Shown: positions 1 through 64,000 of the stretch, one piece after another
Layout of the letters: the number at the start of each line of letters is the position of its first letter
Numbering within the stretch: position 1 is the first letter of the stretch
Origin: an uncultured Lachnospiraceae bacterium
Lineage (GTDB): Bacteria; Bacillota; Clostridia; Lachnospirales; Lachnospiraceae
Assembly (NCBI GenBank): GCA_946558465.1
Contig: CAMNTM010000003.1
Coordinates: forward strand, 186,001 to 250,000
Length of the DNA stretch: 64,000 bases
Reading direction: 5' to 3'
Notes under the pieces: generated by a model
Told to the model about the DNA's origin: nothing
Databases searched by the model: none
The model's input: only the letters and a program-made list of their open reading frames with translations
Position numbers and translations under genes: made by a program

Positions 1-2061
1 ACAATCCGCAAATGCCCCCTCCCCTATACTTATAATCCTTGACGGGATAGATATACTTTTTAAAACCATATTATCCGCCATCGCTCTGTCATAGATAGAA
101 GTAACATAACTTGGAAGCGTCAGGCTGCTCATGTCGGCCGGAATATCAAGCAGACGGCTGCTCCCGGCACTGTCCAATACAAGTCCCGACTTTGTTACAG
201 AGTAAGTTTCAGAAATTCCCAGTATCTTCCGCACCTGATCCTTCCAGGCTGATTGATAGTCTGAAAGAGAACCCGGTTTTACAAATACACTGCAGGATGC
301 TGAAACTCCCAGATGTAATGCCGGCGGAGCGGGTGCATAGGAAATGATTACCTTTAAATTTTTATTGTGTAAAAAGCAGTCCTCCGGCATCTCCTTTAAG
401 CTTTCCGGCAGCCTGACTGCCGTCAAAAGAGTACAGTTTTCAAAGGCTCCTTCATCTATGAATTCTATCCCCGAATCAACAAGGCTTACTACCTCTGACG
501 ATGCCGTACACTCAACTAAAACTGTATTTCCTTTTTCATTCTTACGGTAAACACCCAAAGCATCCCACCAGCAGACAAACTCCGCTTCTCCGGCTTTCCG
601 GTAGCCTTTCCTTCCGCTGCTCTCTTCTGCATACTCATAACGCGTCTGAGCCCCGCCTGATGTCTTAAGAAGCTGCAGCGATGCCGCTTTACCATATCTA
701 TTTACTAATATTCTTCCCCAGGCTGCCAGATATGCTTCATATATTCTGTCCCCTTCTGAATCTGGTACTAATATTTCCGCAGTTACCGGACTATTCTCAC
801 TCATATATAGAAAAGTAGATCCGGTAACTGCCGGCGGTGTAGATGCCTTTACAATAATCCTGTGCATCACAGACGTATCAGCATACCCAAAAGCCACACT
901 TCCGATAGACCTTACACTCTCTGGAATCACAATCGTTCCTACATATGAATCCATAAAAGCATAATCCTCGACAGCCGTCACCGTATCCGGAAATTCAACT
1001 CTGTCCATTCTGGAATCAGCAAAAGAATTTTCCCCGATAACTGCCAGGCCGTCAGGCCACTCTAATACCGTCTTCTTTGCAGCCGGCATCAGATAAAGTT
1101 CTGCCTTTCCCGCTTCCATTCTGCGGTACAGCACACCGTCCAAGCTGAAAAAATTAGGATTATCCCCGGATACTATAAACTTCTCCAAAGAGGTAAAACC
1201 GTTTGATCCAAGCCCCATGCCGATGTCTGTTACTGTCTGAGGAATCACAATCGTCTTTATTTTCTTCCTTGTTTCCGCCGGCTGGCCGCGTCCAAGTTCA
1301 AGACTTTTCGTACCTCCCGGTACTACAAATACCTCACTGTCACCCGTATAATCATAAGAAATATCTCCATTTACACCCTCTTCAAACTTATCCTTGTCCG
1401 TATATCCCGGAATCAGATTTCCATCCTTATCCTTAATAAATGTTCCTTCAAAATACTGTCCATTATCATTCTTTCCTGCATGATCTGCCACCCAGACAAG
1501 CGCATCATCCTCGCTGTCAAATTCTATCTCCTGCCCATTTACATATATAACAAATTTTTTCTCCGGCGGTTTTTCTCCTTCTTGGCTGCTCCCGCCGCCG
1601 GGCCGGTTTGTTCCCGGATGATTTCCTTCTCCCGGAACGGACACATTTCCACCAAATCCTGGGCCGGACATATCCGGATCTACCGCCGCACTGACTGTAC
1701 CGGAAGGCTTAGTATTTCCCGTCATCCCCTCTGGAAGAACTACCCTTTCATTTCCGCGGTCCTGCATAGACTCTTTTTCCTCCAGCTCAGGATTCCCGTC
1801 ATTCTCCTTTTCACGGTCGGAATCCTTATTGACATCCTCACTTTCTGCTCCATTTTCGGACAAATCATATCCCGTGCCGTCTGGCGATTCCGAATACCCT
1901 GCTGAATATGACTCACTGATATCTCCCGGATCGAAGCCAAATCTCTGTCCGGACACTCCAAGCACCACAGCAACCGTCATAACAGTAATGACTGCCGCAA
2001 TTCCGGTTCCTGCAAGATGTCTCTGTATATAATTTAAAAGCTTTTCTACATTCTCCCTCAC
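1..2061 (-). CDS. BspA-type leucine-rich-repeat surface protein, membrane-anchored (C-terminal part beyond window)
   Basis: An open frame of 687 codons runs from a GTG start off the left edge, so the C-terminus is missing. The N-terminus (VRENVEKLLNYIQRHL) is followed by a hydrophobic segment at about residues 18-36 with no clear cleavage site, then an acidic, Pro/Gly-rich spacer (residues about 40-175). After that come LRR_5-type repeats with the pattern IVIPxxVxxIGxxAF (for example IVIPESVRSIGSVAF). The start is set by GGGAGG eight bases before the GTG; the GTG overlaps the TAG stop of the upstream histidine kinase, so the two are translationally coupled. BspA-like proteins are usually surface-exposed and bind host or microbial ligands; binding by this one is inferred only. 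Coupling to a kinase without an extracellular domain suggests the pair works as one sensory or envelope unit. Confidence 0.8.
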   Translation of the reverse strand, partial: MRENVEKLLNYIQRHLAGTGIAAVITVMTVAVVLGVSGQRFGFDPGDISESYSAGYSESPDGTGYDLSENGAESEDVNKDSDREKENDGNPELEEKESMQDRGNERVVLPEGMTGNTKPSGTVSAAVDPDMSGPGFGGNVSVPGEGNHPGTNRPGGGSSQEGEKPPEKKFVIYVNGQEIEFDSEDDALVWVADHAGKNDNGQYFEGTFIKDKDGNLIPGYTDKDKFEEGVNGDISYDYTGDSEVFVVPGGTKSLELGRGQPAETRKKIKTIVIPQTVTDIGMGLGSNGFTSLEKFIVSGDNPNFFSLDGVLYRRMEAGKAELYLMPAAKKTVLEWPDGLAVIGENSFADSRMDRVEFPDTVTAVEDYAFMDSYVGTIVIPESVRSIGSVAFGYADTSVMHRIIVKASTPPAVTGSTFLYMSENSPVTAEILVPDSEGDRIYEAYLAAWGRILVNRYGKAASLQLLKTSGGAQTRYEYAEESSGRKGYRKAGEAEFVCWWDALGVYRKNEKGNTVLVECTASSEVVSLVDSGIEFIDEGAFENCTLLTAVRLPESLKEMPEDCFLHNKNLKVIISYAPAPPALHLGVSASCSVFVKPGSLSDYQSAWKDQVRKILGISETYSVTKSGLVLDSAGSSRLLDIPADMSSLTLPSYVTSIYDRAMADNMVLKSISIPSRIISIGEGAFADC

Positions 2062-3800
2062 TACAAAGTCCTCCCAACCGTTTTCACCAATTCCCCAAAG
2101 TCAATCGGTTTCGAAATATGCCCGTTCATTCCAATAGAAACGGAACGTCTCTTATCCTCTACAAACGCATCTGCAGACAATGCATAGATCGGTATCACTC
2201 CTGCATCCTTGCGCGCAAGCGCACGAATAGTTGCAGACGCCTCCCATCCATTCATCACCGGCATCTGGATATCCATCAAAATAGTATCATAATATCCCGG
2301 TTCATGGCTTTCAAACATATCTACAGCCTCCCGGCCGTTTTCAGCTCGTTCTACACAAGCACCCATTTCTTCCAATATACTCATAGCAATCTCGGCATTG
2401 ATTTCATTATCCTCTGCCATCAAGAATCTCATGCCTTCTATCGTACATTCCTTTTCCGGTCTCTCTTCAGTCTCCGGTTTCTTTTCAGACAGAATCCTGT
2501 CCTCTACTATTTCCTGCGGCTGCGAGGAATCTACCGGCAATGCAAGATATACATTAAAATCACTGCCCTTCCCAACCTCACTGTCCACAATAATCTGTCC
2601 ATCCATAAGCTTCACCATGTTATCAGCAATCGCCATGCCAAGTCCGCTGCCGCCATAGCTTTTTGCAATGGTTGCCGTTTCCTGCTCAAAAGGCTTAAAA
2701 ACACGCTGTAGAAATTCCGGTGTTATACCCTTTCCCGTATCACGCACACGTATCATAAAGTGAACCTTATCCTCCATCCGGTTCATCTGCCGGAAGGTTA
2801 CTGTAATCTGACCTCCGGGCGGAGTAAACTTCACAGCATTAGACAAAAAATTGACAATAACCTGTGACAAACGCAGCTCATCCCCGATCACACGTCTCAC
2901 ATCAAAATCAAGAATCTCCAGCTTAAATATAACCCCCTTTTCCTCTATTGTCTTTTGAAACATCGTCCGAAGCTTCTCTGCAAATTCAAACAAATCAAAG
3001 GGCTCACTGGCAAGCTCCAGCTTCCCGCTCTCTATCCGGGACATATCCAAGATATCATTAATAAGGCCAAGCAAAAACTGCGACAAGCTCTCTGCCTTTT
3101 CTAAATATTCTGAAATCGCTGCATATTCCTCCGAACTCTTACAGTAATCATCCATGCGCGCCGCACTCATCCTGCTTAGAGCAAGCATTCCCAGTATTCC
3201 ATTCATTGGTGTACGGATTTCATGTGACATATTCGACAAAAAGTCAGTTTTATATTGTACATCTCTATGTGCCTGATTAATCTCCTCTCTAAGACGGGCA
3301 ATCTCAGCCCGTTCATACGTATTTTCACGAAAACGAAACAGATACGCCTTTCCGTCCTCCGAAACCGCCGCTGTCAGCTCGTACCATACTTCCTTTCCGT
3401 CTGGTTCCCTGCTTACAAAATTCTGTACCAGTTCCCCTTCTTCATCCCACTCTTTCCATTTTCTCATGAATTCACGCCGGTATTCTCTAGTCGTAACTTT
3501 CTCCAAAGCTTCAATATCTGTCTCTATCTGCTGCGCACGAATGCCCCACATCTTTTCCGCATTCTCACTTAGATATAAAAGCTTCTTGTCACTTCGACGA
3601 AGTATCATATATACGATATCCTCTGACCTGTTTACATTACGAAAAAACATTCTCTCATACCGGAACCGACGTTTGTTTTCTCTCTCTCTGCGGTATAAAC
3701 GCAGATTAACAGCTATTACTGTCAGCGCCAGCCACAATAACAATAATAAAGCTGCCGCGGTATATAGGATATTATATGGTGTTATTCCTGCATGCGCCAT
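2061..3800 (-). CDS. Hybrid sensor histidine kinase / response regulator
   Basis: A 579-residue protein. It has one membrane segment (residues about 10-32), a PAS-like region (about 60-160), a HisKA dimerisation domain with the phospho-acceptor in SNMSHEIRTPMNG (H193), a HATPase_c domain with the GSGLGMAIA box, and a C-terminal receiver domain with phospho-Asp in LMDIQMPVMNG (about D510). The start at 3800 is preferred over an ATG 23 codons upstream because AAGGAG lies eight bases before it. There is no extracellular sensor domain. No separate output domain follows the receiver, so signal must pass to a partner, a phosphotransfer protein or another regulator. It is coupled to the downstream BspA-like gene through a TAGTG overlap. 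The stimulus is unknown. Confidence 0.88.
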   Translation of the reverse strand: MAHAGITPYNILYTAAALLLLLWLALTVIAVNLRLYRRERENKRRFRYERMFFRNVNRSEDIVYMILRRSDKKLLYLSENAEKMWGIRAQQIETDIEALEKVTTREYRREFMRKWKEWDEEGELVQNFVSREPDGKEVWYELTAAVSEDGKAYLFRFRENTYERAEIARLREEINQAHRDVQYKTDFLSNMSHEIRTPMNGILGMLALSRMSAARMDDYCKSSEEYAAISEYLEKAESLSQFLLGLINDILDMSRIESGKLELASEPFDLFEFAEKLRTMFQKTIEEKGVIFKLEILDFDVRRVIGDELRLSQVIVNFLSNAVKFTPPGGQITVTFRQMNRMEDKVHFMIRVRDTGKGITPEFLQRVFKPFEQETATIAKSYGGSGLGMAIADNMVKLMDGQIIVDSEVGKGSDFNVYLALPVDSSQPQEIVEDRILSEKKPETEERPEKECTIEGMRFLMAEDNEINAEIAMSILEEMGACVERAENGREAVDMFESHEPGYYDTILMDIQMPVMNGWEASATIRALARKDAGVIPIYALSADAFVEDKRRSVSIGMNGHISKPIDFGELVKTVGRTL

Positions 3801-3962
3801 ATAGGTAACTCCTTTTTCAAAAAATGTGTAGTTACAATACATTATACATGATAATGACACCTTTTTCACTAATAATCAGCTCTTAAAAGCTTTTATTTAT
3901 CATTTTTCATCTGACATTTTTTGAATATCATAATTTTCCTATGGTCCATACCTGCAAAACAA

Positions 3963-4009
3963 GGAGACTATCCGCATTGCCCTTCTTAAGGCTCTTTCGG
4001 ATAGTCTCC
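3963..4009 (-). terminator. Rho-independent terminator after the SSS symporter gene
   Basis: A perfect 12-bp stem (GGAGACTATCCG / CGGATAGTCTCC) with a smaller inner CCTT/AAGG pairing lies about 70 bp past the symporter stop codon. On the minus strand it is followed by TTGTTTT. Confidence 0.75.
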
Positions 4010-4078
4010 CTGTTCTATATGTACTAAGCCGCAGATATATGACGCTTCGTACACCTTATATATTAATCCTTTTGTTTC

Positions 4079-5497
4079 TTATTTCTCATCGCTTCGAGCA
4101 TAAACAGCATCAACCGAAACCTTCGGACCATTCTGTGTCAGTGCACTTACAACAAAGATTGCGATAAATGCCAATGGTACAGATACAATTGCACTCTTAA
4201 CTCCGCCAGGGGATTTCAGAATAACGTCCCACAGAATTGTCATAACTGCACCCACAGCGATACCTGCAATTCCGCCGGCCTTCGTAGCCTTCTTATAGAA
4301 CAGAGCACAAATCAAAGCCGGAGTAATCGTTGCACCGTACATGGTATATGCATACATTTGTACTGACAAGATATCCGGGAAGTAGAAGCCGAGTACGAAT
4401 GCAAGAACTGCTACGATTATAATGGAAATACGAAGTACATTCAACTTCTGCTTATCATCCGCATCCTTTTTAATATATAAGCCCCAAATATCGTAAGTTA
4501 AATTAGACGCTGTAGAAAGCAGATAGGAATCTCCTGTTGTAACAATAAAGCTCATACACGCTGCCATTACAATTCCTCCAATAACCGGCGGCAGGAACTG
4601 CGCAGACAACTGGAACAAAACGGTATCTGGTGAATCATTTGTCGGGAAAGCAAAAATTGCGCATGTAATAAGACCGATAATCAATGCACATACAACAACC
4701 TCTGCTAATACAAGACCAACATTTGATTTTCGTGCAGTCTTACTGTCTTTTGCAGAGCTGAATCTCTGAATCATATTCTGGTCACCGAGAACCAGGAACA
4801 ATGTCGGAAGAACATACCCTGCTGCCTGTGTAAGAGTCAGCGTACCAAGCAGGGAATTCTTTCCCTCCGGCAGATTAGACAAAAGACTCCCAAATCCGCC
4901 GAACTGTCCGCTGACGCAGAAGATACCAGCCAGAAAACCGCCCACCATCAGGAATGCAGAAAGTGCATCTGTGTAAGCAACACTGACCATACCTCCAATA
5001 AGAGCAAGCAGTACCATAAAAACCACACACAAAATTGTCGCTATCTCAAAGGGCATGCCAGTTGTAATGGAAATAATATTTCCAGCAGCCTTGAACTGGG
5101 AAGCTGTTGTTCCAATAAATGCAAGAACAATACAAATTGTTGCAAGCGCCCGTGCCGCAGAACCGTAACGCAGCTCGAAAAGCTCTGGAATCGTATAGGT
5201 TGTACTCTTTCTTACTGCACCTGCTATAAAATACAGAAGAATCATACCAAGCGGAGCGCCTGAAAATGCCAGTATACCGAAAAGAGGTCCATTACTATAA
5301 ATTAAACCTGCAGTTCCTGTGATACCGCCGCCGCCGCACCAAGTAGCGAGAAGCGTACCAACTAAGACTATCATCGGAAGACTTCTTCCTGCAACCGCAA
5401 AATCATCTGAGCTTTTTACCTTTTTCCGACTTAGATAAAGACTAACACCTACCATGAAAATAAGGTAAACCAAAACACAACCAAATAATAAATTCAT
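4079..5497 (-). CDS. Sodium:solute symporter (SSS family), substrate unknown
   Basis: A 472-residue integral membrane protein with about 12-13 hydrophobic segments and the SSS signature near the N-terminus (SSDDFAVAGRSLP, then LATWCGGGGITGTAG). SSS transporters couple inward Na+ movement to uptake of sugars, amino acids, carboxylates or nucleosides. The start at 5497 follows AGGAGG nine bases upstream; the longer reading beginning 10 codons earlier would overlap the pepT stop. It lies 13 bp downstream of pepT and ends at a strong terminator, so it is the last gene of a pepT-symporter operon. That context favours a peptide-derived or amino-acid substrate, but the sequence does not settle it. 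PutP at 29.1 kb is another member of the family. Confidence 0.88.
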   Translation of the reverse strand: MNLLFGCVLVYLIFMVGVSLYLSRKKVKSSDDFAVAGRSLPMIVLVGTLLATWCGGGGITGTAGLIYSNGPLFGILAFSGAPLGMILLYFIAGAVRKSTTYTIPELFELRYGSAARALATICIVLAFIGTTASQFKAAGNIISITTGMPFEIATILCVVFMVLLALIGGMVSVAYTDALSAFLMVGGFLAGIFCVSGQFGGFGSLLSNLPEGKNSLLGTLTLTQAAGYVLPTLFLVLGDQNMIQRFSSAKDSKTARKSNVGLVLAEVVVCALIIGLITCAIFAFPTNDSPDTVLFQLSAQFLPPVIGGIVMAACMSFIVTTGDSYLLSTASNLTYDIWGLYIKKDADDKQKLNVLRISIIIVAVLAFVLGFYFPDILSVQMYAYTMYGATITPALICALFYKKATKAGGIAGIAVGAVMTILWDVILKSPGGVKSAIVSVPLAFIAIFVVSALTQNGPKVSVDAVYARSDEK

Positions 5498-5510
5498 ATT
5501 CTCATTCCTC

Positions 5511-6755
5511 CTATGCGTTCTCTGCAAATATCTTCAATAACCTGATAAGAATCTCAACATTCTTTTCCATAGACTGTATAGATGCATACTCAAAGCGTCC
5601 ATGGGCATTCTCGTATCCGGCTGTAATGTTCGGACATGGAAGTCCTCTCTGGGAAAGCCATGAACCGTCTGTTCCGCCCCTCATAGCAATTTCAAATGGC
5701 TCTACTCCACAGTCTTTCATTGCCTGCTGTGCATAATCAATCATGTACGGCACCTTCTTTACAACCTCTCTCATGCTGAAATACTGATTCACCCATGTGA
5801 GCTGTACCGTACCTTCTCCATACACTTCATTCAGCCGCTCTACACATTTTTCTATATATGCCTTCCTGTTTTCAAAGAGATCTCTCTCATGGTCTCTCAC
5901 AAGACAACGGACAAATGTCCTCTCCACCGTTCCTTCAAAGACAAATGGATGATAATAGCCTTCCCGCCCGCGGGTATTCTGAGGTCTCTCGAAAGCCGGC
6001 AGCATAGCCATAAATTCTCCTCCTATCTCTACGGCATTTTTCATAATCTTATATGCCGTACCTGGATGTACATTCAGGCCCTTTATAACAAGCTGTGCCT
6101 CCTCTCCGTTGAATGTCTCATAACACATACCGCCCAGAGCATCTCCATCCATAGTATAGGCAATATCTGCTCCGAAACGCTCAATATCAAAATTCTCTGT
6201 TCCTCTTCCAACCTCTTCATCAGGAGTAAATCCAATCTGAATCGGCCCATGAGGAATCTCCGGATGCTTACAAAAATACTCAGCCATCGTCATGATAGCA
6301 GCGACAGCTGCCTTATCATCTCCTCCAAGTAATGTTGTTCCGTCAGAGAAAATCAAATCCTGGCCTATGTACTTATTGAGATTCGGGTATTCTTCATTTT
6401 TCATGATAATATCCTTTTCTGCGTTAAGCAGAACATCTCCGCCCTGATAATTCTCCAATATCCACGGCTTTACATCTGTACCGCTCGCATCCGGTGTCGT
6501 ATCCATGTGTGCAATGAACCCGACTGACTTGCCAATGCCCCCTGGCAGATTAGATGGAATCGTACCATAGACACAGCATTCATCACTCATAGTTACATTC
6601 TGCACGCCCATGGAAATGAGTTCGTCTCGAAGGATTTTGCCCAAATCCTTCTGTTTCATTGTGCTTGGCGCCGTGTCCGAGCCGGCCTGAGACTGCGTGT
6701 CCACGCGTACATAACGCATGAAACGGTCACGGACCTGTTCATAAAATTCTGTCAT
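5511..6755 (-). CDS. pepT: Peptidase T (tripeptide aminopeptidase, M20B)
   Basis: A 414-residue cytosolic zinc aminopeptidase, close to the usual length of about 408, removing N-terminal residues from tripeptides. Visible M20 motifs are the first metal site FIAHMDTTPD, the bridging Asp in LGGDDKAAV, the catalytic Glu pair in TPDEEVGRG, the Asp in MDGDALGG and the C-terminal AMRGGTDGSWLSQRGLPCPN. The start at 6755 is chosen because GGAGGG precedes it; the open frame extends 60 codons further upstream, but that stretch is the promoter/operator region and carries no family similarity. It is cotranscribed with the downstream SSS symporter and lies behind a TetR-family gene, from which it is separated by palindromes. 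The operon probably recovers amino acids from small peptides. Confidence 0.93.
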   Translation of the reverse strand: MTEFYEQVRDRFMRYVRVDTQSQAGSDTAPSTMKQKDLGKILRDELISMGVQNVTMSDECCVYGTIPSNLPGGIGKSVGFIAHMDTTPDASGTDVKPWILENYQGGDVLLNAEKDIIMKNEEYPNLNKYIGQDLIFSDGTTLLGGDDKAAVAAIMTMAEYFCKHPEIPHGPIQIGFTPDEEVGRGTENFDIERFGADIAYTMDGDALGGMCYETFNGEEAQLVIKGLNVHPGTAYKIMKNAVEIGGEFMAMLPAFERPQNTRGREGYYHPFVFEGTVERTFVRCLVRDHERDLFENRKAYIEKCVERLNEVYGEGTVQLTWVNQYFSMREVVKKVPYMIDYAQQAMKDCGVEPFEIAMRGGTDGSWLSQRGLPCPNITAGYENAHGRFEYASIQSMEKNVEILIRLLKIFAENA

Positions 6756-6808
6756 ATTTCGCCCTCCTTTTGCTCCGCATTCCTTTAACACGGTATGTAA
6801 ATTTATTT

Positions 6809-6827
6809 GAAAAACCGACGGTTTTTC
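6809..6827. promoter_or_regulatory. Hairpin between tetR and pepT (terminator or operator)
   Basis: GAAAAACCG and CGGTTTTTC form a 9-bp inverted repeat around one base. On the minus strand the T-rich right arm could end tetR transcription; a position just downstream of a possible pepT promoter (TTGGCT 6855-6860, TATTTT 6833-6838) would also fit an operator. Confidence 0.5.
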
Positions 6828-6859
6828 ATTCAAAAATATGACTAATACTTTTACAGCCA

Positions 6860-6877
6860 ATTTAATCGCGATTAAAT
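6860..6877. promoter_or_regulatory. Perfect 18-bp palindrome, candidate TetR operator
   Basis: ATTTAATCGCGATTAAAT is fully self-complementary and lies in the 157-bp gap between tetR and pepT, abutting a possible -35 box. Size and position match TetR-family operators; binding is inferred. Confidence 0.6.
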
Positions 6878-6912
6878 CAGGCCAAAAAATAATGCCCATA
6901 CAATATTCTATA

Positions 6913-7560
6913 TTATTTAATACGATATACTTCAAGTGTACGATCCAGGCACCGAAAAAATTCTCTCTTTAACTGAGCAATCTTCTCATCGCCTTCCTTG
7001 CAGCTTATCCTGTCTCTCAAAAATCCACCATATAAGCTGTTCAAAGTGCGTCCGATCACTTTTCCGTCCTCTTCTGCAAACCATCCTGAATCAATACAGC
7101 GGCCCAACACCAGATTGTTGTGATATCCGCTGAAATCGGGTGATGTAACTGTCTTCACAATATCGGAATCTAACTTCTTAACCTTATCCGGAAACATCTT
7201 ATAATAACCCCTGGCAATATCTCCAAGCCTGTCTCTATATCTTCCATACAAGAGTCTTTCATAAACCAAAGGATTCTCAAAAGAAAGGTCTACTATACAG
7301 TCCCACGCACGTCTATATCCCGTTATAGCATCCGGAGCCTCCTCATAACATCTGGAAACTTCTGCAACATACTGGCTGAAATATTCCATAGAAGCGTATG
7401 CAATCAGCTCTTCCAAATCATTAAAATAATAATATATATTAGCACTGTTGCAGTGCATCTCTTTTCCCAGTCTGCGTATAGATAATGCCGAAAATCCTTC
7501 TTCTGAAATTATGCGTATTGCTTCTTTAACAAAATTGATTGCCGATATATCTTCACGCAT
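6913..7560 (-). CDS. TetR/AcrR-family transcriptional regulator
   Basis: A 215-residue protein with an N-terminal TetR helix-turn-helix (residues about 8-50: FVKEAIRIISEEGF, then SIRRLGKEMHCNSANIYYYF with the typical YYYF end) and a diverged C-terminal ligand domain. GGAAGG lies upstream of the ATG at 7560. It is the first gene of a possible unit with pepT and the SSS symporter, and a perfect palindrome lies between it and pepT, so local control of peptide use is the simplest reading. A strong promoter (7603-7631) precedes it. The ligand is unknown. Confidence 0.85.
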   Translation of the reverse strand: MREDISAINFVKEAIRIISEEGFSALSIRRLGKEMHCNSANIYYYFNDLEELIAYASMEYFSQYVAEVSRCYEEAPDAITGYRRAWDCIVDLSFENPLVYERLLYGRYRDRLGDIARGYYKMFPDKVKKLDSDIVKTVTSPDFSGYHNNLVLGRCIDSGWFAEEDGKVIGRTLNSLYGGFLRDRISCKEGDEKIAQLKREFFRCLDRTLEVYRIK

Positions 7561-7602
7561 AGTAATTCCTTCCGCTCCTGTCTATTTTTCGACATTTTAT
7601 TA

Positions 7603-7631
7603 ATTGTAATAGAAATCATCGAAAATGTCAA
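7603..7631 (-). promoter_or_regulatory. Sigma-A promoter of the tetR gene
   Basis: TTGACA (7626-7631), a 17-bp spacer and TACAAT (7603-7608) on the minus strand. A GTCAA/TTGAC inverted repeat (7627-7640) covers the -35 box and could serve autoregulation. Confidence 0.7.
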
Positions 7632-7671
7632 GTTTTTGACAACCTTGCAATACTTACTGTATATAAATAAA

Positions 7672-7707
7672 GGAGCCGCAGAAAAAATGAAAATTCACAG
7701 CAGCTCC
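7672..7707 (-). terminator. Terminator of the chemotaxis receptor gene
   Basis: On the minus strand GGAGCTGC pairs with GCGGCTCC (one U-G pair), followed by TTTATTTATATA. It lies about 55 bp after the receptor stop codon. Confidence 0.7.
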
Positions 7708-7762
7708 ATCAAGACCAGATCACACATATTCTCTTTAAATGCTTCAGGCCAGGCCGAAAAGT

Positions 7763-9790
7763 CTACTCAATATGGAATTGGCCAATCAGCTGATTCAATA
7801 TCCTCGCCTGATTAGACAATTCATTAGAAATCGCTGCACTCTCCTCAGCGGCGGTGGAATTTGCTTCAATCACCTTAGACACCTCTTTAATCCTGTTTTC
7901 CACAGAGACAATCATCTCTGACTGCTGGACACTGGCAAGCGAAATTTCATCCATCAAAACCTTAATAGACTGAATACATTCATTAATAACCTGCATTGCC
8001 GAAATAGCAAGGTTGGTGGACTCTGTTCCCGTTTTTACATCGTGAATCGAACGCCCAATCAGTGTACTTGTATTTTTTGCCGCCTCCGAGGACTTTGCTG
8101 CAAGGCTCCTAACTTCGTCAGATACAACTGAAAAGCCTTTACCTGCGCTGCCGGCGCGGGCCGCCTCAACTGCTGCATTCAGCGCCAGGATATTTGTCTG
8201 AAAAGCAATGTCTTCAATAGTTTTTATTATACTTTCAATTTGGGTCGAGGACTGATCAATATTCTTTGTAGCAGTCATCAGCTGCTCCATCTTTTTATCG
8301 GCTTCAGCAGAATAGCCTGTTGCTCTGTCAACCAAATCACTGGCATTACCGCAGCGGACCGTACTATTTTGAATCTGTGCAGTTATATCCGTGACATTAG
8401 ACACCAGTCCGTTAATAGAAACTTTTTGCTGCATTGTCCCTTGAGACAATACTTGTGCTCCTGCAGATACCTGATTCGCACCGCTGTCTACTTGGTTTGC
8501 AATATGCGTAATATCACGCATTACCTCTGTGAGATGAGTACGGATACTCTTCAAACTCTCAGCCAGAACTCTAAAATCGCCAATATAATACGCCTCATTC
8601 TTTTCGACATCCACCGCAATATTTCCATCTGCCATTTCTCCCAAAATCCGGCCGATATCATCAATGGTTTTTCTCAGACAATCACAGACATGATGTATCG
8701 TCTGTGCAATCATGCCTATTTCATCTGTTCTGCCATAAAAGGCTTCCAATTCCTGATCTGCAGAAAGCTCCAGGTTACCCAAACGGCGGATAGCTCTCTC
8801 CATAAGCATAAGCTCTCTGCCTTCCCGATGCAGAATCACCAACGTAATAAATATAATAAACATCGCTACAGCCGCACATAAAATACCTACTGTAATGCGC
8901 ACTGTTACTACCTTCCCATAAACCTCCGCCTCATTGTCGCGAACCATAAAAACCCAGTCCCGATCCTTTAAATACTTATAAACTACTAATTGATCTACAC
9001 CATTTTCGTCTCGATAAGAATATGTACCGGCCTGTGTGCTGCCATTCGCTTTAATCCGCCGTAAAATCTCCTGATAACCGCTGTCGGTTGTCTGAGTATT
9101 TAACAATTCTTCATCCTCATGATAAAGGTACATCCCGGTCTCTACATTTAAAAATACATACTCACTGTTAGGCAGACCCTCAATATCCAAATCCAGCAGC
9201 GCATCCATCAGCCGGCTGGCATAAACACCTGCTCCTACATATCCAAGACAATTCTGATCATCAAAAAGCGGGTAATACATAGAAAGTATCATACTCCCGG
9301 TTCCTGGAGATTCCATAATCCCCAGATTCGTAAGCTTCGGCTCTGCTAAAATCGTATCCTGAAATTCCTTCAATGACTCTCCTGTCCGAGTAGTTATTCC
9401 GATAGCTCCCTGCGAAGTATGCGTCAAAACATAAGTAGACGGAGTACCTATATATAAGCCCTCAAAAACACCTTTTACCGCGGCAAAATCTTCCGTATAT
9501 TTCTGCCCCTGCTGCAGCAGTACAGGATCCTCCGGATTCTCAAGAAGATCACGGACTTCACTTCCTATGGCAAAAGCCGTCATATATTCCTCCGCTGAAG
9601 CCACATAATCATTTATAATAGAAGCTCTGGACTCCACAGCGTCAATCATCTGATTTGTAATGTCATTCTCTACCATAGATGCAACGCGGCTGGATACAAT
9701 GAACCAAAGCAGCAGCATACCGCCTACGGTAATTGCTGTAGTAATAATGCTAATGCGCGTAGCCAGCTTTAGATTTACTAAAAACTTCAT
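7763..9790 (-). CDS. Methyl-accepting chemotaxis protein with extracellular sensor domain
   Basis: A 675-residue receptor. A first membrane segment (residues about 12-32) is followed by a periplasmic-side sensor of about 270 residues that resembles a double Cache domain (YYPLFDDQNCLGYVGAGVY). Next come a second membrane segment (about 303-325), a HAMP-like linker and a cytoplasmic signalling domain. The conserved kinase-contact tip FQTNILALNAAVEAARAG is intact. Such receptors control CheA activity in response to small ligands, often amino acids or organic acids when a Cache domain is present. GGGGGAA precedes the ATG. It is monocistronic, closed by a terminator and divergent from a LacI-type regulator. 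The ligand cannot be deduced. Confidence 0.92.
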   Translation of the reverse strand: MKFLVNLKLATRISIITTAITVGGMLLLWFIVSSRVASMVENDITNQMIDAVESRASIINDYVASAEEYMTAFAIGSEVRDLLENPEDPVLLQQGQKYTEDFAAVKGVFEGLYIGTPSTYVLTHTSQGAIGITTRTGESLKEFQDTILAEPKLTNLGIMESPGTGSMILSMYYPLFDDQNCLGYVGAGVYASRLMDALLDLDIEGLPNSEYVFLNVETGMYLYHEDEELLNTQTTDSGYQEILRRIKANGSTQAGTYSYRDENGVDQLVVYKYLKDRDWVFMVRDNEAEVYGKVVTVRITVGILCAAVAMFIIFITLVILHREGRELMLMERAIRRLGNLELSADQELEAFYGRTDEIGMIAQTIHHVCDCLRKTIDDIGRILGEMADGNIAVDVEKNEAYYIGDFRVLAESLKSIRTHLTEVMRDITHIANQVDSGANQVSAGAQVLSQGTMQQKVSINGLVSNVTDITAQIQNSTVRCGNASDLVDRATGYSAEADKKMEQLMTATKNIDQSSTQIESIIKTIEDIAFQTNILALNAAVEAARAGSAGKGFSVVSDEVRSLAAKSSEAAKNTSTLIGRSIHDVKTGTESTNLAISAMQVINECIQSIKVLMDEISLASVQQSEMIVSVENRIKEVSKVIEANSTAAEESAAISNELSNQARILNQLIGQFHIE

Positions 9791-10113
9791 AAAAATTCCC
9801 CCGCAATAAAGAAGTAAAATTTGGACTAGATAAATCTTAAATTCCTTTTGCTTCGATAAAATATAATATGCTTTTTATTTTTTTAATCATTTTATCACGA
9901 ATTTATCTGTTTTTCAAGTAAGTTGTTTCTCATTTTAGCAAAATTCCGGTTTATCAAAACAACAGTAAAACCATTGACAAAACACTTTACAAAACGGTAC
10001 TATTAATACTACCATATAATATTTTAATTATAAAACAGGTATGGCCTGTTCACAAATAAATATCATAAAATAAATCAAAAGCCGGACATAGGCACTTAAA
10101 ATATGGAGGCATT
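9791..10113. promoter_or_regulatory. Divergent intergenic region between MCP and LacI genes
   Basis: An AT-rich 323-bp gap. A candidate plus-strand promoter is TTGACA (9974-9979) with an 18-bp spacer to TACTAT (9998-10003). AACAGG/CCTGTT with a 5-bp gap (10034-10050) is a possible LacI-type operator. I see no small gene. Confidence 0.45.
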
Positions 10114-11154
10114 ATGGTAACACAGGATGATATCGCAAAAAAATTACACATTTCTCGAACCACCGTGGCCAGAGCTCTGGCCGGGAAATCTGTTAAAGAA
10201 TCAACCCGTCAGAAGGTTTTAGAAGAGGCAGAAAAAATGGGTTATGAAAAAAATTTTGCCGCTGCCAGCCTTGCTTCTCAGAAAAGCATCTCTATATACG
10301 CTTTCCTCATGGCAACTGTTGATGAAGGCTACTATCAAAAGGTTATCGCCGGAATGGTAGACAGCATGAAGGTATGGGCAGGATATAATTTTAAAATCAA
10401 TATCACTACAACGGATCTTCTGAGTGAAAGTCCGGCAAATCGTCAAATGGAACAGTTTTTTGAAGTAATCAATACGAAACAGGTAGACGGAGTCATCTTT
10501 AGCGCCATCACAAAGCCAAACCTGGATTGGGCATCCCAGATCTGCGAACGAAAGAATATTCCTCTCATGTCGCTGGACTGCCTGTATATTAATGACAAAT
10601 TCTGCCACATAGGCTCCGACTATTTTACCGTCGGAACCTATTCCGCCGCCATGATCGCAAAACTTATGATGGGAAGCGGCGAGCTCCTAACGCTGAGCTT
10701 TGATGAAGGCTTTGATATGGAAAATCAGCGTATGGGCGGTTTTTTCTATAAGATCAAGGAATTCCCGGAAATCCTTGTACGTAACAGAGTTCTCACGCAA
10801 ATGTCATATGACAGCTATGAAAAAGCTCTGGAATCCGAGTGCCATAATTCATTCCCTACTGCTATATATGCACCTTATCATGTAGAATATGTTGCGGAGT
10901 TTCTTCAAAAGCATAATATGCATCATAAGGTTATCACCATCAGCAACGGCGTGAATCAAAAAGTAGAGGATTATCTTATGGATGGGTCCATTGATGCTAT
11001 TGTGTCAGTACGTCCTTATATTATCGGCGCTATGGCAACCAACAATTTTTTCCGGTATTTTTTTCGTCCGGATGAAACGGATTACGGAGTTATAGATCCA
11101 ACCTGTATCATTTACCTCAAGGAAACCTATACCAAATTCGACCGCTGGTTCTAA
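10114..11154 (+). CDS. LacI-family transcriptional regulator
   Basis: A 346-residue protein. It starts with a LacI helix-turn-helix (residues 3-25: TQDDIAKKLHISRTTVARAL) and a hinge helix region (ASLASQKS), followed by a periplasmic-binding-protein-like effector domain (about 58-330), which has clear features such as QVDGVIFSAI and a C-terminal DAIVSVRPYIIG. TGGAGG lies just upstream of the ATG. The family usually binds sugars or related ligands and represses nearby catabolic genes. Here the neighbours are a chemotaxis receptor (divergent) and an allantoinase-like gene (convergent), so the target is unclear. The AACAGG/CCTGTT inverted repeat in its own upstream region suggests autoregulation. 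Confidence 0.88.
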   Translation: MVTQDDIAKKLHISRTTVARALAGKSVKESTRQKVLEEAEKMGYEKNFAAASLASQKSISIYAFLMATVDEGYYQKVIAGMVDSMKVWAGYNFKINITTTDLLSESPANRQMEQFFEVINTKQVDGVIFSAITKPNLDWASQICERKNIPLMSLDCLYINDKFCHIGSDYFTVGTYSAAMIAKLMMGSGELLTLSFDEGFDMENQRMGGFFYKIKEFPEILVRNRVLTQMSYDSYEKALESECHNSFPTAIYAPYHVEYVAEFLQKHNMHHKVITISNGVNQKVEDYLMDGSIDAIVSVRPYIIGAMATNNFFRYFFRPDETDYGVIDPTCIIYLKETYTKFDRWF

Positions 11155-11169
11155 ACCACCAAACATATG

Positions 11170-11211
11170 GGGTGCCGTAAAATCATCAAATCAAATGATT
11201 GAACGACACCC
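11170..11211. terminator. Convergent terminator between LacI and amidohydrolase genes
   Basis: GGGTGCCGT pairs with ACGACACCC (one mismatch) around an inner AATCAT/ATGATT pairing. It lies between two converging genes and can serve both. Confidence 0.55.
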
Positions 11212-11247
11212 TGCATATTTATCTATCTATTTTGCAGAAACCTTCTT

Positions 11248-12615
11248 TCACTGTTTTTTTCTTCCTGTATATTTTCCGTAGCCCAGTTTTCCGACAATAT
11301 GACCATCTCTATACACAATCTCTCCACGACATACAGTCATTACCGGCCATCCCTTAAATGTATCTCCAAAATACGGTGACCAGCTGCATTTGGAAAGATT
11401 ATCCTCTTCTGTAAAGGCTTTCTCTAAATCCATATCTATTACTGCAAAATCTGCATCCGATCCCACCTGAAGCACACCCTTTTGAGGATATACTCCATAA
11501 AGCTTGGAGGCATTCAGACTCGTAAGCTCTACAACTCGTTCTATTGTCAGCCTTCCTGCGTTGACTCCGTCTAACAGCACCGGAGCGATAACCTGTACCC
11601 CTGGAATCCCATTCGGAGTTTTCCAAATATCATCCGGATCTGCAAACTTTTCTTCCGAAGAGAAGGGGCAGTGGTCAGAGGCAACTGTTGCCACATATCC
11701 CTCCTTTGCAAGAAGCTTCCACAACTCTTCTCTGTTTTCTTCCTCATGCATTGGAGGAGACTGTTTTAAGGCTGCCCCAAGTCTCTTCATATCATTTGCG
11801 ACAAAATGCAGAAAATGCGGACAAGTTTCCGCCCATACCTTAACACCTTCCTCCTCGCGGGCTTTCTTAATCATCCGAAGGCCCTCCGCCGTACTTACAT
11901 GTACGATAATACCGGCTGCACCAGTCTGCTTTAGAAATATAATAGCTCTTCCAACAGCCTCAATTTCGGCAAATGCCGGATGCGAGGCATTATAAGCCAT
12001 GCCATCTTTGCGGCCCTCCGATTTCAGATCATTTTCCACCTTCTTTAAGATCAAATCATTCTCGCAGTGAATCAATGCCACGCCACCATTCTCTGCCAGA
12101 ATTTCCAAATGTGCATACATCTCATCATCATTCACAAATGGAGCGTCTACGGTAGAAAAACACATAAACATCTTCATAGCGGCAGAACCTGTAGCTCTCC
12201 ACAGCTCATCTGCCGTGTCCAGATTCGTAGAAACTGCTGCGCCATGCAGGCCGTAGTCCACATAAGCACGTCCCTCATAGCATGCAATCGTCTCATCAAA
12301 AGTCTTTTTGTCAACGACTACCGGGACATTCATCGGCATCATCAAACCTAACGTCGTTCCATTAGCTGCCATAGACGCAGTCAAATGAGGAAAATCCTCT
12401 CTGTGAGTAGTTCCGGGATCACACGGATGAATATGCCCGTCAATAAATCCCGGAAGAACATACTTTCCACCGCAGTCAATTATCTCTGACGCTTCTTCTT
12501 TTGTATCCGGCATTCCAATCATCACTATTTTCCCGTCTTTTACTCCAATGCTTCCATCATACTTTCCCGTTGAAGATACAATTCTTGCATTTGTAAATAA
12601 CTTATCAAGTTTCAT
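11248..12615 (-). CDS. Allantoinase / dihydropyrimidinase-type cyclic amidohydrolase
   Basis: A 455-residue metal-dependent amidohydrolase of the dihydroorotase superfamily. Binuclear-site residues are visible: GHIHPCDPGTTHRED (HxH), a candidate carboxylated Lys in SAAMKMFMCFS, His in ALIHCEN and IVHVSTAEG, and the catalytic Asp in ASDHCPF. Spacing and the segments HCEN(D)LI, AEIEAVGRA and ETCPHFL resemble bacterial allantoinase (AllB, about 453 residues) more than dihydroorotase. The expected reaction is hydrolytic opening of a cyclic ureide such as allantoin or a hydantoin. The gene is divergent from an NCS1 permease, which fits uptake plus ring opening. No further ureide genes lie in the window, so the substrate remains inferred. 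GAGGGA precedes the ATG. Confidence 0.78.
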   Translation of the reverse strand: MKLDKLFTNARIVSSTGKYDGSIGVKDGKIVMIGMPDTKEEASEIIDCGGKYVLPGFIDGHIHPCDPGTTHREDFPHLTASMAANGTTLGLMMPMNVPVVVDKKTFDETIACYEGRAYVDYGLHGAAVSTNLDTADELWRATGSAAMKMFMCFSTVDAPFVNDDEMYAHLEILAENGGVALIHCENDLILKKVENDLKSEGRKDGMAYNASHPAFAEIEAVGRAIIFLKQTGAAGIIVHVSTAEGLRMIKKAREEEGVKVWAETCPHFLHFVANDMKRLGAALKQSPPMHEEENREELWKLLAKEGYVATVASDHCPFSSEEKFADPDDIWKTPNGIPGVQVIAPVLLDGVNAGRLTIERVVELTSLNASKLYGVYPQKGVLQVGSDADFAVIDMDLEKAFTEEDNLSKCSWSPYFGDTFKGWPVMTVCRGEIVYRDGHIVGKLGYGKYTGRKKQ

Positions 12616-13033
12616 AAAATCCCTCTTTTCATCTTAAAAATTTTACCCGTATACATACACTTTTTGATTAATAATTAATAATCCTACGAGTACTACTCTT
12701 TTATTTTGTCCACGCGCACATATTTTATTTGACTATAATATAGCATCTTGCAAATTATTATGCAACCACTTTTTTATATATTTTCCCTAAAATATTATTT
12801 TAATTTTATGGAATTTTAAAGTTAATTCATATTTTATGCAACTTTTTTATTATTTTTATAATATTTTATCTTTTTTACGTTTTTGAATTGACACCTTTTA
12901 ATTATAATAGTATTATAAATTTATTCGTAATGTTCGCGCGGTTATTTTATTTTGAATCTTTTTATCCAAAAGACATAAAAACTCTGCTAATTGATTAATT
13001 GATTAATGTGGAATTTAAAAAGGAGAAAATATT
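12616..13033. other. Very AT-rich divergent control region
   Basis: A 418-bp gap of strongly AT-rich sequence between the amidohydrolase and the NCS1 permease. It contains a consensus promoter for the permease (12888-12916) and tandem TTGATTAA units in the permease leader (about 12990-13006). No coding frame is convincing. Confidence 0.6.
12888..12916 (+). promoter_or_regulatory. Sigma-A promoter of the NCS1 permease
   Basis: TTGACA (12888-12893), a 17-bp spacer and TATTAT (12911-12916). It predicts a 5' leader of about 110 nt that includes the TTGATTAA direct repeats, a possible operator. Confidence 0.7.
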
Positions 13034-14434
13034 ATGCTCGAATTATTTAAAAAATTTTGGTTTGTAACACCGGAAGAAGCAGCAAAAAGTGCAGATGCCA
13101 TATATACTGCCGTTAAGCCCAGTCAGCGCCGGTCAACTGTCAGTTTATGGATACTCGCTATTGCATACGGATATACAATCACGGGGTTTATCGTCGGTGA
13201 AACTCTTCTTACAGCTGAAAGCTCAGTCCAGTACTGGGTAAGTATGATTATCGGTTATGCTGTATTGGCATTGGTTGGTTTTATTGTAGCAATACCTGCT
13301 TATATGACTGGCTGCAACACAACTATTTTTATGAAATACACCTACGGACAGAAAGGATATATTGTTCCATCAATTGTCATGATTCTGCTCATTACTTTAC
13401 ATATAGGATTTCAAACGTCAACCTTTGGCGAGGTTTTGTTTCCTATGGGCTCTCCTCAATTCATATTGACTTGCTGCGCGGCGGGACTGCTTATGATTTT
13501 AGCAACAATAAAGGGCATCAAAGGACTTGAAACTGTTGCAAATATCGCTATTGCCTTCCTGATACTTGCAGTCGTTATCTGCCTTTTCCGCGGACTCATG
13601 GATGTAGGAGGCATTTTTAATTTCAACAACTATATAAAAGGTCTCGACCATTCCAACGCTCCTTCCACAACCTTCCTGATGAACGTTGTTATCGGAAGCT
13701 GGACTCTTGGAGCCTGCACAAACGGACAGCTTACTAGATTCTGTAAAACAAAAAAATCCATGTTCGGCTTTATTTTCCTGGCCTTTTTCCTGGTTCAAAT
13801 TGCTCTCGCTTTTGTTGGTTCTCTCTCTGTAATAATCATGAAATCATATATTTTCGTCGAGTATGCCAGAAAGCTGAATGCAATCTTTGGCGTATTCTGT
13901 ACGATTGCCTTCCTGCTCGCTCTCTTCACCACAATCCTCACCAACATATATCTGATTCAGATTCCCATTGCTTCAATTGCAAATGGAAGCATCCGCGCAG
14001 TCGGTGTTGTCTGGGGTATTCTTATTGCAATTTTAGGTGCGGTCGGGTTTTCCCGCTTTGCTACACCTGTTTTAAACTTTTCCGGTATAATTCTTCCTCC
14101 ATTTATGGGGCCTCTGATCCTGGACTACTATCTGAATAAAGATAAATATTTTTTCAAGCCAGAGGTTCTCGATAAAAAACTCCCAAAGTGGAACTGGTGG
14201 TCCTTTATCTCTGCTGTCATTGGACTGCTGGTCAGCCAGGTATGGATTCCTTCCTTCATGCCGACAGCGATTTGGTCTATCCTTCTATCCGCAATTATCT
14301 ACCTGATTCTATTTGAAATTATTAAAATGTCAGGAAAGAAGGTTGGTATCGGAACTATCTCAATTGATGAAGAGCTTGATGCTGCAAGAATACAGCCCTA
14401 CCATCCGGAACAGCTCAAGGATATGAATGAATAG
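13034..14434 (+). CDS. NCS1-family nucleobase/ureide:cation symporter
   Basis: A 466-residue protein with about 12 membrane segments. The N-terminal region (TVSLWILAIAYGYTITGFIVGE) and central GSWTLGACTNGQLTRFCK resemble the cytosine / allantoin / hydantoin branch of NCS1 transporters, which import nucleobases or ureides with Na+ or H+. AAGGAG precedes the ATG. It has its own promoter and a strong terminator, and is divergent from the allantoinase-like gene. Together they form a likely uptake-and-hydrolysis pair. Cytosine permease is the main alternative, but no cytosine deaminase is near. Confidence 0.82.
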   Translation: MLELFKKFWFVTPEEAAKSADAIYTAVKPSQRRSTVSLWILAIAYGYTITGFIVGETLLTAESSVQYWVSMIIGYAVLALVGFIVAIPAYMTGCNTTIFMKYTYGQKGYIVPSIVMILLITLHIGFQTSTFGEVLFPMGSPQFILTCCAAGLLMILATIKGIKGLETVANIAIAFLILAVVICLFRGLMDVGGIFNFNNYIKGLDHSNAPSTTFLMNVVIGSWTLGACTNGQLTRFCKTKKSMFGFIFLAFFLVQIALAFVGSLSVIIMKSYIFVEYARKLNAIFGVFCTIAFLLALFTTILTNIYLIQIPIASIANGSIRAVGVVWGILIAILGAVGFSRFATPVLNFSGIILPPFMGPLILDYYLNKDKYFFKPEVLDKKLPKWNWWSFISAVIGLLVSQVWIPSFMPTAIWSILLSAIIYLILFEIIKMSGKKVGIGTISIDEELDAARIQPYHPEQLKDMNE

Positions 14435-14486
14435 ATTAAACCGAATAAATTGAATTTAATTATCAAATAAATGTACAATTAAAACA

Positions 14487-14531
14487 AAACCGCTGCTGCT
14501 CAGATACTATTTATCTTTGCAGCAGCGGTTT
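14487..14531 (+). terminator. Terminator of the NCS1 permease
   Basis: A perfect 13-bp stem AAACCGCTGCTGC / GCAGCAGCGGTTT followed by CGTTTTCTT. Confidence 0.85.
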
Positions 14532-14890
14532 CGTTTTCTTCGGCTTGGAGCAGGGACATTCTTATGCTTCTATAGTTTTTGGTCCGATTTATATTTTTCA
14601 TTGATTCGCTGTTTTTCACTTCAATTATATTGGCAATGCGGTTTCATTTTTAACCGCCTCGAATTGCACATGATTACACTCTTGATTATCTTTATCATGC
14701 ATTGATAATACTTTCTGGCGACTTATGGGACAAAAGCACAGCCGTGTCAACGGTATTACCACATTCCCACAAGATTTAATGCTATTCCTAATCTTGTATC
14801 TACTATATTTGAATTTGGCTAATCAAATTCAGTGCTTGGTAAGACGAAAATATTATCCTTGTACTTGTTGGTCTCCATTTCTTTATTGCT
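14532..14890. other. Gene-free stretch at the distal end of the restriction-modification island
   Basis: No full gene is visible. The stretch holds an orphan RlmD-like tail (14695-14772, minus strand) and a small GCGGTT/AACCGC inverted repeat (14638-14657). It looks like degraded boundary sequence between the RM genes and the NCS1 terminator. Confidence 0.5.
14695..14772 (-). pseudogene. Orphan RlmD/RumA-like C-terminal tail fragment
   Basis: On the minus strand, 25 codons ending in TGA read LWECGNTVDTAVLLSHKSP then ESIINA. The core V-D-T-A-V-L-L-S-H-K matches the C-terminus of the intact rlmD in this window (SVETVVMLSHKTEVQCIS). No start codon or methyltransferase body precedes it; a stop lies two codons upstream. 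The intact rlmD lies on the same strand on the other side of the RM genes, so this may be the original or exchanged gene end left by insertion of the island. The two tails differ at many bases, so it is not a simple recent duplication. Confidence 0.5.
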
Positions 14891-16288
14891 TTACTTATAC
14901 ATAGATAATGCCTTTTCTTCACCCTGCTCTATGGCTATTTCCATAAGAATAATCGCTTTTTTTAGCAATTTTTCGCCCTGTTTTCTTGCAAGAATGCTAT
15001 CACTTACCACCTCTTTAACTTTTTCCTGAATATTATCATTAATAATTGGTAATGGGATTTCCCCCAGTTCCTCCTTGCCTATCGCAGAAAGAATTGTTCC
15101 AGAACATCCTTTTTTCATTAACGCCTGTATAAATTTACTTTTAAACAACATCAGTAAGGTTTCTGGATTTATTACAGAACTTTTAAGAACATAAAATCCA
15201 TTAGTGCATATAAATCCATTATACTCTTCTGTAACTAAAGCACATTTTGAAAGAGAACCCTCAACAGAAGAAATAATAACATCATCAGTAGCAACAATTC
15301 TTCTTGCTCTTGTTGGTAATTCCAATCCCAAAAGTTTGTCACAATCAGAAATATCACCCTCTTGCCCTACATTAGCTAATTCAATATATGAATATTCTGC
15401 CTTATCCTCTGGTATATAGTTTTTATCTTTGATAATGCAAATATCTTTTATTAACCCATATCCGTTAGAATATCCTTTCAAAATTCTATTGTAATCATCA
15501 TACTTATCTTGATAATATTCTGCGTCAAATCTTCCAGATAAATTTACAGAACAAGAAAATTTTCTTATTGAAAATTTTTCTTTTGACTCTACATATGTAT
15601 TTATTCCAATATCCTCAGATAAAAAGATTTCTGCTTTTTCAATCAATCTTCTAGATTTATCAAATTTTTCATTTGCCGCAACTACAATCTCTGTAATAGT
15701 GTCACAGATTTTATCAGACATTATAGGTATCATCAAAGACTTTATCAGTGCCATATTTATATTTGGTTGTCCCGTAATAGTTTTAAATCTATTAATCTGA
15801 TTTTGTCCGTATCTTGAATTAAGAAACGTAGAAACATAATAAGGGGGTACACCGTCCTTTAATGTTATCTTAGCTATTGCCTGATTAGAACTGCATATGA
15901 AATCTTTGTCATATACAGCCACTCTACCTAAATATTCGCCCGCCATTGTAACCAGAACTTGATTTTTCTTGCAGTGGGATTTATAAAGCATTTTATGGCT
16001 TGCTCCATCAACACATCTCACATTGTTCCAATTAATATAATTATAACGAACATTTTGAGTCATAAGAAAAGGAATACCCTCATCAACAAAAACTATGTCG
16101 TTACACAAAGAATATGCACCAAAATTTTGAATTGATTTCATTTCCTTTTCGATTGTACTAGGATTCATACCTTTCAAAATTTTGTCTGTTCTAACATAGT
16201 CCTTCTTATATGTACTAGCATCTATTCTGAAATCAATTATATTTTTGCATATACTCATATTTATTTCTATTGCTTCTAACCCATCCAT
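14891..16288 (-). CDS. Type I/IIB restriction-modification specificity subunit (HsdS-like)
   Basis: A 465-residue DNA-recognition subunit with two target-recognition regions (residues about 25-215 and 255-440). Each ends in a helical spacer, for example KICDTITEIVVAANEKFDKSRRLIEKAE and NIQEKVKEVVSDSILARKQGEKLLKKA; the repeated layout is typical of HsdS and BcgI-B. An N-terminal ATG at 16288 has no ribosome-binding site. The frame stays open upstream with coding-like sequence (LNDPSVTSFDEVHYKQL) as far as the methyltransferase stop codon, where a slippery heptamer lies, so translation may begin by frameshifting from the methyltransferase gene. Base composition is clearly more AT-rich than the flanking genes. 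The sequence it recognises cannot be predicted. Confidence 0.82.
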   Translation of the reverse strand: MDGLEAIEINMSICKNIIDFRIDASTYKKDYVRTDKILKGMNPSTIEKEMKSIQNFGAYSLCNDIVFVDEGIPFLMTQNVRYNYINWNNVRCVDGASHKMLYKSHCKKNQVLVTMAGEYLGRVAVYDKDFICSSNQAIAKITLKDGVPPYYVSTFLNSRYGQNQINRFKTITGQPNINMALIKSLMIPIMSDKICDTITEIVVAANEKFDKSRRLIEKAEIFLSEDIGINTYVESKEKFSIRKFSCSVNLSGRFDAEYYQDKYDDYNRILKGYSNGYGLIKDICIIKDKNYIPEDKAEYSYIELANVGQEGDISDCDKLLGLELPTRARRIVATDDVIISSVEGSLSKCALVTEEYNGFICTNGFYVLKSSVINPETLLMLFKSKFIQALMKKGCSGTILSAIGKEELGEIPLPIINDNIQEKVKEVVSDSILARKQGEKLLKKAIILMEIAIEQGEEKALSMYK

Positions 16289-16335
16289 TAACTGTTTATA
16301 ATGTACTTCATCAAAGGACGTTACGGATGGGTCAT

Positions 16336-18306
16336 TCAGAAAAAACTCAAATGTTCCTTTTTCGCAAACTCAATAAATGCCTCGGCAATTCCATCTTCTG
16401 TAAGTCCATCATGGTTATATAAATCATGCTTTACAATTAAATGTTGGTGTTCATCACGCATATAGGAACCATCTTCATTTGTACAGTAAATTTTTTCACC
16501 AGAATTATCTTTACTTAGTTCCTGCATTGTAGCAAAGAAAATAGGGTAATCATCCTTTTTAGGACATAATTTGTCATCCCATTTCTGAACAAAGAGAACA
16601 GAAGTCTTTGTACCTGTATGTGGTTTAAATACATTACCATGTAAACCAACTACAGCTAAAATTCTACATCTTTCAGCAATAAAGTCACGAATATATTTAT
16701 CAGAAGCATTGTTGAATCTACCCTGTGGCAATACAATAGCCATTCTTCCGCCATCTTTTAAGAAAGATAAATTTCTTTCTATAAACAGAATATCTCTGCC
16801 CACCTTAGATTTATATCTGCCTTTTGCGTTTTTTCCTAACTCATATTTTGTAATAATACGACTTTCCTTAATATCTCCTGCAAACGGAGGGTTAGCCATC
16901 AGTATATCAAACTTAAAATCTCTATTTTGATTTTTGGTAGTTCTCATTGCTCTTAAACCCTTCCAGCCTTCATGGTAAATATCTTCCCATTCTTCATCTT
17001 TGGTAAGGTCATCCCATCTCTCATAATCTAATGTATTTAAGTGCATTACATTAGTTCGACCATCACCAGCAATTAAATTCAAGGTTCTGGCAACACGAAC
17101 GGCTTTTGTATCAAAATCAATCGCAAATACGTTTTCTTTTACATAATCCTCACACTCTGGCGATTTCTTTTCCGTTGTAAAAAGATGACTCTGAGGAATG
17201 CCTTTTTCCGAAAGAATGCTCTTCCACACATGAAAAATTGTATGTACAGGGAAACCACAACTACCAGCCGCAGTATCAATCATTTTTTCATCTTTTTTAG
17301 GATTTAACATTTTTACACACATATCAATAACATATCTTGGTGTAAAATACTGTCCTTTTTCGCCTTTTTGAGATTTGCTCATCAAATATTCAAAAGCATC
17401 ATCCACCACATCAAGATTTGAATTAAATAATTTCACATCTTGTAAGCTGGCAACACACACTGATAAGTGCGAAGCAGTAAGTGTTATTTTCTCATCAGCA
17501 TTAAAAACACCTTCCCATTTTTTCTTTGCCTTATTAAACAATTTCTGAATATTCGTTTTTAAATCTTCGTCAGTATCTCCATAATTACGAAATTCTAGCG
17601 TTCTTGTTTTATCTCTACCGCTTTCCATTTCATCATATAACTTTGTGAAAATAAGTTTGAATACTTCTTCAAAAACATCAACCCCAGCATTGGCAAGAAC
17701 TTCATCCTCCATTTCTTCGATAAGCCCTTTGAGCGACTTTTTCTCACTTACCAATTTATCTTTTTTTACTAAATCATCAATTGTCCATCTCTCTGTCAGA
17801 ATATCTTTCAACTTCTGATTTTCATTTGGAATATTTGGAATGTCCTCAAAGAAATTAGGGTCTTTTCTGTGATAGTAAGAAATCTGATCACCATTTGTCC
17901 ATACACCTATAATAGCTCCCGTTGCATTACAGTATGATTTAAGTTGCTCCTTGCCATCCTTTAATTTGGGCTTTTTTAATTCAACAATAATTTCTTCAGC
18001 AGTTGAATTACTTTTACTAAAGATAACAATATCTGCACGCTTCTTTTCTCTACCAAAATTTATTACCCTTTCCAGTTCCATACGCTCAACAGGATAACCA
18101 TATTCATGCACCAGTTTATAAATATAAAGCTGCCTTACAATTTCCTCCGGTTTTAACAGAATGTCTTTATTTCTCACAAGACACTTTACATATGTTTTTC
18201 CGTTTTTAATGACAATGTTATTTTCAATCGCATTAATTGCTTCCTCTGAAAACTGTGTTAATTTATAGTTTGACTCCTTAATTATAGAAACTAAAATCTG
18301 GCTCAT
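16336..18306 (-). CDS. Restriction nuclease / N6-adenine methyltransferase fusion (BcgI-A-like)
   Basis: A 656-residue protein that combines two activities. Residues about 50-150 match the HSDR_N-type PD-(D/E)xK nuclease domain (RADIVIF with D92; IIVELKKPK with E109 and K111; GVWTNGD). Residues about 205-560 form a type I HsdM-like methyltransferase: GQYFTPRYVID (318-328), SAM motif I DTAAGSCGF (344-352), and catalytic motif ANPPFAGD (NPPF 472-475). No separate hsdR is present. Together with the downstream specificity subunit it could make a complete BcgI-like (type IIB) enzyme. The start at 18306 is chosen after a GAAAGAGAG sequence; an ATG 13 codons upstream has no ribosome-binding site. 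The gene is AT-rich, consistent with horizontal transfer. Confidence 0.85.
   Translation of the reverse strand: MSQILVSIIKESNYKLTQFSEEAINAIENNIVIKNGKTYVKCLVRNKDILLKPEEIVRQLYIYKLVHEYGYPVERMELERVINFGREKKRADIVIFSKSNSTAEEIIVELKKPKLKDGKEQLKSYCNATGAIIGVWTNGDQISYYHRKDPNFFEDIPNIPNENQKLKDILTERWTIDDLVKKDKLVSEKKSLKGLIEEMEDEVLANAGVDVFEEVFKLIFTKLYDEMESGRDKTRTLEFRNYGDTDEDLKTNIQKLFNKAKKKWEGVFNADEKITLTASHLSVCVASLQDVKLFNSNLDVVDDAFEYLMSKSQKGEKGQYFTPRYVIDMCVKMLNPKKDEKMIDTAAGSCGFPVHTIFHVWKSILSEKGIPQSHLFTTEKKSPECEDYVKENVFAIDFDTKAVRVARTLNLIAGDGRTNVMHLNTLDYERWDDLTKDEEWEDIYHEGWKGLRAMRTTKNQNRDFKFDILMANPPFAGDIKESRIITKYELGKNAKGRYKSKVGRDILFIERNLSFLKDGGRMAIVLPQGRFNNASDKYIRDFIAERCRILAVVGLHGNVFKPHTGTKTSVLFVQKWDDKLCPKKDDYPIFFATMQELSKDNSGEKIYCTNEDGSYMRDEHQHLIVKHDLYNHDGLTEDGIAEAFIEFAKKEHLSFF
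16339..16345 (-). other. Canonical -1 slippery heptamer at the methyltransferase stop codon
   Basis: On the minus strand T TTT TTC is read in the methyltransferase frame and is followed at once by its TGA stop (16336-16338). Slipping back one base enters the frame of the specificity subunit, which is open from here through its first ATG at 16288. This would give one R-M-S polypeptide of about 1,140 residues. Seen: heptamer, stop, open -1 frame. Inferred: frameshifting occurs. Confidence 0.45.
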
Positions 18307-18348
18307 TTGTTTTCTCTCTTTCGTTTTAATATTATCATAATGCATTAT

Positions 18349-18381
18349 AAGTAATACGAATTTTGGGTTTAGATATTACTT
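18349..18381. promoter_or_regulatory. Inverted repeat upstream of the RM genes
   Basis: AAGTAATA / TATTACTT (8-bp arms, 17-bp gap) lies between rlmD and the RM genes, next to a TATAAT-like -10 on the minus strand. It may be a weak terminator of rlmD or an operator controlling RM expression. Confidence 0.35.
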
Positions 18382-18422
18382 TCCTATGGACTCTTTAATC
18401 ACTTTATAGATAACTCTCTCTT

Positions 18423-19832
18423 TTAGCTTATGCACTGCACCTCTGTTTTGTGGGAAAGCATTACAACCGTCTCAACACTCACCGTCTGCGGAAACATATC
18501 CACCGCTCTGCCCTTCATCAGCTCATATCCACATCTCCGCAAAAATTTTACATCTCTAGCCAAAGTTGCCGAGTCACAACTCACATACACAATCCTATCC
18601 GGCTGCATGTCTGCTATCGTCTGAAGCAGAGCCTCGTCACATCCCTTACGCGGAGGATCTACCACTATTACATCCGCATGCGCTTTTTCTCCGCCATGTT
18701 TTTCCTCATATTTTCTATAATATTCCGGCAGAATCTCCTCCGCTTTACCTACATAAAACCGGACATTTTCTATTCCGTTAATCCGTGCATTATTTTTCGC
18801 ATCCTCTATCGCCTGGGGTACAATCTCTACGCCATATACCTTCTTCGCACGCTGTGCCAGAAAAAGAGAGATTGTCCCAATCCCGCAATATAAGTCCCAC
18901 ACAATCTCCTCTCCCGTAAGACCTGCATACGAAAGTGCCAGTTCATATAGTCTTTCTGTCTGAACCGGATTTACCTGATAAAAGGAGAGCGGCGATATCT
19001 GATACTCTATATTTCCGATATAGTCCGTAATATAGCTCCTCCCCCACAGCGTACGGACAACATCCCCCATAATAACATTTGTTCTTTTCTTGTTGATATT
19101 CAGAGTTATACTAGTCATTCCATCAAGTGCGGCAAGTCTCTTAACCAGCTCATCGCTGTGAGGAAGCGTATCTCCATTCACAATAAAACTTACCATAATC
19201 TCTTGTGTAGAAAACCCATAACGAATCAATATATGCCGGACCAGCCCTCTATGAGTCTCCTCACAATAGGCCGAAATTCCATATTCCTTCATAAATGCAA
19301 GAAGGATTTTCAAAATTCTCTCATTTACCTCCACGCCAAGTACACAGTCTGTGTTCGGTATTATACTGTGGGTACGGCCGGCATAAAACCCTGTTACAAG
19401 ATTACCTTCCCTGTCTGTTCCGACCGGAAACTGCGCTTTATTCCGGTAATGGAACGGCTCCTCCATTCCCACAATCGGCTCCATAATAGAGGATAATACT
19501 TCCTCAGGAACCTCCCCGATACGCATAAGATTTCCTCTTACCTTTTCCTCCTTAAACCTAAGCTGCCTTTCATAAGCCATCTCCTGAATCTGACAGCCCC
19601 CGCATCTTCTGGCCTGCGGACATACGGGTTTCACACGGCACTCCGATGGAACAAGAATATTCATAAGCCGCGCATATCCATAATTCTTCTTGGCTTTTAT
19701 AATCTTAGCCTCCACTATATCGCCGATAACTGCATCCTTTATAAATAACGTATACCCATCTACCTTTCCGATTCCTTCGCCGCCGGTTCCTATATCTTCT
19801 ATTACAACCTTAACAATGTCATTCTTCTGCAT
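18423..19832 (-). CDS. rlmD: 23S rRNA (uracil-C5)-methyltransferase RlmD/RumA family
   Basis: A 469-residue SAM-dependent enzyme. An N-terminal TRAM domain (residues about 2-60) is followed by the iron-sulfur cysteines C71, C77 and C80, with a further Cys in NTDCVLG. The Rossmann methyltransferase domain shows WDLYCGIGTISL and VVDPPRKGCD, and the catalytic Cys is in YVSCDSATLARD. The family makes 5-methyluridine in 23S rRNA; U1939 versus other positions cannot be told apart. GGAGAA before the ATG at 19832 sets the start. The C-terminus (MLSHKTEVQCIS) resembles the orphan tail beyond the RM genes, so its 3' end may have been exchanged when the island inserted. Confidence 0.88.
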   Translation of the reverse strand: MQKNDIVKVVIEDIGTGGEGIGKVDGYTLFIKDAVIGDIVEAKIIKAKKNYGYARLMNILVPSECRVKPVCPQARRCGGCQIQEMAYERQLRFKEEKVRGNLMRIGEVPEEVLSSIMEPIVGMEEPFHYRNKAQFPVGTDREGNLVTGFYAGRTHSIIPNTDCVLGVEVNERILKILLAFMKEYGISAYCEETHRGLVRHILIRYGFSTQEIMVSFIVNGDTLPHSDELVKRLAALDGMTSITLNINKKRTNVIMGDVVRTLWGRSYITDYIGNIEYQISPLSFYQVNPVQTERLYELALSYAGLTGEEIVWDLYCGIGTISLFLAQRAKKVYGVEIVPQAIEDAKNNARINGIENVRFYVGKAEEILPEYYRKYEEKHGGEKAHADVIVVDPPRKGCDEALLQTIADMQPDRIVYVSCDSATLARDVKFLRRCGYELMKGRAVDMFPQTVSVETVVMLSHKTEVQCIS

Positions 19833-19875
19833 AAATATTCTCCACTCTCTTAATTTGGGACAGGACAATGGACAA

Positions 19876-19913
19876 TTGGGGACGGGGTAAAATGAATTTT
19901 ACCCCGTCCCCAA
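19876..19913. repeat. GGAC palindromic repeat, copy 1
   Basis: 18-bp arms containing GGGGACGGGGTAAAAT and its complement around a 2-bp centre. It overlaps the end of yhaM: the last four codons and the TAA stop lie inside it. Copies 2 and 3 are at 27796-27839 and 51263-51298. It can fold into a very stable hairpin and probably terminates transcription. Confidence 0.9.
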
Positions 19914-20849
19914 CACTGTCTTGCGCAAGTTTGACTCAAACAGTCTGTTGTACCCAATCCAGTCATTTGTATGCTTTTCCTTAAATATCTCTGTCAATGT
20001 CTGCATCTTGGCATCTGCACAATCTGCGAAATTAAGTGCCAATGCTTCTGCAAGCGCTGGTTTTTTTGGAGAGCCATACTCAAGCTCACCGTGATGTGCT
20101 ATAATACAGTGCTTGAGTTCACTCGCCAGCTGTTCTGGGAATCCGGGTATCGTACGCACTGCATCACTGACCATCTCTACACCGATAACGATATGCCCTA
20201 AAAGCTGCCCGTCATCTGTATAATCATTTTCCGGAAATGAAGACAGCTCTTTAGTTTTTCCGATATCATGGCAAATCGCCGCCGCATACAGCAGGTCTTT
20301 ATTTAGAATGGGATAAGCGCCTGCCATATACTCACAGAATTTAACTACACTGAGCGTATGCTCTAAAAGTCCTCCTGAAAATCCATGATGTACGCTTTTT
20401 GCCGCCGAATGGGCTTTGAATTTTTTTACAAATTCCATATCCTTTACAAAATAATATTCTACTGCCTGTTTAAGATACGGATTTCCAATCTGCCTGATAA
20501 ATCCAAGAAGCTCCTGGTACATGCTGTCTGTGCTTTTTTCTGTCGTCGGCATATAGTCCGCCGGTATGTATTCGCCTTCAGACGCTTTTCGTATCTGCTT
20601 GATATTTAGCTGGAGATTATTATTATAGCTGATAACATCTCCGTATACCTCTATAAAATCCATCTCTTCATACTCTGCTATCCCGCTGGAATTTGGATCC
20701 CACACCTTTCCGTCAAGCGTCCCTGTCTTATCCTGCAGAATCAGATTGTCATAAGGCTTTCCATTTCGCGTCTCTGCAGAACGCTTCCCCTTGCACAAAT
20801 ATATATTTCGTATCGTCTCTCCTTCTACTAACGTATTTACATATCTCAT
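19899..20849 (-). CDS. yhaM: 3'-5' exoribonuclease YhaM family (OB fold + HD domain)
   Basis: A 316-residue protein, close to B. subtilis YhaM (about 314). Residues about 10-90 form a nucleic-acid-binding OB fold (KPYDNLILQDKTGTLDGKVW). Residues about 160-285 form an HD metal hydrolase domain with H in GGLLEHTLSV, the HD pair in AAICHDIGKT, and later H residues in LGHIVIG and IIAHHGE. YhaM trims RNA or DNA 3' ends. The last four codons (L-G-T-G) and stop come from the GGAC palindrome, so the native C-terminus has been replaced or slightly extended. It lies in a run of minus-strand genes between the HtrA-like gene and rlmD. Confidence 0.9.
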   Translation of the reverse strand: MRYVNTLVEGETIRNIYLCKGKRSAETRNGKPYDNLILQDKTGTLDGKVWDPNSSGIAEYEEMDFIEVYGDVISYNNNLQLNIKQIRKASEGEYIPADYMPTTEKSTDSMYQELLGFIRQIGNPYLKQAVEYYFVKDMEFVKKFKAHSAAKSVHHGFSGGLLEHTLSVVKFCEYMAGAYPILNKDLLYAAAICHDIGKTKELSSFPENDYTDDGQLLGHIVIGVEMVSDAVRTIPGFPEQLASELKHCIIAHHGELEYGSPKKPALAEALALNFADCADAKMQTLTEIFKEKHTNDWIGYNRLFESNLRKTVLGTG

Positions 20850-20908
20850 AATCTATACATGCCTTTCTATATTGTCCTTTATGCTCTTCTTGACGTTCAC
20901 TCGCCGTT

Positions 20909-22174
20909 TCATTCCTTCGTCCCTACAACTACTGTAAAATCTATATCCACATATTCTCCGCCGGCTCCCTGGCGGCAGCCCTTCAGTATAATTCTGTTTC
21001 CGGGAACTTTTTTCATCAACACCCCATGATAACCGCTGACTGTACTGGTTTCACTGCCATCCACGCTGGTTATAATATCCCCGCTCTGAATTCCTGCCGC
21101 CATCGCCGGTGAATCGGCCTCAACCTCCGTCACATAAATCCCCTCCGGAAATTCTTCCATCTCCTCTGTCACATCTACGCCGCACAATCCTGTATAAGGT
21201 ACTCCTGCACCATTAGACAAAAGCTCAATCATTTCCTTTATATCTGAAATTCCATAGCCTGCTATTTGATTTCTGCTGTTTTCATCCAGAATTTTCTGGT
21301 CTATAATTCCAATGATTTCTCCACGGATATTTGCAATTACCCCGCTTCCTGCACCTGCACCGGCAATATCTGTATAGATAATACTGAACCGTCCGTCTGA
21401 AAATTCCATATAAGTTCTGTCCGAGGCCACAATTCCGTAGCTGACTGCATTCGCATAACCGAAGGGCTTACCGAGAACAATCGCCGTGTCTCCCATCCCT
21501 ACAGCATTTGAGCTGCCAAGCGTGGCAACCTCTATTCTTGACCAGGTTTCCCCCGATATCTTCTCACGCGGAACCCCATAAACACACAGCCCCAGGTTCC
21601 CCTCCCGGCGCTTTACTGATGCCTCATATTTTTCTCCATCTGCAAAAGTCACCAAAATCTGCTCTGCATCTCGTACTGGCAGCATCTTCCCCAACACCAG
21701 AAGCTCTCTGCTGTTATCTGCCACAATAATGCCGGATATGCTGCGGCTGCTGTCATTCAGCTCCTTTGTCCAATCACCGTCACCGGTAACTCCGCTGATT
21801 TCTACAACACTCTTATTTGTTTCCTTTGCGACTCCCTTCAGAGACTGCAGCATCTCCCTGTAGCTGTCTGTATCAAGAACTGGTCTTTCCTCTTCCTTAA
21901 CTTCCTCCTCAGGCTTCTGATCCTCTTCCTCTTCCTCATCCTTCGGAATCGTAACCTGCTCAGGGCCGCCTTCAAACTTACTTTCAATCCAGGGTCTGAA
22001 TGCGTAAAAACTAAAACAGGCAACAATCCCAAATACAAAACCAAAACTGATTACACGTACAATATCACTTTTCAGCTTTTTTCTGCTGCCCGCTTCATCT
22101 TTAATTACTTCCTGCAAAAAAGAATACTCTTCCTGAGCCTCCTGCTCCTCTTCCGGCCTGTTCCGTTCTTCCAT
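20909..22174 (-). CDS. HtrA/DegP-like membrane protein with PDZ domain, catalytically inactive
   Basis: A 421-residue protein. It has an acidic N-terminus, one membrane segment (residues about 50-70), an acidic linker, a trypsin-like fold (about 105-300) and a C-terminal PDZ domain (about 325-415, with VEADSPAMAAGIQSGDIITSVDG). The fold is recognisable (SGIIVADN, VTFADGEKYEASV, GKPFGYANAVSYGIV), but all three catalytic positions appear lost. The NNHV block is replaced by LGKML, DLAVLKI by NLGLCVY, and GNSGGP by AGAGSGV. It is probably a pseudoprotease that binds misfolded or partner proteins at the cell surface. The start at 22174 follows AAAGGAG; 18 codons upstream is a poorer start. A promoter lies at 22208-22236. 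Confidence 0.8.
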   Translation of the reverse strand: MEERNRPEEEQEAQEEYSFLQEVIKDEAGSRKKLKSDIVRVISFGFVFGIVACFSFYAFRPWIESKFEGGPEQVTIPKDEEEEEDQKPEEEVKEEERPVLDTDSYREMLQSLKGVAKETNKSVVEISGVTGDGDWTKELNDSSRSISGIIVADNSRELLVLGKMLPVRDAEQILVTFADGEKYEASVKRREGNLGLCVYGVPREKISGETWSRIEVATLGSSNAVGMGDTAIVLGKPFGYANAVSYGIVASDRTYMEFSDGRFSIIYTDIAGAGAGSGVIANIRGEIIGIIDQKILDENSRNQIAGYGISDIKEMIELLSNGAGVPYTGLCGVDVTEEMEEFPEGIYVTEVEADSPAMAAGIQSGDIITSVDGSETSTVSGYHGVLMKKVPGNRIILKGCRQGAGGEYVDIDFTVVVGTKE

Positions 22175-22207
22175 ACTGCACCTGTTCTCCTTTGCACTCC
22201 CTTCTAT

Positions 22208-22236
22208 AGTATACCGTATCCCCCGCAAATGTTCAA
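22208..22236 (-). promoter_or_regulatory. Promoter of the HtrA-like gene
   Basis: TTGAAC (22231-22236), a 17-bp spacer and TATACT (22208-22213) on the minus strand, in the divergent gap with mutS2. Confidence 0.6.
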
Positions 22237-22311
22237 CATATATTGGAATTGCCTGCGATTTATCCTTTCCTTTACATTATAAATAGGGTAGAATAGGTCT
22301 AGGTGATGATT

Positions 22312-24687
22312 ATGAATAAGAAAACATTTACAAAACTAGAATATAACAAAATTATAGAGCTTCTTACAGAGTACGCCTCCTCCTTTGGCGGAAAGGAAAG
22401 GTGCCGTAAGCTTAAACCTAAGATTTCCATAGATGAAATTACCTCTGCACAAGAAGAAACCTCTGCGGCATTTTCACGTATTGTCAAAAAGGGCCGGCCT
22501 TCCTTCGGCGGCTGTGCTCCGGTCAATGATTCTCTGCGGCGGCTGGAAATCGGCGGAAGCTTAGGGAGCGGAGAGCTTCTGCGTATCTGTAAGCTTTTAG
22601 AAACTGCCGGACGTATCAAAGGCTATGGCCGTCCCGATCGCACGGATGACCCGGCTGACTGCCTGGAAAACTATTTTTCTCAGCTTAATCCGGCTGCATC
22701 TCTCACTGCTGAAATCCGGCGGTGTATTCTCGATGAAGACGAAATCAGTGATGATGCAAGCCCGAACCTTAAGCACATCCGCCGTTCTATCGGACAGATG
22801 AACGATAAAGTTCATTCCACGCTTTCCGGTATGGTAAACGGCTCACTGCGTACCTATCTCCAGGACCCGATCATTACAATGCGGGGAGACAGATATTGTC
22901 TCCCGGTCAAGGCCGAATACCGGGGACAGGTCTCCGGTATGATACATGATCAGTCTGCCACCGGCTCCACACTTTTTATTGAGCCGATGGCCGTCGTAAA
23001 CTTGAATAACGACTTAAAGGAGCTATACAGCAGGGAACAGGAAGAGATTCAAGTAATTCTCGCCCGCTTAAGTGCAGATGCTAGTGAATACACCGACAGT
23101 ATACAGGCAGATTATGAGATTCTTACCGTTCTTGATTTTATCTTTGCTAAGGGCGCACTTGCACTGGATATGAATGCCAGCCGGCCAATATTCAACACAG
23201 ATGGCAGAATTCATATCCGCGAAGGACGTCATCCTCTTTTGGATAAACGAAGTGTCGTTCCGATTACTATAACCTTAGGAGATACCTTTGACCTCCTCAT
23301 TATCACAGGACCGAACACCGGCGGAAAGACTGTCTCTCTGAAAACGGTGGGGCTCTTTACTCTGATGGGGCAGGCCGGACTTCATATTCCCGCTCTGGAC
23401 CGTTCCGAGCTGGCTGTTTTTCATGAAGTATATGCAGATATCGGCGATGAGCAGAGTATCGAGCAAAGTCTCAGTACTTTCTCCTCCCATATGACAAATA
23501 TCGTCTCATTTTTAAAAAAGGTAGATAGTAATTCCCTGGTTCTCTTTGATGAACTGGGCGCCGGAACAGACCCGACAGAGGGAGCCGCACTTGCTGCTGC
23601 TATCCTGCAGTATCTTCATGAAAGAGGTATTCGTACGATGGCAACGACACATTACAGTGAGCTGAAGCTATATGCGCTTTCCACCCCCGGAGTAGAAAAT
23701 GCCTGCTGTGAGTTTAACGTAGAAACTCTTCGTCCCACCTACCATCTGCTCATCGGTATTCCCGGAAAGAGCAACGCATTTGCCATCGCAGGAAAGCTGG
23801 GACTTCCTGATTTTATTATTGAAAATGCCAGGGCACAGCTGACTGAACAGGACGAATCCTTTGAAGATATTCTCACAAATCTCGAAACAAGCCGACGCAC
23901 CATTGAAAAAGAGCAGGCTGAAATCGCGTCCTATAAACGCGAGCTGGAACGATTAAAGCAGGAAACTCAAAAAAAACAGGAAAGGCTTGAAGAACAAAAA
24001 GAACGTATCCTTCGAGACGCCAAAGAAAAGGCATTCGCGATTCTTGCAGAAGCAAAAGAAACCGCTGACGAAACCATGCGCAATTTCCATAAATTCGGGA
24101 AAGAAAGCATATCCGCTGCTGAAATGGAGCGTGAGAGAGAACGTCTGCGCAAAAAAATGGAAAGCACACGAGAGGGGCTTAAGCTTGAGGCACAAAAGCC
24201 AAAAAAAAACCATAAGCCGTCTGATTTTAAACTGGGTGAATCCGTAAAGGTACTGAGCATGAACCTGACAGGAACAATCTCCTCTCTTCCGGATGCTAAA
24301 GGAAATGTAGCCGTGCAGATGGGAATTCTGCGTTCACAGGTAAACATTTCCGACTTAGAAATTATAGAGGAAAAGCCCTCTTATCTTCAGAAAAAGGCAA
24401 AGCAAACCAGCAAAGGAAAGATGAAAATGGGAAAATCTCTATCCGTAAGCCCCGAAATCAATCTGCTTGGAAAAACTGTTGATGAGGCAGTCGCTGAGCT
24501 TGACAAATATCTAGATGACGCAAGACTTGCACATCTTTCGTCTGTCCGCATCGTACACGGCAAGGGAACCGGAGCACTGCGCACAGGAATTCATCAATTT
24601 TTAAGACGTCAAAAGCACGTCAAATCATTCCGTCTCGGAGCTTTTGGAGAGGGAGACGCCGGAGTAACAATTGCAGAGCTGAATTAG
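22312..24687 (+). CDS. mutS2: MutS2 DNA mismatch/ribosome-rescue ATPase
   Basis: A 791-residue protein, full family length. The core has MutS domains III and V: Walker A GPNTGGKTVSLKT near residue 333, Walker B LVLFDELGAGTDPTEGAAL near 410, and the signature STFSSHM. A long Lys/Glu-rich coiled coil (about 510-620) follows, then a C-terminal Smr nuclease domain (about 715-791) with the HGKGTGALR motif. MutS2 acts on branched DNA to suppress recombination and, in Firmicutes, has been linked to resolving collided ribosomes. AGGTGA seven bases before the ATG at 22312 selects it over the upstream ATG. A two-component system follows after 20 bp and may be cotranscribed. Confidence 0.95.
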   Translation: MNKKTFTKLEYNKIIELLTEYASSFGGKERCRKLKPKISIDEITSAQEETSAAFSRIVKKGRPSFGGCAPVNDSLRRLEIGGSLGSGELLRICKLLETAGRIKGYGRPDRTDDPADCLENYFSQLNPAASLTAEIRRCILDEDEISDDASPNLKHIRRSIGQMNDKVHSTLSGMVNGSLRTYLQDPIITMRGDRYCLPVKAEYRGQVSGMIHDQSATGSTLFIEPMAVVNLNNDLKELYSREQEEIQVILARLSADASEYTDSIQADYEILTVLDFIFAKGALALDMNASRPIFNTDGRIHIREGRHPLLDKRSVVPITITLGDTFDLLIITGPNTGGKTVSLKTVGLFTLMGQAGLHIPALDRSELAVFHEVYADIGDEQSIEQSLSTFSSHMTNIVSFLKKVDSNSLVLFDELGAGTDPTEGAALAAAILQYLHERGIRTMATTHYSELKLYALSTPGVENACCEFNVETLRPTYHLLIGIPGKSNAFAIAGKLGLPDFIIENARAQLTEQDESFEDILTNLETSRRTIEKEQAEIASYKRELERLKQETQKKQERLEEQKERILRDAKEKAFAILAEAKETADETMRNFHKFGKESISAAEMERERERLRKKMESTREGLKLEAQKPKKNHKPSDFKLGESVKVLSMNLTGTISSLPDAKGNVAVQMGILRSQVNISDLEIIEEKPSYLQKKAKQTSKGKMKMGKSLSVSPEINLLGKTVDEAVAELDKYLDDARLAHLSSVRIVHGKGTGALRTGIHQFLRRQKHVKSFRLGAFGEGDAGVTIAELN

Positions 24688-24707
24688 ATTTAAGCAGGAG
24701 GACAACA

Positions 24708-25412
24708 ATGGTAAATAAACAAAAAATTTTAATTGTAGACGATGATGAAAATATTGCAGAGCTCATTTCCTTATATCTTACAAAGGAATGCTTTGATACA
24801 ATGATGGTTCACGACGGTGAAAAGGCTTTGACTGCTTTCGACACCTACCATCCAAATCTGATTCTTCTTGATCTGATGCTTCCGGGGATTGACGGATATC
24901 AGGTATGCCGGGAGATACGTGCCCACTCCGATATACCAGTCATCATGCTCTCCGCCAAAGGTGAGGTCTTTGATAAAGTATTGGGTCTTGAACTGGGTGC
25001 CGATGATTACATTATGAAGCCTTTTGACTCAAAGGAACTTGTAGCGCGCGTTAAAGCAGTTCTCCGGCGTTATCAGGCTATACCAAAATCCGATGCCGCA
25101 TCCTCTGAAAAAGGAAAGTGTGTGGAATATCCCGGCATTATAATCAACCTGACCAATTATTCTGTTATCGTTGACGGACAGAACGTAGATATGCCTCCAA
25201 AAGAATTAGAACTGCTTTATTTTCTCGCCGCTTCTCCTAATCAGGTTTTCACGAGAGAACAGCTTTTAGATCAGATCTGGGGCTACGAATATATCGGCGA
25301 CACTCGTACAGTGGATGTCCATATCAAACGCCTTCGGGAGAAAATCAAAGACCACAGTGAATGGAGCCTTGCCACCGTATGGGGAATTGGATATAAATTC
25401 GAAGCAAAATAA
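24708..25412 (+). CDS. OmpR/PhoB-family response regulator
   Basis: A 234-residue regulator with a receiver domain (acidic DDD at 11-13, phospho-Asp D55 in LLDLMLPGIDG, Lys in IMKPFD) and an OmpR-type winged helix (residues about 135-232, YLGDTRTVDVHI-like segment YIGDTRTVDVHIKRLREKI). GCAGGAGG precedes the ATG. It is followed after 11 bp by its likely cognate kinase. The stimulus and regulon are unknown. Confidence 0.93.
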   Translation: MVNKQKILIVDDDENIAELISLYLTKECFDTMMVHDGEKALTAFDTYHPNLILLDLMLPGIDGYQVCREIRAHSDIPVIMLSAKGEVFDKVLGLELGADDYIMKPFDSKELVARVKAVLRRYQAIPKSDAASSEKGKCVEYPGIIINLTNYSVIVDGQNVDMPPKELELLYFLAASPNQVFTREQLLDQIWGYEYIGDTRTVDVHIKRLREKIKDHSEWSLATVWGIGYKFEAK

Positions 25413-25423
25413 AAGGAGCCGGC

Positions 25424-26836
25424 ATGAAGAGTACTCTTTATCTCAAGTTTATAATTATATATTTGATTTTCGGCTTTTTAAGCATTTTCACAGCTGCCAC
25501 ATTAACTGCGGGGCTTATTTCAGAGCCGCTGGAAAAATCTGCTGCTTCAGATTTATATCTGGAGGCTAACATGATGGCTTCAGATTACCTTCCCGGCTAT
25601 TTTTCTGAACAGGCAACACTGAATAATGTCCATATGCAGCTGTCCGGTATTAAAACACACCTGAATGCTTCTGTCTGGTTCGTAGACCGCGGCGGAAAGA
25701 TGATTACCTCTGCTCAGTCTGAGGGCTTTCCTTCTGCGCCCTACGATATTGAGAATTTCAATCCTGCTGAAACCGGAAGTAAAAAATATCTAATCGGCGA
25801 TTACCATGATTATTTTGAGGACGATGTCATGACAGTTATCGCCCCGGTAGTTCAGGAATACTCTACACAAGGCTATCTTCTGATTCACAAAAGCCTGGCG
25901 GATCTTGAACAGACTCAGCATATACTTATGCGTGCTGTCTATATCACACTTTTTGTTATATACCTCCTTTCCTTCGTGATACTTCTAGCCTTTCACTTTT
26001 TTATATACCGGCCTCTTAGACGCATAACTGAGGCCGCAAAACAATATGCCTCCGGCAATCTTGATTATGAGATTCCTGTCAATACTGAAGATGAGATGGG
26101 ATATCTCTCTGCCTCCCTGAACTATATGTCCTCACACCTGAAGGATATGGAGGATTATCAGAAAAAATTTATTGCAAATGTATCCCATGATTTCCGCTCT
26201 CCTCTTACCTCAATCAAGGGCTATATAGAAGCGATTGCAGATGGTACAATCCCAACAGAGCTGCAGGAAAAATATTTAAAAATTATCTTATTTGAAACCG
26301 AACGTCTGACGGACTTAACGCAGGATCTTCTTACTTTGAACGAATTTGACACACAGAACCTTCTGTTAAATAAAGAAGCATTTGATATTCACGAGATGAT
26401 TAAAAGTGTTGCCGAATCCTTTGAAGGCAGCTGTACCCAGAAGAAAATATCTATAGAGCTTATTTTCGCAACAAAGCATCTTGTAGTGTCCGCTGATAGA
26501 CGAAAAATCCAGCAGGTTTTGTATAACCTGCTGGATAATGCCATAAAATTCAGTGATGCAGACTCTATCATTACTATCGAAACAACTGAGCGAGGCGATA
26601 AGGTCTATATCTCTGTCAAAGATTATGGTATCGGTATTCCCAGAAATGCACTAAATAAAATCTGGGAGCGTTTTTATAAATCTGATCTTTCCCGCGGGAA
26701 AGACAAAAAAGGAACCGGGCTTGGTCTCGCTATTGTTAAGGAAGCCATTCAGGCCCACGGAGAAAATGTTAATGTTGTCAGTACCGAAGGAGTGGGGACT
26801 GAGTTTATATTTTCTCTTACAAAAGCTTCGGTATAA
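25424..26836 (+). CDS. Sensor histidine kinase (two membrane segments, HAMP)
   Basis: A 470-residue kinase. Membrane segments at residues about 8-30 and 170-194 enclose an extracytoplasmic sensor of about 140 residues. A HAMP domain (about 195-245), HisKA with phospho-acceptor H255 (NVSHDFRSPLTSIKGY) and HATPase_c (N box LYNLLDNAIKF, GIGIP, GTGLGLAIVK) follow. AAAGGAGCC precedes the ATG. It is the partner of the OmpR-type regulator just upstream. It ends four bases before the convergent coiled-coil gene, with no visible terminator between. Confidence 0.93.
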   Translation: MKSTLYLKFIIIYLIFGFLSIFTAATLTAGLISEPLEKSAASDLYLEANMMASDYLPGYFSEQATLNNVHMQLSGIKTHLNASVWFVDRGGKMITSAQSEGFPSAPYDIENFNPAETGSKKYLIGDYHDYFEDDVMTVIAPVVQEYSTQGYLLIHKSLADLEQTQHILMRAVYITLFVIYLLSFVILLAFHFFIYRPLRRITEAAKQYASGNLDYEIPVNTEDEMGYLSASLNYMSSHLKDMEDYQKKFIANVSHDFRSPLTSIKGYIEAIADGTIPTELQEKYLKIILFETERLTDLTQDLLTLNEFDTQNLLLNKEAFDIHEMIKSVAESFEGSCTQKKISIELIFATKHLVVSADRRKIQQVLYNLLDNAIKFSDADSIITIETTERGDKVYISVKDYGIGIPRNALNKIWERFYKSDLSRGKDKKGTGLGLAIVKEAIQAHGENVNVVSTEGVGTEFIFSLTKASV

Positions 26837-26840
26837 TTCC

Positions 26841-27743
26841 TTACTCTACCCTGATATCTACGCCTTTGACTGATATCTCTTCTATCTGGGCATCTTTATA
26901 TGCAGCCTGGGCTTTTGCACGCTTTACTTTCATAGCCTCCGGTGATGTCTCGGCCTCCATACGAGTCATTTCTCTCTTAGCGGAAGCATATTTAAGCTTC
27001 TGTTTCACGGATTCCGCAGCAGCCTGCTGCACTGTTTTTTCGCTCTCTGTTTTTACAGCTTCTATACCCTTTCCAGCTTCTGTTTTTCTATCCTCTATGT
27101 CATCTGCCCTTTCCGTCTCTTCTGCTGCATCCTCTGCAGGATCTTTGATATTCATCTCGTCTTCCTCTGCTTCCTTAAGCTCCTTTTCGGCCTCAGCCCT
27201 CTCCGCCTCTGTCGGAAGCTTGGCATATCTGCCGCTTTCTACAAATTCTCTCGTAGATTCTTCAAGCGCCATATGTTTATAATGCTCCTGCATAATTAAT
27301 TCAAACTTTTTTTCTTCCGGAATTACCGGATTATTCTTAATACTATTCACAGCGTTCAAGGAGCTGGCCGTATGCACCATCCGTACACGCTGTACCTCCT
27401 CTTTTGTTTTACATCTTTTCAGTTCTTTTTCATAGCTCTCCTGCTCAGCCTGCATAGCTTTTATCTTTTGATACTTCTGAGGGTCCGTTTTCTGCAAATA
27501 TTCCATCTCCTCTGCAGTAAGCTTCTGGCCGCTTTTAAGCTTCAAATCAATCTGGCTGCTCATTTTAGCCGATCCATCTGCACTGGCCTTACGGATATCC
27601 TCCGCCTGCTTCCGAACCGGGTCAGTAATGCTTGTTCTTCCGTCAGAAGAGAAATCATTGTTCTCCTTTTTCTGCTGCCATTTCATCTGCATTCCAAGAT
27701 TTTTTGTATATGCACTCAGGCTTCCCATTGTAAAGAAATTCAA
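26841..27743 (-). CDS. Charged coiled-coil protein of unknown function
   Basis: A 300-residue protein with no signal peptide or membrane segment. It begins MNFFTMGSLSAYTKNLGMQM and is rich in Glu, Lys and Ala, with long predicted helices (for example about 75-125 and 180-270). I do not recognise a family. The start is TTG at 27743 because GGAGG lies seven bases upstream; the next in-frame ATG is too far from it. It has no operon partner; the GGAC repeat copy 2 lies upstream. In style it resembles the coiled-coil protein at 59.0 kb, though no clear homology is visible. Confidence 0.7.
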   Translation of the reverse strand: MNFFTMGSLSAYTKNLGMQMKWQQKKENNDFSSDGRTSITDPVRKQAEDIRKASADGSAKMSSQIDLKLKSGQKLTAEEMEYLQKTDPQKYQKIKAMQAEQESYEKELKRCKTKEEVQRVRMVHTASSLNAVNSIKNNPVIPEEKKFELIMQEHYKHMALEESTREFVESGRYAKLPTEAERAEAEKELKEAEEDEMNIKDPAEDAAEETERADDIEDRKTEAGKGIEAVKTESEKTVQQAAAESVKQKLKYASAKREMTRMEAETSPEAMKVKRAKAQAAYKDAQIEEISVKGVDIRVE

Positions 27744-27795
27744 ATCAGACACCTCCCTCTTCAAAATAAAACATTCCCTTATAATCTATATCGTC

Positions 27796-27839
27796 CAGTT
27801 GGGGACGGGGTAAAATTCATTTTACCCCGTCCCCAACTG
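27796..27839. repeat. GGAC palindromic repeat, copy 2
   Basis: 21-bp perfect arms (CAGTT plus GGGGACGGGGTAAAAT) around a 2-bp centre. It begins seven bases past the stop of the Xaa-Pro peptidase gene on the minus strand, and probably acts as its terminator. Confidence 0.9.
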
Positions 27840-27846
27840 CCTTTTA

Positions 27847-28932
27847 TTATTCCTCTGGTACTACAATCAAATCTTTTGTAAAGCTGTTAAGTACTTCGCA
27901 TCCGTCCTCGGTAATAATTACAAGGTCTTCAATACGAACTCCGATGCCCTCGTCGGCAATATAGATTCCCGGCTCTACAGAAAAGCACTGTCCTACCTGT
28001 ATGATGTCTTCATTTACAGAGGATACATCACCGAACTCATGATCCTCAAGCCCGATAGAATGTCCCGTTCTGTGCGTAAAATACTGACCATATCCTTTTT
28101 CCTCAATATAATTTCTGGCAGCCAGATCCACATCGCACATCCTATTTCCCGGCTTTGCTGCTTCAATACCGCGTCTGTTAGCCTCTACTACAATATCATA
28201 AATCTCTCTTGCACGATCAGAAACCTCGCCGATAAATACAGTTCTTGTCATATCAGATGCATAATTATCCTTAAACGCTCCAATATCAAGAATTACACAG
28301 TCGCCGCGTTTACCCTTTGAATCATCGGTTACGTGATGCGGATCAGCAGCTCCCTTTGCATAGGCAGTAATCGGGTCGAAGGATACATCTTCACAGCCAA
28401 GCTCCTTATAAATCTCACGGATTTTCGCATTCAGCTCCTTCTCCGTAAGTCCTTTAACTACCCACGGAATCAGTTTCTCCATAGCAATATCATTCAGTCT
28501 TGAGGATTCTCTCATCAATTCCTTTTCCTTTTCATCCTTTACCATACGGATATAATCAACGATAGGAGAACCATTCACAAATTTGCTTCCGCCGCCCAGC
28601 TCCTGCAGACGAAGTAAGAATCTTGCCGGCCATGTCTTGTCGATACCCATAACCTTATCCTTCTCTACAAATCTGCTCAAAATCTCAACACCATCCTCAA
28701 TGTCATCATACCATACAAGCTCTACTCCCAAATCCTTCTCCTGCGGGAACAGCTTATTAATTACCATCTTGTGGCTGCCATTCACATTCAGATACAGTGC
28801 AAGCAGTCTCTCGCCCGGAGCAATCCACTTTCCTGTCAGATAGAAAATTGCTACCGGATCAGATATAATCATCTGCGGCACCCCATGCTCTTCCATAGAC
28901 TTTAATACTCTTGAAACCTTTCCTTGATCCAT
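27847..28932 (-). CDS. M24-family Xaa-Pro aminopeptidase / prolidase
   Basis: A 361-residue cytosolic metallopeptidase. The N-terminal creatinase-like domain (about 1-125) is followed by a pita-bread catalytic domain. Metal ligands are visible in ILDIGAFKDNYASDMTRT (two Asp), THRTGHSIGLEDHE (His), SVEPGIY (Glu) and GVRIEDLVII (Glu). It releases residues adjoining proline. It lies directly downstream of a proline symporter with its own promoter (29029-29057), suggesting recovery of proline from peptides and medium. The repeat hairpin closes the unit. Confidence 0.9.
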   Translation of the reverse strand: MDQGKVSRVLKSMEEHGVPQMIISDPVAIFYLTGKWIAPGERLLALYLNVNGSHKMVINKLFPQEKDLGVELVWYDDIEDGVEILSRFVEKDKVMGIDKTWPARFLLRLQELGGGSKFVNGSPIVDYIRMVKDEKEKELMRESSRLNDIAMEKLIPWVVKGLTEKELNAKIREIYKELGCEDVSFDPITAYAKGAADPHHVTDDSKGKRGDCVILDIGAFKDNYASDMTRTVFIGEVSDRAREIYDIVVEANRRGIEAAKPGNRMCDVDLAARNYIEEKGYGQYFTHRTGHSIGLEDHEFGDVSSVNEDIIQVGQCFSVEPGIYIADEGIGVRIEDLVIITEDGCEVLNSFTKDLIVVPEE

Positions 28933-28990
28933 TGTTACCCCAACCTTTCTTTTCGCATTTTCCGGCTTTTATTTTTCACCGTACGTATCA

Positions 28991-29017
28991 AAATCGGTAG
29001 TTAAAAACTACCGATTT
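28991..29017 (-). terminator. Hairpin between putP and the peptidase gene
   Basis: AAATCGGTAGTT / AACTACCGATTT, 12-bp perfect stem with a 3-base loop, about 45 bp past the putP stop. It also lies just after the predicted transcription start of the peptidase promoter, so it may also act as a 5' mRNA hairpin. Confidence 0.6.
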
Positions 29018-29028
29018 CAACTGTTTTT

Positions 29029-29057
29029 ATTATAGTATTTTCCCTCTTAAAAGTCAA
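29029..29057 (-). promoter_or_regulatory. Promoter of the Xaa-Pro peptidase gene
   Basis: TTGACT (29052-29057), a 17-bp spacer and TATAAT (29029-29034). Confidence 0.75.
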
Positions 29058-29061
29058 TTCG

Positions 29062-30591
29062 CTATTTCCTGGCATTAACACTCTCAAACTCGTCAATAAT
29101 TGACTGGTCAGGAGCCTTCGTCGCCAGACTCACAATAATAATCATCGCCAGCGATACAAGAAACGCCGGAAGCAGCTCATAGATGTTAAAGATACCGCCC
29201 AATTTACTAATACCAAACTTCCAGATAAATACCATAGCTCCGCCGGATACCATACCGGCCAGTGCTCCGGCTAATGTTGTACGCTTCCAGAACAGTGCAC
29301 AGATTATAACTCCTGCAAAAGCAGCTCCCATGCCGGCCCACGCGAAGGATACAATTTCAAATATACTGGAATTCGGGTCCTTTGCAATAAATACAGCTAT
29401 TACGGCAATTGCCAGGATAGTTCCGCGGGCAATCAGAAGACTCTGCTTCTCAGAAAGCTTCTTTCCCATAAAATCCTGTACGATATTCTCAGATACGCCG
29501 GAAGCCGCTACCAGCATCTGGCTGTCTGCTGTTGACATCGTAGCCGCAAGTATACCCGCGAGAATCACACCGCCTAAAACAGCTGCAAGGAAACCGTTCT
29601 GGCTGAGCAGATTTGTAAGAATTATGATGATACGCTCGTTCTGGCCTTCCGGAACCTCAATCGCTCCCGTTCCGGCCACTGCAAGACCTACAATACCGAT
29701 AAATACTGCAACAGCCATAGCAATTACAACCCATATAGAAGCAACACGTCTGGAAAGTGTCAGCTTATTTTCATCCTCAATAGACATAAATCTTACTAAA
29801 ATATGCGGCATACCAAAATATCCGATACCCCATGCCAGAAGGCCAACAGCTTCAAGCGGTGAATATGGGACTGCCGTACCTGCTGCCGCATTATGTGAAG
29901 CCGAAAGAGACAGATAGCCTGCAAGTGATTTTGCATTATCCATGACAACGTCCATACCGCCTGCCGTACTTACTCCAAACGACACAATTGAAATCAATGC
30001 AATTGACATTACAATACTCTGAATCAGGTCATTGGTAGCAACTGTTGTAAAACCGCCTGCAATTGTATATACCACAATAATAACGGCAAAAAGAATCATT
30101 CCAGCCATGTAATCCAGTCCGAATAATGAATTAAACAGCTTTCCGCATGCAGAAAATCCGGATGCTACATATACAACAAAGAATATTACAATAATAATTG
30201 CGGAAATTGCGGAAATAACATTCTTCTCATCATGGAATCTTTTCGCAAAGAAGGTAGGTACTGTAATCGCCCCGATCTTCTCTGAATACCTTCTTAATCT
30301 TCTTGACGTAAACAGCCAGTTCAGATATGTACCTATTGCCAAACCTGCCGCTGTCCAGAAGGGATTTGCAAGTCCTGTCAAATACGCAACTCCCGGAAGT
30401 CCCATCAGAAGCCAGCTGGACATATCACTCGCCTCAGCGCTCATAGCAACTACCAGTGCACCCATCTTCCTTCCGCCTAGATAAAAGTCCTCACTGCTCT
30501 TGTTCTTCTTCGCATTATAAACACCTACTCCAATCAGCAGGCACATATAAGCAAGAATCGTACACAAAATGATAATACTTATGCTGTTCAT
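29062..30591 (-). CDS. putP: Sodium/proline symporter
   Basis: A 509-residue SSS transporter with about 13 membrane segments. PutP features are present: SSEDFYLGGRKMG, AMSAEASDMSSWLLMGLPGVAY (the PutP-specific Asp-Met-Ser-Ser-Trp motif), and GGVILAGILAATMSTADSQMLVA with the conserved Ser/Thr of the Na+ site. It imports proline with Na+. The ATG at 30591 follows GAGGTG. Upstream is an 18-codon hydrophobic ORF and a perfect consensus promoter; downstream is a prolidase-type peptidase. Proline may feed Stickland-type fermentation or osmoprotection; this part is inferred. Confidence 0.92.
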   Translation of the reverse strand: MNSISIIILCTILAYMCLLIGVGVYNAKKNKSSEDFYLGGRKMGALVVAMSAEASDMSSWLLMGLPGVAYLTGLANPFWTAAGLAIGTYLNWLFTSRRLRRYSEKIGAITVPTFFAKRFHDEKNVISAISAIIIVIFFVVYVASGFSACGKLFNSLFGLDYMAGMILFAVIIVVYTIAGGFTTVATNDLIQSIVMSIALISIVSFGVSTAGGMDVVMDNAKSLAGYLSLSASHNAAAGTAVPYSPLEAVGLLAWGIGYFGMPHILVRFMSIEDENKLTLSRRVASIWVVIAMAVAVFIGIVGLAVAGTGAIEVPEGQNERIIIILTNLLSQNGFLAAVLGGVILAGILAATMSTADSQMLVAASGVSENIVQDFMGKKLSEKQSLLIARGTILAIAVIAVFIAKDPNSSIFEIVSFAWAGMGAAFAGVIICALFWKRTTLAGALAGMVSGGAMVFIWKFGISKLGGIFNIYELLPAFLVSLAMIIIVSLATKAPDQSIIDEFESVNARK

Positions 30592-30626
30592 ACACCGCAC
30601 CTCATTCCTTTTTTATTTTTCAGACA

Positions 30627-30683
30627 TTATCTCTCTGCTTTCGACAGCAGAAAAACAAAAAGCAAGGCAAGATTACTTTTCAT
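30627..30683 (-). CDS. Small hydrophobic ORF (18 aa) upstream of putP
   Basis: The ATG at 30683 has a perfect AAGGAGGAG site, and the peptide reads MKSNLALLFVFLLSKAER, a single short membrane-like stretch with a basic end. It lies in the transcript that starts at the 30712-30740 promoter, 36 bp before putP. It could be a leader peptide that controls putP, or a small accessory subunit of the symporter. I recognise no family, and the frame is short, so chance cannot be excluded. Confidence 0.5.
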   Translation of the reverse strand: MKSNLALLFVFLLSKAER

Positions 30684-30711
30684 GTGCTCTCCTCCTTGCT
30701 GGTCTTATTTT

Positions 30712-30740
30712 ATTATAGCATTCGGTTAAATTTGTGTCAA
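30712..30740 (-). promoter_or_regulatory. Consensus sigma-A promoter of the putP transcript
   Basis: TTGACA (30735-30740), a 17-bp spacer and TATAAT (30712-30717): both boxes match consensus perfectly. The rest of the 30741-30913 gap shows no gene. Confidence 0.85.
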
Positions 30741-30913
30741 TAAAAACATTACTTTTTTTAATGTTTCCATTACATTTTCTTATCTTTTTCGAGCTTTTTA
30801 TATCACCGAACACTCTGCTAACCGTAGAATTTTCGTTCGCCAGCGCTTAAAACGAAATTCTTAATTCATGTGACAGGCTGGTCGATTATCTGATTTTCTA
30901 CTACAAAAATGCC

Positions 30914-30969
30914 GGAAAAGAGTGACAGAAACCCATAAACCTATCAGCTGCTTTCTGCCACCCTTTTCC
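30914..30969 (-). terminator. Terminator of the feo operon
   Basis: 18-bp arms (30914-30931 and 30952-30969) pair with only two G-U positions, followed on the minus strand by GGCATTTTTG. It lies 25 bp after the FeoB-associated peptide gene. Confidence 0.85.
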
Positions 30970-30993
30970 GACAAAATTAATACATAGTAATCC

Positions 30994-31170
30994 TTATTTC
31001 TTTTCTGGATGTGCATGCGGACAGTCTCCGCATCCACAGCTGCATCCAATACAGCTTCCTGTACGCTTCCTCTTCCTCCACATTCCTCTTATAATCATAG
31101 CCACAGCAGCCAGGAGAATCCCTCCTACAACTGCTGTTGACAAAACACTGCTTGCTGCTAAAGCCGCCAT
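30994..31170 (-). CDS. FeoB-associated Cys-rich membrane protein
   Basis: A 58-residue protein that begins MAALAASSVLSTAVVGGILL, has one membrane segment (residues about 6-27), a basic RKRKR turn and a Cys-rich tail (GSCIGCSCGCGDCPHAHP with six Cys including a CxCxC core). This matches the small FeoB-associated Cys-rich proteins found after feoB in Firmicutes. It lies 18 bp downstream of feoB and is the last gene of the operon. The Cys/His tail probably handles Fe2+ or a cluster at the inner face; that role is inferred. Confidence 0.85.
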   Translation of the reverse strand: MAALAASSVLSTAVVGGILLAAVAMIIRGMWRKRKRTGSCIGCSCGCGDCPHAHPEKK

Positions 31171-31188
31171 CTCTTTTCCCCTCTCTTC

Positions 31189-33336
31189 TTAAGCTTTTGC
31201 TTTTACACTGGAAATATTCATGCTGAAGGAATTACTTTCCCTGTACGGCCGAAACAGCAGATAGACAAACCCTGCCAGAGTGATGACTGCTGCAGCCGTT
31301 CCAATTCCTGCCTGGCCGCCTGCAAGCAGTGAACCAAACTGATATATACAGAGCGCTGTCAAATATGCAAATACACACTGATATCCGATTGCAAACCAAA
31401 ACCATTTTACATTATTCATCTCGCGCTTGATGGCTCCGATTGCTGCAAAGCAGGGTGCACACAGCAAATTAAATACAAGGAAGGAATACGCCGCAGCGGC
31501 TGTCATGCTTCCTGCAAGTGTTCCCCAGATTTCAGCTCCGTCTTCCGCAACCTCACCAAATCCATACAGGATGCCAAAGGTTCCTACTACATTCTCCTTC
31601 GCCACAAGCCCTGTAACTGAAGCAACCGCCGCCCTCCAATTTCCCCAGCCCAGAGGTGCAAATATCCATGCAAATACCTGGCCGATATTAGATAAAAATC
31701 CCTGGCTCAAATCATCTGCCATACCAATTTTTCCGTCTACGATACCAAAGTTTGAGGTAAACCAGATAAAAATTGTGGATAACAAAATAACTGTACCTGC
31801 CTTCTTAATAAAAGACCAGCCGCGCTCCCACATACTTCTCAAAACACTTTCTACAGTCGGCATGTGATATGCAGGGAGCTCCATAACAAACGGTGCCGGA
31901 TCCCCTGCAAACATCCTCGTCTTCTTTAAAATAATACCCGAACAGATAATTGCCGTAATTCCCACAAAATATGCACTTGGCGCAACCCACGATGCTCCGT
32001 CAAACAATGCTCCTGCAATCAGTGCAATAATCGGAAGTTTTGCACCGCACGGAATAAATGTCGTCGTCATAATCGTCATCTTGCGGTCGCGGTCATTCTC
32101 AATTGTCCTTGAAGCCATAATACCCGGAACACCGCATCCTGTTCCAATCAACATCGGAATAAAGGACTTTCCGGACAGACCGAATTTTCGAAAAATTCTG
32201 TCCATGATAAATGCAATACGGGCCATATATCCGCATGCCTCCAGAAATGCCAGAAAAATGAATAATACCAGCATCTGCGGCACAAAGCCAAGTACTGCGC
32301 CTACTCCGCCTATAATGCCATCAAGAATCAAACCCTGCAGCCACTCTGCACAGCCCAGTCCTACAAGAAACTTCTCAAACACCGGTGGAATCACCTCGCC
32401 AAATAATACATCATTTGTCCAATCCGTCGCAATCGCTCCTACCGTTGTAACAGATACATAATACACCAGCCACATGACCACAGCAAAAATCGGGAGTGCA
32501 AGCCACCTGTTTGTCACAACCCGGTCAATCTTATCTGACACCGTAAGCTTTTCTTTATCCGTCTTCACTAGACAGCCTTGTATTACCTGCGCTATGTATT
32601 TATATCGTTCATTCGTGATAATGCTTTCAGAATCGTCATCCATCGCTGTCTCTGCCTTTTGAACCAGACCTTCTATATCCGGCACCCCTTCTATAAGACT
32701 CGAAATCTTATCATCCCTCTCAAAAAGCTTAACTGCGTAAAATCGTCTCTGCTCCTCCGAAACCTTGCCTTTAAGCAGCGCACCGATCTCATTCAGCACA
32801 TCTTCCACCTTTTCATCAAACTCATGCACTGGAGCGCTTCCTTCTGTGCAGCGGGCTGCATCTACTGCCTTCCCGGACGCTTCTTTTACTCCCTCCCCCT
32901 TTAGTGCGGAAATGGAAACTACCTGGCAGCCAAGTCTTTTGCCTAATTTGTCCGTGTCAATCCTATCCCCGCTTTTCCTCACTACATCCATCATATTAAC
33001 AGCTGTCACAACCGGAATTCCAAGCTCCGTAAGCTGAGTAGTAAGATATAGATTACGCTCCAGATTTGTCCCGTCTACTATATTAAGAATAGCATCCGGA
33101 CGTTCTGTAATCAAATAATTTCTGGCCACAACCTCTTCCAGCGTATAAGGTGATAAAGAATAGATTCCCGGCAAATCCACAATTGTAACATCTTTATTTT
33201 CCTTAAGACGTCCTTCCTTCTTTTCTACCGTTACTCCCGGCCAGTTGCCCACAAACTGATTGGATCCCGTAAGAGCATTGAACAGAGTTGTCTTGCCGCT
33301 GTTCGGGTTTCCTGCAAGTGCAATTTTCACTCCCAT
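31189..33336 (-). CDS. feoB: Ferrous iron transporter FeoB
   Basis: A 715-residue Fe2+ permease. The N-terminal G domain has G1 GNPNSGKTTLFN (residues 8-19), G3 DLPGIYSLSPYT and G4 AVNMMDV (NxxD-like). A helical GDI-like region (about 180-265) is followed by a membrane domain with paired Gate motifs, including CGYMARIAFIMD and SFIPMLIGTGCGVPGIMA with the conserved Cys residues. AGGAGG precedes the ATG. It is the fourth gene of an operon headed by a Fur-like gene and two feoA genes under a Fur box, so it should be induced by iron limitation. Confidence 0.96.
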   Translation of the reverse strand: MGVKIALAGNPNSGKTTLFNALTGSNQFVGNWPGVTVEKKEGRLKENKDVTIVDLPGIYSLSPYTLEEVVARNYLITERPDAILNIVDGTNLERNLYLTTQLTELGIPVVTAVNMMDVVRKSGDRIDTDKLGKRLGCQVVSISALKGEGVKEASGKAVDAARCTEGSAPVHEFDEKVEDVLNEIGALLKGKVSEEQRRFYAVKLFERDDKISSLIEGVPDIEGLVQKAETAMDDDSESIITNERYKYIAQVIQGCLVKTDKEKLTVSDKIDRVVTNRWLALPIFAVVMWLVYYVSVTTVGAIATDWTNDVLFGEVIPPVFEKFLVGLGCAEWLQGLILDGIIGGVGAVLGFVPQMLVLFIFLAFLEACGYMARIAFIMDRIFRKFGLSGKSFIPMLIGTGCGVPGIMASRTIENDRDRKMTIMTTTFIPCGAKLPIIALIAGALFDGASWVAPSAYFVGITAIICSGIILKKTRMFAGDPAPFVMELPAYHMPTVESVLRSMWERGWSFIKKAGTVILLSTIFIWFTSNFGIVDGKIGMADDLSQGFLSNIGQVFAWIFAPLGWGNWRAAVASVTGLVAKENVVGTFGILYGFGEVAEDGAEIWGTLAGSMTAAAAYSFLVFNLLCAPCFAAIGAIKREMNNVKWFWFAIGYQCVFAYLTALCIYQFGSLLAGGQAGIGTAAAVITLAGFVYLLFRPYRESNSFSMNISSVKAKA

Positions 33337-33416
33337 ACCTGATAATCCTCCTGTCTTATAATATTCTTTTGATTACTTTTATTGTGTCTGTGCTCTGATT
33401 CCGTTTTGTTTTTCCT

Positions 33417-33638
33417 CTATCCTACCTCTATCATTTCTGCATCTTCTTTCCGAAGAGAAAGTTCATACCCTCGTACAGTAATTTCTATGGGATCTCCAAG
33501 CGGAGCCATCTTACGCACATATATGTCTGTCCCTTTTGTAATACCCATATCCATAATCCTTCTCTTCACCGCACCTGCCCCATGAAGCTTCACAACCGAC
33601 ACCGTATTATCGCATTTTACATCACGCAGTGTATACAT
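33417..33638 (-). CDS. feoA: FeoA-domain protein (second copy)
   Basis: A 73-residue SH3-like protein (VKLHGAGAVKRRIMDMGITKGTDIYV, then GDPIEITVRGYELSLRKEDAEMIEV) typical of FeoA, the cytosolic partner of FeoB. It is 15 bp after another feoA and 80 bp before feoB. Two FeoA copies before FeoB are common in Clostridia. This one keeps the GDPIEI...GYELSLR signature more clearly than the first. Confidence 0.92.
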   Translation of the reverse strand: MYTLRDVKCDNTVSVVKLHGAGAVKRRIMDMGITKGTDIYVRKMAPLGDPIEITVRGYELSLRKEDAEMIEVG

Positions 33639-33653
33639 TTTTTATATCTCCTC

Positions 33654-33863
33654 CTAAACCATAATTTTATTTGCAATACATTTACTTACTGCAACTCTCG
33701 AATCCTTTACCTGGACAATGATACTGCCTCCATTGCTTGATATAACCTTTACCCTTTCTCCAATTATAAAACCTAGATTTTCAAGGAATTTTTTCACTTC
33801 TTTTTGGCCTCCGACACGTTTAATTGAAGCTGTCTCTCCGAATCTAAGCATCGTTATCGGCAT
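33654..33863 (-). CDS. feoA: FeoA-domain protein (first copy)
   Basis: A 69-residue FeoA-like protein (TASIKRVGGQKEVKKFLENLGFIIGERVKVIS, DSRVAVSKCIANKIMV). It is more diverged than the second copy and lacks the classic GDPI block, having NGGSIIVQV instead. It begins six bases after the Fur-like stop, so it is cotranscribed and possibly coupled. It probably modulates FeoB. Confidence 0.9.
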   Translation of the reverse strand: MPITMLRFGETASIKRVGGQKEVKKFLENLGFIIGERVKVISSNGGSIIVQVKDSRVAVSKCIANKIMV

Positions 33864-33869
33864 TTTTAT

Positions 33870-34133
33870 TCACTCCTTTTCTCTTGATTCCTTCACTTCA
33901 TATGACCATCGCTTCCGAATAAGCTCCATATCCTCTAAAAGCTGAATCGTTCGATATACTGTAGCGATTCCTACTCTGCCGTCTATTTTCTTAGCCGCAA
34001 AGTAAATCTCCTTACAAGACGAATATTCGCTCTCCAATATAAGTCTGAGCAGCAGCCTCCTCTGACTGGTGATTCGATATCCCATCTCCTTAAGTCTGCC
34101 GATTACCGCCTCCAGCTTTTCCTCCTGACTCAT
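33870..34133 (-). CDS. Fur-family protein reduced to the DNA-binding domain
   Basis: An 87-residue protein (MSQEEKLEAVIGRLKEMGYR onward) that contains a complete Fur winged helix (RITSQRRLLLRLILE, KEIYFAAKKIDGRVGIATVYRTIQLLEDMELI) but stops before the metal-binding and dimerisation domain. Normal Fur is about 140-150 residues and carries the HHH and CxxC motifs after this point. The next gene starts six bases later, so this is the natural end rather than a sequencing frameshift with the domain lying downstream. GGAGG precedes the ATG at 34133. The open frame extends 24 codons upstream, but that stretch is the promoter and Fur box. Its role may be a monomeric or antagonist regulator of the feo operon. 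Confidence 0.82.
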   Translation of the reverse strand: MSQEEKLEAVIGRLKEMGYRITSQRRLLLRLILESEYSSCKEIYFAAKKIDGRVGIATVYRTIQLLEDMELIRKRWSYEVKESREKE

Positions 34134-34151
34134 AGGTGCCTCCATAAATTC

Positions 34152-34170
34152 GATATTGATTATCATTTGC
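34152..34170 (-). promoter_or_regulatory. Fur box of the feo operon
   Basis: On the minus strand GCAAATGATAATCAATATC matches the 19-bp Fur consensus at 16 positions. It lies at the transcription start predicted from the promoter just upstream, so a bound Fur would block transcription. Confidence 0.82.
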
Positions 34171-34176
34171 ATTTGT

Positions 34177-34205
34177 ATTATATGACTATCGAGAATCGTT
34201 GTCAA
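34177..34205 (-). promoter_or_regulatory. Consensus promoter of the fur-feoA-feoA-feoB operon
   Basis: TTGACA (34200-34205), a 17-bp spacer and TATAAT (34177-34182). Confidence 0.88.
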
Positions 34206-34230
34206 TAAATTTATTGATAAACTTTCTCAA

Positions 34231-34279
34231 TAAAAGAAAAGCCTCATGTGCATTCCATTCACACAAAGCTTTTCTTTTA
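34231..34279 (-). terminator. Terminator of the grd-like operon
   Basis: TAAAAGAAAAGC / GCTTTTCTTTTA, 12-bp perfect stem with an inner TGTG/CACA pairing, about 40 bp after the grdX stop. The T-rich arm ends the transcript. Confidence 0.8.
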
Positions 34280-34317
34280 TGGGATATTAATCGTCGGCTA
34301 TTCACTTATTTTAAATA

Positions 34318-34707
34318 TCAACAATCCAACATCTTGTCACAAACTGACATCGTAAGTGTATAATCGATCAGACTGAAATCCTTTTTGTGGGACTCTGGTA
34401 TCTGCTCTAAGATTTTCTTATTTGCATCAAACATTGCACAAAATCCTTCTACTCTTAGGATATCCCCTGCCGTATGATCCTTGCGGATATTCTTTGGTTC
34501 CAAAACTATGGTCAGATAGGGTGTCGGCCGTTCTCTTCTGCCTGCCATCGGGTCGGCCGCCAGCTGATAATCTGTCATAAGATACTCCCTGGAAATTTCT
34601 GCCACATCTTTTGACGTACCGTCTATTTGAATGATTTCAAAGTATTTCTCCATTGCTGATTTTAAAAAACGGAGCTTACCGTTGTTCGTAACAATCAGGT
34701 TTTTCAT
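34318..34707 (-). CDS. grdX: GrdX-family protein
   Basis: A 129-residue protein beginning MKNLIVTNNGKLRFLKSAM, with the GrdX-like signature of an N-terminal (I)VTNN strand and a central DPMAGRRERPTPYLTIVLE. GrdX accompanies glycine, sarcosine and betaine reductase operons in Clostridia; its function is not known. The start at 34707 is preferred over 16 codons upstream, which would overlap the selenoprotein gene; GAGGG lies before it. It is 16 bp downstream of the component B selenoprotein gene and is the last gene of the operon. Confidence 0.75.
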   Translation of the reverse strand: MKNLIVTNNGKLRFLKSAMEKYFEIIQIDGTSKDVAEISREYLMTDYQLAADPMAGRRERPTPYLTIVLEPKNIRKDHTAGDILRVEGFCAMFDANKKILEQIPESHKKDFSLIDYTLTMSVCDKMLDC

Positions 34708-34723
34708 GAAAGTCTTTTCCCTC

Positions 34724-36019
34724 TTATTTGAATACAGTCTGTTCCTTGATGTCAATCGTAAGTGTTCCTAATGCTTTCTTGACCAATTCATATCTTGCTT
34801 CCTTCTCTGCCTCTTTATCCAGATCCGGAAAGCCTGTTGGATTTGAAATTGCAGTTGCAGGATAAATTCTGTTTGCACCAACTGCTTTTGAAATCGGTAC
34901 AATCGTACACAGATGTGCTGCCGGAATTCCTACTTCATCTAATTCCTTTACGAGCGTTGCACCGCAACGCGTACAGGTACCTCATGCAGAAGTAAGAAGA
35001 ACCCCGTCTACTCCGGCTTCCTTTAATGTCTGGGCAATCTCTTTGCCAATCTTTTCCGCACGATCAACCGGCATACAATTTCCAACCGTTACTGTAAATT
35101 TTTCATAAAGGTCTCCAATATATCCTTCTTCCTCAAGCCGCAAAGCCGCATCTACCGGAAGTGCCCTGTTTCCATTACTCGTCGCATATACTGGAGTATA
35201 TCCTCCGTGAGCCACAAAGGTATCCGGCATCTCTACTCCTCCGTAGTCTTCCATTTCATAGGTGCCCCATACAGTAGCCGCATGCGCCTCGATATGGTCC
35301 GGATTGCCTTCCGGAACCACACCGCAGGTTGTAACAAGAGCAATCTTTGCCCTTGATAAGTCTTTAATTGCCGGACTAATCGGCGACATATGAAACTTCG
35401 GCATCTTAAGTTCTGTCTCAAATGATTCCCCTTTAAGCTTTTTGAGGAGCATATCAACACTCCTTACTGCCCCTGTTTTTTCCGTTGTATAGTAATGCCT
35501 GATTCCTCTTGTAAAATAACCGCATGCTTCACTGTCGTAGACATCTTCTCCCCGGCAGAGCTTATTGACAAAGCCGGCCATCTTAGGCATCACCTTTCTC
35601 ATACCGGAGGCATTATTTGACGTCGGAAAAATATAGCCGAATTTTCCGTACACCTCACGTCCCGGATTTTCTTCAAACATTCCTGAAACAGCCGGAATTC
35701 CAAGAAAGAACGCAATCCTGCAGACCAATCCGCAGGCCATCCCATAACGCCCTGCATTAAAAGCCGGTCCTGCAACTACCAAATCAATCTTCTTTTCCCT
35801 GATAACTTCTGTAATCTTTTCTTTCAGCAGCTCTTCATTTTCTACTGCATAATTATCTCCACAGACAACTGTTACAGCAATTTTATTTCCTTCCTCCAGC
35901 AATCCTGACATGGCCATAGAAGGTCCTATTGATTCTTCTCTTACTTCAAAAGGATGATCTGCCTTTTCTTCCCCTCCAATCTGACCGAAAAACTGATTAA
36001 TATAATATAAAATATTCAT
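34724..36019 (-). CDS. Selenoprotein component B subunit of glycine/sarcosine/betaine reductase family (GrdB/GrdF/GrdH), Sec at UGA
   Basis: The full product is 431 residues with selenocysteine encoded by TGA at 34982-34984 (residue 346). Reading stops there if UGA is taken as stop; beyond it the frame continues for 85 codons to TAA. Across the TGA the protein reads LLTSA-U-GTCTRCGATLVKE, the exact GrdB active-site motif UxxCxxC. The N-terminus (YYINQFFGQIGGEEKAD) and VAGPAFNAGRYGMACG are also GrdB signatures, and the end KEQTVFK matches the family. A bacterial SECIS hairpin follows the UGA. Component B activates its amine substrate and passes a carboxymethyl group to selenoprotein A. The substrate cannot be assigned: glycine, sarcosine, betaine or another. 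Subunit partner is the adjacent GrdE-type proprotein. Confidence 0.93.
34954..34984 (-). promoter_or_regulatory. Bacterial SECIS element with its UGA codon
   Basis: UGA (34982-34984) is followed after 11 nt by GCGTTGC / GCAACGC, a perfect 7-bp stem (34964-34970 with 34954-34960) capped by a GGT loop. The loop starts 18 nt after the UGA, within the usual 16-37 nt, and has G as its first base, as required for SelB recognition. Confidence 0.88.
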
Positions 36020-36045
36020 TCTTATGCCCGTCCTTTCCTTAAATA

Positions 36046-37323
36046 CTAATAAGTCTTTCCTGTTCGAGTCGTGATACCGAGGTTACTTACAGAATCCATA
36101 ATTGACGCAAGACGGACTCTTAGACATCCGTCCGGCTGAAGCGGATTTACCCCGCATCCTGCCAGATTCTCAAGAGCATCTGCGTGACCGATCACTTTCT
36201 CCATCTTAGGAAGGTACACATATTCATTTACATTTCCTAAGGTTACAACAGCATCCGCCTTTGGATTGGTATTGGCAAGCGGCTCCGATTCCCCATAATC
36301 GCCTGATACCTCATGAAGAAGAATCACACATTTAATCCCTCTGTCTTCTGCTGCTTCCGCGATCATCATGATGTCTGCTTCCGGATTTCCTCCTCCTTCT
36401 TCTGCAATAATCAATGCATCCGCATGACAAACACTTGCGATATTTGCGGTACAAAGTGCTCCTCTCTCCTTTCCCGCAAGATATGCATTACTTGGAGTAG
36501 AAATAACCCCGCAAAAATCCACCTCCCTGCCATGTCTCTTATAAAGCTCCATAATAACCGGATTATTTTCGTAATCGAAAGTTGTATTTTTAGTAGATGC
36601 TGTAACGCAGTTCCCTGATACTACCGCACCATCCAGTAATTCATTTGGATGCATTAAGGTTGTCTGAAGCTTCTTTTCATCCATTCCATATACGTAGTTA
36701 TCATGAAGAAGCCCCTGTGCAAGAAGAAGATTCACGTACATCACCCTCGGAAGCTTCTTCTCTGGATCGACAGATGGAAGTGAGAATTCCTCCTTCTCAT
36801 CTCCTTCAACATCCATACATGATTTTGCCAGATAATGTGCCAGCTTAATTCCCGCTGTTCTTACTGCTGCTTCATGTACTTCCGGTTCAATCCCTTCGAT
36901 TGGTTCTGCAATCAAGACCACGTGATTTCTTTTCCCATATGGACAATACTCGGCACCGGGGCCTGACATATCAATGATACCTTCCTGAAAGCCCACGATT
37001 CTTCCGGTTGTAACAACATCACAGCCTCTTAACACCTTTGTAACACCTTCCCCAATCCCTTCATATCCCCCAAGAAATCCGGGGAAAAACTCTCCTGTTT
37101 CTGCCTTTACGCGAGGCTCAATTACGTCCTTTACAGGAATAATCCTGACATTTTCTCCCGGTCTTGCAATGTCGAGAGAAATACTTGTAAACGCCGGATC
37201 CTGTAAAGCCTCTGCCGCTTCTTCCTCATTTACATATAGAATATGATTTCTTACTGTTGTCCTTTCTCCCCACTGAATATCGTGAATTTTAATATATTCA
37301 AGGGTCAACTTCATCTCATTCAT
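36046..37323 (-). CDS. GrdE/GrdG/GrdI-type proprotein, component B pyruvoyl subunit
   Basis: A 425-residue proprotein of the component B alpha/beta family. It should self-cleave between N238 and C239 in VVSGNCVTASTKNT, giving a small N-terminal and a pyruvoyl-capped C-terminal chain; the pyruvoyl group forms a Schiff base with the substrate amine. Other family features are FFPGFLGGYEGIGEG, SGPGAEYCPYGKRNHVV and the C-terminal GCGVNPLQPDGCLRVRLASIMD. AAGGA precedes the ATG. The gene lies 26 bp upstream of the selenoprotein gene. Which subtype (GrdE, GrdG, GrdI or new) cannot be decided without a tree. Confidence 0.9.
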   Translation of the reverse strand: MNEMKLTLEYIKIHDIQWGERTTVRNHILYVNEEEAAEALQDPAFTSISLDIARPGENVRIIPVKDVIEPRVKAETGEFFPGFLGGYEGIGEGVTKVLRGCDVVTTGRIVGFQEGIIDMSGPGAEYCPYGKRNHVVLIAEPIEGIEPEVHEAAVRTAGIKLAHYLAKSCMDVEGDEKEEFSLPSVDPEKKLPRVMYVNLLLAQGLLHDNYVYGMDEKKLQTTLMHPNELLDGAVVSGNCVTASTKNTTFDYENNPVIMELYKRHGREVDFCGVISTPSNAYLAGKERGALCTANIASVCHADALIIAEEGGGNPEADIMMIAEAAEDRGIKCVILLHEVSGDYGESEPLANTNPKADAVVTLGNVNEYVYLPKMEKVIGHADALENLAGCGVNPLQPDGCLRVRLASIMDSVSNLGITTRTGKTY

Positions 37324-37356
37324 ATCTTTTCCTTTCTTCTATATATAGATTTTCCC

Positions 37357-38790
37357 CTAGTCCTCTTTCTTTGTTTTATATAAGCCGATTCCCAGTGCTG
37401 CAATAACAATCGCTGTAATCGGATTCAAATATGTATTAAATGCCCAAACTGCATACCCATCTGTCAGATGCGTTCCAAGACAGCTGATTCCAAGAGATGT
37501 TTCATAAACACCTGCAGCAATTCCCCAGGGAATCAGCGGCATAGACATGGTTCCTGAATCCTCCATTGAACGGGACAGAACATTTAGACCAATTCTCTGC
37601 TTTTCATATGCATTCCTGTACATTTCACCCGAAAGAATAAATGCAGCATAGCTGGAACCTGCACAAGCCGCAATAAAAAAGTTTGTAAACAATGTACAGG
37701 TGATAAGCCTCAGCGGAGTCGTCGCTTTTTCAATCAGCGGCGCCGTGAACGTCTGTATGAAACCGATATGACTGATGAGCGTTGCAAAGGTATAACCGCA
37801 GTAAATAATGATAACGATTCCTACCATAGATTTCATACCTCCGCGGTTCAGCAGGCTCACCACCTCCGGACAGCACTCGTTTGAGGTAATCATGTCTACC
37901 GTAAAACCATTAATACAACTGTTAAGCCCCTTTACAAAATCAAAGCCCTGATAAAATGTCCCAATTAAAACTGCCGTAAGCGAGGCAGCAATCATACTCA
38001 GCACCGCCGATTTTTTAAAAAGTGCTCCTGCAATGATAATAACAAACGGAACCAATACAAAAATATTCCAGTGATAGGTTGATGCTAGATCATTCATCAT
38101 ATCTACGGTCATTTCCGGAAGCTCTGCCGACATCCCAACGTCAATTTTAAGTCCTAATAAAAAATAGATAAGAGCGGCTGCCGCAGCTGCCGGGAGCGTT
38201 GTCCAAAGCATGGAACGAATATGTGCATACAGATCTGTTCCTGCTGCAAGAGGTGCAAGGTTTGTTGTATCCGAAAGAGGCGAAAGCTTGTCTCCAACGA
38301 TGCAGCCGCTGACAGCCGCCGCCGCATTGATCGGCAGATTGATTCCAAGCCCTGCTGCAATTCCCATCACTGCAACCCCTCCGGTTGCGGCACTTCCCCA
38401 GGAAGTGCCGGTACAAAGCGACAAAATAGAGCAGAGCAGGAAGCTGCACAGATACATCATTTTTGGATTAATGACTTTTAATCCAAAGTAAATAACCATT
38501 GGTATTGTTCCGCTGAACATCATCGCTGCAGTAACCATCCCAATAACCCAGACAATCAGAATCGCCGGTGTCGCGCTTGCCAGCCTTTCGCTGATTGCTT
38601 CCTCAATCTCCGTCCATCCATATCCATGCCGAATTCCAAGTACCAGTGCAAACGCAGCCGCCGCAATCAGCAGAATTTCAATTCTGATTCCCAGCTTAAT
38701 GTTGCCGATGATAATAATCGTAATCAAAAAGGCAAAAACCAATACAGACTCACCAAATGTTACGACAGTTTTTTCCTTCTTTTTTTCCAT
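37357..38790 (-). CDS. NhaC-family Na+/H+ antiporter-like transporter (second copy)
   Basis: A 477-residue membrane protein with about 11-12 segments and the NhaC signature GDKLSPLSDTTNLAPLAAGTD, plus GTSWGSAATGGVAVMGIAAG. GGGAGA precedes the ATG. It lies 33 bp before the GrdE-type gene. NhaC proteins exchange Na+ for H+, and some relatives carry malate/lactate or amines. In a reductase operon, it may import the reductase substrate with Na+ or maintain Na+ balance; the choice is open. It differs clearly in sequence from the copy upstream. Confidence 0.85.
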   Translation of the reverse strand: MEKKKEKTVVTFGESVLVFAFLITIIIIGNIKLGIRIEILLIAAAAFALVLGIRHGYGWTEIEEAISERLASATPAILIVWVIGMVTAAMMFSGTIPMVIYFGLKVINPKMMYLCSFLLCSILSLCTGTSWGSAATGGVAVMGIAAGLGINLPINAAAAVSGCIVGDKLSPLSDTTNLAPLAAGTDLYAHIRSMLWTTLPAAAAAALIYFLLGLKIDVGMSAELPEMTVDMMNDLASTYHWNIFVLVPFVIIIAGALFKKSAVLSMIAASLTAVLIGTFYQGFDFVKGLNSCINGFTVDMITSNECCPEVVSLLNRGGMKSMVGIVIIIYCGYTFATLISHIGFIQTFTAPLIEKATTPLRLITCTLFTNFFIAACAGSSYAAFILSGEMYRNAYEKQRIGLNVLSRSMEDSGTMSMPLIPWGIAAGVYETSLGISCLGTHLTDGYAVWAFNTYLNPITAIVIAALGIGLYKTKKED

Positions 38791-38844
38791 AAGTATTCTC
38801 CCTGCACTGAATTTATATATCCTCTCATAAAACCGGATATATCT

Positions 38845-40263
38845 CTATTCTGCTGCTTCTACTGAAGATTTCTGCTGTTTTGTCGTAAACCACCCGGTAA
38901 ATCCAAATAAAATCGTAAGTGCAATTGAGAACCAATGAGCGAAAAAGGTCGGCATAAACTGCGACGATGTAATACCAAGACATGCAACAATCAATGCATT
39001 GCCGCCGCTCCAGGGAACCATAGCTCCTGTATGTGCAGCTCCCTCTAAAACTGTCCTTGCAAGATCCTTCTTAGAAAGTCCTAAATCCTTATACGCTTTT
39101 TCAAACATATTAGCACCAAAAATAACTCCCGTGTAATTCGCGCCGCCTAAATAGGTTCCGAAAACAGCTGTGACTAATGTAGAAATAATGACTGTCGGCC
39201 TGTTTTTTGCAAGAATACCAAGCTTGGTAATAACCGTCGGCATTACTTCGACCTCATTTAAAATACCGGCCAGGAACAATGCACAGAAGATAATGACAGT
39301 AGTCGGCGCAACCTTAAGTATTCCTCCTCCGGTAAGAAGCTTGTCTACATTTTCAACACCTGTCTCACAAACGATACCATTATAAATCCAGGATAAATTT
39401 TCTGCCAGTGAGCTTCCCTGGTATAAAACTGCAACAATAATTGCCGCCGCTGTTGAAATTGCAAGTGACGGAATCGGCGGTTTTTTCATAATTGATAAAA
39501 CAATAATTAAGATAACCGGAATCAGCGTAATTACACTGATATGATAAATATCGCTGATGTTATTAATCAATGCATTAATTGATTCCGTCTCCATTGTTCC
39601 GCTTGAATATCTTGTTCCGAGAACGGCAAATGTAACTGCTGCAAGCACAGCGCCAAGTCCACTGGTGGGAAGATTGTACTTAAATACATCGAAAGCATTC
39701 AATCCCGTAACAGCGCCCGCAAGGTTTGTTGTATCCGAAAGGGGGCTCCATTTATCGCCGACCCAGCAGCCGCTGACGATTGCACCGCCTGCAATTCCAG
39801 CAGGAATTCCAAGACCCTGGGCAATTCCCATCATAGCGACTCCAAAGGTTGCAACTGTTGTCCAGGAAGAGCCTGTTGTGATAGAACCAATAGAGGTGAG
39901 CAAAAATGCTGTTACCAGAAAAATTGACGGCTCTACAATTTTAAGTCCAAAAACAATTAAAGTCGGAATCGTACCGGCTGCAAGCCATGCCGCGCTGATA
40001 AAGCCTACCATCAGCAATACAAATACGGAGGGAAGACCCGCTTTAAACATTTCCATAACACTGCCGAACAGTTCATCCCAAGTATGATGCATAACAAACA
40101 TTGCATAAACTGCCGTTACTGCGGTGCATAATACGATAGAAACTCCCGTCGGATATTTTCCTATTCCAAATGCAAAAATCACAACATAGGAAACAAGCAG
40201 CAAAACTGATTCCCAAAAGGTTATGTGTCTTTTTTCTTTTATCTGTCTCTTAGTTTCTTCCAT
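38845..40263 (-). CDS. NhaC-family Na+/H+ antiporter-like transporter (first copy)
   Basis: A 472-residue membrane protein with the same family signature (VGDKWSPLSDTTNLAGAVTGL and GSITTGSSWTTVATFGVAMMG). It is the first gene of the operon and lies 54 bp upstream of the second copy. Two NhaC-type carriers head the locus. They may be a substrate importer and an exchanger, or be specific to different amines. The GntR operator and promoter lie upstream at 40405-40437. AAGGAA precedes the ATG. Confidence 0.86.
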   Translation of the reverse strand: MEETKRQIKEKRHITFWESVLLLVSYVVIFAFGIGKYPTGVSIVLCTAVTAVYAMFVMHHTWDELFGSVMEMFKAGLPSVFVLLMVGFISAAWLAAGTIPTLIVFGLKIVEPSIFLVTAFLLTSIGSITTGSSWTTVATFGVAMMGIAQGLGIPAGIAGGAIVSGCWVGDKWSPLSDTTNLAGAVTGLNAFDVFKYNLPTSGLGAVLAAVTFAVLGTRYSSGTMETESINALINNISDIYHISVITLIPVILIIVLSIMKKPPIPSLAISTAAAIIVAVLYQGSSLAENLSWIYNGIVCETGVENVDKLLTGGGILKVAPTTVIIFCALFLAGILNEVEVMPTVITKLGILAKNRPTVIISTLVTAVFGTYLGGANYTGVIFGANMFEKAYKDLGLSKKDLARTVLEGAAHTGAMVPWSGGNALIVACLGITSSQFMPTFFAHWFSIALTILFGFTGWFTTKQQKSSVEAAE

Positions 40264-40586
40264 GATTCTCTTTCCTTTCTGTTAAAAAACTATCCCTCAT
40301 ATTTGTTTTGATTTAAACGCCTAAACCAAAAGTAACATTCCAGTTTTTGTTAATTTCCCTTATTTTCCTCCTTTATTTTAGCTTTAACTAGACATGTTTG
40401 TTATAAACTAGTATACCAGTTTTGGATTTATTGTCAATATGCTGGCTCTTAAATTATTCAAAAAGTAAATTTACCCTTCCTTTTATCAGGTTTATCTATT
40501 AAAAAATGTCAAAAAAAATTGCTTTACCTATTTAAGTCTAGTACAATTAATATATGATTTATTTTCTTTAACAAAGGGGTGAGAAT
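40264..40586. other. Divergent control region of the grd-like operon and its GntR regulator
   Basis: A 323-bp AT-rich gap without genes. It contains the operator/promoter at 40405-40437 and, closer to the GntR gene, a related CTAGTACAA sequence near 40545 that may be a second site. Confidence 0.6.
40405..40437 (-). promoter_or_regulatory. Operon promoter overlapped by a GntR/FCD operator
   Basis: TTGACA (40432-40437), a 16-bp spacer and TATACT (40410-40415) on the minus strand. The near-perfect palindrome AAACTAGTATACCAGTTT (40405-40422) covers the -10 box; its TNGTNNACNA-like core is typical of FadR-subfamily GntR operators. Repression by the divergent GntR protein is inferred. Confidence 0.72.
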
Positions 40587-41222
40587 GTGAATAAATCAGA
40601 TGAGATTTACAATTATATCAGAGATGAGATTACGCAGGAACGAATGTGCGTCAACCAAAAAATAAAGGTAACTGAACTGGCCCGTCAGTTTGAAGTATCC
40701 AAAATCGTTGTTAAAACTGCGCTTAAAAAGCTGGAATATCAAGGCTGGGTATATTCCAAATCTAAAAGCGGTACTTATGTCGCTCCGCTAGAATCAGAAG
40801 AATTAAAACAAAATTTTCAGGTTCGAATGTTATTAGAACCAAACATTGTTGTAATGGCTGTTCCATACATAAGCAAAGAAGAATTACTCCAGTTACAGAA
40901 TAACTGTCAGTCTATGTCTAATCCTTCTATTACGCCGGAGGAATTCCTGAAAATTGAAAAGAAAAACCATAAAATTATTGAAAATAACTGTCCCAACCGC
41001 GTCCTTGTCCGTATTGTAGAAGATCTAAACGATAGTTATTCACGCCTGGGAATGATTACCCGTGACCCCATACGGAGATCAGAAAGCGCCTCTGAATGGA
41101 AAAAAATCACGGACGCAGTCGAAAATAAGGATAGTGAACTTGCCAAATTTTACATGATAAGACATATTATCAATGCAACGGATGCGTTCTGGACAAATGT
41201 TGTCCCTCAAAGCAAAGAATGA
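40587..41222 (+). CDS. GntR-family regulator, FadR/FCD type
   Basis: A 211-residue regulator with an N-terminal winged helix (residues about 5-67: VTELARQFEVSKIVVKTALKKLEYQGWVYSKSKSGTYVA) and an all-helical FCD ligand domain (about 80-205: RMLLEPNIVVMAV, FLKIEKKNHKIIE, MIRHIINATDAFW). The start is GTG at 40587 after AGGGGTGA. It is divergent from the NhaC-Grd operon, with a palindromic operator on the operon promoter, and probably senses the substrate of the reductase. Its stop codon is built into the first bases of the terminator stem shared with rpoC. Confidence 0.88.
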   Translation: MNKSDEIYNYIRDEITQERMCVNQKIKVTELARQFEVSKIVVKTALKKLEYQGWVYSKSKSGTYVAPLESEELKQNFQVRMLLEPNIVVMAVPYISKEELLQLQNNCQSMSNPSITPEEFLKIEKKNHKIIENNCPNRVLVRIVEDLNDSYSRLGMITRDPIRRSESASEWKKITDAVENKDSELAKFYMIRHIINATDAFWTNVVPQSKE

Positions 41223-41252
41223 GAAAAAGCAGGAGACCTCCTGCTTTTTCTC
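41221..41252. terminator. Bidirectional terminator between gntR and rpoC
   Basis: 15-bp perfect arms GAGAAAAAGCAGGAG / CTCCTGCTTTTTCTC around AC. It begins within the TGA of the GntR gene and lies 43 bp after the rpoC stop. Confidence 0.9.
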
Positions 41253-41295
41253 ATTCTTTATTTATCTGCTTCTTTATTCTTTTCAAGATTTTGAA

Positions 41296-44200
41296 TTATT
41301 CTTCGTCAGACACAGCTTCCGTTTCATCCTCGATAATGTCAATGATGTCTTCCTCTATAATATCATCATCTTCACTGCATTCTCCGGATTTCCCACCGAA
41401 CACTTCGTCAGACTCTTCATCGAGCTCAAGCTCTATATCCAGCTCATCATTATACTCCGGTTCTTCATCAAACATAAGCTCCTCATCCGGGGAAAATTTA
41501 TTGTCCAGCTCAATGTCACGATATTTTCTCATACCAGTTCCGGCCGGTATGTGCTTACCGATGATAACATTTTCTTTAAGCCCAATCAGAGGATCAATCT
41601 TACCCTTAATTGCTGCTTCTGTAAGAACCTTGGTGGTCTCCTGGAAGGAAGCAGCCGACAAGAATGAATTTGTAGCCAGAGAGGCTTTTGTAATACCCAG
41701 CATAATCTGTTCACCGGTTGCCGGAGCCTTGCCTTGCTCCTCAAGCTCCTTGTTCTTATCCTCAAACTCCAGAATATCTACATTAGTTCCCGGAAGGAAC
41801 TCAGAATCTCCGGCCTCTTCAATCTTCACCTTCTTAAGCATCTGACGAACAATAACCTCAATATGCTTATCATTAATCTCAACACCCTGAAGCCTGTAAA
41901 CCCTCTGCACCTCCTGAATCATATAATCCTGTACGGCACGCAGTCCTTTGATTTTCAGAATATCATGCGGATTTACACTACCTTCCGTCAGCTCGTCGCC
42001 AGCCTCAAGCTCTGCTCCATCTTGAACCTTTATACGTGAACCATACGGAATCAAATACGCCTTTGATTCTCCGGTTTCATTATTCGTTACAATAATTTCA
42101 CGCTTTTTCTTTGTGTCATTAATATTCGCAGTCCCGGCAAATTCGGTAATAATCGCAAGTCCCTTTGGCTTTCTGGCCTCAAAAAGCTCCTCAACACGAG
42201 GAAGACCCTGCGTAATATCGTCACCTGCTACACCTCCCGTATGGAAGGTACGCATCGTAAGCTGAGTACCAGGCTCACCGATCGACTGTGCAGCGATAAT
42301 ACCGACCGCCTCTCCTACCTGTACCGGCTCACCCGTAGCCATGTTTGCACCATAGCATTTTGCACAGATACCATTGTGTGAACGGCATGTTAGAATTGTA
42401 CGAATCTTAATCCTAGAAAGAGGCTCACCCTTCTCATCCACACCCTTCTTAATAATCAGCTCTGCACGTTTTGGTGTTACCATATGGTTCGCCTTTACAA
42501 GCACATTACCGTCTCTGTCTACAATATCTTCACACAGATAACGTCCTGTAATACGCTCCTGAAGACTCTCAATCTCTTCCTTTCCGTCCATAAACGCATG
42601 CACATACATGCCTGGGATCTCTTCGCCTTTCTCCACACAGTCCACTTCGTGAATAATCAACTCCTGTGATACGTCTACCAGACGTCTTGTCAGATAACCG
42701 GAATCGGCTGTACGAAGCGCTGTATCAGAAAGTCCCTTACGGGCTCCATGTGCAGACATAAAATACTCCAATACATCCAGACCCTCACGGAAGTTTGACT
42801 TAATCGGAAGCTCAATCGTACGTCCTGTTGTATCCGCCATAAGTCCGCGCATACCTGCAAGCTGCTTAATCTGCTTATCGGAGCCGCGGGCTCCGGAATC
42901 AGCCATCATGAAAATATTGTTATACTTATCAAGCCCTCCGAGAAGCGCCTCGGTAAGCGCATCATCCGTCGCCTTCCAAGTCTCAACAACCTCTTTGTAA
43001 CGCTCTTCCTCTGTAATAAGGCCACGCTTAAAGTTCTTTGTAATCTTATCTACCGTATCCTGCGCCTTCTGAATCATCTCCGGCTTCTGAGGCGGCACTG
43101 TCATATCTGAGATAGATACTGTCATAGCTGCTCTTGTCGAATATTTATATCCGATAGATTTTACTGCATCAAGTACTTCTGCTGTAGCAGTAGAACCATG
43201 TGTATTGATAACCTTTTCAAGAATCTGTTTCAGCTGCTTCTTTCCCACATGGAAATCTACCTCCAGGAGAAGTTCATTTCCCTCCACCTCACGGTCAACA
43301 AAGCCCAAATCCTGCGGAATGATTTCATTAAATAAGAATCGTCCAAGCGTAGACTCTATAACGCCTGTCTTCCATGAGCCATCCGGCATCTTCTTCGTCA
43401 CACGCGCTTTAATTTTTGAATGCAGTGTCAGTGCACCGTTTTCGTAGGCAAGAATTGCTTCATTTACGCTCTTAAAACTCTTTCCTTCTCCCAATGCTCC
43501 GGGTCTTTCCTGAGTCAGATAATAGATACCAAGTACCATATCCTGTGAAGGTACGGCAACCGGTCCTCCGTCTGACGGTTTCAGAAGGTTATTCGGTGAC
43601 AGTAGAAGGAATCTGCACTCTGCCTGTGCTTCTACAGACAGCGGCAGATGCACGGCCATCTGATCGCCGTCGAAATCGGCATTGTACGCCGTACACACAA
43701 GCGGATGCAGCTTAATCGCCTTACCCTCTACAAGAATAGGTTCAAATGCCTGAATACCCAGCCTGTGAAGCGTAGGAGCACGATTCAGCATAACCGGATG
43801 CTCCTTGATAACCTCCTCAAGTACATCCCATACCTCCGGCTGAAGTCTCTCAACCATCTTCTTTGCGTTCTTTATATTGTGTGCAGTATTATTCTGCACC
43901 AGCTCCTTCATAACAAACGGCTTAAACAGCTCGATTGCCATTTCCTTGGGAAGACCGCACTGATAGATTTTAAGCTCCGGTCCTACAACGATAACCGAAC
44001 GTCCGGAATAGTCAACACGCTTGCCAAGCAGATTCTGACGGAAGCGTCCGGATTTACCCTTAAGCATATCCGAAAGTGACTTGAGTGCTCTGTTTCCCGG
44101 CCCTGTCACCGGACGGCCGCGGCGCCCGTTGTCTATCAATGCATCTACAGCCTCCTGGAGCATTCTCTTTTCATTTCTAACGATAATATCCGGAGCGCCC

Positions 44201-45045
44201 AGCTCAAGCAGACGCTTCAGACGGTTATTTCTATTAATAATTCTTCTGTACAGGTCATTCAGATCTGAGGTCGCAAAACGTCCTCCATCCAGCTGTACCA
44301 TAGGACGAAGATCCGGCGGAATTACCGGAATATTACTCATAATCATCCACTCCGGCTTATTCCCGGATTCGCGGAACGCTTCTATAACCTCCAGCCTCTT
44401 AACAATTCTGGCACGCTTCTGTCCGGTTGAGCCCTTAAGCCCTGACTGAAGCTCTTCATACTCCTTATCAAGATCAATTGCTTTCAAAAGCTCCTGAATC
44501 GCCTCTGCACCCATCCCGACACGGAATGCACTTCCCCATGCCTCTCTTGCTTCCTGATATTCCTGCTCAGACAGCACCTGCTTATACATCAGATCTGAAG
44601 TGCCTTTATCCAATACAATATACGAAGCAAAATAAAGCACCTTTTCCAGAGTTCTTGGAGATAAATCAAGAATCAGACCCATACGGCTTGGGATTCCTTT
44701 AAAGTACCAGATATGTGACACCGGTGCCGCAAGCGCAATATGCCCCATACGCTCACGGCGCACACTTGCCTTCGTAACCTCTACACCACATCTGTCACAC
44801 ACAACACCTTTGTAACGGATTTTCTTATATTTACCGCAGTGGCACTCCCAGTCTTTGCTCGGCCCGAAAATCTTCTCACAGAACAGGCCATCCTTTTCCG
44901 GCTTCAAGGTTCTATAGTTGATAGTTTCCGGTTTGGTAACCTCGCCCCTTGACCACTCCAGAATCTTATCGGGTGATGCCAATCCGATTTTGATCGCATC
45001 AAAAGTCATTGGCTGATAAGATTGTTCCTTATTATTTTCTGGCAT
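41296..45045 (-). CDS. rpoC: DNA-directed RNA polymerase subunit beta'
   Basis: A 1,249-residue subunit. It has the N-terminal zinc site ([20 protein letters not shown]), the catalytic Mg motif [12 protein letters not shown] near residues 455-466, the second zinc Cys cluster ([13 protein letters not shown]) and the bridge/trigger region ([39 protein letters not shown]). An acidic C-terminal tail ends the protein. It is 14 bp downstream of rpoB and cotranscribed with it. Confidence 0.98.
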
Positions 45046-45059
45046 ACTGGCACCCCTTC

Positions 45060-48000
45060 CTATTCATCATCTGACAAATCATCAAATTCATAATCTTCCA
45101 TTTCTTCAAATTCAGGTTCTTCGTCAAAGTCCTCATCAGGTTCTTCATCAATATCAATCAAATCTTCTCCCTGGAATTCCTGCTCCGTATACCCTTGTGC
45201 ACCCAGGTTTTCATCATTCTGATATTTTCTCTCCCCTTCAATTAAAGAGCGGAAATCTGTCTCTCCCATATCAACAGTCTCCATAATCTCAACCTCCGTG
45301 TTGTCTTCCCTGAGTACACGAACATCGAGTCCCAGCGACTGCAGCTCCTTAAGGAGCACCTTAAAGGACTCCGGAATACCAGGCTCCGGAATATTTTCCC
45401 CTTTAATAATTGCCTCATAGGTTTTTACACGGCCGACAACATCGTCCGATTTTACAGTCAGTATTTCCTGCAGAGTATAGGATGCGCCATATGCCTCCAG
45501 CGCCCATACCTCCATCTCTCCAAAACGCTGGCCGCCGAACTGAGCCTTACCCCCTAACGGCTGCTGCGTTACCAGTGAGTAAGGACCTGTGGAACGTGCA
45601 TGAATCTTATCATCTACAAGATGGTGAAGCTTCAGGTAATGCATATGCCCAATCGTTACCGGACTGTCAAAATATTCTCCCGTTCTTCCGTCTCTTAAAC
45701 GCACCTTTCCGTCTCTGGAAATCGGCACGCCCTTCCACACCTTCCGATGCTCTCTATTATCGGAAAGATACTGAAGAACCTCCGGAAGAAGCTCTTCCTT
45801 ATGCTTCTTCTCAAACTCATCCCAGCTTAAGTTTACATAATCATTTGCCAAATCCAGCGTATCCATAATATCGTCTTCATCTGCACCGTCAAATACCGGC
45901 GTAGCAATATTAAATCCGAGCGCCTTTGCTGCCAGCGACAGATGAATCTCAAGCACCTGGCCGATATTCATACGTGAAGGTACGCCGAGCGGATTCAATA
46001 CAATATCAAGAGGACGTCCATTCGGCAGGAAAGGCATATCCTCTACCGGAAGTACACGTGATACAACACCTTTATTTCCATGACGGCCGGCCATCTTATC
46101 ACCCACAGAAATCTTTCTCTTCTGTGCAATATAGATACGGACAGACTGATTCACTCCCGGAGACAGCTCATCTCCATGATCCCTGGTAAATACCTTTGCA
46201 TCTACAACAATACCATATTCTCCATGAGGCACCTTAAGAGACGTATCTCTTACCTCACGTGCCTTCTCACCAAAAATCGCACGAAGCAGTCTCTCCTCAG
46301 CAGTAAGCTCGGTCTCGCCCTTTGGTGTTACCTTACCTACTAATATATCTCCGGCACGCACCTCCGCACCGATACGGATAATTCCCCGCTCATCCAGATT
46401 CTTAAGAGCATCGTCGCCAACACCAGGAATATCTCTGGTAATCTCCTCCGGTCCAAGCTTTGTATCACGTGCCTCTGCTTCATATTCTTCAATATGCACA
46501 GATGTGTATACATCATCCTGCACTAATCTCTCACTTAATAATACTGCATCCTCATAGTTATAACCTTCCCAGGTCATAAAACCGATCAAAGGATTCTTTC
46601 CAAGCGCCATCTCACCATTTGATGTAGACGGGCCGTCTGCTATTACATCACCGGCCTTTACCTTATCGCCCTTTACGACAATCGGTCTTTGATTATAGCA
46701 ATTGCTCTGGTTACTTCTTAAAAATTTTGTCAGCTTATATTTCCTTAAATTTCCATCCTCATGCCGAATCGTAATTTCCTTAGAGGTAGCACGCTCAACT
46801 GTTCCGCTTTCCTCTGCAACAATACATACTCCTGAATCTACCGCTGCCTTTTCTTCCATACCTGTTCCGACAACCGGAGCCTCCGTCATAAGAAGCGGAA
46901 CCGCCTGACGCTGCATGTTAGAGCCCATAAGGGCGCGGTTCGCATCATCATTCTCAAGGAATGGAATCAAAGCAGTAGCTACAGAAAATACCATCTTCGG
47001 AGACACATCCATATAATCAAACATCTTTCTCTCATATTCCTGTGTCTCCTCACGGTAACGTCCGGATACATTCTTACGGACAAAATGCCCCTCTGCATCC
47101 AGCGCCTCATTTGCCTGAGCTACGTGATAATTATCTTCCTCATCCGCCGTCATGTACACAACTTCTTCTGTTACTACCGGATTATCCGGGTCTGTATGAT
47201 CTATCTTACGATATGGAGCCTCCACGAACCCATACTGGTTAATTCTTGCATAACATGCGAGCGAGTTGATCAGACCGATATTTGGACCTTCAGGTGTCTC
47301 AATCGGACACATTCTCCCGTAGTGAGAGTAATGTACATCACGAACCTCAAAACCAGCACGATCTCTGGAAAGTCCTCCCGGTCCGAGTGCTGACAGACGT
47401 CTTTTGTGAGTCAGCTCGCCAAGCGGGTTATTCTGGTCCATAAACTGCGACAGCTGTGAAGAACCGAAGAATTCCTTCACTGCAGCCGTAACCGGTTTAA
47501 TATTAATCAGAGACTGCGGAGAAATCCCTTCCAAATCCTGAGTTGTCATTCTCTCACGCACTACTCTTTCAAGCCTGGACAGACCAATTCTGTATTGATT
47601 TTGGAGAAGCTCTCCTACCGCACGAATACGTCTGTTGCCCAGATGATCAATGTCATCATCATTACCCAGTCCATATTCCAGATGAATATTATAATTAATC
47701 GACGCCAGGATATCCTCCTTTGTAATATGCTTCGGAATCAAATCATGTATATCTCTCTTAATCAGCGCCTTTAATTCATCAATATCCCCTGCACTTTCTT
47801 CTAAAAGACCAGCCAGAACCGGATAATATACCAGCTCCGCAATCCCGGCCTCCTTCGGGTCAATATCAACAATCGCCGAAAGATCCACCATCATACTGGA
47901 GAGTACTTTTATTTTTCTCTCCTCCTCCGGCCTGTCAATCCACACATAGGAAACCGCCGCATTCTGAATCTTATCTGCGAGCTCTCTTGTCACTCTCGTT

Positions 48001-48932
48001 CCGGCCTCCGCAATCACCTCACCTGTGAGCGGGCTTACCACTTCTTCCGCCAGAACCTGTCCGTTTATACGATTTCTCAATAAAAGCTTTTTGTTAAATT
48101 TGTAGCGTCCTACCTTTGCCAGATCATAACGTCTCGGATCAAAGAACATACTTGTAATAAGACTCTCTGCACTGTCAACTGCAAGCGGCTCACCCGGACG
48201 TATCTTCTTATACAGCTCTAAAAGACCTTCCTGATAATTTGCAGCTGCATCCTTCTCAAGGCTGGCAACAATCTTCGGCTCTTCGCCAAATAATTCCAAA
48301 ATCTCAGGATTTGTACCAATTCCCAGTGCACGCACTAATACTGTAATCGGAACTTTTCTTGTTCTGTCTACCCGCACATAAAAAACGTCATTGGAGTCTG
48401 TCTCATATTCCAGCCATGCACCACGGTTCGGAATAACAGTTGAAGAATACAGCTTCTTACCGATTTTATCATGCGCAACCGCATAATAGATACCCGGCGA
48501 ACGAACCAGCTGACTTACAATAACACGTTCCGCCCCGTTAATCACAAAGGTGCCTGTACTTGTCATCAGCGGAAGATCACCCATGAAAATCTCATGCTCA
48601 TTAATCTCATCCGTCTCTTTGTTGTGGAGCCTTACCTTCACCTTAAGTGGCGCAGCATAAGTGGCGTCACGTTCTTTACACTCTTCAATTGTGTATTTTA
48701 CGTCATCCTCGCACAATGTAAAATCTACAAATTCCAGGCTCAAATGTCCACTGTAATCAGAGATCGGGGAAATATCATCAAACACTTCCTTCAATCCTTC
48801 ATCAAGGAACCAGTTATAAGAATCCTTCTGAACCTCAATTAGATTGGGCATCTGAAGAACTTCTTTTTGCCTGGAATAACTCATGCGGGAACTTTTTCCG
48901 CTTTTGATAGGGCGAATTCTGTTTTTCTCCAT
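45060..48932 (-). CDS. rpoB: DNA-directed RNA polymerase subunit beta
   Basis: A 1,290-residue subunit with the usual blocks: [14 protein letters not shown], the rifampicin region [20 protein letters not shown] (residues about 490-515, all common resistance positions wild type), the GYNYEDAV motif and the C-terminal [19 protein letters not shown] long acidic tail of about 60 residues follows. It has its own promoter (49070-49099) because an opposite-strand LytTR gene separates it from rplL. Confidence 0.98.
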
Positions 48933-49239
48933 ATTGACGTTTCACTCCTCATATATTTTTTTGTGGGCGGTAAATTTCCCTTAAATATTGCAAAATCAAC
49001 AAAAAAAGCTTTGCACTTTAGTTTTTGATGCAATATTATGGTATAACTTTCCACAATAATGCATTTTTTACTATAGCACAAAGTTTCAATGCTTGTCAAC
49101 AAATAATATCTATTTTTTTACAGTTCCGCCAACAGCAGCAGGCGGATACATAACCGACCCACAATTCCGGTTGGTTTTTGCAGAATTCTATGGTATGAAT
49201 AATATATAATACTAAACATCAGCTGAACAGGAGGTTAAT
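48933..49239. other. Divergent gap between rpoB and the LytTR regulator
   Basis: 307 bp that contain the rpoB promoter (49070-49099) and a leader of about 130 nt. An AACCG/CGGTT inverted repeat lies near 49154-49174 in front of the LytTR gene. No gene is visible. Confidence 0.55.
49070..49099 (-). promoter_or_regulatory. Promoter of rpoBC
   Basis: TTGACA (49094-49099), an 18-bp spacer and TATAGT (49070-49075) with an extended TG element. Confidence 0.75.
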
Positions 49240-49968
49240 ATGACAATAGCGCTTGTAGATGATTCCCCCGACGATCTTAATATCTTATTTCAGCATATAT
49301 GCCATTACTGCCGCGAACATAAGATACATCTACATATTGAAAAATTCACAGACGAAGCTCTGTTTATAAAAGCTGCACAGTATACTGCATACAGTCTGGT
49401 TTTCTTGGATGTCTACCTTCAGCGGACAACCGGAATCCAAATCGCAGAAAGGCTTCGAAAACAAAATCCATGCTGTCAGATTATTTTCGTCACAGCCAGC
49501 AAAAATTATGCAGCGAAAGCATTCCGCCTTCATGCACTGGATTATCTTGTAAAGCCATGCACCTACTCTCTGCTTTCAGATGCAATGAGCCGCTTTGACC
49601 AGACGGCAGCACGGTTATCCCATTATATTGAGCTGAAGGAAGGACGCGGCATCACCCGTATCCTTATTTCTGATATCATATATGTGGACTATCACAATCA
49701 CTATATACAAGTCCATACAGCCGGCAGAATCATACGCTCTCAGCTGTATTTTAAAGATTTCTCTCCAATGCTTGCCCCATATCCTCAATTCCTCTGGTGT
49801 CATCGGAACTGCATGGTAAATATGGATTTTATCGAGGCATTCGATAATGAAAGCTTTCTTTTAAATAATGGAGAGCGCATTTCTATTTCCAAATCAGAAA
49901 GAAAAGATATTACATGGGCATATACTCATTATCTTCTTGCTTCTGACAAGGAAAGTATTACCTTATAA
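49240..49968 (+). CDS. LytTR-family response regulator (AgrA/LytR type), orphan
   Basis: A 242-residue regulator. The receiver domain (residues about 1-120) has DD at 7-8, phospho-Asp D57 in LVFLDVYL and Lys in LVKPC. The LytTR DNA-binding domain (about 140-235) shows DIIYVDYHNHYIQVHT and FLWCHRNCMVNMDFIE. GCAGGAGG precedes the ATG. No histidine kinase is adjacent. It lies on the plus strand between rplL and rpoB, an unusual place that splits the classical L10-L12-beta-beta' operon. Targets are unknown. Confidence 0.9.
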   Translation: MTIALVDDSPDDLNILFQHICHYCREHKIHLHIEKFTDEALFIKAAQYTAYSLVFLDVYLQRTTGIQIAERLRKQNPCCQIIFVTASKNYAAKAFRLHALDYLVKPCTYSLLSDAMSRFDQTAARLSHYIELKEGRGITRILISDIIYVDYHNHYIQVHTAGRIIRSQLYFKDFSPMLAPYPQFLWCHRNCMVNMDFIEAFDNESFLLNNGERISISKSERKDITWAYTHYLLASDKESITL

Positions 49969-49976
49969 ACGAAAAT

Positions 49977-50007
49977 GAGGATACTGCAGCCTGCGCACAG
50001 TATCCTC
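49977..50007. terminator. Convergent terminator between LytTR gene and rplL
   Basis: GAGGATACTG / CAGTATCCTC, 10-bp perfect stem; on the minus strand ATTTTCGTTT follows, so rplL is its main user. Confidence 0.8.
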
Positions 50008-50023
50008 TGGTAAAGTACTTCTG

Positions 50024-50398
50024 TTATTTCAAATTAACCTCTGCACCCTCAGCCTCAAGCTTAGCTTTGATTTCCTCAGCCTCTGCCTTAGAAACAGCCT
50101 CCTTAACTACCTTCGGAGCTTCATCAACTACAGCCTTTGCTTCCTTTAAGCCAAGTCCTGTAATCTCACGAACAACCTTGATTACCTTAACCTTAGAGGA
50201 TCCGGCAGATACTAATTCTACATCAAACTCATCCTTCTCTTCCTCTGCTGCTGCCTCTCCGCCTGCTGCTGCAACTACTACGCCTGCTGCTGCAGATACG
50301 CCAAACTCTTCTTCACATGCTTTTACTAATTCATTTAACTCTAATACTGATAATTCTTTGATTGCATCAATAAACTCAGCTGTTGTCAACTTTGCCAT
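50024..50398 (-). CDS. rplL: 50S ribosomal protein L7/L12
   Basis: A 124-residue stalk protein. It has the N-terminal dimer helix ([21 protein letters not shown]), an Ala/Gly hinge and the C-terminal domain with [20 protein letters not shown]-like sequence ([19 protein letters not shown]). It binds translation GTPases. Preceded by rplJ and followed by a terminator; under L10 control. Confidence 0.97.
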
Positions 50399-50540
50399 TT
50401 TTTGTTTCCTCCTGGTTTTTATTTTTTGATTTGATTTTAAACTTCTGATTTTTTATAAATCCTTAAATTTTACGGGTTATCTTTACCCGCTGCTGCATCA
50501 AGACCACTAGGCTCGACACAACCTCGCCAAGTGCTCTGCT

Positions 50541-51062
50541 CTACTCCTCGGCTGCCGGGGCCGGCTCGCACGCCTCCGGACCGCCCTGTTCCGCAATCTG
50601 ATTAAGAACACGTGCAAGATTGGTAATCGGTGACTGTAAGCTTCCAAGCAGCTTGGACAGTAATTCTTCTCTTGACGGAATCGTTGCAAGAGCCTGCAGA
50701 CCTGCCTGGTCATACGCCTGGCCTTCCACAACGCCTGCTTTTAACTCAAGAGCCTTTGCATCCTTTGCAAACTTTGCAAGAATTCTTGCCGGAGCAGTTG
50801 CGTCGTCTTTTGAAACTGCAATTGCACTTGGGCCTTCCAAATGCTCATCCAGAGCAGCAAACTCTGTTCCCTCAAAAGCTCTCCTCATCATGGTATTCTT
50901 ATATACCTTGTAGATAATTCCTGCCTCTCTTAACTGCTTACGCAGTTCCGTATCCTGAGCAACAGTAAGTCCGCGGTAATCTACCAGCACAACGCTTGCT
51001 GCATCCTTTACATCCTCTGCAATAGCCTGTACGATTGGCTGTTTTAACTCAACTTTTGCCAC
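50541..51062 (-). CDS. rplJ: 50S ribosomal protein L10
   Basis: A 173-residue protein with the L10 pattern VVLVDYRGLTVAQDTELRKQLR and VYKNTMMRRAFEGT. The start codon is GTG at 51062 after AAGGAGGTG. L10 forms the base of the L12 stalk and represses its own operon by binding the leader RNA mapped upstream (51101-51223). Confidence 0.96.
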   Translation of the reverse strand: MAKVELKQPIVQAIAEDVKDAASVVLVDYRGLTVAQDTELRKQLREAGIIYKVYKNTMMRRAFEGTEFAALDEHLEGPSAIAVSKDDATAPARILAKFAKDAKALELKAGVVEGQAYDQAGLQALATIPSREELLSKLLGSLQSPITNLARVLNQIAEQGGPEACEPAPAAEE

Positions 51063-51100
51063 GAATGGTGCACCTCCTTATATTATTTTAGGTATGCTGC

Positions 51101-51223
51101 CAAATAAAGAAACCTCCGCATCAAAGACACAGAGGTATATAAATCCACATCATGAATTTAACTTTTCCTCGGCAGGCGTTTTTATCCTTACGCTTTTCAG
51201 CACCTGCTGTCTTCGGCAGTTAC
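51101..51223 (-). ncRNA. Ribosomal protein L10 leader with attenuator
   Basis: The RNA carries CCGAAGACAGCAGGTGC (complement of 51200-51216) and GCCTGCCGAGG, the two conserved pieces of the Firmicutes L10 leader kink-turn. Its last part forms an attenuator hairpin (ACCTC / GGAGGT, 51112-51136) followed by TTTCTTTATTT. L10 binding should favour termination. Confidence 0.85.
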
Positions 51224-51229
51224 TTTTAG

Positions 51230-51258
51230 AAAATAACATATTTCTTTTTGTTTGTCAA
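51230..51258 (-). promoter_or_regulatory. Promoter of rplJL
   Basis: TTGACA (51253-51258), a 17-bp spacer and TATTTT (51230-51235), directly before the L10 leader. Confidence 0.78.
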
Positions 51259-51262
51259 TAGC

Positions 51263-51298
51263 CGGGGACGGGGTAAAATTAATTTTACCCCGTCCCCG
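51263..51298. repeat. GGAC palindromic repeat, copy 3
   Basis: A 36-bp perfect palindrome with 18-bp arms built on GGGGACGGGGTAAAAT. It lies 14 bp after the rplA stop and five bases before the rplJ promoter, so it separates the rplKA and rplJL transcription units. Confidence 0.92.
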
Positions 51299-51312
51299 AT
51301 TCACTCAGTTCT

Positions 51313-52005
51313 CTATACCAGCCTCATCGGGTTAATCTTGACACCCGGTCCCATTGTAGAAGTAAGGGTCACACTCTTTAAAAATTGTCCCTTTACTGCT
51401 GCCGGCTTTGCTTTATTAATCGCATCAATCAGCGTCTGGAAGTTGTCCGTAATCTGTTCCTCGGTAAATGAAGCCTTACCTAACGGCACATGGATAATGT
51501 TTGTCTTGTCAAGTCTGTACTCAATCTTACCAGCTTTGATATCCTGAATTGCCTTCGTAACATCCATCGTTACCGTACCTGCCTTCGGGTTCGGCATAAG
51601 TCCCTTTGGTCCAAGTGTACGTCCAAGACGTCCGACAATCCCCATCATGTCTGGTGTCGCAACTACTACATCGAATTCAAACCAGTTTTCATTCTGAATC
51701 TTCGGAATCAATTCATCTCCGCCAACATAATCTGCTCCTGCTGCTTTTGCTTCCTCAGCCTTTGCATCCTTAGCAAATACAAGAATACGAACCTTCTTTC
51801 CTGTTCCATGCGGCAGTACAACAGCACCTCTGATCTGCTGGTCAGCGTGACGTCCGTCACATCCTGTTCTGATATGAGCTTCGATAGTCTCATCGAATTT
51901 TGCCACTGCAGTTTTTTTAACTAATGATACTGCGTCCGCAACATCGTAGAGTGTTCCTCTGTCAATTGCCTTTGCAGCCTCAACATATTTCTTTCCTCTT
52001 TTCAT
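51313..52005 (-). CDS. rplA: 50S ribosomal protein L1
   Basis: A 230-residue protein with L1 signatures ([50 protein letters not shown]). It follows rplK and ends at the GGAC palindrome, which probably closes the operon from rpmG. Confidence 0.97.
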
Positions 52006-52122
52006 CTAAATAACCTCCTTGTGGTAATGTCGGGATACCCCTCCCACGAAATTTGTTTACAATTTATAGTATTCACTAAGCTCAATCTGCTCTGTGCCTG
52101 ATTTCACCAGACTGCTTTCGGC

Positions 52123-52548
52123 CTATTCAGCTACCTTTACGCCCATAGAACGGCAGGTTCCTTCAATCATGCTCATAGCTGCCTCAACGCTTGCTGCATT
52201 TAGATCCGGCATCTTAAGCTCTGCAATCTCACGAACCTGATCCTTTGTAATAGTTGCAACCTTTGTCTTATTCGGTACACCAGATCCTGATTTAATATTG
52301 CATGCCTTCTTAATCAAAACAGCTGCAGGCGGTGTCTTTGTAATGAAGCTGAAACTTCTGTCATTGTAAACAGTAATAACTACAGGAATAATCATATCTC
52401 CCTGGTCTGCGGTTCTTGCATTGAACTGCTTCGTGAATTCAACGATATTCACACCATGCTGGCCAAGCGCAGGGCCAACCGGTGGTGCCGGTGTTGCTTT
52501 TCCGGCCGGAATCTGTAACTTAATGTAACCTTCTACTTTTTTTGCCAT
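52123..52548 (-). CDS. rplK: 50S ribosomal protein L11
   Basis: A 141-residue protein with the L11 N-terminal [20 protein letters not shown] and [10 protein letters not shown], and the RNA-binding C-terminal domain ([16 protein letters not shown]). It lies between nusG and rplA as in other Firmicutes. Confidence 0.97.
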
Positions 52549-52659
52549 ATCAATTACCTCCTTGTGGTACCTCCGGGGACTTAACCCCTCCCACTCAATT
52601 TGTTTTTACATGCCAGACAGCATATGCCCCATGACCAGACTGACTGCCGTCTGCAGTAA

Positions 52660-53175
52660 TTACATCTTCTTTACTTCTGCGAAACTAATTTCAACCGGCG
52701 TTTCGCGGCCGAACAGCTCTACATTGATTGTGAGACTCTGCTTCTGCATATTCATAGCCTGTACGACTCCTATCGTGTCGGTCCATGCACCGGCAATAAC
52801 CTGAACAGTATCGCCCTCTGCAAAATCAACAACAATATTTTCCTGCTTGATTCCCAGCGGCGCCATCTCAGCGGCGGTAAGAGGAACCGGCTTGGAACCG
52901 GGACCAACAAATCCTGTAACGCCCCTCGTGTTGCGCACAACGTACCAGGTATCATCATTCATAATCATATGAATCAGCACATAGCCCGGAAACATCTTCT
53001 TCTGTGTCATCTTCTGGACACCGTTCTTAAGCTCTACCACATCCTGCATCGGGACACGAACTTCAAGAATCTGCTCTTCCAGGTGCCTGTTCTCAATCGT
53101 CTTATCAATGTTAGCCTTAACCTTGTTCTCATACCCGGAATAGGTATGAACTACATACCATTTTGCCTCTGACAT
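52660..53175 (-). CDS. nusG: Transcription termination/antitermination factor NusG
   Basis: A 171-residue protein. NGN domain (KWYVVHTYSGYENKVK ... MFPGYVLIHMIM) and C-terminal KOW domain (FAEGDTVQVIAGAWTDTIGVV). It binds RNA polymerase and affects pausing and termination. Slightly shorter than the common length of about 175-180. Encoded 28 bp after secE. Confidence 0.97.
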   Translation of the reverse strand: MSEAKWYVVHTYSGYENKVKANIDKTIENRHLEEQILEVRVPMQDVVELKNGVQKMTQKKMFPGYVLIHMIMNDDTWYVVRNTRGVTGFVGPGSKPVPLTAAEMAPLGIKQENIVVDFAEGDTVQVIAGAWTDTIGVVQAMNMQKQSLTINVELFGRETPVEISFAEVKKM

Positions 53176-53203
53176 AAACTCACCTTTCTTGCTGTCAGTT
53201 CAA

Positions 53204-53401
53204 TCAGCCCAAGTTGATTAAAATATCAACTCCCTGACGAACCAGGAAATCAAGCAGCGCTATGATTGCCCCCAATATTACGGATACAGAAACAACTGCC
53301 GTTGTCTGTTTCGCAAGTGTCATCTTGTCTGGCCAGATAATTCTCTTGAATTCTCTTTCGAGATTCTTGAACCAGCTTTTCTTCTGAGTCTTATCACTCA
53401 T
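53204..53401 (-). CDS. secE: Preprotein translocase subunit SecE
   Basis: A 65-residue protein (MSDKTQKKSWFKNLEREFKR) with the conserved amphipathic segment REFKRIIWPDKMTLAKQT and one membrane helix. The ATG at 53401 with AAGGAG is preferred to a GTG three codons upstream. Part of SecYEG. Confidence 0.95.
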   Translation of the reverse strand: MSDKTQKKSWFKNLEREFKRIIWPDKMTLAKQTTAVVSVSVILGAIIALLDFLVRQGVDILINLG

Positions 53402-53424
53402 GACATTCACACTCCTTTACGCGG

Positions 53425-53574
53425 CTACTTTGTCTCCTTATGCATGGTATGAGACCTGCAGAACTTACAGTACTTCTTTGTCTCCATACGCTCCGGATGA
53501 GTTTTCTTATCCTTGGTCATGTTGTAGTTACGCTGTTTGCATTCTGTACATTCCAATGTGATTCTCGTACGCAC
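53425..53574 (-). CDS. rpmG: 50S ribosomal protein L33
   Basis: A 49-residue protein starting at GTG ([20 protein letters not shown]) with two CxxC pairs (CTEC and CKFC), the zinc-binding L33 form. GAGGTG precedes the GTG. It heads the rpmG-secE-nusG-rplK-rplA operon behind the promoter at 53688-53716. Confidence 0.95.
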
Positions 53575-53687
53575 AACTTCCACCTCGCTTTTTTTAATAA
53601 TGACCGTTTGTTAACGTGTTGCCCGGCAGCTTGCGAGACTGCCGTAATTTAGGCATAAAAAAAAGACCTACTTCCATTCGCTAGGTT

Positions 53688-53716
53688 AGCATACCATACA
53701 ACCCGCGAAAATGCAA
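53688..53716 (-). promoter_or_regulatory. Promoter of rpmG-secE-nusG-rplKA
   Basis: TTGCAT (53711-53716), a 17-bp spacer and TATGCT (53688-53693) with an upstream TG. The leader of about 105 nt holds a GGCAG/CTGCC hairpin. Confidence 0.7.
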
Positions 53717-53776
53717 GCCTTTTTCTTACATTCCCGATGCATTATATTTTATCTAATCTTTATATGAGATATTAAT

Positions 53777-54934
53777 CTAAGGCTTTGCGCCGTTCCCCGG
53801 CTTTGTTCCGCTGCTGCCGCCATTTCCTCCCGTCTGCGTTCCGCTATTACTGCCTGCTGCAGGATTCGTTTTCGTAACTACATAACTTGAGCAGTGATTC
53901 TGCTTTACTGTAATGTAACCGGCTGCGTCTGCAACTGCTTCTTGTACCAGAGAAAGAGCGCCGTCATTCATCAGCTGGCTGTAATATAAAGTCTGACCTG
54001 CGTAACCTGTTCCCACATAGACACGAATCTCGGCTTCTGCCGGAAGCTGTCCCGAATAATTATAATCTACCTTTGCTACAAAATTACTGCTGTCTACCTG
54101 GGAAGGAAGGCCCGCGGCAGTATCATAATCCCGATTTACCACAACAGAAAAATCATAATCCGTTTTGCCGGCTACCGCATTCATTGTTCCTGCCTTAAAA
54201 ATAAATGTCACATCATTTCCAGAGCGAATCACCACATTTCTTGTCTGGTTCTCTCTTAAAACATCACTGAACTCTGAACTGGAAACTACTGCCTTCCCGT
54301 CAAAACCACCAATCACATAATCCTCTGACGAAGTCTCTCCCTTATAATTCAGCTTCCCATCGCCCCAGTCAATGACAAAAGTATGAGAGGACAGGGCACC
54401 CCACTCCCATTCTCCATGTATTCTTGGTTTGTCAAGTGTCTGAATTACAAGAATATCCGGTTTATATGTCTGTATCGTTTTATTTCCCAGATTATACTGC
54501 TTTTCTCCTCGAAAATAATCCCAGCCGTTATCCCCTGTCCATGTATCCCAATCTTTAACTTCGCTGCCGTCATCATCGTAAAGCACCCATGCCCTGATAT
54601 AATTGTTATATCTTTTTTCACTGCCATCTGCTTCTTTTGCCGGCGCTAATTCACCAGCTGCATTCCTTTCCACCCAGAGCATATGCATCTCCACTCCCCA
54701 GACATCCACCGGCTTATACTCGGAACCTTCCCAGTCCACAGAAAGCACCGACGACGGTGATATAATATCCATATTTCCACATCCTAAATCAATTCCGAAT
54801 GCAAAATCGGCGTTAAAACGCACATCCTTCAATGCCTCTACATCCTCGTCTGACAGCTGCTTATTCACCTTGTTCGTCGCAGTAAATCTTACCTTTCCGT
54901 CATTGCTTTGTTCATTAACTCTATCTAGCTTCAT
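53777..54934 (-). CDS. Surface-type protein lacking a signal peptide, possibly truncated
   Basis: A 385-residue protein of beta-rich composition (many Trp, Tyr, Asp, Gly and Ser), ending in a Gly/Ser/Thr-rich tail (GTQTGGNGGSSGTKPGNGAK). A late segment, ITVKQNHCSSYVVT, resembles the Cys-Ser-x-Tyr-Val end of Ig-like repeats in Firmicute surface proteins. But the N-terminus (MKLDRVNEQSNDGKVRFTAT) has no signal peptide or membrane segment, and no sortase motif follows the tail. It may be the remnant of a longer exported protein or a cytosolic one with an unusual fold. An in-frame stop lies just upstream of the ATG. I do not recognise the family. Confidence 0.6.
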   Translation of the reverse strand: MKLDRVNEQSNDGKVRFTATNKVNKQLSDEDVEALKDVRFNADFAFGIDLGCGNMDIISPSSVLSVDWEGSEYKPVDVWGVEMHMLWVERNAAGELAPAKEADGSEKRYNNYIRAWVLYDDDGSEVKDWDTWTGDNGWDYFRGEKQYNLGNKTIQTYKPDILVIQTLDKPRIHGEWEWGALSSHTFVIDWGDGKLNYKGETSSEDYVIGGFDGKAVVSSSEFSDVLRENQTRNVVIRSGNDVTFIFKAGTMNAVAGKTDYDFSVVVNRDYDTAAGLPSQVDSSNFVAKVDYNYSGQLPAEAEIRVYVGTGYAGQTLYYSQLMNDGALSLVQEAVADAAGYITVKQNHCSSYVVTKTNPAAGSNSGTQTGGNGGSSGTKPGNGAKP

Positions 54935-55088
54935 TTTTCCAACTTCCCATCATAATCAGCCTGTGCCAGCCTGCATGTTTTTACAGGTCCCAGCGTCATA
55001 TATCGACATGCAAGCATGTTGTATATGGCCATCTGACCCTGACATTTTTATAACATTTACGAAGTAATTTACAATACTTGAAGTCTTC

Positions 55089-55952
55089 TTATTTCCTGCT
55101 TACACATACCGCTGCCCCTATCGTTCCCGGTCCTACATGACAGCAGATACTCATTGGAAGCTTCGCAATACCGACTTCCTTCCCCGGAAACATATTTTCA
55201 AATCTCTCGCGCCATTCTTCCGCCTCCTCTTTTGCGTCTGCATGACCGACATATATTTCCAGCCTGTCCTCTCCGTACCGTTCAGCCAGCTCTCTGCCTT
55301 CCTTTAATATAATATCCTCTATCTCTTTTTTCGCCTTTTTACGCCCTCTAACCTTACTGTAGGTCTCCAAAAGCCCGCCCTTAACCTGAATTACCGGCTT
55401 GATATTCAATATTTCTCCGGCCACTGCCTCCGCTCCGCGGATACGCCCGCCTCTTTTCAGATATTCCAGGGACTCCACCGTAATATAAATCGAAGCCTCA
55501 AGAGCCATATCCTCCATGCGCATCTTAATCTCCTCTGCCGTCAGACCCTCATCTGCCAGCTCTCTTGCCCGTATTGCCATAGACGCCTGCGTAACAGAGA
55601 TTCTTCTACTGTCAATTACCTCGACTCTCCCTTCATATTCCCGGCTGTGCACTACTGCCGCATCATGGCCTCCGCTTAAAGCCTTTGACATTGGAATATG
55701 CAGGATTTTGTCATGTGTCTCAAGAAGTCTGTCCCACACCTCACTAAGCTCCGCAAGAGAAGGCTGAGTAGTACTCACTGGTTTTCCCCTGCGCAGACTT
55801 TCAAAAAACAATTCCTCTGTCAAAGTAACCCCTTCTGTGCACTCCTTTTCATCGACAAAAAACACCATAGGCAATATATGAATCCGGTATTTCTCGGCCT
55901 CCTCTCGTGTAAGGCCGCTGTTGCTGTCCGTTAATACTGCTATTTTTTCCAT
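55089..55952 (-). CDS. DegV-family fatty-acid-binding protein
   Basis: A 287-residue protein with DegV features: an N-terminal ITDSN-like VLTDSNSGL, the lipid-site segment TTQPS in GKPVSTTQPSLAEL, PMSKALSGGHDAA and a C-terminal HVGPGTIG. Family members bind fatty acids and serve as FakB-like partners of a fatty-acid kinase. The ATG at 55952 with GGAGAGG is chosen over one six codons upstream. It is divergent from a TetR gene with a palindromic operator between them, so the TetR could control it. Confidence 0.9.
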   Translation of the reverse strand: MEKIAVLTDSNSGLTREEAEKYRIHILPMVFFVDEKECTEGVTLTEELFFESLRRGKPVSTTQPSLAELSEVWDRLLETHDKILHIPMSKALSGGHDAAVVHSREYEGRVEVIDSRRISVTQASMAIRARELADEGLTAEEIKMRMEDMALEASIYITVESLEYLKRGGRIRGAEAVAGEILNIKPVIQVKGGLLETYSKVRGRKKAKKEIEDIILKEGRELAERYGEDRLEIYVGHADAKEEAEEWRERFENMFPGKEVGIAKLPMSICCHVGPGTIGAAVCVSRK

Positions 55953-56031
55953 ACTTTTATTCCTCTCCATTTTCAGCTCTGATAGAAAGTAAATTTCTTG
56001 TAATCTACTCGGATTTCTTTTAAAATAAAAC

Positions 56032-56048
56032 TGTTACATATTGTAACA
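56032..56048. promoter_or_regulatory. TetR operator candidate
   Basis: TGTTACA-TAT-TGTAACA, perfect 7-bp arms, in the divergent gap between DegV and TetR genes. A further half-site TGTTACA is at 56084-56090 next to the TetR ribosome-binding site. Confidence 0.65.
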
Positions 56049-56108
56049 TTCCATAATTTCAGATTCAACCTTTCTTTCCACACTGTTACAAAATGGAGGT
56101 ATTTGTTC

Positions 56109-56669
56109 ATGAAACGAAAAAATCATTCAAATCAGCTTGCCCGCGAATGCATTGTCACTGCTTTAATTCAGCTTGCCCGGCAAAAGGAATTCTCTGCCAT
56201 AACTATCTCGGAGCTGACAGCCCGCGCCGGCGTTTCCCGCATGACTTATTATAGAAATTATCATTCCAAAGAAGAAGTATTCCGCACCTATATGGATGAG
56301 ATTGTAGAAATCTACTGTGAGGATGTCTATCACAGCAAAATACCGGAAAACTATGGCGAATATCAAAACATCCTCCACTGCTTCCGGTATTTTGAAAAAT
56401 ATGCGGATTTCATCTCCTGTCTTATCCATGTCGGCATGGGATATTTGCTGCTTGAGGCCTTAAGCTCCCATCTCCTTACCACCTACTGCGGCAGTTCAGA
56501 CAACTCCGTCTGCCTGCATTACAGTCTCTTGGCCTATGCCGGCGCTCTGTTTAATGTCTATATCGCGTGGCTTGAAAGCGGCTCCAAAGAATCTGTAGAA
56601 TTTCTCACAGACATCTTATATCATCAGCTTCACGGCGGCATCTGTACAGACTATATGCCGCAAGAGTAA
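56109..56669 (+). CDS. TetR/AcrR-family regulator
   Basis: A 186-residue protein with a clear TetR HTH (residues about 12-55: FSAITISELTARAGVSRMTYYRNYHSKEEV) and a helical effector domain resembling the TetR_C group of DhaS/YxbF-like regulators. The ATG at 56109 follows GGAGG; a TTG two codons earlier is less likely. Two TGTTACA sites upstream suggest autoregulation and control of the divergent DegV gene. Its 3' end overlaps the convergent NUDIX gene by 65 bp. Confidence 0.87.
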   Translation: MKRKNHSNQLARECIVTALIQLARQKEFSAITISELTARAGVSRMTYYRNYHSKEEVFRTYMDEIVEIYCEDVYHSKIPENYGEYQNILHCFRYFEKYADFISCLIHVGMGYLLLEALSSHLLTTYCGSSDNSVCLHYSLLAYAGALFNVYIAWLESGSKESVEFLTDILYHQLHGGICTDYMPQE

Positions 56670-57285
56670 AACCGTCCGTAATCCTGCCTTCGGCAATCCA
56701 CTGCTCCAGCTCTCCTTCTGAAAGCAGCGTTACCTCCGTAATCCCCTCATAGCCTAACTTCTCCTTAACGCTATGCACCTCACACATATATACTTTTACC
56801 GGATTGCCTGTAAGGCCGCTGTCCGCATACACAGTTCCCAAACAGGTCATTTCTCTTACCTGGGCTCCCAGCTCTTCACAAATTTCCTTCTTTACATTCT
56901 CTTCCGCCGAAATTCCTTCTTCCCCAAAGCCTCTTGGAAATGCATACTGCTCCGCCCGAAGAGCATGACGGTATTGTTTCAGGAGAACAAAGCTTTTATT
57001 CCAAACTGCAATCACCGCCACAGCTCCTGACTGCACTTTCGGAAGCAGACGTTCATAGGTAAACAGCTGCTGATTTTCATTCCTCACCAAATCTACCACC
57101 AACATATTATAGTCACTTTTATAGAGCACTCCTACCGGTTTCTGTGTTTCTTTCACATATCTCTCCACCATCGCCTCTTCTGTGATAATTTCAAGATGCT
57201 CTGATTGAAGAAACGCCGCCGGCCTTTGGCGCATCAGCTCTAAATATTCCTGCCACTGGGGACCTTTCGTGTATCTGCTGCTCAT
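56605..57285 (-). CDS. NUDIX hydrolase
   Basis: A 226-residue protein with a NUDIX box GFGEEGISAEENVKKEICEE then LG (Lys in place of the usual Arg) and the flanking RHALRAEQYAFPRG typical of ADP-ribose/nucleoside-diphosphate-sugar pyrophosphatases. The C-terminal ITDGFTLAAYSLYR motif is also common in that group. Its ATG overlaps the stop of the upstream membrane protein (ATGA), implying coupling. The 3' end overlaps the convergent TetR gene; both frames are supported by conserved sequence. Confidence 0.86.
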   Translation of the reverse strand: MSSRYTKGPQWQEYLELMRQRPAAFLQSEHLEIITEEAMVERYVKETQKPVGVLYKSDYNMLVVDLVRNENQQLFTYERLLPKVQSGAVAVIAVWNKSFVLLKQYRHALRAEQYAFPRGFGEEGISAEENVKKEICEELGAQVREMTCLGTVYADSGLTGNPVKVYMCEVHSVKEKLGYEGITEVTLLSEGELEQWIAEGRITDGFTLAAYSLYRCRREADDIRCL

Positions 57286-58778
57286 AATTTTTTATTCCCT
57301 CCCGTTGCTGAGTTATTTCTATCCCACAATACATTATAATATGCAATATGCTTTGGTGCTTTTATAATTCTGTATGAATCTTTAACCCCCGTCACAATTC
57401 CTTTTAAGCTCTCCAGAATATCCGGCAGATGGAAAATCTCCGAAACAACCGAACCTATAATACCAAATAAAACCGTAGAATAGATAACCTCCCACACCCA
57501 CTCAGGTATGATCTCCGGCTGCAGCCACGCCGCAGCCTCAAACAGACTGTCCTCTGCCAGATTAATCCCCAGATCCGCCAGACAAAAAAGTACAATGTAT
57601 ATAAACGCTGTTCCAAACCTGGCACCCATCTGACGAATCAGCTTTATGCGCCAGCTCTTCTTCTCCTTTGTATAATTTTCCTCATATGCTTCCTGTTTTT
57701 TTATTTTCTGCTCCTCTCCTCCCTGCTTTTTTATCTCCTGTCTATCCTGCCTCATTCCTCCCTGCTTTTTTATCTCCCGCACAACCCGCACAGCAGTATC
57801 CCAGTACGGCAGAGCCACCTCGTATTTTTCTCTCTCCTCTTTATCTCCTTTACAAAATGTATGTACACCCTTTCTGTAAGATTTCCAATACTCCGTCAGT
57901 CTCTGTAGAAAATCATCTTCAAACCGTCCACATTCTCCACCCTCTTCCAGATAATGACGGGAAACCTCACAAATGCTATCCTCTACTGTATAATTATAAC
58001 ACAGATCTACTATCGCCTCTGCAAGACCATGGGCATCTGTCTTTTCTCCAGCTTCATTAATCCGATTTACCCAGTTAGTCCGGTTGTTTTGCTGTGCTTC
58101 TTCTAAACTTCGTTCAATATTTCTCAGTATCTCTAATGATTTCGGAAGCAATTTTTTTATTTCTTCATTTTGCACTTCCCCAGCCTTTTTATCTGTTATT
58201 TCGAAAAGCACCTCAAAGATTTTCCCATAAAATTCCACAAAACTTCGTTTCCTCGTTTGTTTCGCAGGATGCCCCGCCGGTTCCTCAACACTAAGAAGTA
58301 ATATCATACGGATAAACCTCTCAATATATTCCAGCCGTTCCTTTTCTTCACCGTCCGGCTCCTTTTCTGCCATCTCTCTCAGAACACCAATATCACTGTA
58401 TCTCAGCGCATCTCCTATTGTCTTCAGCATTTCGTTATCCGTACATAATACTGGAAGCCCCGAAAAGAGAAACTTATTTCCTTCTCCTCCCAGACATTTT
58501 TCTATTGAATTCTGCATATATTGAGATGCTGTTCTTGTCCCGCCAAACTGAGAAACCTTTAATGCCCCCAAAGTAAACAGCCCGACAATACTCTCATAAG
58601 TCTTTTTATCCTTTACCGCACTCAAAAATGCCTCAGAATCTGTCAGCTGGTTAAATGCCAGGATAACTATATTTCCATTTTTCACAATTTCCTCAAAAAG
58701 AGCTTTCTGTCCAAGCTCAATCTCTTTCGGATTATTTCTTACAGAATCCAGCTCATACAGGTATACAAATTTATTCAT
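57282..58778 (-). CDS. Unknown protein with C-terminal membrane segments
   Basis: A 498-residue protein I do not recognise. It starts MNKFVYLYELDSVRNNPKEI; the N-terminal 330 residues are mainly helical and soluble. A charged, repetitive linker (about 335-370, two EIKKQGG units encoded by a DNA repeat) follows, then two hydrophobic segments (about 395-417 and 433-455). Overlap of its stop with the NUDIX start suggests a joint function. AAAGGAAC precedes the ATG. Confidence 0.7.
   Translation of the reverse strand: MNKFVYLYELDSVRNNPKEIELGQKALFEEIVKNGNIVILAFNQLTDSEAFLSAVKDKKTYESIVGLFTLGALKVSQFGGTRTASQYMQNSIEKCLGGEGNKFLFSGLPVLCTDNEMLKTIGDALRYSDIGVLREMAEKEPDGEEKERLEYIERFIRMILLLSVEEPAGHPAKQTRKRSFVEFYGKIFEVLFEITDKKAGEVQNEEIKKLLPKSLEILRNIERSLEEAQQNNRTNWVNRINEAGEKTDAHGLAEAIVDLCYNYTVEDSICEVSRHYLEEGGECGRFEDDFLQRLTEYWKSYRKGVHTFCKGDKEEREKYEVALPYWDTAVRVVREIKKQGGMRQDRQEIKKQGGEEQKIKKQEAYEENYTKEKKSWRIKLIRQMGARFGTAFIYIVLFCLADLGINLAEDSLFEAAAWLQPEIIPEWVWEVIYSTVLFGIIGSVVSEIFHLPDILESLKGIVTGVKDSYRIIKAPKHIAYYNVLWDRNNSATGGNKKL
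57717..57777 (-). repeat. Short in-frame direct repeat inside the unknown membrane protein gene
   Basis: Two identical 22-bp units (57717-57738 and 57756-57777), 39 bp apart, encode the repeated KKQGG segment. The 39-bp period keeps the frame, so copy number could vary without breaking the gene. Confidence 0.7.
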
Positions 58779-59006
58779 CTTATTCGTTCCTTTGTTATCT
58801 CTTTTGTTTCTTTCCCGCCGCTTTTAGTTTACTATAATCATAAAACTTCTGCAAGATGGACACTTTGCTCTGACAGATTCCAAACAGTGACCCGCAACAT
58901 TCAGTTGTAAATATTAAGATTGCCTCATATTCTTCCGATATATAAACATGTCAAATACAAACACGAATTTATAGATTCTGCACAAATCAAAAGGAGCATA
59001 TGCATT

Positions 59007-59759
59007 ATGAAATTAAACTTTCACCCAGCCTTTCAGACTAACACCATTTTCAATCCTTATGGGCTGAATAAAAGCGGCTCAGGCAAATCTCCCGGCAGCA
59101 CAGATGCAGCCTCACAGGATGATCGGCGTGATGTATTCATCCTGTCGCCTCAGGGCGGTCTCCGCAGTCATCTAAATAACCTTATTAAGCTCAAGACAGA
59201 GCTTACTGACAGGAAAAATGCACTGCTTAAAACCGTCAAGGACGGAGGCTCTATGGAAACCATCAAATCGCAACTGGATTTCTACGATGAGCAGCTGGAA
59301 AATATTGACGAGCAGATTGCCGAAGCCATGGCAAGGGAAGCAGAAAAACAGACAGAAAAAAACAACGAACAAAAAACAGATAAAGAGCCAAAGACGCGGA
59401 AGGAAATATTAGATAAACGAATGACCGATATTACCGTTTTGTCCAACGATATAGAAAATGTAGAAACCATAGATTCGGCGAAGACAGCCTTAGACGGAAG
59501 AATTAAAGTTCTAAAATCTGAGCTGAAGCTTGACCGCGCCCACGACGCCGAGTCCTCCGACGGTAAACTGGAACATCTTAGAGAGCTTGAAAAGCGCTCC
59601 AAAAAGCTGGATTCTGAGATAGGCACTCAGCTTATCGAAATCGCTGAGGAAGAAATCAAAAACACAAAACCTGAAGAAGTTATAGAAAACGACAAGGCCG
59701 ACTCGAATACAGATACAATATCTGCTGCCAAGATTCTATATGAGGAAGAGGACAACTAA
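59007..59759 (+). CDS. Coiled-coil protein of unknown function coupled to glgX
   Basis: A 250-residue soluble protein (MKLNFHPAFQTNTIFNPYGL) with a long coiled coil in its second half and many Glu/Lys. A short conserved-looking segment DRRDVFILSPQGG precedes the helices. No family recognised. The start at 59007 follows AAGGAG. Its TAA overlaps the ATG of the debranching enzyme (TAATG), so the two are translationally coupled. Confidence 0.72.
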   Translation: MKLNFHPAFQTNTIFNPYGLNKSGSGKSPGSTDAASQDDRRDVFILSPQGGLRSHLNNLIKLKTELTDRKNALLKTVKDGGSMETIKSQLDFYDEQLENIDEQIAEAMAREAEKQTEKNNEQKTDKEPKTRKEILDKRMTDITVLSNDIENVETIDSAKTALDGRIKVLKSELKLDRAHDAESSDGKLEHLRELEKRSKKLDSEIGTQLIEIAEEEIKNTKPEEVIENDKADSNTDTISAAKILYEEEDN

Positions 59760-61852
59760 TGAAAACAAATGAAAATAAAATACCCGAACTGAATCTCCCA
59801 CGCACCATCCACTTGGTTCCAATGGACCATATAGACGGATTTGATGTCCGCCCCGGATTTTATGAAGTAAATGGTGCTACAGCCATTCCCGGAGGTGTAA
59901 ATTTTACTGTATATTCCCGCAGTGCAACCTCCATCGAGCTTCTCTTATTTAGACGGGAGGAAGCGGAACCTTTTGCAGTGCTTCCATTTCCTCATCATTA
60001 CCGGATTGGAAATGTGTATTCCATGATCGTATTCAAGCTCAATATAGAAGAATTCGAATACGCATACCGGGTGGATGGTCCCTATGAGCCCAAAAAAGGA
60101 TTGATATTTAATAAAAACAAATATCTGCTGGATCCCTATGCCAAGGCTGTTACGGGACAGAGCTGCTGGGGGGCAACCTCCCCGCGCGGTCAGCATTACC
60201 GGGCACGAGTGGTAAAGGATGACTTCGACTGGGAAGATATGGCTGCTCCTCTTCTTCCTATGGAAGACCTGATTATCTACGAACTTCATGTCCGTGGTTA
60301 TACAAAACACCAATCCTCAGGGGTATTTAAGCCCGGAACTTTTGCCGGACTTATGGAAAAGCTTCCTTACCTTCTGGAGCTTGGCGTTAATGTCGTCGAG
60401 CTGATGCCGATCTTTGAATTTGATGAAATGCAGGATTACCGTGAGGTTGACGGAGAAAAACTCTGCAACTACTGGGGATATAATACTGTAAGCTTTTTTG
60501 CACCCAATACAAGCTATACTGCCAGCACAGAATATAACCGGGAGGGCAATGAACTAAAAAAATTAATTCAGACCTTTAACCAGCACGGAATTGAGGTCTA
60601 TCTGGATGTAGTTTTTAATCATACTGCCGAGGGAAATGAAAAGGGACCTTTTTTCTCTTTCAAGGGCTTCGATAACAACATCTATTACCTGCTGACCCCT
60701 GACGGATATTATTATAACTTCAGCGGCTGCGGCAACTCTCTAAACTGCAACCATCCTATCGTCCGGCAAATGATACTGGACTGCCTGCGGTACTGGGTTA
60801 CAACCTACCGGGTAAATGGATTCCGCTTTGATTTAGCCTCAATCCTGGGACGAAATGAAGACGGAACGCCTATGAATAAGCCTCCTCTTTTACAGTCCCT
60901 TGCATTTGACCCGATTTTAGGAGATGTAAAGCTTATCGCAGAAGCATGGGATGCCGACGGGCTTTATCAGGTAGGAACCTTTCCTTCCTGGAACCGCTGG
61001 GCAGAATGGAATGGGCGATACCGGGATGATATGCGCCGATATATAAAAGGAGATCCCGGCATGGCACAGGCCGCTGCACTGCGTATCGCAGGCTCCACAG
61101 ATATCTATGAAGTACACGCAAGAGAAAATGCCTCTGTAAACTTTCTGACCTGCCATGACGGTTTTACTCTATATGATTTGTTTTCTTACAATCAAAAACA
61201 TAATGAAAAGAATGGCTGGAACAACACAGACGGCTGCAACGATAATCACAGCTGGAACTGCGGCGCTGAAGGAGATACAGACAATCCTGAAGTCCTGACT
61301 CTGAGACGGCGGATGATCCGCAACGCATTTTCTCTCCTTATGTGCAGCAGGGGTATTCCAATGTTTTTGGCCGGAGATGAATTCTGCAATACACAGTTTG
61401 GAAATAACAACGCCTACTGTCATGACAATATCATTTCCTGGCTGGATTGGAGCCTTCTTGAAAAAAATCATGATATATTTGAATTTTTCCAGTATATGAT
61501 ACGTTTCCGCAAGGAACACCGTCTCCTGCGTATCAACGTAAGCGACGGTACCTGCGGGCTGCCGGATGTAAGCTTCCACGGTGTAACCCCTTGGTATACA
61601 CAATTTTCCAGGCAGGACCACTACATCGCAGTGATGTTCTCCGGGCAGGATAAGGATACCGGCCCCCAGGTAATCTATATCGCCTCTAACGCCTACTGGG
61701 AAGAACTTCAGATAACACTTCCGGAACTTCCTGCATCTATGTGCTGGGAGGTTGCTGTAGATACATGGAACGAAACACAGAGCGTATATTCCGTTCCAGG
61801 AAGCAGTTTTACTATCCGGCCAAGAAGCGTTATGGTGCTGGTTGGGAAGTAA
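59759..61852 (+). CDS. glgX: Glycogen debranching enzyme / isoamylase-type (GH13)
   Basis: A 697-residue alpha-glucan hydrolase. It has an N-terminal CBM48-like beta domain (residues about 25-150: FDVRPGFYEVNGATAIPGG), then a GH13 barrel with DVVFNHTAEG, the nucleophile region GFRFDLASILG (Asp near 357), the acid/base Glu in LIAEAWDADG (near 394) and the TCHDG motif (near 464). This is the GlgX/TreX group that cleaves alpha-1,6 branches of glycogen or amylopectin. No signal peptide, so cytosolic. It is the second gene of a coupled pair and ends before a perfect palindrome. Confidence 0.92.
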   Translation: MKTNENKIPELNLPRTIHLVPMDHIDGFDVRPGFYEVNGATAIPGGVNFTVYSRSATSIELLLFRREEAEPFAVLPFPHHYRIGNVYSMIVFKLNIEEFEYAYRVDGPYEPKKGLIFNKNKYLLDPYAKAVTGQSCWGATSPRGQHYRARVVKDDFDWEDMAAPLLPMEDLIIYELHVRGYTKHQSSGVFKPGTFAGLMEKLPYLLELGVNVVELMPIFEFDEMQDYREVDGEKLCNYWGYNTVSFFAPNTSYTASTEYNREGNELKKLIQTFNQHGIEVYLDVVFNHTAEGNEKGPFFSFKGFDNNIYYLLTPDGYYYNFSGCGNSLNCNHPIVRQMILDCLRYWVTTYRVNGFRFDLASILGRNEDGTPMNKPPLLQSLAFDPILGDVKLIAEAWDADGLYQVGTFPSWNRWAEWNGRYRDDMRRYIKGDPGMAQAAALRIAGSTDIYEVHARENASVNFLTCHDGFTLYDLFSYNQKHNEKNGWNNTDGCNDNHSWNCGAEGDTDNPEVLTLRRRMIRNAFSLLMCSRGIPMFLAGDEFCNTQFGNNNAYCHDNIISWLDWSLLEKNHDIFEFFQYMIRFRKEHRLLRINVSDGTCGLPDVSFHGVTPWYTQFSRQDHYIAVMFSGQDKDTGPQVIYIASNAYWEELQITLPELPASMCWEVAVDTWNETQSVYSVPGSSFTIRPRSVMVLVGK

Positions 61853-61897
61853 ATGGGGAATTGAGCAGAATCTCACTTAGCGGGAACGTAAGGTATA

Positions 61898-61933
61898 ATT
61901 TCATAAACTGCGCGTACGCGCAGTTTATGAAAT
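61898..61933. terminator. 36-bp perfect palindrome, convergent terminator
   Basis: 18-bp arms (ATTTCATAAACTGCGCGT and its exact complement) with no loop, between the convergent glgX and EEP genes. It can act in both directions. Confidence 0.8.
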
Positions 61934-61951
61934 ACAGCTTATTTAATACTC

Positions 61952-63079
61952 CTACTCCGCCAATTCAAACCGGAGTCTTACCGGATTATGATCACTAAAG
62001 CTAAAATCTGTATCTATATTCTCTGCTGAAGCTTTCACATTATCCGACACAAGAAATCCATCCACCACTGTAGTAAAATTCACGCCCTTTGTATATGAAA
62101 TATCCGCCCCCCGGCAGGTCGGTACTTTAAGTTCATTCTCTGCACGGACGATACTGATTCCGTCCGACAGCTCCTCCTGCGTCAAGACCGATACCCACTC
62201 AGGAAATTTCTGTTGAGAAGGAAAGCCCTCTGCTGCCTCCTCTCCAAGCGCATGATTAAAATCTCCGCCTACAATGACATAATTACCCGATTTATATTCT
62301 TGCTCCATCACGGCATTTAGAAGCTCCAGCTGCCTGGCACGAATTACACCGCCCTTGTCGTATGCAGACATATGACTGTTGATCAGCACCAGCTCTTTTT
62401 TTCCCTCTACAGGAAGCCGCATCACAGAAAAGCATCTGTCCAGATCCGTGAACTTTATAATAAAGCTGTTATCCACCGGATAGCTTCTGCGCTCTGCTTC
62501 CGCCACCTTATAACGGCTGAGATTCAAAAGCCCGGCCTGAACAGCACCGTGAGGGTCCGTGAATGGATAGAGCAGATATGCCGAATGAAAATTATTTGCA
62601 AATATCCCTCCATATTCTGGAAATGCATTTTCAACCGCTTCACGCTGGTCCACATGATAACTTCTATCCGAATCCTCGTCCACTTCTTGCAGAAGCATAA
62701 AATCTGCATTCATCTGTGCAAGCGTTTCAATGGCTTCCTCCGTGTTCTTCTCCACGGATTCCCGGCTCACAGCCTTGCCATATTCTCCCGCAGTTTTGGT
62801 ACCATCGCTCATTTCGCCGGTATCCATAAAAAAACTATAATCCGGTCCGTAGGCTCCGAACCCGATATTGCAAGTCACTGCGGTATACGTCTCTCCTGTC
62901 TTTAGTGTCTGATCTGAATTATTTTTTATATCAAGCTCTGTGTGATCCTCAATTCTATAGTACTGCAGCTGCATATAAATTACATAGCCTGCTATGAATA
63001 AAACACAGATTAAAACTATTGCTAATACAATTTTCAAAGCCCGTATTTTCAAAGATTTCCTTTTCTCGCGATTCCTCAT
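61952..63079 (-). CDS. Endonuclease/exonuclease/phosphatase-family membrane-anchored protein
   Basis: A 375-residue protein with one N-terminal membrane segment (residues about 13-35) and an extracellular EEP domain: TAVTCNIGFG, MLLQEVDEDS (Glu), INSHMSAYDKG, IVGGDFNHALG (Asp/Asn) and the final FSDHNPVRLRF (catalytic Asp-His). Such proteins hydrolyse phosphodiesters in nucleic acids, lipids or sphingomyelin-like substrates; this one is extracellular by topology. AGGGAAAG precedes the ATG. An inverted repeat CGGAC/GTCCG (63130-63143) lies near its -10 region. Confidence 0.87.
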   Translation of the reverse strand: MRNREKRKSLKIRALKIVLAIVLICVLFIAGYVIYMQLQYYRIEDHTELDIKNNSDQTLKTGETYTAVTCNIGFGAYGPDYSFFMDTGEMSDGTKTAGEYGKAVSRESVEKNTEEAIETLAQMNADFMLLQEVDEDSDRSYHVDQREAVENAFPEYGGIFANNFHSAYLLYPFTDPHGAVQAGLLNLSRYKVAEAERRSYPVDNSFIIKFTDLDRCFSVMRLPVEGKKELVLINSHMSAYDKGGVIRARQLELLNAVMEQEYKSGNYVIVGGDFNHALGEEAAEGFPSQQKFPEWVSVLTQEELSDGISIVRAENELKVPTCRGADISYTKGVNFTTVVDGFLVSDNVKASAENIDTDFSFSDHNPVRLRFELAE

Positions 63080-63261
63080 CAGACTTTCCCTTTCCTTTAC
63101 GATATCCCATTTTTAATATTATACCTTATCGGACAACAGTCCGCCAGCTTCGCAAGAATATTTTTTTTAAATTCTTTTGTTTCAAATCACACACATCAAA
63201 TTACGCCACTATAAATCGCGCTGCTTCGAACATTACCGCCAACTGCTTTCTTACATAATAC

Positions 63262-63999
63262 TTAGGTATTTATCATACTTCGAGCCTCCTCAGGTGTACA
63301 TCCCAGCACTACCGGTGTAGAACGAAAGCCTATACCCATCCTGTCAACCCCCATATCAATCAGCCTGAAAAAATGCTCTCTGTCTCGGATTCCTCCTGAA
63401 CCCTTAATTTTACAGCGGCCCTTCGCTGTCTCAAGCATTGCCGCAATCACCTCACATGTGGCACCTTCGTTTCTTCCTCCTGTAAAAAAGCCGGTAGAAG
63501 TCTTCACAAAATCTGCCCCTGCTTCTATCGCTGTTTCCGTTGCCTTCCTGACCTCATCAAGTGTCAATGCATCTGTCTCAAAAATAACCTTGACATTTGT
63601 GTTATATTTATGACACACCTCACAAACTGCCTGAATATCCTCTCTCACATTATCCCAAAGTCCACTTCGAATCCATCCATAATTTGCAACAATGTCCAAA
63701 TCTGTAATATCTCCTGCCTTACAATACTCCTCCGCCTGCATAACCTTTGAGCTTGTAGTAGAAAGTCCAAACGGAAAATCACATACAACGCAGATCCCTG
63801 TATCCGTCCCCTTGCATAATTTGCGGGCAGTCTCTAAAGAGGCAGGATTTACACATACCGTAGCACAGCCAAAATCAATTCCTTCCTGTATATACCGTTT
63901 TATTTCTTCCTGAGTGAATTCTGGTTTTAAAACAGACTGGTCTATGTACGCTGACAGCTCCTTTACACTCATCTCACATGCTTTTTTTTCTGGTTTCAT
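63262..63999 (-). CDS. deoC: Deoxyribose-phosphate aldolase
   Basis: A 245-residue class I aldolase that splits 2-deoxyribose-5-phosphate into glyceraldehyde-3-phosphate and acetaldehyde. Schiff-base Lys K166 lies in DFVKTSTGF, with the supporting Asp in LDIVANYG and Lys in KIKGSGGIRD. The ATG at 63999 is one base from the window edge, so its ribosome-binding site cannot be seen; an ATG nine codons later is an alternative, and extension beyond the window cannot be excluded. Confidence 0.93.
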   Translation of the reverse strand: MKPEKKACEMSVKELSAYIDQSVLKPEFTQEEIKRYIQEGIDFGCATVCVNPASLETARKLCKGTDTGICVVCDFPFGLSTTSSKVMQAEEYCKAGDITDLDIVANYGWIRSGLWDNVREDIQAVCEVCHKYNTNVKVIFETDALTLDEVRKATETAIEAGADFVKTSTGFFTGGRNEGATCEVIAAMLETAKGRCKIKGSGGIRDREHFFRLIDMGVDRMGIGFRSTPVVLGCTPEEARSMINT

Positions 64000-64000
64000 A

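What the first reader, a model, noticed from the sequence alone, without database searches (positions are those of the whole stretch)
34318..40263. Stand-alone component B reductase locus with two NhaC carriers and no components A or C
Operon order is NhaC, NhaC, GrdE-type, GrdB-type(Sec), GrdX under a GntR/FCD regulator. Known glycine, sarcosine and betaine clusters include thioredoxin genes, grdA, grdC and grdD nearby, or BCCT-type betaine carriers. Here only the substrate-specific B component is present, with two Na+/H+-antiporter-type transporters. This fits an accessory B component that uses components A and C from elsewhere for an unassigned amine substrate.
Basis: partly seen in the sequence, partly recalled or inferred. 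Interest (0 to 1): 0.75.

Follow-up and report, generated by a model that had tools for sequence, protein, structure and literature searches.

The report
Stand-alone reductase module for unknown amine
A bacterium that already carries genes for the glycine, sarcosine and betaine forms of a selenium-containing, energy-yielding reductase also carries, as an extra gene cassette, the substrate-grabbing part of a further form that fits none of these substrates and may let it use a bulkier amine.

Summary
On the minus strand lie NhaC, NhaC, a GrdE-type subunit, a selenocysteine GrdB-type subunit (UGA 346, Rfam SECIS_4 hairpin behind it) and GrdX, with a divergent GntR/FCD regulator. The genome has one GrdA and a GrdC/GrdD set in a glycine reductase cluster on another contig, and eight full-length GrdB genes. 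A stand-alone B component that borrows A and C is therefore well supported. It is not glycine-, sarcosine- or betaine-type: it misses those cut-offs, the AU test rejects each grouping, and it sits in a six-member clade (100/100 in both subunit trees). The block is absent from the matching place in 5 of 5 sister genomes: a cassette. Stand-alone B modules as such are known (far operon, riboflavin fin genes, DCMF). New are this clade, its NhaC association, and a residue pattern: the pyruvoyl cysteine is kept (N-H amine expected) while the aromatic of EEG[F/Y]GNP is glycine (larger pocket inferred). The substrate is unproven; boldest guess: an N-carboxymethyl amino acid such as carboxymethyl-lysine, cleaved to amino acid plus acetyl phosphate.

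The parts
40587..41222 (+). GntR/FCD-family regulator, divergent from the operon; probable operon regulator (inferred)
   Evidence: PF07729 FCD 64.1 bits, PF00392 GntR 50 bits; part of the block missing from 5 of 5 sister genomes
40405..40437 (-). promoter-like site TTGACA-16-TATACT with TG before the -10 (40437-40410), overlapped by a palindrome AAACTAGTATAC/GTATACCAGTTT (40405-40422), candidate regulator operator
   Evidence: consensus matches only: 23 promoter-like sites in the region against 18.0 +/- 3.7 in shuffles
38845..40263 (-). NhaC-family carrier 1 (472 aa)
   Evidence: PF03553 132 bits; TIGR00931 348.8/370, ArcD model NF052307 287.4/650
37357..38790 (-). NhaC-family carrier 2 (477 aa), 31% identical to carrier 1, so not a recent duplicate
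   Evidence: PF03553 157.1 bits; TIGR00931 364.1/370; BLASTP
36046..37323 (-). GrdE/GrdG-type subunit of component B (425 aa); keeps the cysteine (C239 in SGN-C) that becomes the pyruvoyl group in GrdE; EEGGGNPE instead of EEG[F/Y]GNPD
   Evidence: PF09338 526.8 bits; alignments
34724..36019 (-). GrdB-type selenoprotein subunit of component B (431 aa), Sec346 in SAUGTCTRC; T269 replaced by V and T316 by M
   Evidence: AlphaFold2 model mean pLDDT 91.5
34944..34981 (-). selenocysteine insertion element (SECIS_4) directly 3' of the UGA
   Evidence: RF01990 45.7 bits, gathering 38; fold -14.4 kcal/mol, z -1.46
34318..34707 (-). GrdX-family protein (129 aa), function unknown
   Evidence: NF038093 39.4 bits against cut-off 40, E 4.9e-10; start after the GrdB stop read

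Best explanation
This is an inducible, substrate-specific protein B module that plugs into the cell's single glycine-reductase core. Inferred steps: a GntR/FCD regulator senses the substrate; NhaC-family carriers import it (perhaps in exchange for the released amine); the GrdE-type subunit is self-cleaved at C239 to a pyruvoyl protein and, with the selenoprotein GrdB, holds a primary or secondary amine; the carboxymethyl (or similar) group is passed to the selenocysteine of GrdA from the C19 cluster, and GrdC/GrdD release it as acetyl phosphate, giving one ATP while thioredoxin supplies electrons. The substrate is not glycine, sarcosine or betaine, and is probably larger than these. Shown here: the genes, the UGA with SECIS, the one-A many-B genome, the distinct clade, the kept cysteine, the cassette state. 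Inferred: regulation, transport, use of the C19 GrdA/GrdCD, larger pocket, product. The chemistry of the core is established knowledge of glycine reductase (summarised in PMC10838667 and PMC13188914, passages).
For: Own genome: 8 full-length GrdB places and one GrdA; GrdA, GrdC, GrdD equivalogs on C19 at 272.9/130, 804.4/450 and 577.2/350 bits. Three sibling GrdB proteins reach a named equivalog: C19 glycine 725.7/602.2, C1 sarcosine GrdF 815.4/800 (with GrdG 865.7/780), C5:65k betaine 830.7/775; the C5:127k GrdE-type protein is FarE 900/675; the GrdB proteins of the window, C22 and the two C4 copies reach no named class. In a 200-genome family draw, the 21 genomes with a full-length GrdB are the same 21 that have GrdA, and at least 12 of 21 have more GrdB than GrdA; the own genome has the most, 8:1 (counted by hand from their listings). 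Distinct clade of 6 rows, 100/100 in GrdB and GrdE trees; AU rejects glycine, sarcosine and betaine placement. C239 in 6 of 6 clade rows, absent in 7 of 7 betaine-type and 2 of 2 FarE-type rows. G311 in 6 of 6 clade rows against F or Y in 74 of 74 glycine, sarcosine, betaine and Parvimonas-type rows; M316 of GrdB in 6 of 6 against 0 of 88 other rows. A glycine riboswitch stands before the C19 cluster and none was found at the window operon. NhaC-family genes within 6 kb of GrdB in 3 of 79 loci (some overlapping), all three in this clade.
Against: No expression, binding or activity data. The role of the GrdE pyruvoyl is debated: PMC9908766 (passages) cites a view that it only keeps GrdB active, so the cysteine may not report the amine class. 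At four GrdB columns that separate glycine from sarcosine types the clade has the glycine letters. No relative is in the PDB copy searched and model coordinates could not be measured, so 'larger pocket' rests on conserved positions, chosen after looking, and on strand-end placement. The clade is not uniform: 3 of 6 GrdB rows have Asp for the first Cys of UxxCxxC, and its neighbours differ from locus to locus; only 3 of its 5 loci have NhaC. TRAP-type rows L146/L147 share (C239, G311), and C4-type and fin-like rows share G311, so neither is unique to the clade.
Confidence: 0.72

Rival explanations
1. It is a redundant or condition-specific glycine or sarcosine reductase B component: a diverged paralogue with the same substrate under another regulator and carrier.
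For: At GrdB columns that separate glycine from sarcosine types, the clade carries the glycine letters at A270, P276, R285 and N314. Pyruvoyl cysteine kept. In L081 two clade members sit beside grdC, grdD and trxB.
Against: Below glycine and sarcosine equivalog cut-offs; AU rejects both groupings; the aromatic of EEG[F/Y]GNP and two threonines constant in 73 of 73 glycine, sarcosine, betaine and Parvimonas-type GrdB rows are changed; no glycine riboswitch found; the genome already has a complete glycine cluster and a sarcosine-type pair.
Confidence: 0.2
2. The pair works without components A and C, as D-proline reductase (PrdA/PrdB, a homologous pyruvoyl/selenoprotein pair) does, giving a reduced product and no acetyl phosphate.
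For: No A or C gene in the operon; weak similarity to PrdA (51 bits) and PrdB (86 bits).
Against: Full GrdB architecture (TIGR01918 515.5 bits); the genome has a separate PrdA at 1005/700 bits; 21 of 21 family genomes with full-length GrdB also have GrdA.
Confidence: 0.08
3. The two NhaC proteins are ordinary Na+/H+ antiporters that balance ions during amine fermentation, not substrate carriers.
For: Both score close to the NhaC equivalog cut-off (364.1 and 348.8 of 370). PMC11477304 (passages) says the function of an NhaC-family protein under a lysine riboswitch is unknown and may be true antiport.
Against: Other B loci carry an organic-solute carrier near the pair: BCCT, NSS (Pfam SNF), SSS or a YkvI-like protein (name recalled; no Pfam match), TRAP genes. 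PMC5584792 (passages) lists LysW, a candidate lysine carrier, in this superfamily, and the ArcD arginine/ornithine model hits both at 225.8 and 287.4 bits of 650.
Confidence: 0.3

Closest known systems
Glycine, sarcosine and betaine reductase protein B (GrdEB, GrdGF, GrdIH)
   Same: Two subunits in the same order, Sec in UxxCxxC, SECIS, GrdX partner, pyruvoyl cysteine as in the glycine and sarcosine types
   Different: Own clade in both subunits; below the three GrdB-side cut-offs; EEGGGNPE and V269/M316; no A, C or Trx beside it; NhaC-family carriers instead of BCCT
Fluoroacetate reductase far operon of Cloacibacillus porcorum (PMC10838667, parts 1-3 of 4 of the text)
   Same: Transporter plus protein B pair predicted to feed shared A and C; that paper already states that many bacteria have several protein B complexes on a common reductase
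   Different: FarE lacks the pyruvoyl cysteines and the operon has MFS and radical SAM genes; window GrdE scores 187.5/675 on the FarE model. The own genome has a separate FarE at 900/675
fin neighbourhood of Clostridium scindens, finHI (PMC12934955, abstract and passages)
   Same: Grd-type pair in a gut Lachnospiraceae neighbourhood induced by riboflavin, a bulky compound broken down to lumichrome; the fin-like loci found here also have G at the 311 position
   Different: fin-like GrdE lacks the pyruvoyl cysteine and sits with riboflavin kinase, aldolase, ADH and ALDH genes; I saw none of these next to the window operon
GrdX-GrdE-GrdB-NSS operons of Parvimonas, Filifactor and relatives (loci L083, L084, L088, L091, L097, L099, L101)
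   Same: Stand-alone B operon with GrdX and one carrier, in several loci near a GntR gene; pyruvoyl cysteine kept
   Different: Other clade; Y at 311; NSS carrier (Pfam SNF in the two tested); substrate unassigned here too
Two unassigned B components of DCMF (PMC6778437, passages)
   Same: Published precedent for B components that group with no known substrate class
   Different: Four of the five DCMF clusters have trxA/trxB by that paper; a DCMF B component (L111) lies far from this clade in the tree

Membership tests
Glycine/sarcosine/betaine reductase component B (broad family) | GrdB-type selenoprotein with UxxCxxC plus GrdE-type partner | tested here: met
   TIGR01918 515.5/65.45; PF07355 441/22; PF09338 526.8/22.2; UGTCTRC
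Glycine/sarcosine/betaine reductase component B (broad family) | UGA read as Sec: SECIS element and Sec machinery | tested here: met
   RF01990 45.7/38 at 34944-34981 minus; SelA in genome. SelB, SelD and tRNA-Sec not tested
Glycine/sarcosine/betaine reductase component B (broad family) | Components A and C available in the cell | tested here: met
   GrdA one copy; GrdA/C/D equivalogs on C19
Glycine reductase GrdB | Equivalog score and clade | tested here: not met
   TIGR01917 469.6/602.2; AU p 3.0e-52
Sarcosine reductase GrdF/GrdG | Curated score and clade | tested here: not met
   NF040794 492/800, NF040793 424.6/780; AU p 5.7e-41
Betaine reductase GrdH/GrdI | Curated score, clade, no pyruvoyl cysteine | tested here: not met
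   NF040795 462.6/775; AU p 5.3e-08; C239 present while 7 of 7 betaine-type rows have F
Fluoroacetate reductase FarE | Equivalog score | tested here: not met
   NF053623 187.5/675
Na+/H+ antiporter NhaC (equivalog) | TIGR00931 cut-off 370 | tested here: not met
   364.1 and 348.8 bits; the Pfam family PF03553 is met
Pyruvoyl-dependent GrdE | Autocatalytic cleavage before the cysteine | not testable with these tools
   The cysteine and its SGN-C context are present; cleavage needs mass spectrometry
Any assigned substrate class | Turnover of the named substrate | not testable with these tools

The most novel reading that the evidence does not exclude
The clade reduces N-carboxymethyl amino acids (secondary amines R-NH-CH2-COO-, such as carboxymethyl-lysine from heated food, strombine or N-carboxymethyl-GABA), freeing the amino acid and making acetyl phosphate. 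The NhaC carriers would swap the adduct for the freed amino acid, as ArcD swaps arginine for ornithine. This fits the kept pyruvoyl cysteine together with Gly in place of the conserved aromatic. It also fits amino-acid or amide enzymes near relatives, none of them conclusive: an alanine-dehydrogenase-like gene behind GrdX in L115 (281.6 bits, below its cut-off 391.85), a divergent GABA transaminase gene beyond the sigma-54 gene in L082 (519.1/506.65 on one model, below the cut-off of the others listed), and carbon-nitrogen hydrolases in L081 that reach no equivalog. PMC9501902 (passages) says identified products account for under 10% of degraded carboxymethyl-lysine, that little is reported on its degradation pathways, and names Cloacibacillus evryensis among degraders; PMC10838667 reports eight grdB genes in C. 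porcorum MFA1.
Probability: 0.13. Interest if true: 0.85.

Novelty: new variant of a known kind. Interest (0 to 1): 0.52.

Why it matters
Protein B is the substrate gate of an ATP-yielding selenium pathway. A genome with one A/C core and eight B modules, four of them unassigned, shows the core used as a common outlet for several compounds. The two-position pattern in GrdE (pyruvoyl cysteine yes or no; aromatic or Gly at 311) offers a simple, testable way to sort unassigned B modules into N-H amine or other, small or large. If the substrate of this clade were found, it would put a gene to an anaerobic amine-degrading activity that has none assigned now.

Tried and rejected

Rows dropped: the GrdB tree used 68 of 94 extracted rows and the GrdE tree 66 of 96; most of those left out were glycine-type rows close to ones kept, the rest duplicates, short pieces or the PrdA row. 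The column screen used 46 rows per subunit; searches counted all 94 and 96. Conserved columns were found by looking, so they are post hoc, and the clades given to the AU tests were named after the tree was seen. Stand-alone counts: 24 of 63 GrdB ORF entries (L013 gives three, L144 two), or 21 of 58 loci; 'stand-alone' there means no A/C/D hit within 6 kb. Counts may be lower bounds (9 places for the own genome there, 10). The NhaC count used BLAST with four NhaC proteins at E 1e-5; distant ones and those beyond short flanks would be missed, and the 79 loci include a few overlapping stretches. Literature searches for prior description: open-licence papers only. One search listed one paper with both NhaC and glycine reductase (PMC8894896); its passages name them as separate genes of an Enterococcus.
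Full report
What is there. The minus strand carries, in order, two NhaC-family carriers, a GrdE-type subunit, a GrdB-type selenoprotein and GrdX, with gaps of 54, 33, 26 and 16 nt, and a divergent GntR/FCD gene lies on the plus strand. GrdB is 431 aa with UGA as residue 346 in SAUGTCTRC, followed directly by an Rfam SECIS_4 element of 45.7 bits against a gathering score of 38. SelA is present.

The rest of the machine. The genome has one GrdA. It lies in a complete glycine cluster on C19, grdX-E-B-trxB-trxA-A-C-D (the trx names rest on 58-59% identity to annotated genes of the Enterococcus gilvus cluster), with GrdA, GrdC and GrdD above their equivalog cut-offs and a glycine riboswitch in front. 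There are eight full-length GrdB places. By curated models the GrdB of C19 is glycine, of C1 sarcosine and of C5:65k betaine type, and the C5:127k GrdE-type protein is fluoroacetate reductase FarE at 900/675 bits; the GrdB proteins of the window, of C22 and of two C4 copies reach no named class. In a draw of 200 family genomes 21 have GrdA; the same 21 have a full-length GrdB, and at least 12 have more GrdB than GrdA. The own genome is the extreme at 8:1 (counted by hand from the listings). This is what a shared A/C core with exchangeable B modules predicts.

Which B it is. In a GrdB tree of 68 rows the window protein lies in a six-row clade (100/100) with the own C22 copy, two copies in rumen MAG RUG14038 (L081), one in Bacilliculturomica massiliensis (L082) and one in G868 (L115). 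The GrdE tree gives the same six. Forcing the window GrdB into the sarcosine, betaine or glycine group is rejected (AU p 5.7e-41, 5.3e-08, 3.0e-52). The clade is thinly spread: the best family hit outside the own genome is 50% identical.

A cassette. In 5 of 5 sister genomes of the same genus, a feoB relative starts 0.6 to 1.3 kb after rpoC, with a fur relative between them in at least three (two by BLAST, one read by eye), and no ORF there hits an operon gene; the whole block from GntR to GrdX is missing. The M24 and PutP-like genes downstream belong to the older neighbourhood, not to the module. Base composition is ordinary. No target-site duplication was sought systematically.

Clues to the substrate. 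GrdE of glycine reductase is cut at a cysteine to give a pyruvoyl group, and betaine GrdI and FarE lack it (PMC10838667; C. difficile GrdE pyruvoyl shown by mass spectrometry in PMC9908766, passages). At that column the window has C239, as do 6 of 6 clade rows, 45 of 45 glycine, 11 of 11 sarcosine and 11 of 11 Parvimonas-type rows; 7 of 7 betaine and 2 of 2 FarE-type rows do not. This points to a primary or secondary amine. At GrdE 311, in EEG[F/Y]GNP, glycine types have F (45 of 45), and sarcosine (11 of 11), betaine (7 of 7) and Parvimonas types (11 of 11) have Y, while the clade has G in 6 of 6; in GrdB, T269 is V or I in 6 of 6 and T316 is M in 6 of 6, with M in 0 of 88 other rows. Over all 96 GrdE rows the pair (C, G) occurs in the clade and in L146/L147 only.

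A partial outside check comes from riboflavin. A 2026 preprint links a neighbourhood with a Grd-type pair (finHI) in Clostridium scindens to anaerobic breakdown of riboflavin to lumichrome; the link is by induction, and the authors also consider that the genes play another role (PMC12934955, abstract and passages). Six loci here are fin-like: Pfam finds a riboflavin kinase in all six (L176; L171-L174 and L177) and a DeoC/LacD aldolase in the three tested (L173, L174, L177); two of the six lie in sister species. All six have G at 311 and no pyruvoyl cysteine. A bulky tertiary-amine substrate (carboxymethylflavin, my inference; the word is not in that paper) would go with Gly and no cysteine, so Gly plus cysteine suggests a bulky N-H amine. 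This is suggestive only: positions were chosen after the fact, FarE has M, and 3 of 4 C4-type rows also have G.

Carriers. NhaC-family genes lie within 6 kb of GrdB in 3 of 79 GrdB loci examined (some overlapping, some with short flanks), all in this clade: window (two genes), C22 and L115. L081 and L082, the other two clade loci, show none. Other loci have BCCT, NSS (Pfam SNF), SSS or YkvI-like carriers (name recalled; no Pfam match). The superfamily includes a candidate lysine carrier, LysW (PMC5584792, PMC11477304, passages).

Control. A promoter-like site with 11 of 12 matches and TG before the -10 lies at 40437-40410 on the minus strand, and a near-perfect palindrome at 40405-40422 covers its -10 box, as expected for repression by the adjacent GntR/FCD protein. 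This is a consensus match only; promoter-like sites are little more common here than in shuffles.

How it most likely works. A substrate-induced, stand-alone protein B that loads a substrate fragment onto the shared GrdA, for release as acetyl phosphate by the shared GrdC/D. I give 0.72 to this with a substrate other than glycine, sarcosine or betaine. The boldest reading, N-carboxymethyl amino acids such as carboxymethyl-lysine, I put at 0.13.

What is known already. That many bacteria feed several B complexes into one reductase is stated in PMC10838667; unassigned B components are reported for DCMF (PMC6778437, passages). The searches showed me no paper on an NhaC-linked B component; they cover open-licence papers and I read few of those listed. 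Hence a new variant of a known kind, not a new kind.

Structure models. GrdB: mean pLDDT 91.5, pTM 0.60; residue 269 ends a strand, 316 lies in the loop after strand 307-310, and Sec346 in the loop after strand 339-343. GrdE: mean pLDDT 78.4, pTM 0.84, low confidence at 242-248, 338-353 and 408-425; 311 lies in the loop after strand 303-308. In a parallel alpha/beta fold such loops face one edge, which fits a common site, but neither the sheet order nor any distance was measured.

Noticed in passing
G000:C5, locus L013 7633-12542: A fluoroacetate-reductase-type pair (GrdE-like protein FarE 900/675 bits) in this genome, preceded by an extra N-terminally shortened GrdB-like ORF of 275 aa and followed by an amidohydrolase and TRAP genes; G191, G262 and G302 (L180, L181, L178) also have a shortened GrdB-like ORF before the pair.
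   Followed up: partly
L176 (G303:C36), L177 (G299:C3), L171, L172, L173, L174: fin-like loci: Grd-type pair with riboflavin kinase (six of six), resembling the riboflavin-breakdown neighbourhood of PMC12934955; two are in sister species of the window's genome.
   Followed up: partly
G000:C4, loci L015 and L016: Two further unassigned stand-alone B pairs that group on the betaine side but lack the pyruvoyl cysteine and the betaine score; near them an SSS symporter, an iron ADH, a DUF362 protein and a creatininase-family protein.
   Followed up: partly
L014 9718-10989, L115 4045-5337, L081 14755-16044: GrdB relatives in which the first cysteine of UxxCxxC is aspartate (UGTDTRC); the window and its two nearest relatives keep the cysteine but have Ala instead of Thr just before Sec.
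   Followed up: no
L081 (RUG14038), 4620-20325: One rumen MAG locus holds two different members of this clade, each near a carbon-nitrogen hydrolase, with a YkvI-like carrier, sigma-54 activators, trxB, grdC and grdD.
   Followed up: partly
L083, L084, L088, L091, L097, L099, L101, L112: A separate stand-alone GrdX-GrdE-GrdB clade in Parvimonas, Filifactor and relatives, mostly with an NSS-type carrier behind it (7 of these 8); substrate unassigned.
   Followed up: no
window 41214-41259: Long hairpin (20 pairs) between the convergent GntR and rpoC ends, probably a two-way terminator; Rfam matches it only by models below their gathering scores.
   Followed up: no
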